Assembly: GCF_020085105.1 (NCBI RefSeq)
Contig: NC_058055.1
Location: 15,687,822-15,751,821 of the forward strand
Reading direction: 5' to 3'
Length of the DNA: 64,000 nucleotides
Source of the DNA: Siniperca chuatsi
Lineage: Eukaryota > Chordata > Actinopteri > Centrarchiformes > Sinipercidae
Program-made: the position numbers and the translations under genes
Part shown: positions 1-64,000 of the stretch, in pieces
Layout of the letters: every line of letters begins with the position of its first letter
Position numbering within the stretch: position 1 is the stretch's first letter
The notes under the pieces: model-generated
Told to the model about the DNA's origin: nothing
Database searches by the model: none
What the model saw: only the letters and a program-made list of their open reading frames with translations

Positions 1-403
1 ACCGAGATGGAACTGGAATGTCTTTATTTATGATGACAGCCAGCAGTGGAGAGTGTGGAGATAGGTAGAGTGGATCTGGGAAGGTTTACCGGAGGGAAGC
101 CACAGGAGACCTGAGAGACCAAGGAGAAATGGAGAAACCACGGAGGACTGGCGATGACACGGAGGACTGGAGAACACACGGAGGACTGGAGAGACCACGG
201 GGAACTGGAGAGACCATGGGGAACCGGAGAGACACAGGAGTAGTCTGGTGTATGGAGTCCTATCCACAAAAGAGGTTGGACACTGAGTGTGGAGAGTGGA
301 GTGATTTTATCCTGGGTGTGATTGGGGCTGATTAAGGGCAGGAGTGTAATTAGGAGCAGGTGTGGGTGATTATGGGCTGGTGAGGACATGACAGGCTGTG
401 ACA
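1..403 (-). mobile_element. LTR of a Ty3/gypsy-like retroelement, copy A (left end cut by window)
   Basis: This stretch matches 3464-3864 almost base for base, so it is the same LTR without its first ~25 bp. It ends in GTGACA at 403, followed by a C-rich tract (GTACCCCC) that reads on the minus strand as a polypurine tract, the usual neighbour of a 3' LTR. The element is therefore in minus orientation. Compared with copy B it is slightly shorter, mainly at homopolymers. Confidence 0.6.
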
Positions 404-1496
404 GTACCCCCTCCACGGTCAGCTCCCGAGGGCGAAACCCCCTCCCCGACGCGGTTGCCCGTCCCCAGGAGCACGCTGATCCGGGAGCCGGCTGGAGTCC
501 GGTCACGCCAGGTGGACGATCAAGAGCTTGAGACGGGGAGGCCGTCGCGGACTCTGGCGGCCGACCAGGGGCTTGGAGACGGGGAGGCCGTCGCGGACTC
601 TGGCGGACGACCAGGGGCTTGGAGATGGCTGGAGGTCGGAGAGGAGACTGAGAGGAGACCTCCGGGCGAAACCGGAGCGGACTGTGGCTGACTGCTGACC
701 TCCGGGCTGGAAACCGGAGCGGACTCTGGCTGACTGCTGACCTCCGGGCTGGAAGCCGGAGAGGAGACTGGCTGCCTGCTGACCTCCGGGCTGGAAGCCG
801 GAGCGGAGACTGGTTGACTGCTGACCTCCGGGCTGGAAGCTGGAGAGGAGACTGGTTGACTGCTGACCTCCGGGCTGGAAGCCGAGAGAGAGACTGGCGA
901 CTCTGGCAGCCGGGCTGGAAGCCGGAGCGGAGACTGGCTGACTGCTGACCTCTGGGCTTGAAGCCGGAGCGGAGACTGGCTGACTGCTGACCTCCAGGCT
1001 TGAAGCCGGAGCGAGACTGGCTGACTGCTGACCTCGGGCTTGAAGCCGAGAGGAGACTGGCGACTTTGGCGGCCGGACATCCGGGCTGGAAGCCGGAGAG
1101 AGACTGGCTGACTGCTGACCTCCGGGCTGAAACCGGAGCGGAGCCTGGCGACTCTGGCTGGCGGACCTCCGGGCTGGAAGCCGGAGCGGAGCCTGGGGAC
1201 TCTGGCGGCTGGCGGACCTCCGGGCTGGAAGCCGGAGCGGAGCCTGGGGATTCAGGCGACTGGCGGACCTCCGGGCTGGAAGCCAGAGCGGAGCCTTGGG
1301 ACCCTCTGGAGACGGACGGGGAAGGCTGGGACCCTCTGGAGACGGACGGGGAAGGCTGGAACCCTCTGGAGACGGACGGCGAAGGCTGGGCCTCTGGGCT
1401 GGAGGCAGGTGGCGGCGGCGGCTGGGCATCAGGGCTGGAGGCAGGCGGCGGCGGCTGGGCCTCAGGGCTGGAGGAAGGCGGCGGCGGCGGCTGGGC
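404..1496 (-). repeat. Retroelement internal minisatellite, copy A
   Basis: This is a nested GC-rich tandem array. A 42-bp unit (core TGACTGCTGACCTCCGGGCT) fills about 660-1130. Units of about 48-51 bp follow, then three 30-bp units (core CCCTCTGGAGACGGACGG) at about 1300-1390, then GGC-rich units to 1496. Unit lengths are multiples of three, and the minus strand reads as Pro/Ser/Arg-rich polypeptide in several overlapping frames. Copy A differs from copy B (3865-4980) by many one-base losses in short G or A runs. At 1496/1497 it passes without a gap into OR1. Confidence 0.75.
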
Positions 1497-2441
1497 CGTT
1501 CTTACCAGTGCCAGGGCTCTGGTTTTGATCTCTTTGGTTTTCAAAGAATATACAATAGGATTGATGCAGGGTGGGAGGCAAGAGGCCAGCGACAGACTCA
1601 GCACACGCTGGTCTGGGTCAATGAAACGCAGATAAAACCCGATAGTAAAAATAGTAATAAGAGGAATGTAAAATACACCAACAAGAATGATATGCTCAAC
1701 ACAAGTGGCAAGAGCTTTCACCCGGCTGTCTAAAGATTTCATCCTGAACACAGTCACCAGGATGCTGACATATGACAGAAAAATAAAAATAAAGGGTCCT
1801 AAAAGAAGCAAGAAAGTAAGCAAAGAGGCCACAGACCACTGCAATGTGTAATCATTACAGGCGAGTCTAAACACAGGTGCATAGTCACAGAAATAGCTGA
1901 ACACTCTGACAGAATTGCAAAAAGACAGCCGAGTCATTATAACTGTTGCAAACGCAACGATTCCCAGTGAAAAACACCAAGTCAGGCCGACAATACATGA
2001 CATGCTCTGCAGTGTGTTGATTGAGTTCTGACGCAAAGGGAAACATATTGCGATCAACCGGTCATAGGCAAGTATAGCGAGTGCATATGACTCCAAAGTC
2101 CCAAAAGCATAGTAGACAAACATTTGTACCAAACATAAGTTGAATAGAATGAAATTGTCCTTAACGAGAAATATCTTTATCATGCTGGGAATAGTGCATG
2201 AGTTAAGGATTACATCAATTACTGCGAGGTTGACAACAGCCAAAAACTTTGGAGTGTGTAAACAACGATTAAAGACAATTACATAGATCACCAAACTATT
2301 GAACAGCAATGTAACCACATAAACAAACGCTAGAAAGATGAAGTAGACACTGATGAAGGGAAATGTCTCAAATCCGATGATATAAAAGCCTGGAGGATGA
2401 ATGATGACAGAGTTGTTTAAAACAGTCCTGAGATAAGACAT
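1497..2441 (-). CDS. OR1: odorant receptor-like GPCR, open but fused at its C-terminus to minisatellite ORF
   Basis: This is a seven-transmembrane odorant receptor-like reading frame with its start at 2441. Residues 1-315 align without indels to the intact OR3 (15903-16919). It has an N-glycosylation site (NNS at 9-11), LHTPKF after TM1, the TM3/IC2 motif LAYDRLIAICFPLR, a Cys-rich second extracellular loop, LSYVSIL in TM5, KALATCVEH at TM6 and INPIVYSLKTKEI at TM7. The normal 23-residue tail (NTIGTQQT...) is absent. After ALALVRT the frame runs directly into the minisatellite as AQPPPPP and stays open to 24, giving 805 codons. The 5' flank is also deleted inside the upstream intron. It may be a genuine recombinant, a pseudogene or an assembly join. 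The receptor family is clear, but the exact teleost OR subgroup is not. Confidence 0.75.
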
Positions 2442-3030
2442 AGTTGAACTCCACAGGCTGCGTGTTGGAGGACGGCATCTGTTTAAAAGCTCTCCAGTCT
2501 AAAGAACAGAGAAATCATATCATACTGTACATTAGACCTTTATAGAGGCTATAAACAGTCACTGAGCCATATACATGCCATGTATGGAGCACTTTCACTG
2601 AAATGTACTGATACTGGAATAAGTCAGTGAACCTCTCATTCAACAATTTGTATCCACCCTAAATCCTAAAATCAACTGAGATTCCTTTGGGATCTGTTAT
2701 CTGCTTCTGTTTAAAGTAGTGTAAGATCTGAATCGCTGATTAAATATTTCTCCCTGACACAGTTAAGCCATTGCACAAACTGCTAACTGTTTTAGATATC
2801 TGTTTACTAGATTTGTTTTACTAAATAAAGATTATTTATCCCTGTGTGTATTATTGCCTGACTAAATTTAAACAAAGTGAATATTGGGTTTAACGTGGTA
2901 TGGGTATCACTCGGACAATCCATTATTCATTTGTAATTCCAAAATGAAAAAAACTTAAATCTGTTATTTGTTTCAAAACCCAGTACAAATTTGAGGTACT
3001 TGTACTTTACTTGAGTATTTCCATTATAAT
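2442..3030. other. OR1 5' flank, internally deleted
   Basis: The first ~115 bp match the 5' flank of OR2, including the AG splice acceptor just upstream of the coding exon (CTAAAGAACAG on the plus strand near 2499). After 2556 (GGCTATAAAC) the sequence jumps to what lies at 8027 in the OR2 unit, so about 720 bp are missing, including exon 1 and its donor. The rest matches 8030-8230 and 28100-28400. No gene is seen. Confidence 0.7.
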
Positions 3031-3438
3031 CATTTCAATTTTATTTGATTTATACAGTGCCAATTCATAACACAAGTTATCTCATTGCACTTTTCCTACA
3101 GAGCAGGTCTAGACCGTACTCTTTATGATATTATTTACAGAGACCCAACAAATCCCACCATGAGCAAGCACTTGGTGACAGTGGCGAGAAAAACTTCCTT
3201 TAAGAGGCAGAACCAGACTCAGGGTGGACGGCCAGCTGCCGCTGACGGTTGGGTTGAGTGAGAGGAGAGGGGAGGAGGGGAGGGGGAAGCGTAATGCAAA
3301 TTCCGCCTATAATTTTAAAATAATAATAATGTAATGGTAGTGGTAAAATTAATATTAATAAAGAAATAATAATAGGAATGACAGTGATAGGAATAATCAT
3401 GATAATAATAGTAATAAGACTAATAATAACAACTGTAG
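3031..3438 (-). mobile_element. LINE 3'-end fragment, interrupted by the LTR element
   Basis: This matches the starts of 20230-21245 and 28385-29420 (conserved blocks CAAGTTATCTCATTGCAC, ATGAGCAAGCACTTGG, ACTTCCTTTAAGAGGCAGAA, GGTTGGGTTGAGTGAGAG). It breaks off at AACTGTAG, exactly where the LTR TGTCACGG begins. It is the tail of an old LINE carried in the OR duplication unit. Confidence 0.6.
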
Positions 3439-3864
3439 TGTCACGGACTAACAGGCAGAGGACACCGAGATGGAACTGGAATGTCTTTATTTATGATGAC
3501 AGCCAGCAGTGGAGAGTGTGGAGATAGGTAGAGTGGATCTGGGAAGGTTTACGGAGGGAAGCCACAGGAGACCTGAGAGACCAAGGAGAAATGGAGAAAC
3601 CACGGAGGACTGGCGATGACACGGAGGACTGGAGAACACACGGAGGACTGGAGAGACCACGGGAACTGGAGAGACCATGGGGAACCGGAGAGACACAGGA
3701 GTAGTCTGGTGTATGGAGTCCTATCCACAAAAGAGGTTGGACACTGAGTGTGGAGAGTGGAGTGATTTTATCCTGGGTGTGATTGGGGCTGATTAAGGGC
3801 AGGAGTGTAATTAGGAGCAGGTGTGGGTGATTATGGGCTGGTGAGGACATGACAGGCTGTGACA
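3439..3864 (-). mobile_element. LTR of a Ty3/gypsy-like retroelement, copy B
   Basis: The 426-bp segment starts TGTCAC and ends GTGACA, the short inverted ends typical of LTRs. It interrupts a LINE fragment on its left. On its right a C-run forms a polypurine tract on the minus strand, placing it as the 3' LTR of a minus-oriented element. No second LTR is found at the other end near 5196. Confidence 0.65.
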
Positions 3865-5196
3865 GTACCCCCCCCTCCACGGTCAGCTCCCGAGGGCCGA
3901 AACCCCCCTCCCCCCGACGCGGTTGCCCGTCCCCAGGGAGCACGCTGATCCGGGGAGCCGGCTGGAGTCCGGTCACGCCAGGTGGACGATCAAGAGCTTG
4001 GAGACGGGGGGAGGCCGTCGCGGACTCTGGCGGCCGACCAGGGGCTTGGAGACGGGGGGAGGCCGTCGCGGACTCTGGCGGACGACCAGGGGCTTGGAGA
4101 TGGCTGGAGGTCGGAGAGGAGACTGGAGAGGAGACCTCCGGGCGAGAAACCGGAGCGGACTGTGGCTGACTGCTGACCTCCGGGCTGGAAACCGGAGCGG
4201 ACTCTGGCTGACTGCTGACCTCCGGGCTGGAAGCCGGAGAGGAGACTGGCTGCCTGCTGACCTCCGGGCTGGAAGCCGGAGCGGAGACTGGTTGACTGCT
4301 GACCTCCGGGCTGGAAGCTGGAGAGGAGACTGGTTGACTGCTGACCTCCGGGCTGGAAGCCGGAGAGGAGACTGGCGACTCTGGCAGCCGGGCTGGAAGC
4401 CGGAGCGGAGACTGGCTGACTGCTGACCTCTGGGCTTGAAGCCGGAGCGGAGACTGGCTGACTGCTGACCTCCAGGCTTGAAGCCGGAGCGGAGACTGGC
4501 TGACTGCTGACCTCCGGGCTTGAAGCCGGAGAGGAGACTGGCGACTTTGGCGGCCGGACATCCGGGCTGGAAGCCGGAGAGGAGACTGGCTGACTGCTGA
4601 CCTCCGGGCTGGAAACCGGAGCGGAGCCTGGCGACTCTGGCTGGCGGACCTCCGGGCTGGAAGCCGGAGCGGAGCCTGGGGACTCTGGCGGCTGGCGGAC
4701 CTCCGGGCTGGAAGCCGGAGCGGAGCCTGGGGATTCAGGCGACTGGCGGACCTCCGGGCTGGAAGCCAGAGCGGAGCCTTGGGACCCTCTGGAGACGGAC
4801 GGGGAAGGCTGGGACCCTCTGGAGACGGACGGGGAAGGCTGGAACCCTCTGGAGACGGACGGCGAAGGCTGGGCCTCTGGGCTGGAGGCAGGTGGCGGCG
4901 GCGGCTGGGCATCAGGGCTGGAGGCAGGCGGCGGCGGCTGGGCCTCAGGGCTGGAGGAAGGCGGCGGCGGCGGCTGGGCCTTGGAACTGGAGGCAGGCGA
5001 GCAAACGGGTTGGGGATGGGCTGGCGACCACATGTTTGGCGGGCCAAACTCCTGGCCGAACAGCGCCAAGAACTGGCCCAGAGAGTGGAGGACCGCCTCT
5101 TCCCGTGCCGCCAGGGATCCCGCCCAGTACAGCGCAGGGCCGGCCAGCCCCCTGACTTTGGATCCACCCTCCTAAAATAAAATGAGCATCCTGCAA
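3865..5196 (-). mobile_element. Internal region of the LTR element: Pro/Ser-rich minisatellite ORFs
   Basis: The minus strand carries two long overlapping open frames, 3491-5167 (558 codons) and 3990-5069 (359 codons). Both begin in non-repetitive sequence near 5000-5170 (for example MDPKSGGWPALRCTGRDPW and MALFGQEFGPPNMW) and then enter 42-bp, ~50-bp and 30-bp tandem units rich in Pro, Ser, Arg and Gln. The unique part could be the remnant of a gag-like N-terminus shifted between frames; I do not recognise a conserved domain. No protease, reverse transcriptase or integrase is present, so the element is non-autonomous or heavily deleted. Its right border near 5150-5196 abuts the decayed coa4-like segment. 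Confidence 0.55.
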
Positions 5197-5198
5197 GG

Positions 5199-5480
5199 TC
5201 TGTAATCTGCTTTTGTTGGCCTGAAAAGCAGAATTACTGCAATTTTAAATTGTAAACTTAGTGTCTCAGGGTTATCTCCTGAGCAGGCCATCTAGCCAGC
5301 AGGGAAGGTTTCTGTTCTTTCTGTGTAGTGTGGAAAGTTACCATGCAGTCTTTAAAAGTCTGAACCTGGATCTGGATTTGGCATGCACACCGTTCCTGAT
5401 GCTCAGTCATGTACTTCTTAGTGGCTCGGTATAGCTCAGCACAACCAAATAGACCTAGCTCCTTTAAAATATATATTAAT
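5199..5480 (-). pseudogene. Decayed coa4-like copy 1
   Basis: The minus strand encodes a relic of the COA4 twin-Cys helix pair. GCAELYRATKKYMTEHQERC and VQTFKDCMVTF are recognisable against GCAELHYAVQECMAEHQDWR and VQTFKDCMMNF in the intact gene at 18551-18805. The second Cys of the first CX9C pair is Tyr. The second pair is stretched to CX11C by a repeated Gln-Ile. No ATG in a matching N-terminus is seen. It is nearly identical to the copy at 12607-12898 and was probably duplicated with it. Confidence 0.75.
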
Positions 5481-6171
5481 ATTTTTATTCATCCAATAAA
5501 AGCACACATTGGATTAGAGCTAAAATGAATGTGCAGACACAATTAAATAATATTTATTGAGAATTTTATGTGCTGGGATTCATTTGTAGTTTCACTAACA
5601 AGAGGATAGTTTTCCTGCTATGTCTGTCTGCCCAAAACCTTCTTCAGTAGAGTACGAGGAGCAGCAGTCACCTTCTCCAAAGATATTTATTGAAATGCTT
5701 ACGTAGTATGCACCTTTCTATTTACGAGATAACCCTCACATAAATGGCCTGAACACATCGGCCTATGTGGCGCAACCAGTGTGTAAAGTATCAATGATGA
5801 AAAAAAGATTAAAGATTGTATATACAGTTATAGCACATTGGCCCAGAATTATCAGGGTATTCATAATAAATGTAATGCCTGTAAAAAGTCAGATATGTAG
5901 GAAACAAAAGACAGACAAGTTTTTCAACACCTATGGAATACAGCTAAGATAGGTATGCATATAATATTACATATAATGCAACTTTAATTAAATCACATTC
6001 AAATTAAATTGTGTGGTTTGCAGTAAAGTACCCTGTTCATAGCCTTCTTGACACTGATGACCTCATGGTTAAAACTGGTGACCCATTTGGGACATTTCTG
6101 TTGACAGACATTAATATTTATGGCACACAGTTCAGGCTCTTTACTGACTGCACAAATATATTGGTACTAAA
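5481..6171. other. OR2 3' flank, shared duplication-unit sequence
   Basis: This is AT-rich non-coding sequence, near-identical to 13490-13979 plus 15769-15902 and partly to 29519-29763. Bases 6037/6038 are the empty site for the Rex1 insertion found at 13980. On the minus strand it holds AATAAA-type signals (near 5690 and 5555). Small ORFs here do not resemble known proteins. Confidence 0.6.
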
Positions 6172-7190
6172 TTATTGCTGTGTTTTATTAACCCTCCGGG
6201 GATAGCTTTTTTGTTGGTATGTTTGTTGTGTGCCAATTGTATTTGTTCTTACCAGTGCCAGGGCTCTGGTTTTGATCTCTTTGGTTTTCAAAGAATATAC
6301 AATAGGATTGATGCAGGGTGGGAGGCAAGAGGCCAGCGACAGACTCAGCACACGCTGGTCTGGGTCAATGAAACGCAGATAAAACCCGATAGTAAAAATA
6401 GTAATAAGAGGAATGTAAAATACACCAACAAGAATGATATGCTCAACACAAGTGGCAAGAGCTTTCACCCGGCTGTCTAAAGATTTCATCCTGAACACAG
6501 TCACCAGGATGCTGACATATGACAGAAAAATAAAAATAAAGGGTCCTAAAAGAAGCAAGAAAGTAAGCAAAGAGGCTACAGACCACTGCAATGTGTAATC
6601 ATTACAGGCGAGTCTAAACACAGGTGCATAGTCACAGAAATAGCTGAACACTCTGACAGAATTGCAAAAAGACAGCCGAGTCATTATAACTGTTGCAAAT
6701 GCGCAGCGATTCCCAGTGAAAAACACCAAGTCAGGCCGACAATACATGACATGCTCTGCAGTGTGTTGATTGAGTTCTGACGCAAAGGGAAACATATTGC
6801 GATCAACCGGTCATAGGCAAGTATAGCGAGTGCATATGACTCCAAAGTCCCAAAAGCATAGTAGACAAACATTTGTACCAAACATAAGTTGAATAGAATG
6901 AAATTGTCCTTAACGAGAAATATCTTTATCATGCTGGGAATAGTGCATGAGTTAAGGATTACATCAATTACTGCGAGGTTGACAACAGCCAAAAACTTTG
7001 GAGTGTGTAAACAACGATTAAAGACAATTACATAGATCACCAAACTATTGAACAGCAATGTAACCACATAAACAAACGCTAGAAAGATGAAGTAGACACT
7101 GATGAAGGGAAATGTCTCAAATCCGATGATATAAAAGCCTGGAGGATGAATGATGACAGAGTTGTTTAAAACAGTCCTGAGATAAGACAT
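6172..7190 (-). pseudogene. OR2: odorant receptor pseudogene with 2-nt frameshift
   Basis: This is a full-length OR copy, almost identical to OR1 over the receptor part and carrying the natural C-terminal tail NTIGTQQTYQQKSYP. The start is at 7190. The frame is continuous to about residue 160 (WCFSLGI) and then breaks, because 6699-6706 reads ATGCGCAG where OR1 and OR3 have two bases fewer. The downstream part (RLSFCNSV onward) resumes in another frame and ends at 6172. It is otherwise undamaged, with all TM segments and motifs present across the two frames, so the break is recent or a consensus error. The upstream exon/intron is intact. Confidence 0.8.
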
Positions 7191-7247
7191 AGTTGAACTC
7201 CACAGGCTGCGTGTTGGAGGACGGCATCTGTTTAAAAGCTCTCCAGT

Positions 7248-7425
7248 CTAAAGAACAGAGAAATCATATCATACTGTACATTAGACCTTTATAGAGGCTA
7301 TAAACTACATGTATAACTTCCATGCCAGTTTGATGAGCACATTTAAATTCAGCAGTATATAAAATATATTCTCAGTAAGTTCAAACATGTATACATGTGC
7401 AAAAAAATCAGTGAATGCGGTTTAC
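7248..7425 (-). other. OR2 predicted 5' UTR intron
   Basis: On the minus strand the acceptor is TTCTCTGTTCTTTAG followed by ACTGGAG (exon 2 starts at 7247). The donor is CATCAG|GTAAAC (exon 1 ends at 7426). The intron is 178 nt. The same pair is kept in OR3 and OR5, and a diverged version in OR7. Confidence 0.6.
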
Positions 7426-8253
7426 CTGATGTTCTCTTCAGGATTGTTTAGCAGCAGCTCTGTTTGATGCTGCATCCAAAAGCAGCAAACCGATGATTGC
7501 ATGTCTGACCTGTGTGCACTGGAAGATATACTTTCCTCATTGATCTCTTGAGATAAATCTTCCAGCTGAGTCTGACAAAGTCATTTTGCAATACTCTATT
7601 AATGAGATTAATATGCTTACTCTGATTAAACGTCTCTTGCATTCAAAACAAAATCTATTTATATATAGTTTTGAATGATGATTAAGTGAGTTGGAGCATC
7701 TCACAATACTCTTTTGGATACATGGAAGATTACAAAGTGAGCAAACAGCAAAGTATTCCCTAAAGACACATGTATCATTAAACAGGAATGTTAATATACG
7801 TATTATACGAAAATACATACTGCTCTTTGGAGTCACCAGCTTATGTTGTTCTTGATATTGCTTTGATTTCTTGCATTGCAGTTCCCAGACCCCTTTTATA
7901 AAACAGTGGTTTTTTAAAAGAAATATCACAGATTTTACAGTTTGGTAGTGGGAGGCATCATTTACTCATTTGTAGTTTTAGCTGTTGAGTTTTTGCTGTG
8001 CTAGATTTTCTAAACCTTGTCTATGCAGTCACTGAGCCATATACATGCCATGTATGGAGCACTTTCACTGAAATGTACTGATACTGGAATAAGTCAGTGA
8101 ATCTCTCATTCAACAATTTGTATCCACCCTAAATCCTAAAATCAACTGAGATTCCTTTGAGATCTGTTATCTGCTTCTGTTTAAAGTAGTGTAAGATCTG
8201 AATCGCCGATTAAATATTTCTCTCTGACACAGTTAAGACACACAAACTGCTAC
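7426..8253 (-). promoter_or_regulatory. OR2 upstream exon and presumed promoter region
   Basis: This non-coding stretch is shared with OR3 (17154-17990) and OR5 (27283-28140). It contains the 5' UTR exon next to the donor, rich in CAG/GCTGCT. A TATATAAAT-like motif reads on the minus strand near 7655-7668, but that motif is not kept in the OR3 and OR5 copies. No coding sequence is evident. Confidence 0.4.
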
Positions 8254-8688
8254 TGTCAGATTGTCAGCTGGCAAATACAGGACACGGAGGTAAGTGCAGA
8301 TATGAGGGAGGTTTATTGCAACAGTTGGAGTTATAAACAGGTGGAGCAAAATGGTAGACAACTTAGGCAAGAACTAGGAATGTCTACGAGAGTCTTATCT
8401 GTAGTAGAAGTCCGTTCTGTTCACTGGAAGTTACGGGGAGCAGGAGAACCAGGAGACGAGGGCACACACAGGCGGAGGGGAATCCAAGTGCACGCGGTGA
8501 TCTGCAGTAGATAAGTCAGTCGGGTAGAACCTCATGGTATGGTTGAGACCAGACAGTGAGTGATCTGGGGGAGTGTTGCTTTATAGTGCAGTGGGGTGAT
8601 TGGTGGCAGGTGTGTATAATCAGTATTCAGGTGATTGGGATCTAATGAGTGCGGTGGGTGGAGCCGGTGGTGTCTGTCGGCTCCTGAC
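8254..8688 (-). mobile_element. LTR of a chromodomain gypsy element
   Basis: The sequence starts TGTCAG at 8254 and ends CTGAC at about 8688, followed by CGTACCCCCTCCTCC, which on the minus strand is a polypurine tract. The left edge is sharp: the OR-unit sequence CAAACTGCTAC continues as TTTTAGATAT at 28140 but as the LTR here. No partner LTR is present near 11600. Confidence 0.6.
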
Positions 8689-11611
8689 CGTACCCCCTCC
8701 TCCAGGGGCGGCTCCTGACGCCCTCTGTCTGTGACGGGGTCGGCCTCGGCTTCTGGGTGCAGGATGATCCGGATGAGCCCGGTGAAAGTCAGCCAGTAGA
8801 GCGGGGTCGAGGATGTCGTCTCGCTGAACCCAGGATCTTTCCTTGGGCCCGTATTCTTCCCAGTCAACCAAGTACTCGAGTCGGCCGCTCCGTCACCTGG
8901 AATCCAGGATCTTATCCACCCGGTAGATCAGAGGTTGTTTGATTATGTTTGGAGGAGGAGATATGGGCGGCTCATCGGGTTCTGTGGAAAAGGGAGACAC
9001 AGGTTTAAGGAGTGATACATGGAATAAGGGGTGAATGCGGTACCTCGGGGGGAGCTGGAGACGGTAGGTGACTTCGTTAATCTGCCTCTCGATGGTGAAG
9101 GGACCTATGTAGTGGGGACTCAGCTTAGGGCAGGGCTGGCGGAGACGTAGGTCCCGGGTGGAGAGCCAGACACAATCCCCTCTGCGAAATGCTTATGTCT
9201 CCGCACAGCATGCCGCAGGTGTATATGGGCTGAGTCCCACACTCTCTCGCTCGAAACCAGTGGTCTATCGCTGGAACCTCCGATGGTTCCTCTGGAACAA
9301 TGGGGGTTGGTACCCGAGCATGCACTGGAACGGGGTGAGGCCCGTGGTGTTCTGTTCGAGAGAGTTCTGTGCGTACTCGGCCCAAGGGAGGAAGCGGTTC
9401 CAGCTGGTCTGATTGTTATGACAGTAGGTCTGAAGACATCTCCCTATCTTCCACTCATTCTGGGCGTTGGTCTGAGGATGATATCCGGATGAGAGCTTGA
9501 CTGATACGTTGAGGAGCTTGAAAAAGGCGGTCCATACACGTGAGGTGAACTGTGGTCCACGGTCTGAGACGATCTCTTCAGGGTTGCCAAAGTTGCGGAA
9601 CAACTGGTGGAAACGGGCTTCTGCGGTTTCTAGTGCGGTAGGTAGTCCACGCAAGGGAATGAGTTTGCAGGCCTTGGAGAAGCGGTCACCGCTACAAAGA
9701 TACAGGTGAAACTGTCTGATTTAGGCAAGTCTGTGACGAAAGCGACTCTGACGTGGGACCAGGGCTGTCATGGAATGGGGTACCAGTTTGCCGATGGGAA
9801 GTTGACGTGAGGTTCAGGCGATGGCAAAGACTGAGCATCCATCCACGTATTGGGAGATATCCTAGACCATACTGGCCCACCAGTAACGAGCCTGGAGGAG
9901 CGAGAGAGTTCGCTGGCTGCCTGGTGTCCAGGGAAGCATGCACAGAGCCCAGAAGGTCTTTACTTAAGCTGGTCGGGACGTAAACCTTACCCCGTGGGCC
10001 TCCCAGCAGAGTGGGTTCGGAAGCTGTGGCGGCCCGTATCTGGTCATCCAAGTCCAAGTCATCAAGTGGATGGGGCTTACGAGTATGGCTGGAGGGAGGA
10101 TAGGCTCAGGTGTTGGGATTCCTTGGGGGTATGGATTCTTGAGAGGGAGTCTGCTTTGACGTTCTTTTCTCCGGGTTTATAGGTGATTGTGAAGCGGAAA
10201 CGGGTGAAGAAGAGGTCCAGCAGGCTTGGTGAGGGTTGAGTCTCTTGGCTGAATGGAGGTATTCCAGGTTTTTATGGTCAGTAATCATGGAGAACGGGTG
10301 ATTAGCTCCTTCCAGCCAATGCCTCCACTCCTCCAGTGCCAACTTGATTGACAGCAGCTCCCGGTTGCCGATGTCGTAATTCCGCTCTGCCGGGTCAGCT
10401 TCTTGGAGAAGAAGGCACACGAACGGCATCACCGGATATTCGTAGTGGCCAGAAGGGGTGATGAATGGCGTCTTCCATTCGTCCCCTCCCAGATCCGAAC
10501 GAGGTTGTAGGCATTTCGCAGATCCAGTTTGGTGAATATGCGAGCCCCACAGAGTTTCTCAAGGACAGCAGGGACCAGAGGAAGAGGATAGGGAGTTTGA
10601 CGGTTTGACTGTTGAGGACCGGTAATCAATGGTGGGCCGCAAGCCTCTGTCCTTCTTGCCCACAAAGAAGAAGCTCGACCTTGCGGGTGAGGTGGAAGGT
10701 CGGATGAAGTTCTGATGGAGAGCCTCCTGGACGTAATCTTCCATGGCCTTGCGCTCCGGGATGGACATGGGATATACACGTCCTTTGGGCGCTGTGGCCC
10801 CAGGCAGCAGGTCTAGGGCACAGTCCCATGGCCGATGTGGTGGTGAGAGGGTGGCTGCCTGTTTGCTGAAGACATCCTGGAACGCCACATAGTCAAATGG
10901 GATGTCGAGGTCTGGTGGTGGGTCGCTACTCGGGTGGAATGTACGTGGACGGGGGAGTGACTGACCAGAGGTTTGGGAATAGAGGAGATACACTGTTGAA
11001 AGCAGGCTGGACTCCCATCTGACTTCAGGAGAGTGTTGAGTGAGCCATGGGCGTCCCAGGATGATGTCTCACGGTGGGTCCCTCCAGTACCAGGAAGGAG
11101 ATTTGTTCACTGTGCAGACAACCCACATGTAGGGTGATGGACGGTGATTGATATTTGACTCTTCCACATCCTAGCGGCTTTCCCTGGATTGTTTCGATTT
11201 TCAACTCGGCATGACGTTGAAACAGTAACTCTAGGCATTTCAATAATGACGGTGTGAGATGAAGTTGCCAGAGGAGCTTGAGTCAAGGAGGGCACGTACT
11301 GCAATGACAGAATGTGGGGTGAGTAGTTGGACCTCGAGAAGAGTTCATTTAGAAATGGCAGGATAACTATGGATGGTACTCACCGCAGGACATGGAGGAC
11401 GGGTTGGGCATGCTCTGATCTGGTGCCCAGGAGCCCCACAATACAAACACCAGCCCTGGGTAAGATGGCGTGCACGTCCTTGGGGTGAAAGACGGCTGGT
11501 GTCAAGTTGCATGGGTTCTGGTACTGGAGGACAGGCCTTGGGTGAGAGCGGTGAATGGGCTGTTTCCTCTGGTAGGCATGCGGTCAGTAACTGAGCAATT
11601 TTCATAATCAT
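8640..11611 (-). mobile_element. Decayed Ty3/gypsy retrotransposon with chromodomain, gag to integrase on minus strand
   Basis: Fragments lie in the order expected for a minus-strand gypsy element. A gag zinc knuckle (CLYCGAPGHQIRACP, CCHC) is at 11345-11611. A weak protease-region match is at 11025-11243. Reverse transcriptase is at about 10429-10993 ([20 protein letters not shown]). RNase H is at 10106-10432 ([25 protein letters not shown], broken by design of the text here into motif [10 protein letters not shown] and [15 protein letters not shown]). The integrase core is at 9265-9654 ([26 protein letters not shown]). A chromodomain tail is at 8620-8871 (LVDWEEYGP-type). Frames change many times, so it is dead. 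The 5' LTR and gag start are missing at 11600, where the OR-unit LINE sequence resumes. Confidence 0.85.
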
Positions 11612-12330
11612 GATAATAATAGTAATAAGACTAATAATAGCAACTGTTGTAGCAGTTGTCTAGCAGGAACAGCAGGTGGCCCTCAATCATCGATCCAGTC
11701 TCTGCAGCTCCGAGAGAGACGAGAAAGCACATAACTACAGGAGAGAGAATATGTTGAGTTAGTAACATGCATTAATGGGATAAAAATGCATACAGATGGA
11801 GAGGGAGAGGAGGAGAGATGAAAGCGATGCATCATGGGAAGTCTCCCGGCAGTCTAGGCCTATAGCAGCATAACTAAGGGATGGTTCAGGACTCCCCCAA
11901 ACCAGCACTAACTATAAGCATCATCAAAGAGGAAAGTCTTAAGCCTACTCTTAAATGTGGAGATGGTGTATGCCTCCTGAACCCAAACTGGGACCTGATT
12001 CCACAGGAGAGGAGGTTGATAACTGAAGGCTCTGGCTCCCATTCTACTTTTGGAGACTCTAGGAACCACAAGTAACCCTGCATCCTGGGAGTGCAGTGTT
12101 CTAGTCGGATAATAAGGTATTATGAGCTATTTAAGATACAATAGTGCCTGACCATTAAGAGCTTTGTAGGTGAGGAGAAGGATTTTCAATTCTATTCTGG
12201 ATTTTACAGGAAGCCATATGCAACTTTATATCTCTACTTAACTACATCTCCAAGGCAAATTTTGACTCCACTACATTTGTCTGACAGCTTTAGTTACTTT
12301 TAAGATTATAATATTTCAAACCCCTCCTCC
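11597..12330 (-). mobile_element. LINE 3'-end fragment in OR-unit flank
   Basis: This is homologous to 20590-21245 and 28745-29420, with blocks TAATAGTAATAAGACTAATA, GGCCTATAGCAGCATAACTA, GGGATGGTTCAG and ACCATTAAGAGCTTTGTAGG. It is followed by a short piece of hAT-like sequence (GACAGCTTTAGTTACTTTTA). The first ~600 bp of the LINE fragment seen at 28140-28745 are missing here, replaced by the gypsy element. Confidence 0.6.
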
Positions 12331-12606
12331 TAAATTAAAAATTTAATTTAAAACCTACCTTGTCTGGAAAATGCACTGTCACAAAGAAACTTTGCTGTTT
12401 TTCTGAGCTCAAGAAAAAGACTTTTTAGAGATAAGTGGTTCTCACAGGACAGCGAAAATACTTACGTAATGATCTTATAGTATATGATGCATTGCAATAG
12501 ATTAAACTACCCAACAGTATAAAAAGTAGTTAAGATTAGCTCAGTCTCACAATCAACAGCATGGCCATTTTCCCCCCCCTGACTTTGGATCCACCCTCCT
12601 AAAATA
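12331..12606. other. Non-coding spacer
   Basis: This AT-rich sequence matches 21430-21670 in the next unit (AAACTACCCAACAGTA, GTAGTTAAGATTAGCTCA). It ends in a C-run and the block CTGACTTTGGATCCACC that also borders the coa4-like copy at 5150. No gene is seen. Confidence 0.5.
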
Positions 12607-12898
12607 GGTCTGTAATCTGCTTTTGTTGGCCTGAAAAGCAGAATTACTGCAATTTTAAATTGTAAACTTAGTGTCTCAGGGTTATCTCCTGAGCAGGCCA
12701 TCTAGCCAGCAGGGAAGGTTTCTGTTCTTTCTGTGTAGTGTGGAAAGTTACCATGCAGTCTTTAAAAGTCTGAACCTGGATCTGGATTTGGCATGCACAC
12801 CGTTCCTGATGCTCAGTCATGTACTTCTTAGTGGCACAGTATAGCTCAGCACAACCAAATAGACCTAGCTCCTTTAAAATATATATTAATATTTTCAT
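12607..12898 (-). pseudogene. Decayed coa4-like copy 2
   Basis: The minus strand has a 76-codon open frame (12668-12898) reading GCAELYCATKKYMTEHQERC, then VQTFKDCMVTFHTTQKEQ, clearly related to the intact COA4 at 18551-18805. The twin CX9C pattern is broken: Tyr replaces the second Cys, and there are two extra residues between the last Cys pair. The N-terminus is unrelated (MKILIYILKEL). It is probably non-functional, although the frame is still open. Confidence 0.75.
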
Positions 12899-13979
12899 TC
12901 ATCCAATAAAAGCACCCATTGGATTAGAGCTAAAATGAATGTGGTAAAGCCACTTAAATCAAGAATCAAGAATCTATTCTTCAAACAGACATAAAGCACA
13001 CAGGGATGAAAAGTTCACACATTTAATGCAGGAAATCTTCAAATGAGTTTTTTCTTTTAACATTTCAGCTTACTGTGAAAGCTTTTTACAGTCAGACCAT
13101 TTTATTCCAAAATGTTGAAAATCCCTTGAATGAATACAACTAATTGCATGTGATAACCACATGATATCAGAGGTCAGGACACACATCTTTATGGGGAGTG
13201 TGCTTCTTACTATAGATCATCATTTGCTCTGAAAGTGTACCTTATGCATGATGCCATGATCTTGTTTTAGGCCTACATGCCCCGCCAGAGTGATCATTCT
13301 GGGGCTTGTTTTCATCAGCAAAACGTCTCGTCAAAAATAACATTACTGAGCAGTTGAAGCAGCTTCAAATTTGAGAGATTAAGTTTTGAAAATGAATTGT
13401 TTTAATGAAATCTCATCACAATGTCACAATTTTTCCATACCTACATCTTTGAAGATTCACAAAACATATAGATATTAGAAAACAAACCTGCAGACACAAT
13501 TAAAGAATATTTATTGAGAATTTTATGTGCTGGGATTCATTTGTAGTCTCACTAACAAGAGGATAGTTTTCCTGCTATGTCTGTCTGCCCAAAACCTTCT
13601 TCAGTAGAGTACGAGGAGCAGCAGTCAGCTTCTCCAAAGATATTTATTGAAATGCTTACAAACTATGCACCTTTCTATTTACGAGATAACCCTCACATAA
13701 ATGGCCTGAACACATCGACCTATATGGCGCAACCAGTTTGTAAAGTATCAATGATGAAAAAAAAGAATAAAGATTGTATATACCATTATATCACATTGGC
13801 CCAGAAATATAAGGGTATTCATGAAAAAAGTCAGATATGTAGGAAACAAAAGACAGACAAGTTTTTCAACACCTATGGAAAACAGCTAAGATGGGTATGC
13901 ATATAATATTACATATAATGCAACTTTAATTAAATCACATTCAAATTAAATTGTGTGGTTTGCAGTAAAGTACCCTGTT
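12899..13979. other. OR3 3' flank, shared with OR2 and OR4 flanks
   Basis: Bases 13490-13979 repeat 5530-6037 closely. Bases 12960-13480 have a more diverged counterpart at about 23000-23500. The region is AT-rich and non-coding. The ORF at 13577-13906 is on the opposite strand to the unit's genes, is not kept in frame in the other copies, and has no recognisable domain. Confidence 0.5.
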
Positions 13980-15768
13980 AGCGTTAGCCCCGGGGTGCTA
14001 AAAGCCTGTGCCCCCCAGCTATGTGGAGTCCTTCAACATGTCTTCAACCTAAGCCTGAGTCTTCAAAGGGTCCCCATTCTGTGGAAGACATCTTGCCTCG
14101 TTCCTGTGCCCGAAGATGCCACGCCCCAGTGGCTCCAAGGACTACAGACCGGTGGCACTGACCTCCCACATAATGAAGACCCTGGAGAGACTAGTGCTGG
14201 AACAGCTGCGGCCCATGGTTAGACCTCTCCTGGACCCCCTTCAGTTCGCCTACCAGCCCCGGCTGGGAGTTGAGGACGCCATCATCTACCTGCTTAACCG
14301 CATCCACACCCACCTGGACAGGCCGGCAAGCACGGCGAGGATCATGTTTTTTGACTTCTCCAGTGCTTTCAACACCATCCGGCCTGCCCTGCTGGGAGAG
14401 AAGCTGGCAGCGATGCAGGTGGATGCCCCCCTTGTGTCCTGGATTGTGGACTACCTGACTGGCAGTCCACAGCACGTGAGCCTGCAGCACTGTGTGTCGG
14501 ACAGCGTGGTCAGCAACACTGGGGCCCCTCAGGGGACTGTCCTCTCTCCCTTCCTCTTCACCATCTACACCCCAACTTCAGCTACCACACAGAGTCCTGC
14601 CACCTTCAGAAGTTTTCTGATGACTCTGCTGTGGTGGGATGTATCAGCGGTGGTGATGAGACGGAGTACAGGGCTGTGGGGGGTAACTTTGTTTCATGGT
14701 GTGAGCAGAACCATCTGCAGCTCAATGCGACAAAGTCAAAGGAGCTGGTTGTAGATCTACGGAGAGCCAAGGCACCAGTGACCCCGGTTTCCATCCAGGG
14801 GGTCAGTGTGGACATTGTGGAGGACTACAAGTACCTGGGAGTACACTTAGATAACAAACTGGACTGGACCAAGAACACTCAAGCTGTTTACAGGAAGGGC
14901 CAGAGCCGCCTCTATTTTCTGAGGAGGCTGAGGTCCTTCAACATCTGCCGGACAATGCTGAAGATGTTCTATGAGTCTGTGGTGGCCAGTGCTATCCTGT
15001 ATGCTGGTGCATGCTGGGGCAGCAGGTTAAAGGTAGCGGACGCAAACAGACTCAACAAACTGATCCGTAAGGCCAGTGACATTGTGGGGGTGGAGCTGGA
15101 CTCTCTGGCGGTGGTGTCAGAGAGGAGGATGCTGGCCAAACTACACGCCATCTTGGACAGTGTCTCCCACCTGCTCTATGACGTGCTGGTCAAGCAAAGG
15201 AGCACCTTCAGCGGAAGACTCATCCCACCAAAAAGCACCACAGAGCGCCACAGGAAGTCATTCCTGCCTGTGGCCATCAAACTATTTAACTCCTCCCTCT
15301 AAGTGTTAGTCTGTATGACCCTAGGTCACTAAACTGGACATTGAGCATTACATCTCCACCATAATTAATAATAATTGTGCAATATTCTGTGTGCTACTCC
15401 GTGCAATATTAGTTTTCCCATGTTAGTTTTTCTTATTTATTGTTATTGATATTATATACCTCTATTACTCTCGACAGTACATGCACCTCCGCTTATTACT
15501 ATTACTTATTACATATTTGGTTACATTGTATTTTATACTGTACTTTCATCATCAACCAGTAAACCCAATTGGTACTCGACACTTAGTTTATCTTATACTT
15601 ATACCGACCTGATACTTAATTTATTTTCTGACCTGTTTTATAGTGTTTATAGTGTATCATATCATTTTCTAGTACTTTCTCCTGTGTGCACTGACATAAA
15701 GGCAAGCTACTGTAACAAAGAGTTTCCCTACAGGGATCAAAAAAGTATTTCTGATTCTGATTCTGATT
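13980..15768 (+). mobile_element. Rex1-type non-LTR retrotransposon, 5'-truncated, clean insertion
   Basis: The open frames 14116-14754 and 14631-15302 together encode the reverse transcriptase and C-terminal region of a Rex1/Babar-like LINE. Motifs include KDYRPVALTSHIMKTLERLV, FFDFSSAFNTI, GAPQGTVLSPFLF, KELVVDLRR and YKYLGVHLDNKLDWTKNT. One frameshift falls near 14620-14640, where the catalytic-box region is split. The element ends in TTCTGATT repeats. The same flanks are joined without it at 6037/6038, so the ends are defined to within 2 bp. The 1789-bp copy lacks its 5' half and is inactive. Confidence 0.9.
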
Positions 15769-15902
15769 CATAGCCTTCTTGACACTGATGACCTCATGGT
15801 TAAAACTGGTGACCCGTTTGGGACATTTCTGTTGACAGACATGAATAATTATGGCACACAGTTCAGGCTCTTTACTGACCGCACAAATATATTGGTACTA
15901 AA

Positions 15903-16919
15903 TTATTGTTGTGTTTTATTAACCCTCCAAGGATAGCTTTTTTGTTGGTATGTTTGTTGTGTGCCAATTGTATTTGTTCTTACCAGTGCCAGGGCTCTGA
16001 TTTTGATCTCTTTGGTTTTCAAAGAATATACAATAGGATTGATGCAGGGTGGGAGGCAAGAGGCCAGCGACAGACTCAGCACACGCTGGTCCGGGTCAAC
16101 GAGACGCAGATAAAACTCGATAGTAAAAATGGTAATAAGAGGAATGTAAAATACAGCAACAAGAATGATATGCTCAACACAAGTGGCGAGGGCTTTCACT
16201 CGACTGTCTAAAGATTTCATCTTGAATACAGTCACCAGGATGCTGACATATGACAGAAAAATAAAAGTAAAGGGTCCTACAAGAAGCAAAACAGTGAGAA
16301 AAGAAGCTGCAGACCACTGCAATGTGTAATCATTACAGGCGAGTCTAAACACAGGTGCATAGTCACAGAAATAGCTGAACACTCTGACAGAATTGCAAAA
16401 AGACAGCCGAGTCATTATAACTATTGCAAACGCAAGGATTCCCAGTGAAAAACACCAAGTCAGGCCGACAATACATGACATGCTCTGCAGTGTGTTGATT
16501 GAGTTCTGACGCAGAGGGAAACATATTGCGATCAACCGGTCATAGGCAAGTATAGCGAGTGCATATGACTCCAAAGTCCCAAAAGCATAGTAGACAAACA
16601 TTTGTACCAAACATAAGTTGAATGGAATGAAATTGTCCTTAACGAGAAATATCTTCATCATGCTGGGAATAGTGCATGAGTTAAGGATTACATCAATTAC
16701 TGCGAGGTTGACAACAGCCAAAAACTTTGGAGTGTGTAAACAACGATTAAAGACAATTACATAGATCACCAAACTATTGAACAGCACTGTAACCACATAA
16801 ACAAATGCTAGAAAGATGAAGTAGACACTGATAAAGGGAAATGTCTCAAATCCGATGATATAAAAGCCTGGAGGATGAATGATGACAGAGTTGTTTAAAA
16901 CAGTCCTGAGATAAGACAT
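15903..16919 (-). CDS. OR3: intact odorant receptor-like GPCR, 338 aa
   Basis: This is a predicted odorant receptor of the olfactory sensory neuron membrane, coupling to a G protein. The start at 16919 is supported by the same MSYLRTVLNNS start in the sister copies. Features include an N-glycosylation site at 9, TM1 around 30-55 (with FN where most ORs have GN), LHTPKF at 61-66, LAYDRLIAICFPLR at 124-137, ECL2 cysteines 175/185/195, SYVSIL at 223-228, KALATCVEH at 242-250 and INPIVYSL at 293-300. The 23-residue tail ends VNKTQQ. No frame damage is seen. A splice acceptor lies 57 bp upstream of the ATG and a donor lies at 17153. The teleost OR subgroup cannot be fixed without a tree. Confidence 0.88.
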   Translation of the reverse strand: MSYLRTVLNNSVIIHPPGFYIIGFETFPFISVYFIFLAFVYVVTVLFNSLVIYVIVFNRCLHTPKFLAVVNLAVIDVILNSCTIPSMMKIFLVKDNFIPFNLCLVQMFVYYAFGTLESYALAILAYDRLIAICFPLRQNSINTLQSMSCIVGLTWCFSLGILAFAIVIMTRLSFCNSVRVFSYFCDYAPVFRLACNDYTLQWSAASFLTVLLLVGPFTFIFLSYVSILVTVFKMKSLDSRVKALATCVEHIILVAVFYIPLITIFTIEFYLRLVDPDQRVLSLSLASCLPPCINPIVYSLKTKEIKIRALALVRTNTIGTQQTYQQKSYPWRVNKTQQ

Positions 16920-16976
16920 AGTTGAACTCCACAGGCTGCGTGTTGGAGGATGGCATCGGTTTAAAAGCTCTCCAGT

Positions 16977-17153
16977 CTAAAGAACAGGGAAATCATATCA
17001 TTCTGTACATTAGACCTTTATAGAGGCTATAAACTACATGTATAACTTCCATGCCAGTTTGATGAGCACATTTAAATTCAGCAGTATATAAAATATATTC
17101 TCAGTAAGTTCAAACATGTATACATGTGCTAAAAATCAGTGAATGCGGTTTAC
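16977..17153 (-). other. OR3 predicted 5' UTR intron
   Basis: The minus-strand donor is CGTCAG|GTAAAC (exon 1 ends at 17154) and the acceptor TTCCCTGTTCTTTAG (exon 2 starts at 16976). The length is 177 nt, nearly the same as in OR2 and OR5. Confidence 0.6.
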
Positions 17154-18060
17154 CTGACGTTCTCTTCAGGATTGTTTAGCAGCAGCTCTGTTTGATGCTG
17201 CATCCAAAAGCAGCAAACCGATGACTGCATGTCTGACCTGTGTGCACTGGAAGATATACTTTTCTCATTGATCTCTTGAGATAAATCTTCCAGCTGATTC
17301 GTACACAGTCATTTTGAAATACCCTATTAATGAGATTAATATGATCTATAATGAGGTTGTAGCTTACTCTGATTAAACGTCTCTTGCATTCAAAACAAAC
17401 ATCTAATGATTGTTTTGAATAATGATTAAGTGAGTTGGAGCATCTCACAATACTCTTTTGGATACATGGAAGATTACAAAGTGAGCAAACAGCAAAGTAT
17501 TCCCTAAAGACACATGTATCTTTAAACAGGAATGTTAATATACGTATTATACAAAAATACGTTCTGCTCATTGGAGTCACCAGCTTATGTTGTTCTTGAT
17601 AATGCTTTGATTTCTTGCATTGCAGCTCCAAGACCCCTTTTATCAAACAGTGTTTTTTTAAAAGAAATATCACAGATTTTACAGTTTGGTAGTGGGAGAC
17701 ATCATTTATTCATATTTGTTGAATATTTGTATTTTTAGCTGTTGAGTTTTTGGTGTGCTAGATTTCCTAAACCTTGTCTATGCAGTCACTGAGCCATATA
17801 CATGCCATGGATGGAGCACTTTCACTGAAATGTACTGATACTGGAATAAGTCAGTGAATCTCTCATTCAACAATTTGTATCCACCCTAAATCCTAAAATC
17901 AACTGAGATTCCTTTGAGATCTGTTATCTGCTTCTGTTTAAAGTAGTGTAAGATCTGAATCACTGATTAAACATTTCTCCCTGACACAGATTTTTTACTA
18001 AAGAGTATTTATCCCTGTACGCGTTATTGCCTGACTAAATTAAAACAAAGTGAATACTGG
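17154..18060. promoter_or_regulatory. OR3 upstream exon and 5' flank
   Basis: This repeats the OR2 and OR5 upstream regions. The homology to the other units stops near 18060 (GTGAATACTGG). In the OR1 and OR5 units it continues directly into the LINE flank (TTTAACGTGGTATGGG). Here the coa4 locus intervenes and the LINE flank resumes at about 20098. No coding sequence is found. Confidence 0.45.
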
Positions 18061-18464
18061 TTTGAGGCAGATCAATATTTGAGTTGTTTTTGTTGTTTTT
18101 TTAAGATAATGACATACATTTCTTTTTTATCACAAACATAACATAATCAACCATTTTTGTCCATTAAGGATCCCTTAAATTATGTTTTTTAACAATACAG
18201 TATTGACCAAGATATGTACTGAGTGGGACATTTTACAATTGAAAAATTAACTTCCCAGTGCTCTCTGGTGGACAAACCATATAATAAAGACACTGTTTCT
18301 AAATGACCTCAAACATGTCTTTGGCATTTCTGTACTTCAATTTCTTGTTACTCATCAGCCAACTTATAAACCGATACGAAATATCTGCGATAAGCTTCTG
18401 TTTATCAGTTGGGCAACACACACTTGAAAGTCCAAGACAGGAGTTTTGTAGCTTCTCATACTTA
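18061..18464. other. Spacer downstream of coa4
   Basis: The sequence is unique, AT-rich and non-coding. No repeat or gene is recognised. Confidence 0.4.
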
Positions 18465-18470
18465 TTTATT
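18465..18470 (-). terminator. coa4 polyadenylation signal
   Basis: AATAAA reads on the minus strand about 80 bp past the coa4 stop codon. The position suits a short 3' UTR. Confidence 0.5.
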
Positions 18471-18550
18471 TTCATTATGAATAGTTAAATTAGGTACAGT
18501 CTTTCCACCTCAAGCAGGTCCTGTGGTGTGTGTGTGGAGGGGGTGGGAGT

Positions 18551-18805
18551 TCAGCTGTGTGCAGACTCAGTGGAGGTTGGCTGCTGCTTCAGCAGCTGTT
18601 CTTTCTGGGCGTTTTGAAAATTCATCATGCAGTCTTTGAAAGTCTGGACTTGGCTCTGGCACGCTCGCCAGTCCTGGTGTTCTGCCATGCACTCCTGCAC
18701 AGCATAGTGGAGCTCGGCACAGCCAGTGCGGGATATCATCCGTTCAACAGGGTCGTCCTCATCCTCGTCTTTACGGCTGCGGTCGTGAGGTGAAGGGGAC
18801 GCCAT
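18551..18805 (-). CDS. coa4: COA4 (CHCHD8), cytochrome c oxidase assembly factor 4 homolog, 84 aa
   Basis: This is a small intermembrane-space twin-CX9C protein implicated in respiratory complex IV assembly. The acidic N-terminus (RKDEDEDDPVERMISRTGC) is followed by two helices with perfect CX9C spacing: CAELHYAVQEC and CQSQVQTFKDC. The length matches vertebrate COA4 (about 87 aa). The ATG at 18805 starts MASPSPHD. There is no mitochondrial presequence, as expected for an MIA40 substrate. A 3' splice site lies just upstream (18842), a consistent 5' UTR donor lies at 19870, and an AATAAA signal lies about 80 bp downstream. The gene sits in the middle of the OR array, and two decayed relatives lie at 5.3 and 12.7 kb. 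Confidence 0.93.
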   Translation of the reverse strand: MASPSPHDRSRKDEDEDDPVERMISRTGCAELHYAVQECMAEHQDWRACQSQVQTFKDCMMNFQNAQKEQLLKQQPTSTESAHS

Positions 18806-18841
18806 CCTGTTTCAATGCACAGGCCTGTTTCAGTGGGTCTG

Positions 18842-19870
18842 CTGAGGACAACACATGATGTTATTAATAAACAAGTGATAATACAGTTTTAGGAACAACC
18901 ACAGAACATCCTGGCTGTTTGTTCAATATGCTACTCAGGCCTTTTTAGTTGTGAAATGTATCTCTAAATCTCTGGCCGTAAAATCTGTAGTTATTTAACT
19001 CATTCTCTTTAAATGGGAGTTTTGAGAGGGTAGTAATTGTATGCTTTCAATTTTAATAATATTTTCTCATCTTTTATTAGTTTTTATGGTTGGTGGTGTG
19101 TGTTGTCAGTATATCAATATAACCTGTCTTGTGAGATACTTTGTAACTATATATCAAAAACTGCTTTTTTGAAAAGGCATTTATTGTTTTTACCAACAAT
19201 TATATAATTTGTGCAATATAACACATGTGTATGCAACAGCAGTGCTGGAATGTAAGTACATTTACTCAAAGATTGTACTGTACATGTAAGTACACTTTTA
19301 AGGTATTTGTACTTTACTTGTGGGAAAAATGTACTGACACCAATACGTTTGACTGCTGCATAGTTAATCACAGTTACTTTGCAGATTAAGATTTTACATA
19401 GAAAACAAAACGATGATGAAATGTGAACAGTTCAAATTAGCTCCACCTCGACCAGTTGCTACATTTACATGCTTATGTTACATGTTAATGCATTAATAAT
19501 AACAGTCTGAACAGGGGCATTGTGCACAGAGAGTAGTTTTACATTTGATAGTTTAACGTTAAGGACACTTTGCTGATAATGTCTCTGTACTTTTACTTGA
19601 GTGCGATTTTGAAACCAGGACTTTTACTTGTAATGGCTTATTGAATTGTTGTATTTCTACTTTTGTTCAATCACAGTAAATATTAGAATTAGGTTCCAGC
19701 AACGAAAAATACTCGTCAGTGTCATTTAACATAATGTGGTTTCAATTTAGTTTAGTGTCAAGTCGTGTTAGGCAGAAAGTAACAGCATACGCTCCTACAT
19801 AGGTTAGCTAACATAATCGAGAATGAGGCTAGCTAACACAGACTTTCACATTACTCTCCTTCGTTCTCAC
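18842..19870 (-). other. coa4 predicted 5' UTR intron
   Basis: On the minus strand the acceptor is TGTTGTCCTCAG before CAGACCC (exon 2 from 18841). The donor is AAACCG|GTGAGAAC (exon 1 ends at 19871). The 1029-nt intron is AT-rich and contains a hAT-like repeat piece (about 19240-19700). Exon 1 would lie near 19871-20000, in locally CpG-richer sequence (GCGGAGGAC, GTGCCGTCGATG) that suits a housekeeping promoter. Confidence 0.6.
19240..19700. mobile_element. hAT-like non-autonomous element remnant
   Basis: The sequence carries the alternating TACTTTTACTTG / AAGTACA pattern of a very common fish non-autonomous DNA transposon (TGTACTTTACTTG, GTACTTTTACTTGAGT, GGACTTTTACTTGTAATGG). It lies in the coa4 intron. 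Ends are not sharp. Confidence 0.45.
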
Positions 19871-20100
19871 CGGTTTATCCTCTCTGGGTGAATCCGTCCG
19901 TCGAGACACTGAAATTAACTTTCCATCACCTGCATAACTCTGGTGTTTTCATAACCAGCCACACGGTCAAAGCTGTACGTGTTACGCGGAGGACACATTT
20001 GAGCGGAGGACGATAGTGTAGCCGTAAAATAGTGCCGTCGATGCATACATCAGTTCCGCTGGATAGCGAGAACACAACTGAAAGTGAAAACAGTGGCGTA
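19871..20100 (-). promoter_or_regulatory. Presumed coa4 exon 1 and promoter
   Basis: This is the region immediately upstream of the predicted donor. It has several CpG-containing words and no TATA box. It is inferred only from the splice-site pair and composition. Confidence 0.35.
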
Positions 20101-20229
20101 ACGTGGTATGGGTATCATCGGATGATCCGTAATTCATTTGTAATTTAAAAACGAAAACAACGTAAATCTGTTATTTGTTTCAAAACCCAGCACAAATTCG
20201 AGGTACTTGTACTTTACTTGATTATTTCC

Positions 20230-21245
20230 ATTATATTCAATAAAATTCAATTGTATTTATATAGCGCCAATTCATAACATAAGTTATCTCATTGCACGTT
20301 TCCTATAGAGCAGGTTTTTATAATGTTATTTACAGAGACCCAACAAATCCCACCATGAGCAAGCACTTGGCGACAGTGGTGAGAAAAACTTCCTTTAAGA
20401 GGCAGAACCAGACTCAGGGTGGACGGCCAGCTGCCACTGCCGGTTGGGTTGAGTGAGAGGGGAGGGGAGGGGAAGCACAATGCAAATTCTACCTACAATT
20501 TTAAAATAATAATAATGTATTGGTATTGGTAATATTAATATTAATAAAGAAATAATAATAATAGGAATGACAGTGATAGGAATAATCATGATAATAATAG
20601 TAATAAGACTAATAATAACAACTGTAGTAGCAGTTGTCGAGCAGGAACACGGGGGCAGCAGGTGGCCCACAATCACCGATCCAGACTGCAGCTCCAGAGG
20701 CAGAAATACCTGCTGAAAGCAACAGAAGGAGAGCGGAGAGAGAGAGGAGAAAGCACAAAACTACAGGAGAGAGAAGATGTTGAGTTTGTAACATGCATTA
20801 ATGGGATAAAAATGCATACAGATGGAGAGGAGGAGAGAGGAAAGATGTGCATCATGGGAAGTCTCCTGGCAGTCTAGGCCTATAGCAGCATAACTAAGGG
20901 ATGGTTCAGGGCTCACCCAAGCCAGCCCTAACTATAAGCATCATCAAAGAGGAAAGTCTTAAGCCTATTCTTAAATGTGGAGATGGTGTCTGCCTCCCAA
21001 ACCCAAACTGGGACCTGATTCCACAGGAGAGGAGCTTGATAACTGAAGGCTCTGACTGCCAGTTCTACTTTTGGAGACTCTAGGAACCACAAGTAAACCT
21101 GCATCCTGGGAGCACAGCGTTCTAGTCGGGTAATAAGGTACTATGAGCTCTTTAAGATACGGTAGTGCCTGACCATTAAGAGCTTTGTAGGTGAGGAGAG
21201 GGATTTTCAATTCTATTCTGGATTTTACAGGAAGCCATATGCAAC
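20230..21245 (-). mobile_element. LINE 3' end (L2/Rex-like), the most complete copy in the array
   Basis: The minus strand at 20971-21210 reads LLTYKALNGQALPYLKELIVPY and LLVVPRVSKS, the C-terminal tail typical of L2-type LINE ORF2 proteins. The long 3' UTR that follows carries the AT-rich (ATAATA)n block at 20510-20620. The end, at about 20230, reads AAATACAATTGAATTTTA on the minus strand. Related fragments at 3031, 11597 and 28385 occupy equivalent places in the OR units, so the insertion is older than the duplications. Confidence 0.65.
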
Positions 21246-21269
21246 TTTATACCTCTATTCCACTACATC

Positions 21270-21935
21270 TCCGAGGCAGTTATTGTACTTTTGACTCCAC
21301 TAAATCATCATCATCTTTAGTTACTTTTCAGATTACAATATTTCAAACCCCTCCTGTCCAGTGAAAACCATGTATCTCCAAATTAGACTTTTTACTGTAG
21401 TGTTCCCTTTTGGGTAGAGAGAATTTTCCTACTTCTTAAATTGAATTAAAAATTAAATTTAAAACTTACCTTGGCTGGAAAATGCATTGTCACAAAGAAA
21501 CTTTGCTGTTTTTCTGAGCTCATGAAAAATACTTTTTAGAGATAAGTGGTTCTCACAGGACAGCAAAGCTACAAACATGGTGATCTTATAGAATATGATC
21601 CATTGCTGTAGATTAAACTACCCAACAGTACATAAAGTAGTTAAGATTAGCTCAACCTTAAACATCTACAGCAGTAAAATGCAACATACACATTAATGCA
21701 GCATTAACATTAATCCAGAAACATCAGATTTAATAGTAAAACACTGACAGAGACCATTATTCTGCAAATGAATACTTTTACTTTTGATGTATTAAGTACA
21801 TTTTGCTGATAATACTTACATACTTTTACTTAAGTAATGTTTTGAATGAAGGACTTTTACTTGTTGAGTGTTTTCACAGTGTGGTATTAATACCTTTACA
21901 TAAGTAAAGGATCTGAATACTTCTTCCACCACTGC
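21270..21935. mobile_element. hAT-like non-autonomous element remnant
   Basis: This contains GACTCCACTAAATC near its left end. Its right end, near 21935, is CTTCTTCCACCACTGC, the usual terminus of a common fish element. The tail carries TACTTTTACTTAAGTAATG and AAGGACTTTTACTTGT. Confidence 0.5.
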
Positions 21936-23080
21936 AATGAAGTCATTTACTAAACAAATTGTAGCCTAACTATCCATGAATATAAGGTAGCAGAATGAAC
22001 ATATTGTTCATAGCTATCCTGGAGTGCAATTTCAAATAGCAGTCACACGATCCACCTGAGTCAAACACATTGGTATGTGCTTGCACTCAAGGCTACATAT
22101 TAAAGCCACTAGAGGACAGGCGACATAACCATTTTGTAGCTCATGTCCCCTCGCTTACTGACAGCTTAATATGTTGTATGATGTTCAGCAATGCATACCT
22201 GTATACTGTGCCTGAAGTTCATGCGTTCATGTTAGCCTGTAGAATACATATGCCTATAGCCTGTTACAAAAATGTCATTGTGTATTGAAGTAGGCCTACT
22301 TATAAAAATCTATGTTCTTCATAGCCTATTTTATAAGGTTTTGAATTGTTAACATTTAGAAACTAAAAGATAAACTAAACATAAAAACATTGTATTATCT
22401 CAGTGTAGCAGGTCTGTTGCTACTGTGGGTTCCCCTGGCATAAACATGAACACAGCAAGGTATTGTACAGGTCACATCTTTTTATTTGCTCAGACTGCTC
22501 ACACACACACATATTTTCAATAGCCAACAAAATACTCAACCACCGCGCTGGTCGAGATCCTCTTCTTCTTTTTATCACTGTTTACCCCAAAAGTCCAAAG
22601 TTGCCAAAGCCTGGCTGTCTGTTTCATCTGTTTGTGAGACCCTCAGGCCCAGCATGCTACTTCAAATAAAGAGGAGAGAATAATTAGTGAACAAGACACA
22701 GCAGTGTCAATTATCTCTCCCTGATGCTGCTCACCTGAGCCACTCCCCCACATCTCCCTCTGCAGCTGACAGCCAGCCATGCCCACCCACACACTCAGAT
22801 AATATGAAGATCAATGGACTGTGTGATGTGACTAATGGAGCTTACCTAGAAGTGGGCTATTGGTTAATACACCTTAAAGAAAAAGGTTACTGTATATCCC
22901 TAACTATTTTTAAATGGGGCATAATTTAGGCAAATCTCTTGTTTGATTGGGTTCCCTAATAGAGCAAACTGAGCCACTGAAATTAGAATAAATTTCCAGA
23001 CTAACAAAGAATAGTTCACACATGCAGGTAATCTTCCACAGGGAAACAAGAGAAAGACAGTTATGCAGTTGTAGCCTCAT
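21936..23080. other. Spacer without recognised gene
   Basis: The sequence is non-coding. A segment at about 22430-22880 (CTACTGTGGGTTCCCCTGGC through TCACCTGAGCCACTCCC) has the feel of an old LTR but lacks clear ends, so it is not called. The small ORFs have no recognisable domain. Confidence 0.3.
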
Positions 23081-24250
23081 TTGTTTTTATTTTAAACATT
23101 TCGACCATTTTATTCAAAAACATGAAATGACTCAAATCAGGAGGGGTTAAATAAAAAAGGCTAATCCGGGCAGCAGTTTCCTGCAATTTCTTTTAGGAGA
23201 CAGAGCTCCATGGTGACGCCACATGATATAGCAGGACACATGGGATCACAACCTGGTGGAAGATAAATCATTAAAGTTTGAACAGAAATAAGACATCATC
23301 AGCTGCTCTGAAAGTGTCTCCTATGATGCATTGATCAGACTCTTTTAGTTGCCCATAGAGTAATAATTCAGTAGTTTTCATTAGTAAAACATCTCATCAA
23401 ATGTAACATTGCCAAGTTTTCAACATTCCATAATTTTCCACATTTGACATCTTATATGAACACAAATGTTTGAAGACAAATCACATATTTCAGCACAAAA
23501 AACATGCAGACACAATTGAACAAACCACCTTTATCGGGTGGGATTCATTTCAAACCTCACAAGCAAAAACGCTGTTCTCCAACAATGTCTGTCTGTTCAA
23601 AACCATCTTTGGTGGGCTGTGAGGACCAGCTGAACCTTTAGGGTATTTCTAATAAAGCACATGTCTATATGTGATCTTCATCAAATAAATGGTGTTGGAT
23701 TGATGTGCACCAACTCATCTGCAATTGCCCCATTGTGGGGAACAACCTTGATTAAAATGATCAGATGGGACTCCTCAAGCGTGTAAAGCATCATCGGTGA
23801 GAAAAAAATTATTTAAAGATTTTTAAGGCTGTGAAATTGCATGACCTCAGAATTATCCCTTTGAGGATGTTCTTCCTATTTTTTCTATTAAGAAACCAAA
23901 ATAGACAATTTAAACTCATTTTCAAGCCCTCTTCCGAAGAAGTGCTGTTACAAGGCGGTCTTGTGTCGAAGTCTGTTCCCTGTTTTCCCGCGTGTGGGGA
24001 AGGTTACACTTACAAGCAAAGCAGTGATAATTGGACAGGGTTAGGGATAAGGTTGGGTTCAAGTTAAGGTAACATACTGACGGGAAACAGACTTCGACAC
24101 AACACCTGTACAATCAAAGTGTCAAATTATAAATCATATCATATTGAAAGCCTTATTAAACCTGTTTTAATAAAAAACTGGAATTAAGAAAACTGGAATT
24201 AAGAAAAGGAGCCCAGGCTATTGACTTTTGACCTGCTACACAAACATTTA
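23081..24250. other. OR4 3' flank, diverged copy of the duplication-unit flank
   Basis: Blocks such as GTCTGTCTG next to CAAAACC and GGATTCATTT align with 13060-13640, so this is an older duplicate of the OR3 3' flank. An inverted pair is visible at about 23963-24105: TTGTGTCGAAGTCTGTTCCC against a near-complement at GGGAAACAGACTTCGACACAA. This ends a roughly 140-bp imperfect palindrome. Confidence 0.45.
23955..24105. mobile_element. Short palindromic element (MITE-like) with ~24-bp inverted ends
   Basis: TTGTGTCGAAGTCTGTTCCC near 23963 and GGGAAACAGACTTCGACAC near 24083 are near-perfect inverted copies about 100 bp apart. The element lies in the 3' flank of OR4. The transposon family is not identified. 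Confidence 0.45.
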
Positions 24251-24251
24251 G

Positions 24252-25183
24252 TCAGAATTTTTGCAATGTTTCATTAACCATACAAGGTTTGCTCTTACGT
24301 TGCTCTGTGCCAATTGAATTTTTTCTTACCAGTGCCAGGGCTCTGGTTTTGATCTCTTTGGTTTTCAAAGAATATATAATAGGATTGATGCAGGGTGGGA
24401 GGCAAGAGGCCAGCGACAGACTCAGCACACGCTGGTCCGGGTCACTGAGACACAGATAAAACCCGATAGTAAAAATAGTAATAAGAGGAATGTAAAATAC
24501 ACCAACAAGAATGATATGCTCAATGCAAGTGGTGAGAGCTTTCACCCGATTGTCTAAAGATTTCATCCTGAACACAGTCACCAGGATGCTGACATATGAC
24601 AGAAAAATAAAAATAAAGGGTCCTACGAGGAGCAAAACAGTAAGAAAAGAAGCTGCAGAACACTCGACCGTCGAGTCATTATAACTGTTGCAAACGCAAT
24701 GATTCCCAGAGAAAAACACCAAGTCAGGCCGACAATACAAGACATGCTCCGCAGTGTGTTGATTGAGTTCTGACGCAAAGGGAAACATATTGCAATCAAC
24801 CGGTCATAGGCAAGTATAGCGAGTGCATATGACTCCAAAGTCCCAAAAGCATAGTAGACAAACATTTGTACCAAACATAAGTTGAATGGAATGAAATTGT
24901 CCTTAACGAGAAATATCTTCATCATGCTGGGAATAGTGCATGAGTTAAGGATTACATTAATTACTGCGAGGTTGACAACAGCCAAAAACTTTGGAGTGTG
25001 TAAACAACGATTAAAGTGAATTACATAGATCACCAAACTATTGAACAGCACTGTAACCACATAAACAAATGCTAGAAAGATGAAGTAGACACTGATGAAG
25101 GGAAATGTCTCAAATCCCATGATATAAAAGCCTGGAGGATGAATGATGACAGAGATGTTTAAAACAGTCCTGAGATAAGACAT
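24252..25183 (-). pseudogene. OR4: odorant receptor pseudogene with internal deletions
   Basis: The start at 25183 (MSYLRTVLN) and the first 170 residues are like OR3/OR5. After VIMTR the region encoding RLSFCNSVRVFSYFCDYAPV and the following residues is missing. Between GCTGCAG (near 24657) and GAGTCATTATAAC (near 24673) about 80 bp are gone, apparently as two deletions, one bounded by the short repeat AGCTG. The conserved ECL2 cysteines are lost and the frame shifts. TM5-TM7 continue in another frame to 24252, with a diverged tail (KNSIGTEQRKSKP). Exon 1 upstream is also lost at a breakpoint near 25289. Confidence 0.88.
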
Positions 25184-25282
25184 AGTTGAACTCCACAGGC
25201 TGCGTCTGTTTAAAAGCTCTCCAGTCTAAAGAACAAGGAAATCATATTATATTGTACATTAAAACATGGACTTCTATGCAGG

Positions 25283-25982
25283 CTATAACATAATGGCAAC
25301 ATACATATCTGAGCCCAAATACAGTTCATTTCTCTACATATCACTTTCTCTCCTGCAAGTCTTAAAGAATTTGAAAGAACCAGAAATAAACAAAATAACA
25401 AAACAATTTAAGTCAACCTATGTTTTCATATGGAGGGCGGTTCATTGTGGTGTAATGAACCCTGGGAACTAGCTTAGCTAAACTTAGTTCATTATGATCA
25501 TTATGAAATTGCATTTCTGATGAGGAACAACCAGCACACTGACTTAAAAGCTCTGCAAGTACTTCAGGTAAACACAGTAATGAGACCTTCTGTTCTATCA
25601 GACAATTTATGAGGAATATAAATGTGACATACAGTAAAATAAAGTCAAGGAGTGTTTCAGATAGGAGCGTTTGGCGTAACAGATAAGGGTGAGAACAGTC
25701 AAATGTACAAATGTCACTGAATAACATGCAAATACAACCAAGTATATTTTATGTCTCAATACCAGTAAGTGGGCATATATGGTTACAAAAGAATTGGGAC
25801 ATGTATTTTATTCACTTGTTGAATTTCGCAAGCATTTAAATAATGGCAGAACATCAAATAAAGATAAATATGAAGAAAAACATGCTGAATAATAAGGAAT
25901 GAATAATATGACACTGCAAATGTCTGGAAACCTGGCTGTTTTGAAATGCTGATGAATCAGACAAACCATCCCTGTCTCACCA

Positions 25983-26020
<38 letters not shown>

Positions 26021-26100
26021 CCTGCCTGTTTCCTGAGAGTATTAAAACCTTCCACAGATTGTTTTTGGATGGAAAGGAAAGTTGTCAAGGGCTTGTTTTC
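25283..26100. repeat. Recent segmental duplication, copy 1 (3' flank of OR5)
   Basis: This is nearly identical to 33243-34088. The 104-codon minus-strand ORF at 25413-25727 is residue-for-residue the same as 33371-33685, but it starts and stops arbitrarily and is probably not a gene. The main difference is the CA repeat length. The left edge joins the OR4 5' intron at GGCTATAAC. Confidence 0.85.
25986..26018. repeat. (CA)n microsatellite
   Basis: About 16 CA units. The duplicate at 33944-34006 has about 31, so the array changed length after duplication. Confidence 0.95.
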
Positions 26101-27047
26101 ATTCTTTGGACCAGTGCCAGGGCTCTGATTTTGATCTCTTTGGTTTTCAAAGAATATACAATAGGATTGATGCAGGGTGGGAGGCAAGAGGCCAGTGACA
26201 GACTCAGCACACGCTGGTCCGGTTCAATAGATCGCACATAAAGCCCAACTAAGAAAATGCTGAATGTAGGAATGTAAAATACACCAACAAGGACTAGGTG
26301 CTCAATGCAAGTGGTGAGAGCTTTCATCCTACTGCTTACTGATTTCATCCTGAACACAGTCACCAGGATGCTGACATATGACAGAAAAATAAAAGTAAAG
26401 GGCGCCATCAGATTCACAATACTAGAAGTTGAAGCCACAGACCACTGCAATGTGTAATCATTACAAGCGAGTCTAAACACAGGTGCATAGTCACAGAAAT
26501 AGCTGAACACTCTGACAGAATTGCAAAAAGACAGTCGAGTCATTATAACTGTTGCAAACGCAATGATTCCCAGAGAAAAACACCAAGTCAGGCCGACAAT
26601 ACAAGACATGCTCCGCATTGTGTTGATTGAGTTCTGACGCAGAGGGAAACATATTGCGATCAACCGGTCATAGGCAAGTATAGCGAGTGCATATGACTCC
26701 AAAGTCCCAAAAGCATAGTAGACAAACATTTGTACCAAACATAAGTTGAATGGAATGAAATTGTCCTTAACGAGAAATATCTTCATCATGCTGGGAATAG
26801 TGCATGAGTTAAGGATTACATCAATTACTGCGAGGTTGACAACAGCCAAAAACTTTGGAGTGTGTAAACAACGATTAAAGACAATTACATAGATCACCAA
26901 ACTATTGAACAGCAATGTAACCACATAAACAAACGCTAGAAAGATGAAGTAGACACTGATGAAGGGAAATGTCTCAAATCCGATGATATAAAAGCCTGGA
27001 GGATGAATGATGACAGAGTTGTTTAAAACAGTCCTGAGATAAGACAT
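26085..27047 (-). CDS. OR5: intact odorant receptor-like GPCR, 320 aa, chimeric
   Basis: This is an intact seven-TM odorant receptor-like frame with its start at 27047. Residues 1 to about 168 (MSYLRTVLNNS to FATVIMTR) match the OR1-OR4 lineage. From RLSFCNSV to the end (SVASTSSIVNLMAPF, RMKSVSSRMKAL, LVGLYVRS, tail ALALVQRMKTSP) it matches OR7. The switch lies near 26543, between TM4 and ECL2. All core motifs are kept: LAYDRLIAICFPLR, the ECL2 cysteines, KALTTCIEH and INPIVYSLKTKEI. The 5' flank is OR3-like and the 3' flank is OR7-like. It is expected to be expressed in olfactory neurons if the upstream promoter works; ligand unknown. Confidence 0.88.
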   Translation of the reverse strand: MSYLRTVLNNSVIIHPPGFYIIGFETFPFISVYFIFLAFVYVVTLLFNSLVIYVIVFNRCLHTPKFLAVVNLAVIDVILNSCTIPSMMKIFLVKDNFIPFNLCLVQMFVYYAFGTLESYALAILAYDRLIAICFPLRQNSINTMRSMSCIVGLTWCFSLGIIAFATVIMTRLSFCNSVRVFSYFCDYAPVFRLACNDYTLQWSVASTSSIVNLMAPFTFIFLSYVSILVTVFRMKSVSSRMKALTTCIEHLVLVGVFYIPTFSIFLVGLYVRSIEPDQRVLSLSLASCLPPCINPIVYSLKTKEIKIRALALVQRMKTSP

Positions 27048-27104
27048 AGTTGAACTCCACAGGCTGCGTGTTGGAGGACAGCATCTGTTTAAAAGCTCTC
27101 CAGT

Positions 27105-27282
27105 CTAAAGAACAGGGAAATCATATCATACTGTACATTAGACCTTTATAGAGGCTATAAACTACATGTATAACTTCCATGCCAGTTTGATGAGCACATT
27201 TAAATTCAGCAGTATATAAAATATATTCTCAGTAAGTTCAAACATGTATACATGTGCAAAAAAATCAGTGAATGCGGTTTAC
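27105..27282 (-). other. OR5 predicted 5' UTR intron
   Basis: The donor CATCAG|GTAAAC (exon 1 ends at 27283) and the acceptor TTCCCTGTTCTTTAG (exon 2 from 27104) are on the minus strand. The intron is 178 nt and matches OR2 and OR3. Confidence 0.6.
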
Positions 27283-28384
27283 CTGATGTTCTCTTCAGGA
27301 TTGTTTAGCAGCAGCTCTGTTTGATGCTGCATCCAAAAGCAGCAAACCGATGACTGCATGTCTGACCTGTGTGCACTGGAAGATATACTTTCCTCATTGA
27401 TCTCTTGAGATAAATCTTCCAGCTGATACTGACAAAGTCATTTTGCAATACCCTATTAATGAGATTAATATGATCTATACTGAGGTTGTAGTTTACTCTG
27501 ATTAAACATCTCTTGCATTCAAAACAAACATCTAATTATAGTTTTGAATGTTGATTTAGTGAGTTGGAGCATCTCACAATACTCCTTTGGATACATGGAA
27601 GATTAAAAGGTGAGCAAACAGCAAAGTATTCCCTAAAGACACATGTATCTTTAAACAGGAATATTAATATACGTATTATACAAAATACATACTGCTCTTT
27701 GGAGTCACCAGCTTATGTTGTTCTTGATAATGCTTTGATTTCTTGCATTGCAGTTCCCAGACCCTTTTATAAAACAGTGGTTTTTTAAAAGAAATATCAC
27801 AGATTTTACAGTTTGGTAGTGGGAGACATTATTTACTCATATTTGTTGAATATTTGTATTTTTAGCTTAGTTTTTGGTGTGCTAGATTTCCTAAACCTTG
27901 TCTATGCAGTCACTGAGCCATGTACATGCCATGGACGGAGCACTTTCACTGAAATGTACTGATACTGGAATAAGTCAGTGAATCTCTCATTCAACAGTTT
28001 GTATCCACCCTAAATCCTAAAATCAACTGATATTCATTTGAGATCTGTTATCTGCTTCTGTTTAAAGTAGTGTAAGATCTGAATCGCCGATTAAATATTT
28101 CTCCCTGACACAGTTAAGCCGCCATTGCACAAACTGCTACTTTTAGATATCTGTTTACAAGATTTTTTTTTTACTAAACAAAGATTATTTATCCCTGTGT
28201 GTATTATTGCCTGACTAAATTAAAACAAAGTGAATACTGGGTTTAACGTGGTATGGGTATCATCGGACAATCCATTATTCATTTGTAATTCAAAAATGAA
28301 AAAAAACTTAAATCTGTTATTTGTTTCAAAACCCAGTACAAATTTGAGGTATTTGTACTTTACTTGAGTATTTCCATTATAATC
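27283..28384. promoter_or_regulatory. OR5 upstream exon and 5' flank
   Basis: This repeats 7426-8253 and 17154-18060, then continues (TTTAGATATCTGTTTAC) as in the OR1 unit into the LINE flank. It is the uninterrupted version of the unit. No coding sequence is present. Confidence 0.45.
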
Positions 28385-29420
28385 AATTCAATTTTATTTG
28401 ATTTATACAGTGCCAGTTCATAACACAAGTTATCTCATTGCACTTTTCCTATAGAGCAGGTCTAGACCGTACTCTTGATATTATTTACAGATACCCAACA
28501 AATCCCACCATGAGCAAGCACTTGGTGACAGTGGCGAGGAAAAACTTCCTTTAAGAGGCAGAACCAGACTCAGGGTGGACGGCCAGCTGCCACTGCCGGT
28601 TGGGTTGAGTGAGAGGGAGAGGGGGAGGGAGGGGAGGGGGAAGCGTAATGCAAATTCCACCTATAATTTTAAAATAATAATAATGTAATGGCAGTGGTAA
28701 TATTAATATTAATAAAGAAATGATAATAGGAATGATAGTGATAGGAATAATCATGATAATAATAGTAATAAGACTAATAATAACAACTGTAGTAGCAGTT
28801 GTCAAGCAGGAACAAGGGGGCTGCAGGTGGCTCACAATCATCGATCCAGATTCTGCATCTCCAGAGGCAGAAATACCTGCTGAAAGCAACAGAAGGAGAG
28901 CGGAGAGAGAGGAGAAAGCACAAAACTACAGGAGTGAGAAGATGTTGAGTTAGTAATATGCATTAATGGGATAAAAATGCATACAGATGGAGAGGGAGAG
29001 GAAGAGAGAGGAGCTCATTACATCATGGGAAGTCTCCTGGCAGTCTAGGCCTATAGCAGCATAACTAAGGGATGGTTCAGGGCTCCCCCAAGCCAGCCCT
29101 AACTATAAGCTTTATCAAAGAGGAAACGTCTTAAGCCTACTCTTAAATGTGGAGATGGTGTCTGCCTCCTGAATCCAAACTGGGACCTGATTCCACAGGA
29201 GAGGAGCTTGATAACTGAAGGCTCTGGCTCCCATTCTACTTTTGGAGACTCTAGGAACCACAAGTAACTCTGCATCCTGGGAGTGCAGTGTTCTATTTGG
29301 GTAATAAGGTACTATGAGCTCTTTAAGATACGATGGTGCCTGACCATTAAGAGCTTTGTAGGTGAGGAGAAGGATTTTAAATTCTATTCTGGATTTTACA
29401 GGGATCCATATGCAACTTTA
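28385..29420 (-). mobile_element. LINE 3'-end fragment in OR-unit flank
   Basis: This is a full-length counterpart of 20230-21245, including the (ATAATA) block at 28675-28790 and the ACCATTAAGAGCTTTGTAGG block at the right. It lies directly upstream of OR5. Confidence 0.65.
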
Positions 29421-29763
29421 TACCTCTACGCCACTACATCAAATATTGACAAATACTAAGACAAATATTGACTCCACTAAATTTGTCTGACAGCTTTAGT
29501 TACTTTTCAGATTACAATGCTTACAACCCATGCTATTTACGAGATAACCCTGACATAAATGTCCAGTGTGTAAAGTATCACTGATGAACAAAATGATTAA
29601 AGATTGTATATACAGTTATATGACAGGTGATAAAATTAAAGTTTCCAATTCTACTTTTATTAAGGTTATGGCCTTGAGTGATCAACTGACTCTACAGCCA
29701 AAAAGATGGGTATGCATATAATATTACATATAATGCAACTTTAATTAAATCACATTCAAATTA
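29421..29763. other. Truncated duplication-unit flank
   Basis: This starts with a short hAT-like piece (GACAGCTTTAGTTACTTTTC). From 29529 it matches parts of 5700-6012 (TTTACGAGATAACCCT, GATTAAAGATTGTATATACA). The L2 insertion ends it at CACATTCAAATTA. Confidence 0.5.
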
Positions 29764-31449
29764 TATTAATCACCCCCAATCCTGCCTTTTTAAATGCGGA
29801 TCACCCGCTCAGGGATTCTTTGAGCAATTTTTCTGCTGTTACTCTGCCTTAACTCGCAGTCATCATGTCTCTTATGAGAGTGTCCTTCAGCCCTCTGGAC
29901 AAAATCCCAACTAGGTTTTTATTGGAAGTTATGGATTGTATTGCGCCCCTTTTACAAATTAACAGCTCGCTTTCTACTGGCTGCGTCCCTGATTTCTTTA
30001 AAACTGGTTGTGTCCAGCCAGTCCTAAAAAACCTGGGCTTGATCCCACCCTCCTGGATAACTATCGCCCAATCTCCAAATTGCCTTTTATTTTGAAGATT
30101 CTTGAAAAACTTGTATCTAAGCAGCTTCTTGCTGCTGTGGAAAACAATTATACATTGAAAAGTTCCAATCTGGCTTTCGTCAACACCACAGCACTGAGAC
30201 AGCCCTTCTCAAAGTCACCAATGACCTTTTAATGAATGCAGACGCAGGCATGTGTTCAATTCTTGTGCTGTTGGACTTAACTGCTGCCTTTGATACAAGT
30301 GATCATGGCATTCTTTTAGATAGACTGAGGCACTGGGTGGGCACATCTGGCACTGCACTAGACTGGTTCTCATTTTATCTGTCCAATAGGAAATTCTGTG
30401 TCAGCATTAATAACTTCATGTCATCCTTCTCCCATATCAAGTACAGTGTGCCTCAAGGTTCAATTCTGGGACCAATACTGTTCTCCTTGTACATGCTTCC
30501 TTTGGGTGATGTAATCTGCAGACATGGTATTTCTCTTCATTGTTATGCAGATGACACGCAGTTGTACCTCCCTGTAAAGCCCACTGACCTTAGTATGCTG
30601 AGTTCTCTGCAGGACTGCCTGTCTGACATAAAAAATTGGATGTCGATAAATTTTCTTCAGCTCAACTAAAATAAAACTGAAATCCTTGTTATTGGGCCCC
30701 AACACATCACTAAACAAATACTGCCATCTACTGGTAACCTGTCACAACATATCAAGCCTGTTGCAAGAAATCTTGGTGTCCTGTTTGATAGCAATTTATG
30801 TTTTGAGCAACATATCACTAAGCTTGTCCAATCATGTTTTTATCACCTCAGAAATATTGCAAAAATCCGATCTATTTTAAATCTTAGTGATGCAGAAACT
30901 GTTGTACATGCTTTTATCTCCTCACGCCTTGATTATTGTAACAGCCTGTTCACTTGTCTTAATCAAAAAACTTTGACACGACTGCAGACTGTACAAAACT
31001 CAGCTGCTAGGCTGTTAACCAGGACAAAGAAGTACGACCACATAACACCTGTTTTAGGCTCTTTACATTGGCTCCCTGTTGGTTTTAGGATTGATTTTAA
31101 AATCTTGTTGATTACTTTTAAGGCTCTTCATGGCCTGGCCCCAGATTATATTTTAGACCTTGTAATCCCTTATGAACCTTCACATAGTTTGAGATCTTCG
31201 GGCATGGGTCTCCTGTCTGTTCCTGAGTCCAGGATGAAAACTAAGGGAGACAGAACTATTGCTATCAGGGCACCAAGGCTCTGGAACAACTTGCCCGAAG
31301 AAATTAGGTTGTCTGAGTCAGTGTCTTTGTTTAAGTCTCATCTCAAAACACATTTTTATCTGAAAGCATATCCTGTTTTTACCTGAACTGGCTGTTTATT
31401 TTACTGTTTATTTTATTGCTTTTGTGTATTTTATGTATTTTATTTCTTG
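29764..31449 (+). mobile_element. L2-type non-LTR retrotransposon, 5'-truncated and decayed
   Basis: The plus-strand frames encode parts of an L2-like reverse transcriptase. Motifs are LDNYRPISKLPFILKILEKL (30008-30232), [36 protein letters not shown] and [11 protein letters not shown] (30232-30669), then the tail RLQTVQNSAARLL, GSLHWLPV, FKALHGLAPDYI and LWNNLPEEIR (30973-31386). The catalytic YADD motif is present, but several frameshifts and stops break the ORF. The flanks show that about 100 bp of the OR-unit sequence (equivalent to 6013-6110) are missing at the insertion. Confidence 0.88.
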
Positions 31450-31507
31450 ATATTTATGGCACACAGTTCAGGCTCTTTACTGACCGCACAAACATATTGG
31501 TCCTAAA

Positions 31508-31836
31508 TTATTGCTGTGTTTTATTAACCCTCCAAGGATAGCTTTTTTGTTGGTATGTTTGTTGTGTGCCAATTGTATTTTTTTTTACCAGTGCCAGGGC
31601 TCTGGTTTTAATCTCTTTGGTGTTCAAAGAATATACAACAGGATGGATGCAGGGTGGGAGGCAAGAGGCCAGCGACAGACTCAGCACACGCTGGTCCGGG
31701 TCAATAGATCGCACATAAAGCAAATTATGAATATAGGACTGTAAAATACACCAACAAGGACTAGGTGCTCAATGCAAGTGGCGAGAGCTTTCATCCTACT
31801 GCTTACTGATTTCATCCTGAACACAGTCACCAGGAC
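31508..31836 (-). pseudogene. OR6: odorant receptor 3' fragment
   Basis: Only the TM6-TM7 and tail part of an OR remains, reading LYVRSIDPDQRVLSLSLASC, IHPVVYSLNTKEI and the tail NTIGTQQTYQQKSYP. The TM6 side is OR7-like (YVRSIDPD, and upstream the RMKSVSSRM region) but the tail is OR1-3-like, so it is also a mosaic. A small deletion near 31722 (CATAAAGCAAATTATG) breaks the frame. OR homology stops at CACCAGGA near 31836 and unrelated sequence follows. The L2 element lies immediately 3' of it. Confidence 0.85.
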
Positions 31837-32145
31837 AAGCAGACAGAGTTTAATAACTGTGAGTTCCCAGGATTACTCACGTTGCAAAGAATTTAGGAGC
31901 ATCCACAGTGTAATCACTGCTTTATTTGCACAGTTATGTTTGTTTTCAGGAAATGTAGAGGAGGCAGGAGGAGATTTTGTATAGAAATCATTATTGAATA
32001 TACTGACAAAGATGTATAAAAAATTACTTTTGTGACACTTTCATGAGACGCTGTATACAAATGTAAGAACTCACAAAACATTTTGTGTTTGTTCAGAATG
32101 AATAAACAGTGACAAACACATGTAATGATTTGTCTATTGCATAAT
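31837..32145. other. Spacer without recognised gene
   Basis: The sequence is AT-rich and non-coding. Nothing is recognised beyond the left end of repeat copy A. Confidence 0.3.
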
Positions 32146-32385
32146 GTTCCCTGAGGATGCATTTATCATTAAACAGGCCATGGTGAGCAAAAACAAAATG
32201 GTTTTAATGAGTCCAGTTTATGATGCCAACACCAGAGAATTTTGGTTAATGACCTTGACTTTAACAAACAAACCATTTACTGTGTAATCTTCAGACTAAT
32301 TAATCTCAATTGCACCTATTAGGAATAAAAACAATTAAAAATGGAGGGAAATGGGTGTGGGTGTGCATTCAGTCGTTTCATTTAA
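32146..32385 (+). repeat. Local conserved element, copy A of five
   Basis: This shares with copies B-E, in the same order and orientation: TTCCCTGAGG at the left, TTATCATTAAACAGG, TTATGATG, GGTTAATGACCTTG, AACAAACAAACCATTTACTG, CTAATTAATCTCA, ATTAGGA and TGGAGGGAAAT. It is non-coding, with no terminal inverted repeats or poly-A tail. It is the copy closest to the OR array, between OR6 and OR7. Confidence 0.7.
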
Positions 32386-32640
32386 ATTACACCAGCTTCC
32401 AAAGGGCCGCAGGGGAAACGCCAGAAGTGCTTTTCCTTGATACTCCACCAAGTGTCCTCTGACTACCTTTTGTTTAATCAAATGACATGTTTAAGCTCTA
32501 ACCTACTAGTTCTGCTTTGTTTGATAAATTGTAGGCCTTCTTAAAGGACTTACAAACACAATAATTTCCATTCAGACTTTAAAGTCAATTTACCATTGGC
32601 TACTGTTTGTAGCTGTTGTTGTGGAGAGATGTTAGAGTGA

Positions 32641-32815
32641 TGGGGCTGCCACATAGTCAGGCGCCCCCTGAGCAGTTAGGGGTTTGGTGCCTTGCTCACG
32701 GGAACCTCGGCAGTGCCCCGGAGGTAGATTGGCTCCGCTCCAACTACCAGTCACTCTGACTGGTCTGTGTTGGACTTGAACCGCCCCCCGGTTCCCAACG
32801 GTCTGAGCAAAAACT
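32641..32815 (+). repeat. SINE-like dispersed repeat
   Basis: The segment CCTGAGCAGTTAGGGG, GGTGCCTTGCTCACGGG and TTGGACTTGAACCGCC resembles a widespread fish SINE-related sequence; GGACTTGAACCG looks like a tRNA-type word. Boundaries are approximate. Confidence 0.4.
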
Positions 32816-33242
32816 CTTTTTGTGACTATAGAACTCTAAAGCTAGGTTTAAATTACAGGTCTCATTTCAGTGGATATTTTATTTGTAATTATTTGTAATT
32901 ATATTATTTTGTCCAACATGGTGCTCATTTGAAACATTGACAGATGTGCATGCAGTAAAAGCTATCAATGACATGCATGCTTAGCCCATTGAATGACTTG
33001 CATATGTTGTTCATGGTAAACTTTGACTTTTTGGTTTTGGTTTTGTGCAGTCACAAAGAGTCACAATTACACATTTTAATTATCCCTCTGCTCATATTTT
33101 CTTTGAGCACTGCACTGAACTGCAGCACAAAATGTTTCTGTTTAAGCAGTTAATATTCATCCATCCTGTGTCTACAGAAGTATGATTGACGTTTTTATAA
33201 ATTTTAAAAAGTCAAAAAAGGTTAAATATTCATCCTAGAAAG

Positions 33243-33940
33243 TGATATAACATAATGGCAACATACATATCTGAGCATATCAGTTCATTTCTCTACATAT
33301 CACTTTCTCTCTTGAAAGTCTTAAAGAATTTGAAAGAACCAGAAATAAACAAAATAACAAACAATTTAAGTCAACCTATGTTTTCATATGGAGGGCGGTT
33401 CATTGTGGTGTAATGAACCCTGGGAACTAGCTTAGCTAAACTTAGTTCATTATGATCATTATGAAATTGCATTTCTGATGAGGAACAACCAGCACACTGA
33501 CTTAAAAGCTCTGCAAGTACTTCAGGTAAACACAGTAATGAGACCTTCTGTTCTATCAGACAATTTATGAGGAATATAAATGTGACATACAGTAAAATAA
33601 AGTCAAGGAGTGTTTCAGATAGGAGCGTTTGGCGTAACAGATAAGGGTGAGAACAGTCAAATGTACAAATGTCACTGAATAACATGCAAATACAACCAAG
33701 TATATTTTATGTCTCAATACCAGTAAGTGGGCATATATGGTTACAAAAGAATTGGGACATGTATTTTATTCACTTGTTGAATTTCGCAAGCATTTAAATA
33801 ATGGCAGAACATCAAATAAAGATAAATATGAAGAAAAACATGCTGAATAATAAGGAATGAATAATATGACACTGCAAATGTGTGGAAACCTGGCTGTTTT
33901 GAAATGCTGATGAATCAGACAAACCATCCCTGTCTCACCA

Positions 33941-34008
<68 letters not shown>

Positions 34009-34088
34009 CCTGCCTGTTTCCTGAGAGTATTAAAACCTTCCACAGATTGTTTTTGGATGGAAAGGAAAGTTGTCAAGGGCTTGTTTTC
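33243..34088. repeat. Recent segmental duplication, copy 2 (3' flank of OR7)
   Basis: This is near-identical to 25283-26100 and continues into the shared 3' coding part of OR5/OR7. The homology begins at GATATAACATAATGG, the same AACATAATGG edge as at 25288. Confidence 0.85.
33944..34006. repeat. (CA)n microsatellite
   Basis: About 31 CA units, roughly twice the length of the duplicate array at 25986-26018. Confidence 0.95.
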
Positions 34089-35035
34089 ATTCTTTGGACC
34101 AGTACCAGGGCTCTGGTTTTAATCTCTTTGGTTTTCAAAGAATATACAATAGGATTGATGCAGGGTGGGAGGCAAGAGGCCAGCGACAGACTCAGCACAC
34201 GCTGGTCCGGGTCAATAGATCGCACATAAAGCCCAACTAAGAAAATGCTGAATATAGGAATGTAAAATACACCAACAAGGACTAGGTGCTCAATGCAAGT
34301 GGCGAGAGCTTTCATCCTACTGCTTACTGATTTCATCCTGAACACAGTCACCAGGATGCTGACATACGACAGAACAATAAAAGTAAAGGGTGCCATCAGA
34401 TTCACAATACTAGAAGTTGAAGCCACAGACCACTGCAATGTGTAATCATTACAAGCGAGTCTAAACACAGGTGCATAGTCACAGAAATAGCTGAACACTC
34501 TGACCGAATTGCAAAAAGACAGTCGAGTCATGATTGCCGTGCTATATGCTACTCTGCCCAGACTGTAAACCCAAGTCAGGCCGACAATACAAGACATGAT
34601 CGGCAGTGTGTTGAATGAGTTCTGACGCAAAGGGAAACATATTGCGATCAACCGGTCATAGGCAAGTATAGCAAGTGCACATGACTCCAGAGATATAACA
34701 GAATAGTAGACAAACATTTGTAACAGACATAGGTTGAATGGAACAAAGTTGTCCTTAAAGATGAATGTTTTAATCATGCTGGGAATAGTGCTTGTGTTTA
34801 AGATTACATCAATTACTGCGAGGTTGACAACAGCCAGAAATTTTGGAGTGTGTAAGCCGTGGTCTCGGGCAATTATGTAGATCAATAAAATATTGAACAC
34901 TAGTGTAACCACATAGACAAACGCTAGAAAGATGATGTAGACACTGATGTAGGAAAATGTCTCAAATCCGATGATATAAAAGCCTGGAGGATGAATGATG
35001 ACAGAGTTGTTTAAAACAGTCCTGAGAAAAGACAT
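34073..35035 (-). CDS. OR7: intact odorant receptor-like GPCR, 320 aa
   Basis: This is an intact odorant receptor-like frame with its start at 35035 (MSFLRTVLNNSVIIHPPGFY). It is the most diverged member of the array. TM2-TM4 differ from the other copies (IIARDHGLHTPKF, TSTIPSMIKTFIFKDNF, WVYSLGRVAYSTAIMTR), while LAYDRLIAICFPLR, the ECL2 cysteines (SFCNSVRVFSYFCDYAP), SYVSIL, KALATCIEH and INPIVYSLKTKEI are kept. The tail is short (VLVQRMKTSP). The upstream acceptor TCTTTTTCAG and donor ACAG|GTGAGC indicate the same two-exon structure as its neighbours. It is the likely donor of the 3' half of OR5. Confidence 0.9.
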   Translation of the reverse strand: MSFLRTVLNNSVIIHPPGFYIIGFETFSYISVYIIFLAFVYVVTLVFNILLIYIIARDHGLHTPKFLAVVNLAVIDVILNTSTIPSMIKTFIFKDNFVPFNLCLLQMFVYYSVISLESCALAILAYDRLIAICFPLRQNSFNTLPIMSCIVGLTWVYSLGRVAYSTAIMTRLSFCNSVRVFSYFCDYAPVFRLACNDYTLQWSVASTSSIVNLMAPFTFIVLSYVSILVTVFRMKSVSSRMKALATCIEHLVLVGVFYIPIFSIFLVGLYVRSIDPDQRVLSLSLASCLPPCINPIVYSLKTKEIKTRALVLVQRMKTSP

Positions 35036-35102
35036 AGTTGAACTCCACAGGCTGCGTGCTGGAGGACGGCTTCTGGTCCACGGTGCGGAAAAGCTCTCCA
35101 GT

Positions 35103-35288
35103 CTGAAAAAGAGGAAAACAGTGCATCTTATTTCTTGTCAAGTTACTCTTTCCAATCACATACTTCAAACGAACCCATGTACACTTCTGCGTTTGGCATG
35201 AAACCAGATTTTCTCATCCTGAGTGATGAATATAATGTATCATCATTAAGTCAAACACGTAACAGAATACAGTGTACTTCTGGCTCAC
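35103..35288 (-). other. OR7 predicted 5' UTR intron
   Basis: The minus-strand donor is ACAG|GTGAGC (exon 1 ends at 35289). The acceptor is TCCTCTTTTTCAG (exon 2 from 35102). The 186-nt intron is diverged in sequence from the other ORs but keeps the same place and size. Confidence 0.55.
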
Positions 35289-36000
35289 CTGTTCTGTTGA
35301 TGATCGTTTTACACAATGTGACTCCATATGATGCAGACTCCAATAGCAGCCATTGAATGCCTGCATGTCTGACCTGCATACAATGGAAAATATACCCTCT
35401 TCATAAATCTCTAGAGATAGCATGCAGTCTTCTAATTAAGAATAATACTGATGAACAATACAGTAATGAACAGGGCCCCATTACTGAAATTGCAGGTTTA
35501 TCCATGGAGTGTATTGTCTTCCAACTTGTCTTGCAGACAAAACAAACGTAATTATTGTTTCTGTAATTCTAAGCACCTCATTACTCTTTATCTCAAGAGC
35601 AAGAAAGTGCAATCAGCAATGTTTGGAACAAAAATGTAACTTATATTCACATACATATCTAAATTGTTTGACTCCTAGTTTCATCTATAAGTCAAACATC
35701 ACCATTTTGAAATTAATTATAATCAAATTATAGGCCAGTTTTATTCTTGTCTTTACAAATATTAGTGATTTAAGCAGACCTGTATTTCCATCAGACAACA
35801 TTAATAACTTAGATTGTTGTACTGTTAAGTCCATGTGTTAAGAGACCTGTCAATCGAGTGGGAGTAATAATCAATTTTGCCTTTTAATAAGGAATTAATA
35901 AACAAATATATATGAAATAATATAGCCGCAAGAGGCAGTTCAAGCCAACACAGACTGTTAGAAGTTTAATGTTTTTCATCTGGTCCTGGTCAAATGTGGC
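35289..36000. promoter_or_regulatory. OR7 upstream exon and 5' flank
   Basis: This is the right edge of the OR array. It has weak similarity to the other OR upstream exons (CATGTCTGACCTG near 35362, ATAAATCTCTAGAG near 35404). The rest is AT-rich with no gene. Confidence 0.4.
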
Positions 36001-36600
36001 CTAAACGTAACAAAAATAGTGAAATCTCTCTTTTTTGATCTGATCTGATTCATAGTATGATTCATGTTATGCCACACACATTTTTTGTCCTTGTAGCGCC
36101 CCCTAGCAGTCTATTTGAAGGAAAATTTCAGGGCATGTTTCAGGTTTTTATGTGGAAAATATTCTTAAGTTTTGTGATGATTGGTCCAACGGTTATTGAC
36201 TTTGGTCTATGTATGTGCTGCAAATAAGATATCAACAAGCTTTAAACAACTTTTGATAAGCTTCGTCCAATGATCCACCAAAAATTTGGTAGCAATCAGA
36301 CCTACGGTTTAGGAGGAGATGTCAAAAATGTGTTTTTAAAAAAATTCTAAATGGCTGAAATTCTAGTTAGGCAGACTTGGTGGTCCAAGAGGCTTTTTTG
36401 TAGAGCACATTGAGCTGGACTTGTGGGCATGGCCTGTAATTACAGCAACAACATGTGGCCGATTTGGCTCATATTTCTGTGGAAGGATGCACATCATTTC
36501 CAGTTATTTGGCCAAGTTTTGAGTTTCTAGCTCATTCCAGCTCACGGGAATTTGAGCCGCAGCATAAGACAAATAATATACAGTGACTTGATTTAACTGT
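36001..36600. repeat. Probable dispersed fish repeat
   Basis: The text resembles a repeat often seen in fish intergenic DNA (GTGATGATTGGTCCAACGGT, GTGGCCGATTTGGCTCATA, TTGGCCAAGTTTTGAG). No ends, ORF or domain are visible. Confidence 0.3.
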
Positions 36601-37085
36601 CCTTGCTAGTAAGCCAGTTTCAGTGAGACAGCAGAGTCAAAGGTAGATCTACCCTTGATATAACTGTCATCATGATTTTAAGAGAATGTGTACTTTGCTC
36701 ATAAATATTTACACTCTTGTTAGTACATAAGTAAATCTGATTTAGGAAAAGGGCATTACAGATGAACAGTTCCTAAATCAATGTTTCTCTCCTAATTACA
36801 CAAGCATCCTAACGTCCCAATATCTTAAATAAACTGTCCTAACTTTAGGATAGCCATCAAGCTGTCATATTCCAAGGAGGCGTGGCATGCCCTTTTGTGT
36901 AAACTGACCCAAAACCTAATTTTTCTGTAACATTTGGGTGATTAGGAGAGCAAATCTTATCATTGATTTAGGCTAGTGTATGCATATTTATTGTACAATA
37001 TAATTCATACTGTAATTTCACATGCACATTTTCCTTTTCCTGTTCATCTTTATGAATTAAGACTCAATGTTCATTTCTGTTTATT
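36601..37085. other. Spacer flanking the DDE_1 relic
   Basis: The sequence is AT-rich and non-coding. It may be the left part of the same transposon, but no inverted repeat was found with 37420-37800. Confidence 0.3.
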
Positions 37086-37420
37086 ACTGAAGGTTTAGAA
37101 ATCCATCCACAATTTATGCTGCTGTGTCCATCAAGCAGCAGCACATGTGGATGGGGTCTTCTTTGGGCAGGTGGGCTATGACCTGCTTTCCCTAGTCCAA
37201 AAACACCTCAGAGTTGATCCATCTATTGTCTTATATTCTGACAAGGGTGTTGTTTGGTGCCCCAAAACACCAGTCAGCCCGGAGCCTTTTTCCTTTGAGT
37301 ATGACAAGTAGCGGCCCATACTCTCCTGCTGCATTGAGACACGCCAGCAGCGTTGTTGTTTCTCCCCTCTCATTTGCAGTGATTTCAAAGCAGGTCGATC
37401 CTACTTCAGCCAAAACTCTT
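37086..37420 (-). mobile_element. pogo-type (DDE_1) transposase fragment
   Basis: Minus-strand frames read ITANERGETTTLLACLNAAG, GPLLVILKGKRLRADWCFG and, in another frame nearer 37090-37140, HVLLLDGHSSI. These are the first-Asp-downstream region and the LDGHSS block of DDE_1 superfamily transposases (pogo/Tigger/Jerky-like). The frames shift and the third acidic residue is not seen, so it is a dead remnant. Confidence 0.6.
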
Positions 37421-38898
37421 GTAGACAGGAAGTGGTCCTGTAGGCCTGTTTATCACACATGTGTCCTGGGAGGTCCTGGATCCCGAGCTCAGTAATCATT
37501 TCGCTGTAAGAAGCAAACCACTTTCTGTTTCACACAGAAACAGGGTTAAAGTTCTCCAGCTTGCTCATACTAAGGCCTGGGTTTCTCTTTAGAAATCCTT
37601 GAAACCAGTAGTGACCAAACCCCCAAACCATGATAAAGACAAGATGAAGTACGATAAGATAGGATCCCTAAAGTTAGTTAGGATTTTCTTTTGTAATACC
37701 AAATTGGGAAAATCCTATCGTAGACTCTTCCTGTCTTAACTTAAAACTTAAGATAGAAAGTTTCTGTAATACAGAAATCTCTTGACCAGTCAGGTCCCTC
37801 AATTGTCCTGATGTAAGCCAGAGATGGTGCTGGTCTAGACCTTATTGACCTATCATGATTAGAAAGAAGACAACATCATTGTTAGTTTCTAAACCTAATG
37901 GCTTGTGGCTGAAGTTTGTTGGAAAGTTCAAAATGCAGAGTAGGTTTATTTCTCGACAAAGAGAGAACAAAACTATTAACATTAAATCAAAAATTCCAAC
38001 AGAAATTGTGTGTGATAACTTAAATCAAATAATGCATGAATACAGGAAACACACAACATGGCTGAGGAGGAACAAAGAATGAACCAAGGGAGGGAGGTGG
38101 GATATTTAGCCTCTTGTTAGGTAAAGTGATTATAGTTGAGCAACTTTAGACATACGCCATCTTAGATGATGGCTCAGAAAAATCTATTATTCTACCTGGT
38201 AAACATCTAGAAGTTAAGGGCGACTGCAAGGTCCTCAGTCTTAAAACCATCTGACAGTTCTGCAAGTGTAAGGAGCCACAGTAGCTTTCCATATATCACC
38301 AGCAGGAGACCTGTCAACAAGATATCATTTTCACTGTTAATGAACTTAGTTTGATGGATCATTCCTGTTCAGCTGCTGCACTACAACTACGTTACCCTCA
38401 CCTCAAGAGTTTACCCTCGCCTCAGCTCAACAGAGTTCAGCCACTTATTCTCATTGGACCTGATCATCCTCATCTCGTCAATCCCATTGAACCTGTGCAC
38501 ACTGGCCCTCCAGGAGCCCCATCCGGAGTCTGTACAGCTTTTGGATGGGCTATGCAAGGGTCTTCAGGGCTGAACCTGCCTACCTCACAAGGGCAACTTC
38601 TGCACTGAAGGATCAAACAGCTGTATCATAGAATGTCTGAGGTTGAAGCACAGTGTAATCAGTAGCTGACGTGGAGACAGGAATGAAAATAAAATAAAGC
38701 TGCTCTGCGTTTTGAACTTGGACTCCTGCCTCATCCATGGGTCTCTCAAACACACCTACCTACTAGGCATCACGTTCAGAACCTAAGATTATCGCACACA
38801 ATTCCTGTTGAGATATTTGATTTAATGTTAATAAGAACTATAAATCTTTATATGACTTGAAGTGAGTGAAAAACAAAAAAATGTATAATGCACCATCT
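37421..38898. other. Intergenic, no gene recognised
   Basis: The sequence is AT-rich. A stretch near 38690-38780 (AATAAAATAAAGCTGC then TTGGACTCCTGCCTC) looks like the polyadenylation and downstream part of an LTR, but no LTR ends were found. Confidence 0.3.
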
Positions 38899-39165
38899 TC
38901 TCTGAGGGGGCAATTATCATCAAACAGTACGTAATGACTCAAGGCAAAAGGACTTTCTGCTGCATCTAACACCTTAGAGTCTTTCTAATGAACCCAGTTT
39001 GAGATTTCATCATCCAAGAACGCAAGTTAATGACCCTTACCTTAACAAACAAACCATTTACTGTTTAAACATTTGCCTAATTAATCTCACCTGCATCTAT
39101 TAGCAGGTCTTGCAGTCTCATATTTGGAGGGAAATTGAAGGGAAATTGGGGCCCTGTGCACTGCC
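38899..39165 (+). repeat. Local conserved element, copy B of five
   Basis: This contains TCTGAGGGGG, ATTATCATCAAACAG, AGTCTTTCTAATGA, GTTAATGACCCTTACC, AACAAACAAACCATTTACTG, CTAATTAATCTCAC and GGAGGGAAATT in the common order. It lies 330 bp before copy C in direct orientation. Confidence 0.75.
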
Positions 39166-39440
39166 AGCTTTTCACCAAGAGTATCTCTTCAGAAACAAGT
39201 TAAGTTTCTTACAGTACAGTAACAATACAGTAACACATCATTTGATATTTTGATCTCCCATATTCAACCATGACTAATAAAAATACAATACTAAGTGAAT
39301 GACTATGTACTGTTAAATTATGGGAAAAATAGAGATAGAGATAGAAACATTCATTCATTCTCTTAAAAAAACTTACACACTTTGTTTAAACTTGGAGTGT
39401 ATGACATAACAAAATGTAACGACATTGACAATGAATACTA

Positions 39441-39722
39441 TTTCCCAAGAGGGCTTTTATCACCAAACAGGACACAGTGACCCCAGACAATAGGATTCTC
39501 TCCTGCTTCTTTGACTCCTGGGAACCCTGCTAATGAGCCCTAATTGTGATGTCATTACCAAAGGATGCTGGTAAATGCCTGTAACAAACAAACCTTTTAC
39601 TGTTCAGACTTAAGCCTAATTAATCTCATCCGCAAACATTAGGAGGTTTTTCACTATCGCAATTACAACTGTAATGAGAAGGGACTTTTACAGTGATATT
39701 AATGAGTCATTAATGTTCTTGA
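39441..39722 (+). repeat. Local conserved element, copy C of five
   Basis: This contains TTTCCCAAGAGGGC, TTATCACCAAACAGGACA, TGACTCCTGGGAAC, CTAATGAGCCC, GTGATGTCATTACC, GCCTGTAACAAACAAACC, CTTAAGCCTAATTAATCTC, ATTAGGAGG and AATGAGTCATTAA. It is close to copy E over its whole length. Confidence 0.8.
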
Positions 39723-40315
39723 AAAGCTCATTGTCTAATAGTCACCTCCACTCTGAAGGGCTGTAGGAGTTAGGCCTGCAGTCTCAGCCCCTAGAAGCCT
39801 ATGATGCCCTTTCTGAAGTCGCCTTTCTATTATTAGTAGGCTAATAACTTTAGATTGTGTTCACAGTTACTTGCTGCGTTGGCACTGGACACAAACAATG
39901 TACTGCAAAATCATCAAAATGAACGCAATTCATTGGATACTGGGCTGACAGCTCTCAAGACATCTAGAAACTAGTTGTGTGCAGCAGAAAATTCTAAATT
40001 CTTCTTAACAACCTGAGAAAAGAAAAAAGTTGTTGGTTATGATGTTCTGGGTAACCACAATCAACCAAAAATGTACCATCTGATGTTATTTTAAAGGTAT
40101 TTAAAGCAAGGTGTACGTGAGCTTTCAGAAACGTCCCTCTAAAACAGCAATATGTTATAAAAATGGTAAAAAATATAGGTGGCACTAGCAGTGATGTAAT
40201 GCCAACTATTCAATGTGACTTTAAGGATCCACCTCATGTCCAGATGTTTGTGAGTAAACGTATGAAAACCAGGAATAATGCAGGGGGGTTGCTAAATTTG
40301 TGAGGGATAATAATT
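39723..40315. other. Intergenic, no gene recognised
   Basis: The sequence is non-coding. Nothing is recognised. Confidence 0.3.
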
Positions 40316-40680
40316 AGGAATGCACCAATCCAACTTTTTCTCTCCCAATACCGATTTTGATACCTCAGTTCAGAGTATCTGCCGATATCGAGTACCATTC
40401 TGATACCAGTGCTCTCTTTTCCCCAAATTTAAAATCTGTATGCCTCACTGCACATGACTGATTGGGACTGTTTTTATGTAGGGTAACATGAGACCAGAGG
40501 TTGCTATGGCACTAAAAGCAGAGTCAGTGGCCAAAGGAATATAATGGATAAAGTATTTTTTAAAATGACATTGACAAAGAAACTGTATTTAATGTAGATC
40601 GGACGCAACTGGCAACCTGATCCGCTCAATCAGGTCAGTATCAGGGCTGATACTGATCTGGTGTATCGGTGCATCCCTAC
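40316..40680. mobile_element. hAT-like non-autonomous DNA transposon
   Basis: Imperfect terminal inverted repeats are AGGAATGCACCAATCC at the left and the complement of GGTGTATCGGTGCATCCCTA at the right. The interior carries the GATACCAGTGCT / GTATCAGGGCTGATACTGAT pattern usual in such fish elements. It is too short to encode a transposase. Confidence 0.55.
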
Positions 40681-42500
40681 TACTAATCTGGCTTCCTATG
40701 TAATGTGTATTTAATTCATGTCATATTAAGCTAAAATATCTTTTTGGTAGTCATTAACTGTTTACCACCCACTGTTCTGCCCATGGTACACTGGCACGAT
40801 GTAGAACTTTAACAGACTGCTAGTACTATGAGGTTACATGAATATAAACATGTAATAAATGTATCTCTATTTATTTGTACACTAGATTCGACTCTCGACA
40901 GTGTGTACAACTGAAACCTTAAAAATACGGTGTCTCCATACTTTCAAAGCAGTCTGGAAGTCCAACAATGTAATACAACCTTAAAAACGTTTTGCCCAAA
41001 TTCATCACAAGGGTCTGACAATCAAAATTTAGATTGGCCATCGTGAAAAAGTGGCGAGAGTGTTAAAGGATCAAGGAGACTTTGAAAATAGGGAAAGTTA
41101 GTGATAAGGCCCAGCCAAGAGCCCAGCATGATCCATGAGAACAAAGCAGATAAGAGCTGTCTTCAGTAGTTTATTGTAGTGTACAAAGTCAGAAAAACAC
41201 AATATAAAGTTATAAGCTAAGGAAGGGCCATTTGCTCAATGCTAAAATTGCACAAAAAGAAATCTGTGGTTAAAGACAAATGTCTCAAATGTCAAACCCA
41301 CACTAAAACGTGAAGTGAAGGAACTGTGCTAAACTGCTGTTTTAATATCACTTCCTGTTTACACAACATGAGAAGACTGGGTACACATTCTTTTTAATTA
41401 GTTACAGAGGATTGTAACATTAAGCTTTCATATTATGAGAGTTTACAGGAAGGGGGGCTATTTGATGGTTTGTAGGTCTGTTTTAAATTAAGTTTCAGGT
41501 TTTCCTCAAAATGTAATGTTTCTTGGAAATATCTGCATTCCCACTTTCCCACACATTTTTAATGAATTGGGGAAGAGAAGAATTAGGCAAAAGGTTCAAC
41601 AGTAGAGGGTTTCTTTGTTTGCAGACAAGGTCATTAAGCTTCGTTCCCCGGTGATGTGATCACGATCGGGACTCATTAGAGAGACTCTGAGGAGTTAAAG
41701 AGGCACGATCCTTTTGTCTTGGGTCATACTGTACATCTACGACAAGGCAATAAATAATGATGTGATTAATGTCTTCTGGGTTCCCTGCTATGCAACTGTA
41801 TCATATGTTCAAGTCCATGCTTGAACAGTACACTGACCTTGGCTAACTTGTAATGTCATAAACCCATGACAAATCCTGTCTCGATGATTTGTACCAGGAG
41901 AGCCTGGGCTGGGCTTTGATTTATGTAGGTTATTGGGTAAAAATAGATGCCTGGACTACAAGCTCCTGATAAGGCAAGACTGAGCAACCCTTGAATTGAT
42001 ATGGGCAGAGAGGAGAGCTCCAACAGTGGATTTAGAGTTTCAGGACCATGGATAGCGACATATAGCACAGGTTTTGGTGTAACAGTTGGCCACAGGCTGA
42101 TAGGAGGGGTTTCAAAGTGTCTACATTTTATGTGAGAATAACATACAATAATAACAACCTTCTCCTGCTGTTAACTCAGAGTACCTATGATTTATGGCTG
42201 TACCTAAACTGTCTGATCTACATTTTTTTTAATCCTGACGTTGATTTATGATTCTTTTCGCTTCAAGGTAATGGATATAAAATGAGCACTAGATATAATT
42301 GACTTTCTCTGGGGAGTCAGTGACAGTGAAGTTAATTGACTTGAATATTGCAGAAAATCTTAGCAGTACCAACTATCACCCCAAACTTCACATTTATCAC
42401 CCAAAAGTGAGATTTACTGTATATAAATGTATTTTTCCCTGCACTCATAACACTTGCTGTATAATGTAAAAATCTTTAGAATTTGTGTGAATTTTGCATT
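40681..42500. other. Intergenic, no gene recognised
   Basis: AT-rich, non-coding sequence. The short ORFs have no recognisable domain. Confidence 0.3.
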
Positions 42501-42725
42501 TATGACCAACATAATATGATGAAAATCCATATAGTATTCCCTTTACCATCAGACAAGTGCCTTCAGAAAACACAACGCTCTCCTGACCCTTTGACTCCGG
42601 GAACTTTCCTAGTGAGACTCATTTATGATGTCATTATCGGAGGATGTTGGTTAATGATCTTGCCTGTAACAAACAAAACCTTTTACTGTTTAGACTTCAG
42701 CCTCATTAATCTCATTTGTAAGCCT
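42501..42725 (+). repeat. Local conserved element, copy D of five
   Basis: This contains ATAATATGATGA (also before copy E), TAGTATTCCC, TTTGACTCCGGGAAC, CTAGTGAGACTCATTTATGA, TGATGTCATTATC, GGTTAATGATCTTGCCTG, AACAAACAAAACCTTTTACT and CATTAATCTCAT. The 3' part after the homeodomain-like block is not kept. Confidence 0.75.
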
Positions 42726-45380
42726 TAAAATATAATACAAGTATTGCAATTTTGTGATAGCACCACCGTGTGGCCAACATGGGGAATTGGCCTTGTCTCA
42801 AAAGAATCACAGATACCAGATTTGCAAACATGTTCAGCATTATCCTGTCAATCTGAAAAAATACAAAAGAGATCCTATATATATATACTGTATGTATACA
42901 GTATACAGTATATATCACTGCTTGTACCAGTAATAAGAATATCACACTCTACTATATTTTTTTAATCCTATATTTAAATGATTATCGGTAAGATGACTCT
43001 AAAAAGCTTGGTTGTGACTGAGATTTTAAAGCCTGACTTCTGTGTTCTGGTGTCGGTGTAGATTATGCTACAGAACAGTTAGATATCATAGCATATACAT
43101 GAAAAATAAAGATAATAATAAGCCAAATGTAGCCAAATGGCCACAGGGGGGCAGTCGTTGACAGTTTAACCATTTTAATGGTAAAGGCCAAGAAGGGTGC
43201 AAAAAGTAAGTGTGCACTCAAATGCACACTGAATGACATAATAAGGTTGTACTCATCTGAACAAAATAAACTACAGAACATAATGTTGGAGCTGAATGCA
43301 TCCGTTTAGTATTATATTATCAACAAAGTTTGTCTAGTCGTTGAGTGGATTTTGCTGTCAGGGATTTTATGTGAGTGTGGTAAAAAGATTAAACCATTTT
43401 GACAAAATTGCACTATCTGCAGGTGCTTTACAAGACTTCAGCTTTGTTCTTTAAAGTTTAAAATACAAATATAAATGGGTGAAAGTATTGTACTGTAATG
43501 GCTTGTACTGTGGTTGCATGTTGAAATTCAGGTTATAATAGTTGGCTTGAGACTGTACTGAGAGGAAAGAGCTCTTCAAATGCTCAGAAAGTGACAGACA
43601 GGTTGTCAAAGCAGATGCTGTTTTCTCTGAGGTAATGGGCCGATGTTATGAACGGTCAGAGGATAGACTGCTTCTCTTGAGTGAAGGACAGCATGAAATA
43701 TTCAAACTGGTGAGACGGCATTTTTTTCACAGACATTTGAAAGAGAAGCTGCGCATCACATATTCGTACTGCTCAAACAGACTCGCTGGCAGCTAATTAG
43801 CAGAGCTACAGTAGATGGTGGTGTGATTAAGTGGAACGAGATTTAATGAGCGCTAAACATTAAGTAATTAGGATGAATAATTGTCATAAGGCATTTAAAT
43901 GCTTTCTTATCATCTTTTAGAATTGCATCAGTGATTTAAAAAAAGTATGAAATATATTTGTGTGTGTTACTGTAATTAAGGCAATGCCACAGTGATGTGC
44001 TTTTGTCAAATGTACCACAGAAAATGAGTAAATGATTTACAACCTAAGTAAGAAATGTAGAGCTGTTTGTCTGATAAATAGATAGAATAAATATAATTCT
44101 GTTTAGAAACACAAGCATATGAATGCTGTGTGTACTTAATACAGAATGCAGTTATGTGAAAGCCAGGACATTACCCATAATTGGTATTTTTGACAGCCGA
44201 TTAGATGAGAATTTATCTTCATCTGAAGAAGAATAGTTTCTTAAAATGGATATTGTACAGTGTCTTAGGGTCACTGTATATTAAGTGACCCATATTCGTA
44301 AAAAAAAGACGTGCTAAAACAAGGTGGACATAGATTAATAAACATCTGCATGCCAATGTTTCTACCTTCACTACTGATTTCAAGATGTCATGCAGGTTTC
44401 AAACTCAGACACGAGCATGGCTTAATAAATCCACAACAACTGTACACCTCAGACATCTAATTATTAATTCAAATATTGATGGAGTGATTCCTGGTTATAT
44501 TTCCTACTTGTCCTTGAGAGGACAGCCCAGCCGGTAAAAGCTTAATTAATACCTCTTAGCAGAGAGGCAGCTACTGAAGGGTATTCAGTGCCGTAGACAG
44601 CAACTTGTAAAAACTGCTGTGGGTAAGGTTTTTATGAAATGAGGGTACCATAAGGTCATCAGCAAGTTTGTCTGTGATGCACAAAGAGGCACCCATGATT
44701 AGTTGAGTTCTCGGTTCTATGAGATTCACATTTTGATAACTACCCTGGTGCCTGGGTTATATCTTGTGCATCAGCGACACCTTTTCAATCACTCCGTTAA
44801 CCTGGGATGTGAAGGATATTAGTGATTCTTGTTAACCGAATTATCTAATCCAAAATGAGCACCTGTGCTCCTTGCTGGAAAGAACTTGATTGAAATTAAC
44901 GTGTGAAATCGGAGGAATTAATATTTGTCCTACAGTGAGAGATTAAGGTCAGAACTCTCTCTGTGTATCTTTCTCACAAGCTCATTCCATGCACTGACTA
45001 TTTCCTCTCAGAAATCGACAGGCAAGTCAACGGGTTTAATTAGTGTATAAATCTGAGACACCTGTACAGCTTATTACGACAGAATCTGTTCACCTGGTCA
45101 AAGGCCAATTGACCAGCCGACTGTGGTTATCCACAGTCCAGGATGAATCAAAACCACATTTGAGCTTAGAGGCCAGACAGAAGTTCACAATATCATACTT
45201 CAGTGCATTGGTTCCCATGGTTTGTAATTACACTGCTGAGTAGCCAGAAAATGGGAATATTGACTGGAGTAGTGCAGATGTAAGATGGGATTGATCTCCC
45301 AGTTTGAGATGCATGTTAATTCAGTCAGTACTTTTATGATAGTCTCCATTGGACTACGGCATGTGAGATTTGGATGTGTG
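42726..45380. other. Intergenic, no gene recognised
   Basis: The sequence is AT-rich, with a palindromic TA-rich stretch at 42876-42915 (ACTGTATGTATACAGTATAC). No ORF has a recognisable domain. Confidence 0.3.
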
Positions 45381-45706
45381 AAGCAAGTCAACAAAATAAT
45401 ATGATGACATGTCAAATGTATGGTATTCCCTGAGGGTCCATTTATCATCAAACAGGACATGGTGACCCCAGACAAAAGAATTCCCTCCTGCCTCTTTGAC
45501 TCCTGGGAGTCTTTCTAATGAGATCCATTTATGATGACATTATCACTGAATGCCAGTTAATGACCTTGCCTGTAACAAACAAACCTTTTACTGTTCAAAG
45601 TTAAGCTTAATTAATCTCATAAGAACGTGTTAGGAGCCCCAAGCCCACACTCTAATAATTAAAACTGGAAGGGAATTTGCACACTGATAATGAGTCATTA
45701 AGGTTT
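45381..45706 (+). repeat. Local conserved element, copy E of five
   Basis: This is the most complete copy. Upstream is ATAATATGATGACATG; then come TATTCCCTGAGGGTCC, ATTTATCATCAAACAGGAC, TTTGACTCCTGGGAGTC, CTAATGAGATCCATTTATGA, AGTTAATGACCTTGCCTG, AACAAACAAACCTTTTACTG, CTTAATTAATCTCATAAG, GTTAGGAG, and AATGAGTCATTAA near 45700. Confidence 0.8.
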
Positions 45707-46027
45707 TAAGTAAGTAAACATGGTAATTGTCAAATGGCCAGCCCTTTTCTGACACATGTTCAGAGCTGTGTGTGCTTCAGCAGTGGTTTAATGAGCCTTC
45801 GTTGACTTGGCTTATTCTCTTGCGGGAATCCCCGTCACCATCTTAAGTGACGTTCCAATCCTCCAAAATCTGAAGTCTAATCTCAAGCTGACTTCGGTGA
45901 GATCAACCCTTTAAGGGCTGAGAGAAAGGGTGAACAATGACAGACAGTAGAGGAGCATATTTGCCCAGAATGCATTGTGATTTTTCACAATTTCCTCTGT
46001 ACTGTGGAATATCAATTGATACATAAC
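45707..46027. other. Intergenic, no gene recognised
   Basis: The sequence is non-coding. Nothing is recognised. Confidence 0.3.
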
Positions 46028-46345
46028 ATAGGGCTGGGTATGGTTTGAAATTTTTCAGTACCGGTGGCAACACGATATCGAAGTTCCAGTGCCGATATAA
46101 AAACAATAATTTCTTTGATACCTCACAATGAGGTTTTTTTTCTAATGAACAAAATATCAATCTTAAATTAATCTGTGTTTAATTTTAACACAAAGCAGCC
46201 GTACAAGAACATTGCCTAAATAAAACAGTCTAAAATGAGCAAAGTTAATATTTCAAGATTTAATCAAAGAATAAGTTAATAAGACTAAGAATCTGATCAG
46301 ACATTCAATGCCAGCTTTCGGTACTCAACAGTTTTCCATACTAGA
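46028..46345. mobile_element. hAT-like element remnant
   Basis: It begins ATAGGGCTGGGTATGG, a usual start of a fish non-autonomous hAT element, and continues with CAGTACCGGTGGCAAC and CGATATCGAAG. The right end, near TTTCGGTACTCAAC, lacks the matching terminal repeat. Confidence 0.4.
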
Positions 46346-47904
46346 GCTACACCGCAAAATTGAACAGACTGATATACTAGCCAATATTAGCTTATTGCAG
46401 ATTCAGTAATCACCAGACTATAAACTAGAAGTTCATGTCACATCATGAACTTCTCACATTCCGCTTCCCAGGACGCCAATTTCACCTGGGCAGGCAACAA
46501 ACATTTACTTACATTTGTGTGACTGCACCCATAGTGGCTTCACTGCAACTTCTAGTCTGAAACAACCAGTGACGCATGTGTAAAGGTAACGATCTTCTTC
46601 CATCAGTGGTTGATGGGCTGTGAGACATCAGACACTCAGACAACTCATTATGGTGAAAATGTTTCTATGGAGACAAAATGGAGGCCATTTAAGTAGTGGC
46701 CTGAAGTTCAGATGCTTAGATATGATTAAATTCTCTGATAGCAGCAGCTGTTCAACCATAAAGATAATATTTTCACCTTCATTTTAGACATCTCCCCTAG
46801 TTTGCAGTTGGGCTTTGGCATCCCAGACACTCATGTATAGAGCAAGACGATGAGTCATCGTTTTGCATAAGGCAAGGACATTTGGTGCCTGGACTAAAGA
46901 ACTCTAATGAATCTTTTCTCTACTTCCCTTTTCTTTATCTTTCTTTTTACTGGGCTCAGCTTAAACCCTGTCTCTGCGTCCTTACAAAGTCACTCAAGTG
47001 GATAAAGTCATTTACCTGTATGAAGAGGAGCGAGAGACGGGAATAGACAGACAGAGAGAGGGAGGGTGTGTCGTGTAGGGCAGAGGGGAAGTCTTTGACA
47101 AATACTGTATTTGTAAGGAGAACGTAGCAAAACTTAAGAAGAACAAAGAAATGGAGCAATGCCAAGTGAAGTGCACGGAGAGTGCAGAGTTGAAGCCTGA
47201 ATAGTCTGAAAAGACAAATTCAGTCTTGTTTTTTTGGCCAACAACAGAACATTGTGTTGCTTCTGCCTCTTTATTTTGTCCCAGAATCCCCCAAAATATA
47301 AAAAGCTGATGGTTGAAGAGAGAAATACCACACAGGGGAAAGAGAGAGAAGATGGCAGCTTGAAGATTGTTAAAGTAACAAAGGAAAGATTATTAAATAT
47401 CAGTTACATACAGTGAATGTCCGGTGTCCATTTAACTGAACATATGGAGCAAAATTGCCGAAGAGACAATGTATTCTTTAACATTAAAACAGAGTGACAA
47501 AGACTCTAGTGTGTGTGTTGGGTGTGTGTGTCTGTGTTTCTAGCTATTTGAGGCCAGATATTTTCAGATATTATCCAGATATTTTGTTTCATTCTTTCTA
47601 TGTCTATACGAGATAAACATTATCATCTCTATGTTTGGGGTTTTCCTGCCCAATTCACCTATTTGATGGCGGTTTAATTTGGATAATCAAATGTTACTCC
47701 AATCTCACTCGGTTAATTATTAGATGACAAAAAATGTATGTGTTCAATAACGTGTCACTTCACTATTCGATGCATAAGATTAACCCATAACTCTAAGAAT
47801 TACCTCAACAAATGCTTTTGACACAGTCACATTACAGTATGTGCTACATTATAGACATTTATAGGTAGTTGCACATCAACAATGGACTGTTTAAATGAAG
47901 CCTA
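46346..47904. other. Intergenic, no gene recognised
   Basis: The sequence is non-coding, with a short GT-rich tract at 47511-47540. No conserved ORF. Confidence 0.3.
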
Positions 47905-48315
47905 GAGACATATTTAGCCACGGCGTGGCTCTATAGCTGAAATATCTCTATGCCATGAATTTTTCTACGGACATTCATGATCCCCAGAGGATAAATCATA
48001 CAGACTTTGGTGATCCCCTGACTTTTTATCAAGTGCCATCATCAGGTCTAAATTTCAGTTTGGTCAATATTTTGGTTTATGACCAAATACCTGCGAAACT
48101 AATGACATTCTCTTCAGCCTCAGCTGTACTTTGTGTTTAGTGCTAATTAGCTAGTATGCTAATACGCTAAACTAAGATGGTGAACATGGTAAACATTATA
48201 CCTGCTAAACATCAGCATTTTAGCATTTTCACTGCAAGCATGTTAGCATGTTGACATCAGTATTTATCTCTAAGCACCAATATGACTTAGTACAGTCTCA
48301 CAGAGCTGCTTTTTT
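47905..48315 (+). repeat. Dispersed fish repeat (GCTAACATGCTAA-type), copy 1
   Basis: This has AATTTCAGTTTGGTCAATAT, GCATGTTAGCATGTTGACAT and TACAGTCTCACAGAGCTGCT. The family also occurs, inverted, at 62205-62600, and a related end lies at 63850-64000. It abuts the preb-like fragment. Confidence 0.55.
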
Positions 48316-48785
48316 GGGCACTGTCAACATATTTCTTCTCAGCTATTTGAGGCATGGTTTCAAGCCATTTAAGACCTTTAGCCAACTGATTGCCACTCCA
48401 TACACTGCAGACAAAGTCCCGGCCAACAGTCACCAGGTGCTTGTTGCCTGGACTCATGTCCAAGTCTTCAATCTCCCCCTCATGCGCGTTGAAGACAAAC
48501 TTCTTCTTCAGGGATGGAAACTCCCAGACTCGGATGTGTCTGTCTCTGCCTCCTGTCAGCAGAAGGCTCAGATCAGGACCGAACCTGACCACCTTCTGGA
48601 GTGGGTCATGAGGGTTCGGGTCTGACTGCACTTCAGCCAAACCAGTCACAGAAATGTGAGCCGTCTCATCCTTCATATCTAACATATCTCCAGATGCTGC
48701 AGCACCATCCTGTCCACCTTCGTCTCCTTTCCCAGCTCGTCGCCTGGCATTACCCTGCTGCATGCTGTTCCATGCATCTTTAACA
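48316..48785 (-). pseudogene. preb: preb (SEC12-like WD-repeat) intronless fragment
   Basis: A 158-codon minus-strand frame (48287-48763) resembles the middle of PREB, the ER guanine-nucleotide exchange factor for SAR1 (mammalian SEC12). It reads DPLQKVVRFGPDLSLLLTGG, RDRHIRVWEFPSLKKKFVF, AHEGEIEDLDMSPG and LVTVGRDFVCSVWSGNQLA, which are WD-type blades. Homology probably extends a few codons upstream of the ATG (KDAWNS) and stops near 48330, after which the frame runs into the flanking repeat. Both ends are cut by repeats, and it spans about 150 residues without an intron, so it is probably a retrocopy fragment. The frame is still open, which suggests it is fairly young. Confidence 0.75.
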
Positions 48786-49012
48786 GAGGCTGTGGCTTAG
48801 TGGTAGAGCATTCGATCCCTGCTTCCCCCAGCCCATGTGTCGAAGTGTCCTTGGGCAAAACACTGAACCCCAAATAGCTCCGGATGTGTGAATGATTAGT
48901 TAGCAGTTAGCATCTGCCATCAGTGTGTGAATGTGATATGTAGTGTGAAGCGTTTTGAGTGGTCGGAGGACTAGAAAGTTGCTATACAAATACAGTCCAT
49001 TTACCATTTATA
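48786..49012 (+). mobile_element. tRNA-derived SINE
   Basis: The head has a tRNA A-box-like TGTGGCTTAGTGGTAGAGCA and a weak B-box (CATTCGATCCCTG). A fish SINE body follows (GTGTCCTTGGGCAAAACACT, GAACCCCAAATAGCTCC, AAGCGTTTTGAGTGGTCGG). The tail is ACAGTCCATTTACCATTTA. It is a SINE, not a functional tRNA gene. Confidence 0.75.
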
Positions 49013-49567
<555 letters not shown>

Positions 49568-51042
49568 CTTGTTTATTGAATGTTGTTCTTAAATCTACTT
49601 ATCTTAATATCTTACATGACTTTAATATTAATTAATTAAAATGCTCACACACACATTCCTACTCTCCTGTTTTTCCCAGCTTTTCATGTTTGACCTTAGT
49701 TCCAAAATCTCTGTGATCGTAATGTAGACCTTAAGTTAAGAGGGTTGATGAGCTCCAGGTTATAGAGACTGACTGCACAGGTCGATCATCATTCTCTATG
49801 GTTTATTAGCCACAGCGCTGATGAGATTAACACTGCCATATTATATCTCTCCATGCAGACCTCTCCCAGCCTTGCAGTCATTGCTGCTTTAAAAAGAAGC
49901 CGATGAGATAGTTTAGACCTTTCCTGTTGAGCTCAGGAGGTAGTGATGGTGTGACATCTTACTGTAGTTACACTTGTTCAAAATTTCACATGGAGCAGAT
50001 GCACTTACTCACACCTGCTGCTAGCAAATTTACAAAAAACGTTTTACCAAATACAATAGGAAAACATTTCCCATGTTTCATGTGCAGCACAGTGCTGCAT
50101 AAAGTCAACGTTTCCTGACAGTGATGATAAAATGTACTGACGTAAAGAACACTGCTAACTCACCATTTTTATTTGACCTTTTATTAATGTTTTGGTTGGT
50201 TTTCTATGCCTACAACAATCACATGCATGGTGAGATTCTGTCTCTTCCCCTTTTTCCCCTTTACTGATAAACTGACCTGGTGTCAAATAATAAACATGTG
50301 TGCTATTTTCAGAGACCATAGGCTGTTCATAAAGGCAAGGTTTGGGAACTTATGCCATGTGGTTGATGGTGAAATATGACAGTTTACTCCGGCAGCACCT
50401 GCTTGCACCAACATGGCACTCCAACAAACATACCAGCTCACCACCAAACAAACCTCATCTTACCTGCCCCAGTCTCCTTCGCTACCACTTTCCTCCCTCA
50501 CCCTTTGCAATATCCACTCCCTCAGTAGATTAGAAACAGGAATACCTTGTTCTCCCTGCATGGTCTCCTGAATGCAGACAGTTAGTTTGCAAGGGCTGCA
50601 GTTCTTAGTAATTACATTGATTCACTATTTCATTCCAACTTCAAATCAGAAATTCTATATACCTTTACTGTATATTTGTCATGTGGTTAATAAGATAAAT
50701 AATACTATGTTAGTCTGACACTCTGCTGTAGACTGGTTAACATGATGCTTGAAAAGCATTCCCCTCTTGAGTAGTTACTTATATACATTATGTAGAATAA
50801 TAGTCTCTTATAGACATTTAAGTGTCTTTGGCTCTGTGCATATCCCAGTGTGAGAGGGATACTTGCAGTTCATTGGCCAGCTGCTGACAATGATGAAACT
50901 GCTTTTAAAAACTATTGATTTTGATTGTGACAGGACACTGCCAGGGAATCTTCCCAGTCTTTTTGATAAAGTACATCTCCAGCTCGCTATCCTTTCTCCC
51001 CTGCCCCCTCACTTTACTGCAGTGGCCTAGTGTTTCAGTAGG
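49568..51042. other. Region 3' of tpbgl, no other gene recognised
   Basis: AT-rich, non-coding sequence, probably including the tpbgl 3' UTR. I did not find a clear polyadenylation signal close to the stop. Confidence 0.35.
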
Positions 51043-52154
51043 TTAAACAGCCACGTTGGCCAGTCTCGGGTCTGAGTCCTGCTCATAGCGGTAATGGTAG
51101 ACCTCCATCTGGTCACGGCACGCCTCTCTGATGTTGTTGAGCCACCGTTTGATGCCTCTCCGGTTGAGATACAGCACCATTAGAAACACCACTCCTATCA
51201 GAGCCAAGACGATACCGAGGAACACGTATGAAACCGCCTCAAGGTTCTCGTTCATACAATCCACGTCCTCTCCCCGGAGCTTCTCCACGGGAATCCCCCT
51301 CTTGGCCTCCGGCTCGCTGCACAGGAGACGCTCTGCATCCGGGCACTGGGATGAGTTCTTCAACCAGTAGTAAAATGCCTCCAGTTCACAGTTGCATCGA
51401 AAAGGGTTTAAAGACAAGTAGACGCGTATGCGCCTTTGCTGGTATAAATTGGTTATGTTTTCCTCCCCAATGCTCTCAATTGAGTTATTTATCAGCACTA
51501 ACGCGTGGAGATTATGGATATCTAATCTCACCAGGGGCATAGACTTCAGCCTGTTTCCCGCCAACTCCAGTCTGTGGAGGTTGCGCAAACTTTGTGTGCT
51601 GAGCGCATTGGAGAGCTGCGATGTGGCCGGAGGCAAAATAGAGTAATTTAGGTAAAGAGAGCGCAGCTCTAGTAACCCGTGGAAAGCCCTGGCTGAGATA
51701 GACTCCAATTGATTGTGGCTCAGATCCAACAAATGCAATCGGGGGAGACCCAGGAAGGCGTAAGGTTCAATAACCTGTATCCCGTTGTATGACAGCGACA
51801 GTATCGTCATTTCCAACTCCGTGCCGTTGGTCATGAACGCACCACGCTGTAAAGTTGAAATGTTTCTCCCTTGAGTATCAAGGTGGACGTCCACTCCGGT
51901 ATGTCTCCTGGTACATCAGTGTCCTCCCCATCACGGCAGGTCACTGTCCCTGAGTCTCTGGCACAGATGCAGGTCGACGGGCAAACATCATCCGTCCTGA
52001 CAGGCGAGATCAACAAATACACCACCGCTGCGTAATACAAACACCACTGATTCCAAATAGAAAAAGGACACTTTGAATTGTCGGCAGTGTAAAATATCCA
52101 CATCTTCTCCCTCATTTGAATCACAAAGTAGATATATGCCGATGTGTCTTGCAA
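51043..52154 (-). CDS. tpbgl: Trophoblast glycoprotein-like (TPBGL), LRR membrane protein, with apparent frameshift
   Basis: This is a single-pass LRR glycoprotein of the 5T4/TPBG family. The N-terminal frame (51831-52154) has a hydrophobic signal-like stretch (WCLYYAAVVYLLIS) and an LRR N-cap (CPSTCICARDSGTVTC). The C-terminal frame (51043-51894) has LRRs (ILSLSYNGIQVI, LHLLDLSHNQLESI, LHRLELAGNRLKSM, LHALVLINNSIESI), an LRR C-cap (NPFRCNCELEAFYYWL and later Cys), a TM segment (SYVFLGIVLALIGVVFLMVL), and the family's cytoplasmic tail (NNIREACRDQMEVYHYRYEQ, DPRLANVAV). The tail is closer to TPBGL than TPBG. The two frames join near 51864-51872, where a 1-2 nt indel (around AAGGGAGAAAC) is needed. 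All else is conserved, so a sequence error is as likely as a null allele. TPBGL and COA4 share human 11q13, which supports orthology. Confidence 0.88.
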
Positions 52155-52460
52155 AGAAGGTGACCGACTACAATAAAGTCGAATCAGTCCGGCATCGGTT
52201 ACTTTGAACCATCAGAATAGAAAAAACGCTCTTTCCATACACATCTGGGTGCTCCGAGTTTTCTGTGGGATATTTACGCATCGGACGGTGGACAACAGCC
52301 GAGTGTGGCTGCGTGGAAAGCTGCTGATCCGCGCTCCCTGGGTGGTATTTTTGACGCCTGTCACTGAGAGAGAGGAGGGGGTGGGGGGGAGAAGAGAGAG
52401 AGCGATGCACGCGAAAATACAAGTACTCCCAAGTCATCCTAATTTATAGTTATTATGTTT
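52155..52460 (-). promoter_or_regulatory. Presumed tpbgl 5' UTR and promoter
   Basis: This lies directly upstream of the tpbgl start. It has more CpG words than its surroundings (GTGCTCCGAG, TACGCATCGGACGG, GCACGCG) and a GA-rich tract at 52370-52402. It is inferred from position and composition only. Confidence 0.35.
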
Positions 52461-54012
52461 AAAATAGGATTAGCACACCCGCAAATAAGCTCATTTATCA
52501 TGACGAGATGGTTGTAGGATAATTTAAACTCCAAGAGAGTTGGTCGTTTCCGTCCCACATTATGTTTCCATTATTACAGCCTTAATTTATGGCATCTTAT
52601 TTGTGGCAAATCAGTGGCTGTAATTACGTGCGGGCAGTAGAGCCTGTTTAATGGGGCCTTGTTCAGTTCTTTGCGATTGATCACTTTTCCAAATAAAGAA
52701 AACTGGCTTTCGGAGAGTTGGCCACTCTCTCCACGTCTACAGTATAGAGTCGGCAAACAAATCAATAAGCTTGAATACATAAGCCGCTTCCAACACAGAT
52801 ATTTGCATGAGCATGTGGTGCTGGACTGACAAGGGACTGGTCTGTCATTTTGTCTCTGTTCATTACTAAAACAAGGAGATTTAAGCCTGAAAACAATGAG
52901 AGTCAAATAAATTATACTCTAATTAAGCAATAGGGTGGCTTGAAGCTGTGATATGAGGGCGTCAAGGCACAGTATATCTTTTATCTCAAGTGGAAACAGT
53001 GACAAAATTTAGACTATTCCTCCACCAACCAACATAAATTTGTGCTGAACGAAGTGATTAGTAAAGGACACAATAATAAGCTAGAAGCACACAGTGTATC
53101 AGTTTAATAAAATATGTTAGTGGCCAGCAAGAAAGAACGAGAAAGAAAGAAAGTCTGCTAGTAGTAAGACAGACAGTTAGATGTTCAGCACTATGGACAG
53201 CTCCACAGAGCACTACAGTAATTTGCAATTGAGTAACTTGTGTTGTTCTATGTTCAAAAGGAAGCAAGGAAAGAAGAAGCCTACAAATGGAAAGATGAAA
53301 GGAAGGAAAGAAAAAAAGAGACAGCCAGAGGTTCAGCACCATGGATAGCTCCAAATGGCAGAGCAGTGCAGTTAATTCTAGTGCAGAAAGAAAGGAAAGT
53401 GAAGAAAAGAGAAGAACTGAAGGAAGTGGGAAGGAAGAAAGTCTACAAAAACAGAGAGACCATGGATGGCACAGAGAGTTAAAGCAATTCTGGAAATATT
53501 TGATTATGGAGAGAAAGAAAGGCCATATACTACTTAACAGTATCCATTTCTCACTGTCACGTGTGTTTCTGTGTGGTCATGCATGGTCCCATTTATAATA
53601 GACATTGGATACAAAAATAACTTTCATGACCTGACCACAATCAACTAACCAAGTTCTATTCAACCCATTTGGGGTTTTCTCTTATTGGAGCAGATGCAGA
53701 GTGACAGTAAGCTGCCATTAGTCACTGAACATCCTTATTGACACCTAGTCAGGGTCACAATGACTGTTCTTTTTCACTCTTTCTCTCTGCGTGTGTGTGT
53801 TTACTGAGTGAGTGAGAGCATACAGCTAGACAAAGAGCATCAGACCATGGTGTGTGTGTGTTTTCTGTCCTGATAAAGCAAGAGGTGTATCTGCAATCTG
53901 CCTTGTATTTACATGCATATCTTTCTCTGAACTGCTCAGAAAAGGAAAATGTACAATGTGTAATAGGTTTATTTAGTAAAAAATCCACAACGCTATATAT
54001 TTAGCCTATATA
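52461..54012. other. Intergenic upstream of tpbgl
   Basis: Non-coding sequence. AG-rich (GAAAG)n stretches lie at 53120-53150 and 53260-53330. Possible conserved non-coding sequence lies at 52455-52700 (GGATAATTTAAACTCC, TGGCTGTAATTACG). No domain is recognisable in the ORFs. Confidence 0.3.
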
Positions 54013-54629
54013 GACTACCGCTCAAATGTTTGGAATCACCTGTTACATTGATGTTTTTCTTTTTTCCTTCAATAATGGCTATTTTAATATTGATTCAAAC
54101 AGTATAATCATACACCAAATGTATTATTTACATTTGAAAGCGTTTTAGAATAATTAAATGATTAAATCTTTCCTTTAGGCGATGTCCCCAGAGTATTGCA
54201 TGAGAATGCTGTTGTAACCATTCCCACCCGCCCAAAATACTCTTCGATTTCAGTTTTCCAGTCCAGAAAAGCGTAAGTGACCCTAGATAATTTTTTTAAC
54301 CACAACTGTGCAATTGGGCTAAATATTTTGGGAACCCATTTTTCCTTGGGCCCTCTGCAGTCTACCCAGTGGTTAGAACAGTTTAAACTGTGAATTGTCA
54401 GTCCATAGTATGTTCAGCTGCTATTCCGTGATCCAATTCCAATAGTGCTAACCCTAGACTAACCTATTATTTCTGTTTTGAAGTTTTAAGAATAGCTTTG
54501 CTAAACATGCCTGTTAATTCCAGCTTGTTCTAGGCACTATTAGGCATTTGCACAGATTTGAATGCTAAGCTTCTAAATTCTTTTATCAAGCTTTTGCGGT
54601 AGGCGATCCCATACTTTTGAGCGGTAGTG
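54013..54629. mobile_element. TA-flanked terminal-inverted-repeat DNA transposon (Tc1/mariner-like MITE)
   Basis: The left end GACTACCGCTCAAATGTTTG and the right end, complement of CATACTTTTGAGCGGTAGTG, form imperfect ~28-bp inverted repeats. Both ends are flanked by TA (54011-54012, 54630-54631). The 617-bp interior has no transposase. Confidence 0.75.
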
Positions 54630-54633
54630 TATA

Positions 54634-55014
54634 TGTACAGTATACTATGTAGCTGAAAATATGTTGACACCCCAAACATTACACCCATGTGTTTGTTTAA
54701 CATCTCTTTGTGAAACCATGGGCATTAACCTGCTGCTATAACAGCCTCTGCTCTTCTGGTTTCAGGCTTTCCACAAAATTATGGAACCTACAGGGATTTG
54801 CACCCACTAAGCCAAAGTAGCACTAGTGAGGTTGGGAACTGGTGTTGGGCAACAACCTCTCTAGATCTCAATTCATCCCGATGGTGCTGGATGAGGTTGA
54901 GATCAGGGCTCTATGCAGGCCAGTCAAGTTCTTCCATAGCAAACTGGGAAAACCATTTCTTTATGGACCTGGGTTTCCACATACATTTGGCACTAGTGAA
55001 CATACAGTATATTA
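54634..55014. mobile_element. Fish DNA-transposon remnant adjoining the MITE
   Basis: The text TATGTTGACACCCCAAAC, CAGCCTCTGCTCTTCTGG, GGCTTTCCACAAAATTATGG, GAGGTTGAGATCAGGGCTCT and GCAGGCCAGTCAAGTTCTTC belongs to a very common fish non-coding transposon. Short inverted CAGTATA words lie at both edges. The family name is uncertain. Confidence 0.55.
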
Positions 55015-55827
55015 ATTCTTGTCACAAAGTTACATAATCACAACTGACACAATGATGCTATGTATAAAGGAAAAGGATCAGATATGAGACCCTCAGCAAG
55101 AAAGCAAATAACCATATTTCCCTAAATGACAAACTATTCCTTTCAAGGACAACAGGAACCAGAAGACATTTAGGCCTATAGCGTTTGTTTGTATTTAACA
55201 GGGGACAATGCACTGGGGAGTCTTGCGGATTGCAGTTCGCTGTCATGCTCAAGAGCACTAAATCTGGAACGACTGGACAGAAATGGCTGTGGTGGGGATG
55301 TAAATATAGACACTGGGAGAGAGAGCGAATGAGAAACAGAGAGACAGAAAGAGATAGAGAATGATGGAGAATGGCCTTACCGCTGGTGCTCCTGATAAGC
55401 ACAAAAGGCCATATTAAGTCAGGTTGTTTTGCCTATTAAGGCATACGGGATAGTATTTCTTCTTCCAAACAAACAAGGACATCTGCTCAGTCCTCTTCTT
55501 CTCCTCTCAGACCCCATCGCTCCACAGGTGTCCGCTCTATCTGCTGGTGCAGAGAGCTGATTTAGTGGTGGCTGCTATTCACAGGCTGTTGCTGGGATAT
55601 TGTTATGGTGCCCTCCTCGTGGCCTTAAACTTGACACTGAACCTCGTAATTGATTTACTCAAGGCTGCCCATCCCTATCTCCTGACTACAGTGTGTGTGT
55701 GTAAATTTGTGGGTGAGTGACCAGTTGCCAATAACCTTGGCAGTCGAGTTTTCCTCTTATCCTCTGGAGTGTTGTTATTTCTGACAGCTCTGGTGCACAT
55801 GCTAAATTAGCAAGCAGCATACTGTTT

Positions 55828-55858
<31 letters not shown>

Positions 55859-58800
55859 ACGTATGCATGATTACATTTTGTGTGTGCTGTGTGTAAAATT
55901 ATATGTCCACTGCAAATTGCTCCCGCGTCCCACTCTCACATTTTAATTTACTCTTTCAACCTTGCTGCGTCATTCGTCATTCATTACCCTTGTTTTAACA
56001 GCCAACCTGATCTGGCCTTCATCCTCCCTCCAGCTGGTACATGACTGACACATGCTGGACTTAATCATAATTAAATACGATCCAATAGACCCAAGCATAG
56101 GACACAAGCATACATACGCCTTGTGAAGACTGCAGGACAGTATTTAAGGCCTGAGGGTATCACAATACACGGAATAATTGGTACAGTAGGTGTAAGCTTA
56201 GATCTCCCAACATTAGAAAAGAGCCTAAACATGATGTAGTACCTTTAATGACAGAACTCACATTTACATATGTTGACCCTTGCCAAAGGGTGTTGGAGTG
56301 TGCATCTACATTTTTAGCTAATCCTCTTGACAGTGAGCTGCTTATGGACAAAGTGTGGATGGACACAATATCTTGAACAACTGTACTAATAACCCTTATG
56401 ATGTGCAGATTTGGTTGTGACTGTGTCAAAGAGAAGTAATAATGTTTGAGGCAGTAGTTAGAGGTGCTCTTCTATTACACTGCATTATATTGTAAGGCGT
56501 AAAACAATTTTGTTCTTCCAATTCCCCATTCCAACTTCTCCCATAATTTGTGCTGCATTCAGAAACCCTTTCTGAAATGACCTTTAAATAACAGGCTGGT
56601 CTCTTTAACTACCATGTCAAACTGCTTTCTCCTTCCCACATTTTGCAGTATTACATTTTATGCCCTTCTTCTTACCTTTGACGGATTAGCAATGTTCATT
56701 CAAGTTTTGCATGAAAAGGACCTAAAGCTGAGGGCTAACTTTAATAAAAGTAAAAATTTCTTTCCTTCTCTGTAGAGACTCAGAGACATAACTCTGTCAG
56801 CTGTGAAAGTGACTCAAGGAGTTTTGTATGTGCAGGATCATTACTGGCTAGAGGCACACACACTTGTACTGCTGCTGTCCATTAGATGGGTGCCAGGGGA
56901 CATGCTGTGGTACACCAGGGTGTTCATGGGTAACAGTAGTTTCATCTAAAATCGTCCTTAATCGTTCTTGCACTGTGTGTATGTTTGATAGTGTCCATCA
57001 CTTAAAAAAGCAACCGGGGTGAGAAGTTGAAGGACCCTGTAGCTACTGTGAATGATGTGGTTTACACACACACACACGCAGGGTCTAATACTATCTATCT
57101 GACCCAACATAAAACTCTTCAGAGAGGAGTGTGGGTGTTTTGTGCTCGTAGGCAGGTGGAGATCAGGGTTCATCTATCGCCCCTGCAGACAAACTACCTC
57201 AGAGTTGAAAAGATAGTAACACATCACCAACCCTCACTCTGTCTATCTCTTGCTCTCTCCCTCCCTCCCATCCCAAATGCATTTGTCTGGTCCAGCTGTC
57301 TCTCAATCTGTCCATCTGTCTATCCTTAAACAGTACTCCACCACCGGATGAATAAGAGATGAGGAGATGAGGGAGGAGAGGAGAGGAGAGGATGGAGGTG
57401 AGGGAGGAGTGCAGTGGAGTCCAGTCAGAGCCCAGTGGGGATGAGGGTGTAAATGGATCTTGAGGAGCCGGTGTCAATTGTCACGGGACCATTAATTAGT
57501 CATTTAGACTTGTAATGGAGTGAGCCGTAGCCAGACAGACACAACCAGCCAAACAAAGCCAAGTCACTCAATCAGAGGAGTAAGTTGTGGCTGCTGATCA
57601 CTCTGTGTGGCCAGAGTGGAAAACTAGAGTGATCAGAGGAATCACTGAGTCCATGTCATAACAAAACAGGATTAAACACATGAGTGGAAGATATTCTCTT
57701 TGTTGGATTCTGAGATTTTCAGAGACACTTGAAGGACTACAGTATATGTTGGATCATTTATTCAATGATAATAATAATAATAGTTATAATTATTATTATT
57801 TTATTGGAATAGCATTTTTCCAGCATTTTTCTGTGCAGTAAAGTGAAAACAAGATATAGGATACTGTAAAAACAACAGCAGTAATTTAGAGACAGGACAT
57901 AAAAACATTCGATATGGGAGCTCTAAAAAAGGGTAAAAGTATTAGTAAGTTGGCACATAATAACAAAAAAAATTCTATAATATATAATAAATAAATAAAA
58001 ATAAAATGTAAAAAACAAACCATATCTGGTGTAAACAAGACAGAGCTGTATATAGGCTATATAAGTTCATAACTTTATCTGGTCAGTTCTTTTCTTTATA
58101 TATTATATTATTATGCAATATTTAAATAACATAATAATAGCTATAATGTAATTTTCCATTAACCATCTTACTTGCTTGAATATAATGAAAAGTTAATATT
58201 CCATTTCATGGTTGCAGATGAAGAATGTTTTCATACCTTATAGTCACAGTGATGCATAAATTCATAATTTTTCACATTACAGTCTTGACTGGGGGGTATG
58301 CACTTTCATGTGATGTATCACATTCACTCAGTGGTAATCCATAGTCCTCAAATGCTTATGATATGGAGTCTGAATGTAATGTGATCAATAGTTGAGAGGA
58401 GTGGTGAAGATCATATTCACACACTTTCCTCTCTGAACAGACCTTTGAATTCATTACATATCCAGGTAATTCAGCAGACATACATGGCTTTCTGTATATT
58501 TTTAACACCCAAAAGTCCTAATGGCTTTACACAGTTAGTATTACACAAAAATGACTCCTCCAGTAGTCGGTTGGATTAATTTACATCTCCTCCCAGTCCA
58601 TAATGAACATTAAGTAACATTAGTCTCTGTTTAGATTAAATTACAAAACGGTTGATATCTGATGTTCAGGTGACCGCTGTTTGTCCTTCTGGCTGTCGTT
58701 GACTGATGACACCGAGGTCCCCATGGCAGTTAAGACACTCCTGCTGAAGGGTAAAGTGTATCAGTCACACCTTGGAAAGTGAACCAACTGGCTGAGTCAG

Positions 58801-59689
58801 GGCAAGACATCGGCCTGCCACCAGTCCTGTTAGAAGGGGTTCATCAGTTCCAGGTGATCCTGTTTCAGTTCCACTGTGACGATAAAATGTTCTGGAAAAA
58901 GGAGAATTGCTTCCATTTGTCTATTAGATAATTGCATTATAAATACTGTACTGTATATTTTCTTTCTTTCTTTGTCACAAAATGTGCTCAGTCACTCATT
59001 TGAGCTTATTAACATGGTGGTCCCATATAATAGATGAGTAAAAAATTGCTTTGCATTTTTGGTCACATTTTATTTAGATACAATAATACAATGCTGATAC
59101 GTAACTTGCAACCACATGGCCACAGGGTGTCAGTAAACAGTCTGTCTGCTTTGTTTAAGTGTAGAGTAGGAGTGGGGTCAGAATCAACATTGCTCAGGGG
59201 CAGGGTGAGGATTTGGGTTTGGTTAAAGTCAGGAGTTAGAGTTTATAGAGGTCATCAGATAATCAAGTGACATGTGTTGAAACCAGTTACCTGATTGTTA
59301 AATACCAACACTAGGCTATCCAAATAAAATATATAACAGAGTCACATAGTTGTACATTTGCATGCTGATTGTGGCCTAGCCAGTCTGACGTCACTCCCTC
59401 AACCTCTTTCAGTAAACCTTGGCACTGTCAGGCTGTCCTGAAGGGGCAAAGTAAGAGACGATATTTATGTTTGGCAGGGCCAGGCAATCAGAGTAGTAGT
59501 TCCCTCCATCCATCAGCAACTAGACTGCTCATCACTTCTACCCACAGTCAAGGTGAACTTTCCAGGGCAAACCGACGCTTTTCTGCTCTGTTCCCAGGGC
59601 AGCTGGACACTGTGGAGATGGACGACCAGTGACCAGTCTGGTGCTCTCGCCTCTCATTTATTCAATAATTGATGTATTTGTAGCTGCTG
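55015..59689. other. Intergenic, no gene recognised
   Basis: Non-coding sequence with simple tracts: (TG)n at 55826-55860, GGAGA-rich at 57355-57410, and an (ATA)n/(TAT)n inverted tract at 57768-57805. AT content is high at 57900-58200. The ORFs are short and without domains. Confidence 0.3.
55826..55860. repeat. (TG)n microsatellite
   Basis: Interrupted GT dinucleotide run. Confidence 0.85.
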
Positions 59690-59800
59690 AGAGATGGAAG
59701 AGGGAGTATTGTATATTTTACTCCACTACATTTATTTGACAGCTGTAGTTACTAGTTACTTTGCATTTTAAATCAAAAAAGCTTATAAAATGCAATGCAT
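59690..59800. mobile_element. hAT-like element, left piece
   Basis: The text TACTCCACTACATTTATTTGACAGC and CTAGTTACTTTGCATTTTA (each word shared with the family at 21296 and 29460) is the part of the common fish hAT-like element that should continue into 60760. An L2 piece lies between. Confidence 0.45.
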
Positions 59801-60044
59801 TCTCAAAGATTCCCAACCTTTTTGGCTTTTGACCTCTTACTAAAAAGTAGTGCGTGGTTGAGCTCCTTGTCACATTTCTTGTTAGCAGCTCTACCAAAGA
59901 GACATTTCCTCTCTACACTTCTGATATGGTTTTATTTACACGACTGTTCAAAGCCTGAAGAGATTAAATTATCCAATATTTCACCAAAAAAGCAAAGACT
60001 GGAGAAAAGTCCACAACATGAGTACAAATTTGTGTAGCTGAACT

Positions 60045-60660
60045 TTGTTTTTTCTTCTCTCCTGCCCCTTTAAGGCTGTTGACCAGGCCCAGCAGGTCAA
60101 TTTACATCACATCCGTCTTCTTTACAATGGCTTCCCATCAGGTTCAGGATTAATTTTGAGGTTCTTCTTTTCACATATAGAGCCCTGCATGGTCAGGAAC
60201 CTGAGTACATCTCTGACCGGCTCCACTCTTATATCAGCAGCAGGTCACTTAGGTCTTCTGACCAGGGCTTACTGGTTGTCCCTTGCGCTCGACTGAAAAC
60301 AAAAGGTGATCGTGCCTTTGAAGTGGTGGCGCCGACACTGGAATGCTCTTCTTATAGACTTACGTTCTGCAGTCTCTGTTGACGCCTTTAAAAAGCAGCT
60401 GAAGACTCTTCTTTTCAAACAGGCCTTTGTCTCGCCTAGTGCTGTCTAGTGTTTGTACTCTGTCTAGTGTTTTTAAGGTCTGTTGTTGCTTATGTTTTAT
60501 TGTTTTGATTCTTTTTAATGGCGCTATTGCTTATCTTTTATTGTTGTTTCTTTCACTGTTTTTATGGTCTTATTTGTAATAATTTTACTCTTATGAAGCA
60601 CTTCGTGACCTTGCTCTGTGAAAGGTGCTCTACTAAATCAACTTTACTTAGTTACTTACT
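60045..60660 (+). mobile_element. L2-type LINE 3' fragment
   Basis: The plus strand in mixed frames reads LQWLPIRFRI, LLFTYRALHGQEPEY, LRSSDQGLLVVPCARLKTKG and DRAFEVVAPTL, the C-terminal tail of L2 LINE ORF2. The 3' end carries GAAAGGTGCTCTACTAAATC then CTTTACTTAGTTACTTACT, the usual L2 terminus. Confidence 0.75.
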
Positions 60661-60729
60661 CACTTAATCATTTCATGATCCCCCAGATTTATTTTGTGAC
60701 CCTTTGTAGGGTAACCTACCCCTAGGTTG

Positions 60730-61037
60730 GGAACCACTGGACTAAACTGTGTATAAAGTAGTTCAAACTAGCTCCACCTCAACCAGCTACAATAGTCAAA
60801 TGTTGCTTACACATTGTTGCATCAGTATTAACAATCTAATAATGTCATATATAATCCTATATCAGTCACAAGGGACATTTTTTCTGCAGAACGAGTACTT
60901 TTACTTTTGATACTAATACTGATGTACTTTTATTTAAGTAGAATTTTTAATGAATGAAGGATTTTACATGTAATTGAGTACTTTTATATTGTTGTATTGG
61001 TACTTTTAAAAGATCTGAGTACTTCTTCCACCACTGC
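60730..61037. mobile_element. hAT-like element, right piece
   Basis: This contains GTTCAAACTAGCTCCACCTC, GAGTACTTTTACTTTTGATA and the terminus AGATCTGAGTACTTCTTCCACCACTG. With 59690-59800 it forms one element interrupted by the L2 insertion. Confidence 0.55.
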
Positions 61038-62204
61038 CACCAGATAATCAACTGACCAAGCTCTTTAGAACTCAAACAGTCCTTCCAGAAATTATCGTCA
61101 CAGCGAGGACAGATGCATTTGACTATTAAAAAAAAGAACCTCAAGCAGTTTTCTAGAGTTGACATGTGAGTTTATGGGAATAATTGCTATATACTGTAAT
61201 GAGAACGGCAGTAGGGACACCACTTATCAACTGGAGGACCAGCAAGAATTATCCCTGCTGAAATGTCCTTGAATGTGACATCAAATCCCTACCTACTCTA
61301 CAGCTGATGCTGCACTCTTCTTGTGAAGGGAAAGTGAAAAGGAAAGTTCCCTACAATAAAGGATCACATTACATTACAGGAAGGGATAACTGATGAAGGA
61401 GAAGTATGAGGGAAATGTCTTCATCATCCATTTATGTTTCATCACGGTGCTGAAAATACTTGTGCCATTACGGCTGAGAACAGAGCAGGACATTTGCAGA
61501 CAAAAGGAGGCATGGATAGATAAGACAAGGAGGAGGAGAGATTATCTTACATATATTATGGTGGATCTTATTAAAAAGGGTGAGATCATTATTTTTATCT
61601 GGAGAGGAGAGAGCGAGAGGGACCTATTCTTAGCTTTTACCCCAATGGCTCCACAAGATAGATCTACAGTTTTATGTAAGCCTGTTTTAGAACCCCAAAC
61701 TCGACTCTGCCAAACTACTGCTTCATCAAACACACACAAAAAGTCCTGCTTATATTATCATTGGTTTGTCAGATGAATATACTTCTATGGCAGAGTTGTA
61801 GACCTTTTATTCTTCAGTTAACATATATAGTACCCCAGGCGGCAGAGAGGGGAATGCTGATGCCACAGAATATAAAGTAAATAAATAAATTTCCCCAAGG
61901 GCGACTTTCTCCTCAATATTTTTTTATTAGCTTTCTGAAGTATGTCGCCTGGGTTATTGTTCCCTGGAGTGGGATGAATAATGTCAGCAATATTCAGCTT
62001 TCATATCTGGGAATGTCATAACGAGAGTAGACACTAGTCAGGGGATGGGAGAAAGCATTCCTCCATAGAGTTTGTCAACAACAACTTCTCTCACTGTGGA
62101 AGAAAATAATGCAAAATAAAAACTTCACTTAAGGATTTAAATGACAAAAACCAGCTGATATAAGAAAGGTCAAACTTCCCAAACTCACAAACACAGAAAC
62201 AAGA
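61038..62204. other. Intergenic, no gene recognised
   Basis: Non-coding sequence. The ORF at 61393-61776 has no recognisable domain. Confidence 0.3.
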
Positions 62205-62600
62205 CTAAGAGTCTACAGCCATGCTAGTGGCTCTGTGAGGCTGCACAGTGGTGCTTTGAGCTAAATGCTAACTTCAGCATGCTAACTACATACATGATCT
62301 TAACATGCTCACACTGACACTATGCTCACTATGACACTAACATGCTGAGGCTGACCAAGTGTAATCTTTACCTTGATCACTATCTTTCATGTTTTAATTA
62401 TGACCTGATGATGGCGCTACATAAAAAGTTAAAGGACCACCAAAGTTATGTATGTACGAAATTTAATGGTAATCCATTCTGCAGTTGTTGAGACATTTCT
62501 CTTGAAACCACAAATAACCTCATGGTGGCGCCAGAGGAAAAGTCAGGGAATCACTACATCCTCTGGACACCATGAATATCTGCACATGGACAGTTGTTAC
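62205..62600 (-). repeat. Dispersed fish repeat (GCTAACATGCTAA-type), copy 2
   Basis: This is the same family as 47905-48315 in opposite orientation: CAGCCATGCTAGTGGCTCTG, AACTTCAGCATGCTAACTAC and CCTCATGGTGGCGCCAGAGG. Confidence 0.55.
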
Positions 62601-63845
62601 GATTATTTCAGTCAGGACCAAAGTGGTGGACTGACCCACCAACCACCATCCCCCCGAGCCATGCAGCTAGCATGGATAAAAATGCTGAAGATCAGAGTGC
62701 CAATCAAACCCTAACCTTGTCCGGTGTGAGCTGCTTCGTCATAGGTGTGTGACTGTGTTCCAGCAAGGCGAACAGACTGTTTTAGGAGAGTTATTGCCAG
62801 TGGGTCTGGAAACAGTTAAACATGCCCCCCCCCCCCGCAGCTGAAATTACACCAGCCCTCCGACACATAGATTGTGATTCTCATTCAAGCCCTTTCTCTC
62901 TCTTTCTAATAATGATTTGGATGTTGAAATTGTAGCCTGCAAGTGCAAACAAAAACTTATGAATGTTTCTATTTTTGCTCACAACAGAAATTGAGAATTG
63001 AGAAATCTTTCCGAACTGTTTTAAATACATCATTGTGCTTTAACATTCAGTCTTGAGTGACTATTATTTACCGTCATTCATTTCCATAATACTCAGTAAT
63101 AACCTTGCCTGTATGAGAGAGCGGTGGGGATTTTTTTTTACATCATGTATCAGATGTCCTCTGCTGTGGAGAGAGGAGCTGAAAGATAGAACATAGGGGG
63201 AGATTCACTAAAGGAACAAATCCACTTAAAAGCAGATGCAGACATCGGAGAGCTTGAGGGGGTTGGAGCTCTCAGAGTGCGGAGTGAGGGGCTCATGTAA
63301 CTATCTGGATGGGTAAGAGGGGATATTTTGTTATTTTACAATAACAGCAGCCAAAAACTATTGAAGCTGTAAAAATACAACAAAGAGCTTAAAGGTGAAC
63401 AGTTTCAGCATGGCAGCATTGCTCGCCCTTTGGTTCTAGTTTCGGTTTGTCTTCTGTAAGGTTGTGTTTCTGAGCTTGACCTTTGCTCCAAAGCTAAAAG
63501 CCCAGAAAGGGAAGTCAGAAACACAAACCAAAAGACAAGAAAAGTGACCACCAGTCTTACACATTAAGATCAGTTTACTCGTCCTGAGGAGTACCTATGA
63601 ATGTAACTCTGAAAACTGTTGTATAAGGTCACCTGAGGCTCTGGAGCAGCTTTGTCAAGTCTGAGAAAATAACCCAAGTGATTCATCAGGGTTGTCGAGG
63701 CTTGGAGGCTACACATTTTTGCTGGAAAACCTGTGTTAGAAACTGGGAGCGCAGAGTTTGAAAGTTGAGGGCATTTACCAGGCAAGGAGGGTCTAACAGG
63801 GAAAAAAAGCTATGAGTTGCATTGTGGGAACTGTAGTATACATCG
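62601..63845. other. Intergenic, no gene recognised
   Basis: Non-coding sequence, with a C-run at 62826-62837. Nothing is recognised. Confidence 0.3.
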
Positions 63846-64000
63846 TTTTTGGAGCTTGACCCAAGTTAGGGACTAAAAGTCAGAATATCTCAGCCTCTGT
63901 TGCTTTGACCATTCTTTTTAGCCATGCACGGCTCTGTGAATGGAAAAGTCGGTCAGTCCAACTATTGGATGAATTGCCATAAAAGTTTGCATAGATGTTC
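63846..64000 (+). repeat. Dispersed repeat end, related to the GCTAACATGCTAA-type family
   Basis: The text GGGACTAAAAGTCAGAATATCTC and AGTCCAACTATTGGATGAATTGCC (short words only) resembles the other end of the family at 62205. It is cut by the window edge. Confidence 0.35.

Follow-up and report, generated by a model that had tools for sequence, protein, structure and literature searches.

Our analysis of an odorant receptor (OR) cluster in Siniperca chuatsi revealed a family of seven related non-coding elements that are probably locally multiplied control elements, since the searches made located them solely in and beside the OR cluster and they carry binding words of the mammalian OR type. 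Six copies of an element of about 215 bp (E1 to E6) lie in the window, that is, the 64,000 nt of assembly GCF_020085105.1 at NC_058055.1 positions 15,687,822 to 15,751,821, forward strand, of the chromosome referred to here as C14, and a seventh, shortened copy (E7) lies outside it. Judged from its sequence, the element probably represents a locally amplified cis-enhancer family of the locus-control type, with seven copies serving one teleost OR cluster. This reading builds on properties computed here: the homology and number of the copies, their restriction to the cluster within the searches performed, conservation that falls in clumps, enrichment of homeodomain sites, and one shared upstream word.

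Results

The OR cluster occupies 15.62-15.72 Mb of C14, and all seven copies found, at 15.657-15.733 Mb, are intergenic, in or beside it. E1 (32146..32329, plus strand) has no middle block and is placed 3' of the OR gene at 34073-35137, at a distance of 1.7 kb, and E2 (38897..39110, plus strand) lies 5' of the entire minus-strand OR array. E3 (39440..39649, plus strand) is 79% identical to E6 (45425..45640, plus strand), the copy nearest the consensus; E5 (42527..42735) is on the plus strand as well, and E4 (41553..41764) is inverted, on the minus strand, as seen in the inverted pairs I1, I2, and I4. Profiles built with the copy in question left out recover every one of E1 to E6, at E values of 9.8e-31, 6.4e-42, 9.5e-53, 4.3e-31, 1.5e-35, and 1.5e-57, respectively. 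The profile of all six copies recovers E7 (C14 15,657,319-15,657,456), some 63 kb to the left of E1, at E 5e-19. Pairwise identity among the elements is 59-79%, and across the seven copies their size ranges from 140 to 215 bp.

The first-pass annotation of this DNA had reported five homologous segments, and alignment and profiles confirmed all five as real, homologous cores of a family that is bigger than stated, comprising six copies in the window, where E4 had been missed, plus the partial E7 outside. Two segments given as starting at 42501 and 45381 are real, with cores that begin 26 and 44 bp further right, and the description of a single orientation throughout fails for the family because E4 is inverted.

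Conservation along the alignment is clumped by column, with a lag-1 autocorrelation of 0.27 (0 of 5000 permutations as high), supporting the earlier impression that the blocks are better kept than the sequence between them. The maximum over 12 or 16 columns gives p 0.005 and p 0.015, and that over 8 columns is not significant (p 0.15). The most conserved block is AACAAACAAACCWTTTACTGT. AATGAGTCATTAA, listed previously as a shared block, is present, in two copies only, E3 and E6. Downstream, the TAATGAGTCATTAATGTT block 3' of E3 (39700..39717, plus strand; from D10 and a 58-bp BLAST piece) is common to E6 only, with an intervening spacer that aligns poorly, and the TAATGAGTCATTAAGGTT block lies 3' of E6 (45688..45705, plus strand; from D10). 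Flanking DNA is common to E1 and E7: the element parts of this pair are 82% identical (107/131), their left flanks 75% over 120 bp and 68% over 280 bp, and their right flanks 68% immediately to the right and 76% in one block. No frame of at least 150 aa overlies any copy, in keeping with the reported lack of an ORF. A non-coding RNA or tRNA-derived element was rejected, as the Rfam scan of 30000-48000 (no family at gathering score), the tRNA search of the window (none), and the weak consensus RNA fold (-1.03 kcal/mol) give it no support.

Is the element an ordinary repeat? The first-pass annotation had looked to the genome-wide distribution for an answer, and four DNA queries against 718.8 Mb (the 719-Mb genome) gave zero matches away from the OR cluster, so that the regulatory reading withstood the refutation which that annotation had set for it. 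Four of four matches to E2 and five of five to E6 lay inside the window; all six matches to the six-copy consensus, at E up to 10, were the six window copies, E4 among them; and E7 matched itself and E1 only. Of 81 candidates for a control repeat 270 bp from E1, 40 were scored matches, 39 of them lying elsewhere in the genome. Set against this control, the queries make a dispersed repeat unlikely. The sensitivity of these searches was limited, since the consensus missed E7 and single-copy queries missed E4, and diverged copies may hence exist elsewhere, for example in other OR clusters. Units of about 200 bp in both orientations with short conserved blocks, in a window that holds transposon remnants, are what one might expect of an interspersed repeat (SINE, MITE, or solo fragment) inserted several times near OR genes by chance. 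We regard this origin as quite unlikely, given the four queries set against the control repeat, the absence of inverted arms of at least 18 nt flanking the copies, and left flanks that in all 10 pairs compared (among E1, E2, E3, E5, and E6) outscore the random-pair mean, so that the element ends are not sharp. The earlier remark that inverted ends are lacking holds at this length: inverted pairs of at least 18 nt in 31000-47000 stemmed either from E4, being an inverted copy, or from unrelated sequence, with no terminal inverted repeats flanking the copies.

The copies are rich in TAATKR, the homeodomain consensus known from OR enhancers of mammals, with 23 occurrences in the six cores where 3.63 are expected (SD 1.85; 0 of 500 shuffles as many), counts that are not independent because the copies are homologous. 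Each core has three to five such sites (four in E1, five in E2, four in E3), E7 has three, and three aligned positions are each retained in five of six copies. Ranked against GC-matched windows taken from 264 kb of sequence, E1 to E4 fall in the top 0.11-0.23% and E5 and E6 in the top 3.2-3.8%; within the window and without GC matching, the copies reach only the top 0.9-4.9%. The O/E consensus YYYCARRRR is mildly enriched in the cores (7 vs 3.08 expected, p 0.026). The regulatory reading of the first-pass annotation is partly supported, homeodomain enrichment being strong and the EBF part weaker: of the C3/G3 words likened to EBF sites, the left GC-rich word bears a loose O/E-like match in four of six copies (E1, E2, E3, and E6), and the strict palindromic core TCCCNNGGGA does not occur anywhere in 32-46 kb. 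E5 has an O/E-like site at another place, and E4 and E7 have none. The proposed nuclear-receptor-like word, TGACCTTG, is exact in three of six cores.

One word connects the elements with the OR genes themselves. The homeodomain-like 11-mer ATTAATCTCAT occurs at 11 places in the 264 kb, three in elements (E3, E5, and E6), eight upstream of minus-strand OR units, and none elsewhere. It thereby marks 8 of the 11 minus-strand OR 5' ends listed, including those with the word at 7602..7612 (355 bp upstream of the OR frame beginning at 7247), 17330..17340 (upstream of the OR at 15903-16976), and 27459..27469 (upstream of the OR at 26085-27104), each on the minus strand. Because the OR units that carry it are recent duplicates, this sharing amounts to about one independent event. 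Matches of at least 1 kb between OR units show 84.5-99.6% identity, whereas the elements are 59-79% identical. A test for words common to the elements and the OR upstream regions gave p <0.05 in two of eight settings (0.039 and 0.042) and 0.057-0.23 in the other six. There is also a weak TATTCCCT...CATTAAACAGG resemblance between the two. A left-block resemblance in OR upstream regions, at E 0.045 in one left-out profile, at E 0.86-0.92 for the top four under the seven-copy profile, and not among the best non-element matches with the six-copy profile, is a lead only.

The shared 11-mer and the weak TATTCCCT...CATTAAACAGG resemblance, together with the position of E1, which has an OR fragment on one side and an OR gene on the other, could also mean that the copies are what is left, now functionless, of OR promoters or 5' regions after old turnover of the array removed the coding parts. 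This is unlikely in our view: the blocks are still clumped and conserved at 59-79% identity, homeodomain sites are retained at aligned positions, and the promoter stretch is oppositely oriented relative to the element and weak in the profile search. Moreover, a tblastn comparison of three window ORs with 35.2-47.5 kb gave no sign of OR coding sequence (best E 3.0), and hidden OR coding remnants beside E2 to E6 were rejected on this basis.

The arrangement of the copies bears on which genes they might serve. E2 to E6 form a group on the upstream side of the minus-strand OR array, with PREB beyond them, and E1 and E7 lie within the cluster, 3' of OR genes, E7 between two OR subarrays. With a PREB-like exon 2.6 kb from E6, the copies could regulate a neighbor, either PREB or the gene for an LRR membrane protein to the right, rather than the ORs. 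PREB, however, is a housekeeping-type secretory gene, two copies are internal to the cluster, and the 11-mer is common to elements and OR upstream regions, all of which makes regulation of a neighbor very unlikely. Among the 12 entries listed in a search for teleost synteny papers with PREB, none contains the word preb. Likewise, five of seven copies at the cluster edge would suit insulator or boundary elements separating the OR cluster from PREB, but E1 and E7 are internal and only four of six copies retain an O/E-like match at the left GC-rich word, so that we give a boundary function hardly any credence. In position and module number the family would fit a locus control region, in which several modules upstream of a gene array exert dominant control over it.

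Discussion

We propose the following model for the family as local enhancers of the OR cluster. Local duplication of a cis-regulatory module would have produced the seven copies, E2 to E6 occupying what would be the position of a locus control region between the OR array and PREB. Homeodomain factors, of the LHX2 type by analogy with the mouse, would bind the recurrent TAATKR sites; some copies would add an O/E-like site, and further factors may sit on AACAAACAAACCWTTTACTGT. The copies would jointly act on OR promoters, many of which bear the same homeodomain-like word, and this joint action would raise the chance that one OR of the cluster is chosen. In this scheme we infer factor identity, enhancer activity, target genes, and the role in choice. 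A bolder and rather doubtful extension is that enhancer copy number is itself the device: a cis array of seven, older than the present ORs, might set the frequency with which the cluster is chosen and maintain choice in cis, where mammals employ a trans hub of many different islands, and AACAAACAAACCWTTTACTGT might bind a factor new to OR choice.

What is the relevance of such a family? Mouse OR enhancers are well described, and seven related copies in one cluster would constitute a natural experiment in how enhancer number bears on receptor choice, directly testable in fish. The element grammar, three homeodomain sites around a conserved block, lends itself to searches of other teleost OR clusters.

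The mammalian J element is single, has a core of 430 bp that is shared from platypus to human, and is reported to have given no reporter expression in zebrafish olfactory epithelium. By description, the present elements resemble J in being intergenic at an OR cluster and in having several TAATKR sites, an extra conserved motif and, in some copies, an O/E-like site; J and E7 each lie at a junction between two OR subgroups. They differ from that one element in being seven divergent copies of 140-215 bp in one teleost cluster. The extended homeodomain site of J, AACTTTTTAATGA, occurs 62 times in the window with up to 3 mismatches (46.3 expected; 1 of 100 shuffles had as many), a count that we left out of the evidence, and the J-specific motif AAACTTTTC was discarded, as its resemblance to AAACCTTTTAC was only a loose one, judged by eye.

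Homeodomain sites in intergenic OR-cluster elements are likewise described for H and P (PMC5638857) and the mouse Greek Islands, 61 of 63 of which have composite LHX2/EBF or very close sites (Monahan 2017, PMC5608512). Unlike these islands, which are spread over many clusters, the present copies form one local family in which the O/E-like site (YYYCARRRR) is absent from E4 and displaced in E5. Precedent for local duplication of OR elements, and for resemblance between element and promoter, comes from rat Sfaktiria, a predicted duplicated pair as opposed to seven copies here, and from the P element, which resembles the P3 promoter (PMC6744719). A mammalian study suggests that teleosts may use uncharacterized, teleost-specific enhancers for TAAR genes (PMC8213717). 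In zebrafish, an enhancer near the or111 subfamily cluster acts with an OR promoter (PMC5809090), and this is, like the family reported here, a teleost element adjoining an OR cluster.

Results

Six copies of a non-coding element, E1 (32146-32329), E2 (38897-39110), E3 (39440-39649), E4 (41553-41764, minus strand), E5 (42527-42735) and E6 (45425-45640), align over a core of about 215 bp in the window (C14:15,687,822-15,751,821). The first-pass annotation had described five direct copies at 32146-45706, next to an odorant-receptor array, and proposed their alignment into a profile; the repeat search recovered all five, together with an inverted partner, E4, and the family is hence not of a single orientation. 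A profile built from any five copies refound the sixth, with E values of 9.8e-31 (E1), 6.4e-42 (E2), 9.5e-53 (E3), 4.3e-31 (E4), 1.5e-35 (E5) and 1.5e-57 (E6), and no place in the window outside the elements scored better than E 0.045 (7753-7787).

The copies are 59-79% identical pairwise, and their conserved alignment columns are clumped, with a lag-1 autocorrelation of 0.27 that none of 5000 permutations reached. The top 12-column stretch starts at AACAAAC-AAACC (p 0.005); the best 16-column stretch has a p of 0.015, and the best 8-column stretch is not significant (p 0.15). Outside the core, left flanks lie above the random-pair mean in all 10 compared pairs and right flanks less regularly so (10 pairs; E4 and a seventh copy, E7, left out of both). 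Past a poorly alignable spacer, E3 and E6 have an 18-bp TAATGAGTCATTAA block in common.

Searches ran at three scales: the window itself, a surrounding region of 264 kb, and the complete assembly to which it belongs (718.8 Mb in 65 contigs). Used as a genome-wide DNA query, E2 matched four places (E2, E6, E3, E1) and E6 five (E6, E3, E2, E5, E1); with E values up to 10 allowed, the consensus recovered the six window copies, and E7 recovered itself and E1. All matches of these four queries fall within this odorant receptor (OR) cluster, and none was found outside it in the 718.8 Mb, an absence that is no proof of rarity at a sensitivity at which E7 escaped the consensus query and E4 the single-copy queries. 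A dispersed control repeat adjoining E1 (32600-32820) gave 81 genome candidates; the 40 that were scored match at 73-100% identity, and 39 of these lie elsewhere in the genome. Searching with a window OR protein gave at least 114 scored matches out of 344 candidates; they lie in this cluster and in further ones on C7, C12 and C14, and the coverage of those further clusters is that of the four DNA queries alone.

In the sequence flanking the window, 150 kb on its left and 50 kb on its right, the six-copy profile detected one further copy, E7 (C14 15,657,319-15,657,456; E 5e-19), at the point where a plus-strand OR subarray gives way to the minus-strand array. The plus-strand subarray (about 15.6248-15.6518 Mb) represents another subfamily, whose proteins are about 38-41% identical to that of the window OR; the two subarrays are arranged tail to tail, and E7 marks their junction. 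E7 lacks the right end of the element and shares flanking DNA with E1, so the two look like a segmental duplicate. Their identity is 82% in the element part (107/131 positions) versus 68-76% in four flanking stretches, which modestly suggests conservation of the element beyond its flanks.

Motif consensuses were taken from Iwata 2017 (PMC5638857). The homeodomain consensus TAATKR occurs 23 times in the six cores (3-5 per core), a total that none of 500 shuffles reached (mean 3.63, SD 1.85) and that does not amount to six independent observations because the copies are homologous. A site is found in 5/6 copies at each of the alignment columns 98, 140 and 192. Against GC-matched 210-bp windows drawn from those parts of the 264 kb that hold neither elements nor ORs, E1-E4 rank in the top 0.11-0.23% and E5 and E6 in the top 3.2-3.8%; when every 215-bp segment of the window is taken for comparison, individual copies fall in the top 0.9-4.9%. 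The O/E-like consensus YYYCARRRR occurs seven times versus 3.08 expected (p 0.026), including the left word of E1, E2, E3 and E6, and no palindromic TCCCNNGGGA occurs between 32 and 46 kb. TGACCTTG is exact in 3/6 cores, the forkhead-like TGTTTRYT is present in 5/6, and all four occurrences of AACAAACAAACC in the 264 kb lie inside an element.

OR genes and broken OR copies occupy 24-2498, 6172-7247, 15903-16976, 24252-25225, 26085-27104 and 34073-35137, all on the minus strand. To the right of the array there is an exon resembling PREB, which is its best solved match (E 5.6e-29), as well as an LRR membrane-protein gene. Given the strand of the ORs and the position of this exon, E2-E6 occupy the interval from the array's 5' end to PREB, and E1 sits between the last OR gene and an OR fragment. 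The OR frame from 2498 reads on, with no stop codon, into a Pro/Ser-rich repeat (824 aa); since stretch 1-1497 recurs at 3464-4980 (98.2% identity), the repeat may have replaced the OR tail. Retroelement-like frames between OR units (9265-9720, 30121-30669, 14059-15302) include Pfam matches to an integrase core domain and reverse transcriptase, the last frame being assigned by eye and by an ALKBH8_N match. Immediately left of E2, inverted arms at 37974-38833 (45 nt, 89% complementary, 770 nt apart) are possibly a MITE-like insertion.

Discussion

What links the elements to the OR upstream regions? Within the 264 kb, ATTAATCTCAT has 11 occurrences: three in elements, eight upstream of ORs and none elsewhere. 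The upstream occurrences lie 335-355 bp 5' of the frame in eight OR units (genes or broken copies; 11 minus-strand OR 5' ends were listed), and this sharing counts as about one independent coincidence because the upstream regions are recent duplicates. With duplicates masked, word sharing across eight settings gave p 0.042 for 11-mers present in three or more copies, 0.039 for 10-mers in two or more and 0.057-0.23 in the remaining six. A longer left-block resemblance is not secured. An approximately 91-bp stretch upstream of ORs (7465-7555 and matching places), about 76% kept between diverged OR units, shortly precedes a GTAA-type donor-like site and is consistent with a putative non-coding first exon.

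OR units are 84.5-99.6% identical (matches of at least 1 kb), far above the element copies, which therefore look older than the present OR copies or faster evolving. Confinement to the cluster, greater divergence than among the OR units, the clumping of conserved columns, a homeodomain grammar and the shared upstream word together lead us to favour a locally amplified family of candidate enhancers of the OR cluster. We infer enhancer function, bound factors and a role in receptor choice.

Among the matches listed, from a literature whose subscription part lay mostly outside the scope, no title deals with a family of OR enhancers amplified in fish; PMC5809090 mentions one teleost enhancer, close to the or111 cluster of zebrafish. 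In mammals, precedents for OR enhancers comprise the H, P and J elements and the Greek Islands, with the TAAR enhancers as a further case; the P element resembles a nearby promoter, and the predicted Sfaktiria pair of the rat provides a precedent as well.
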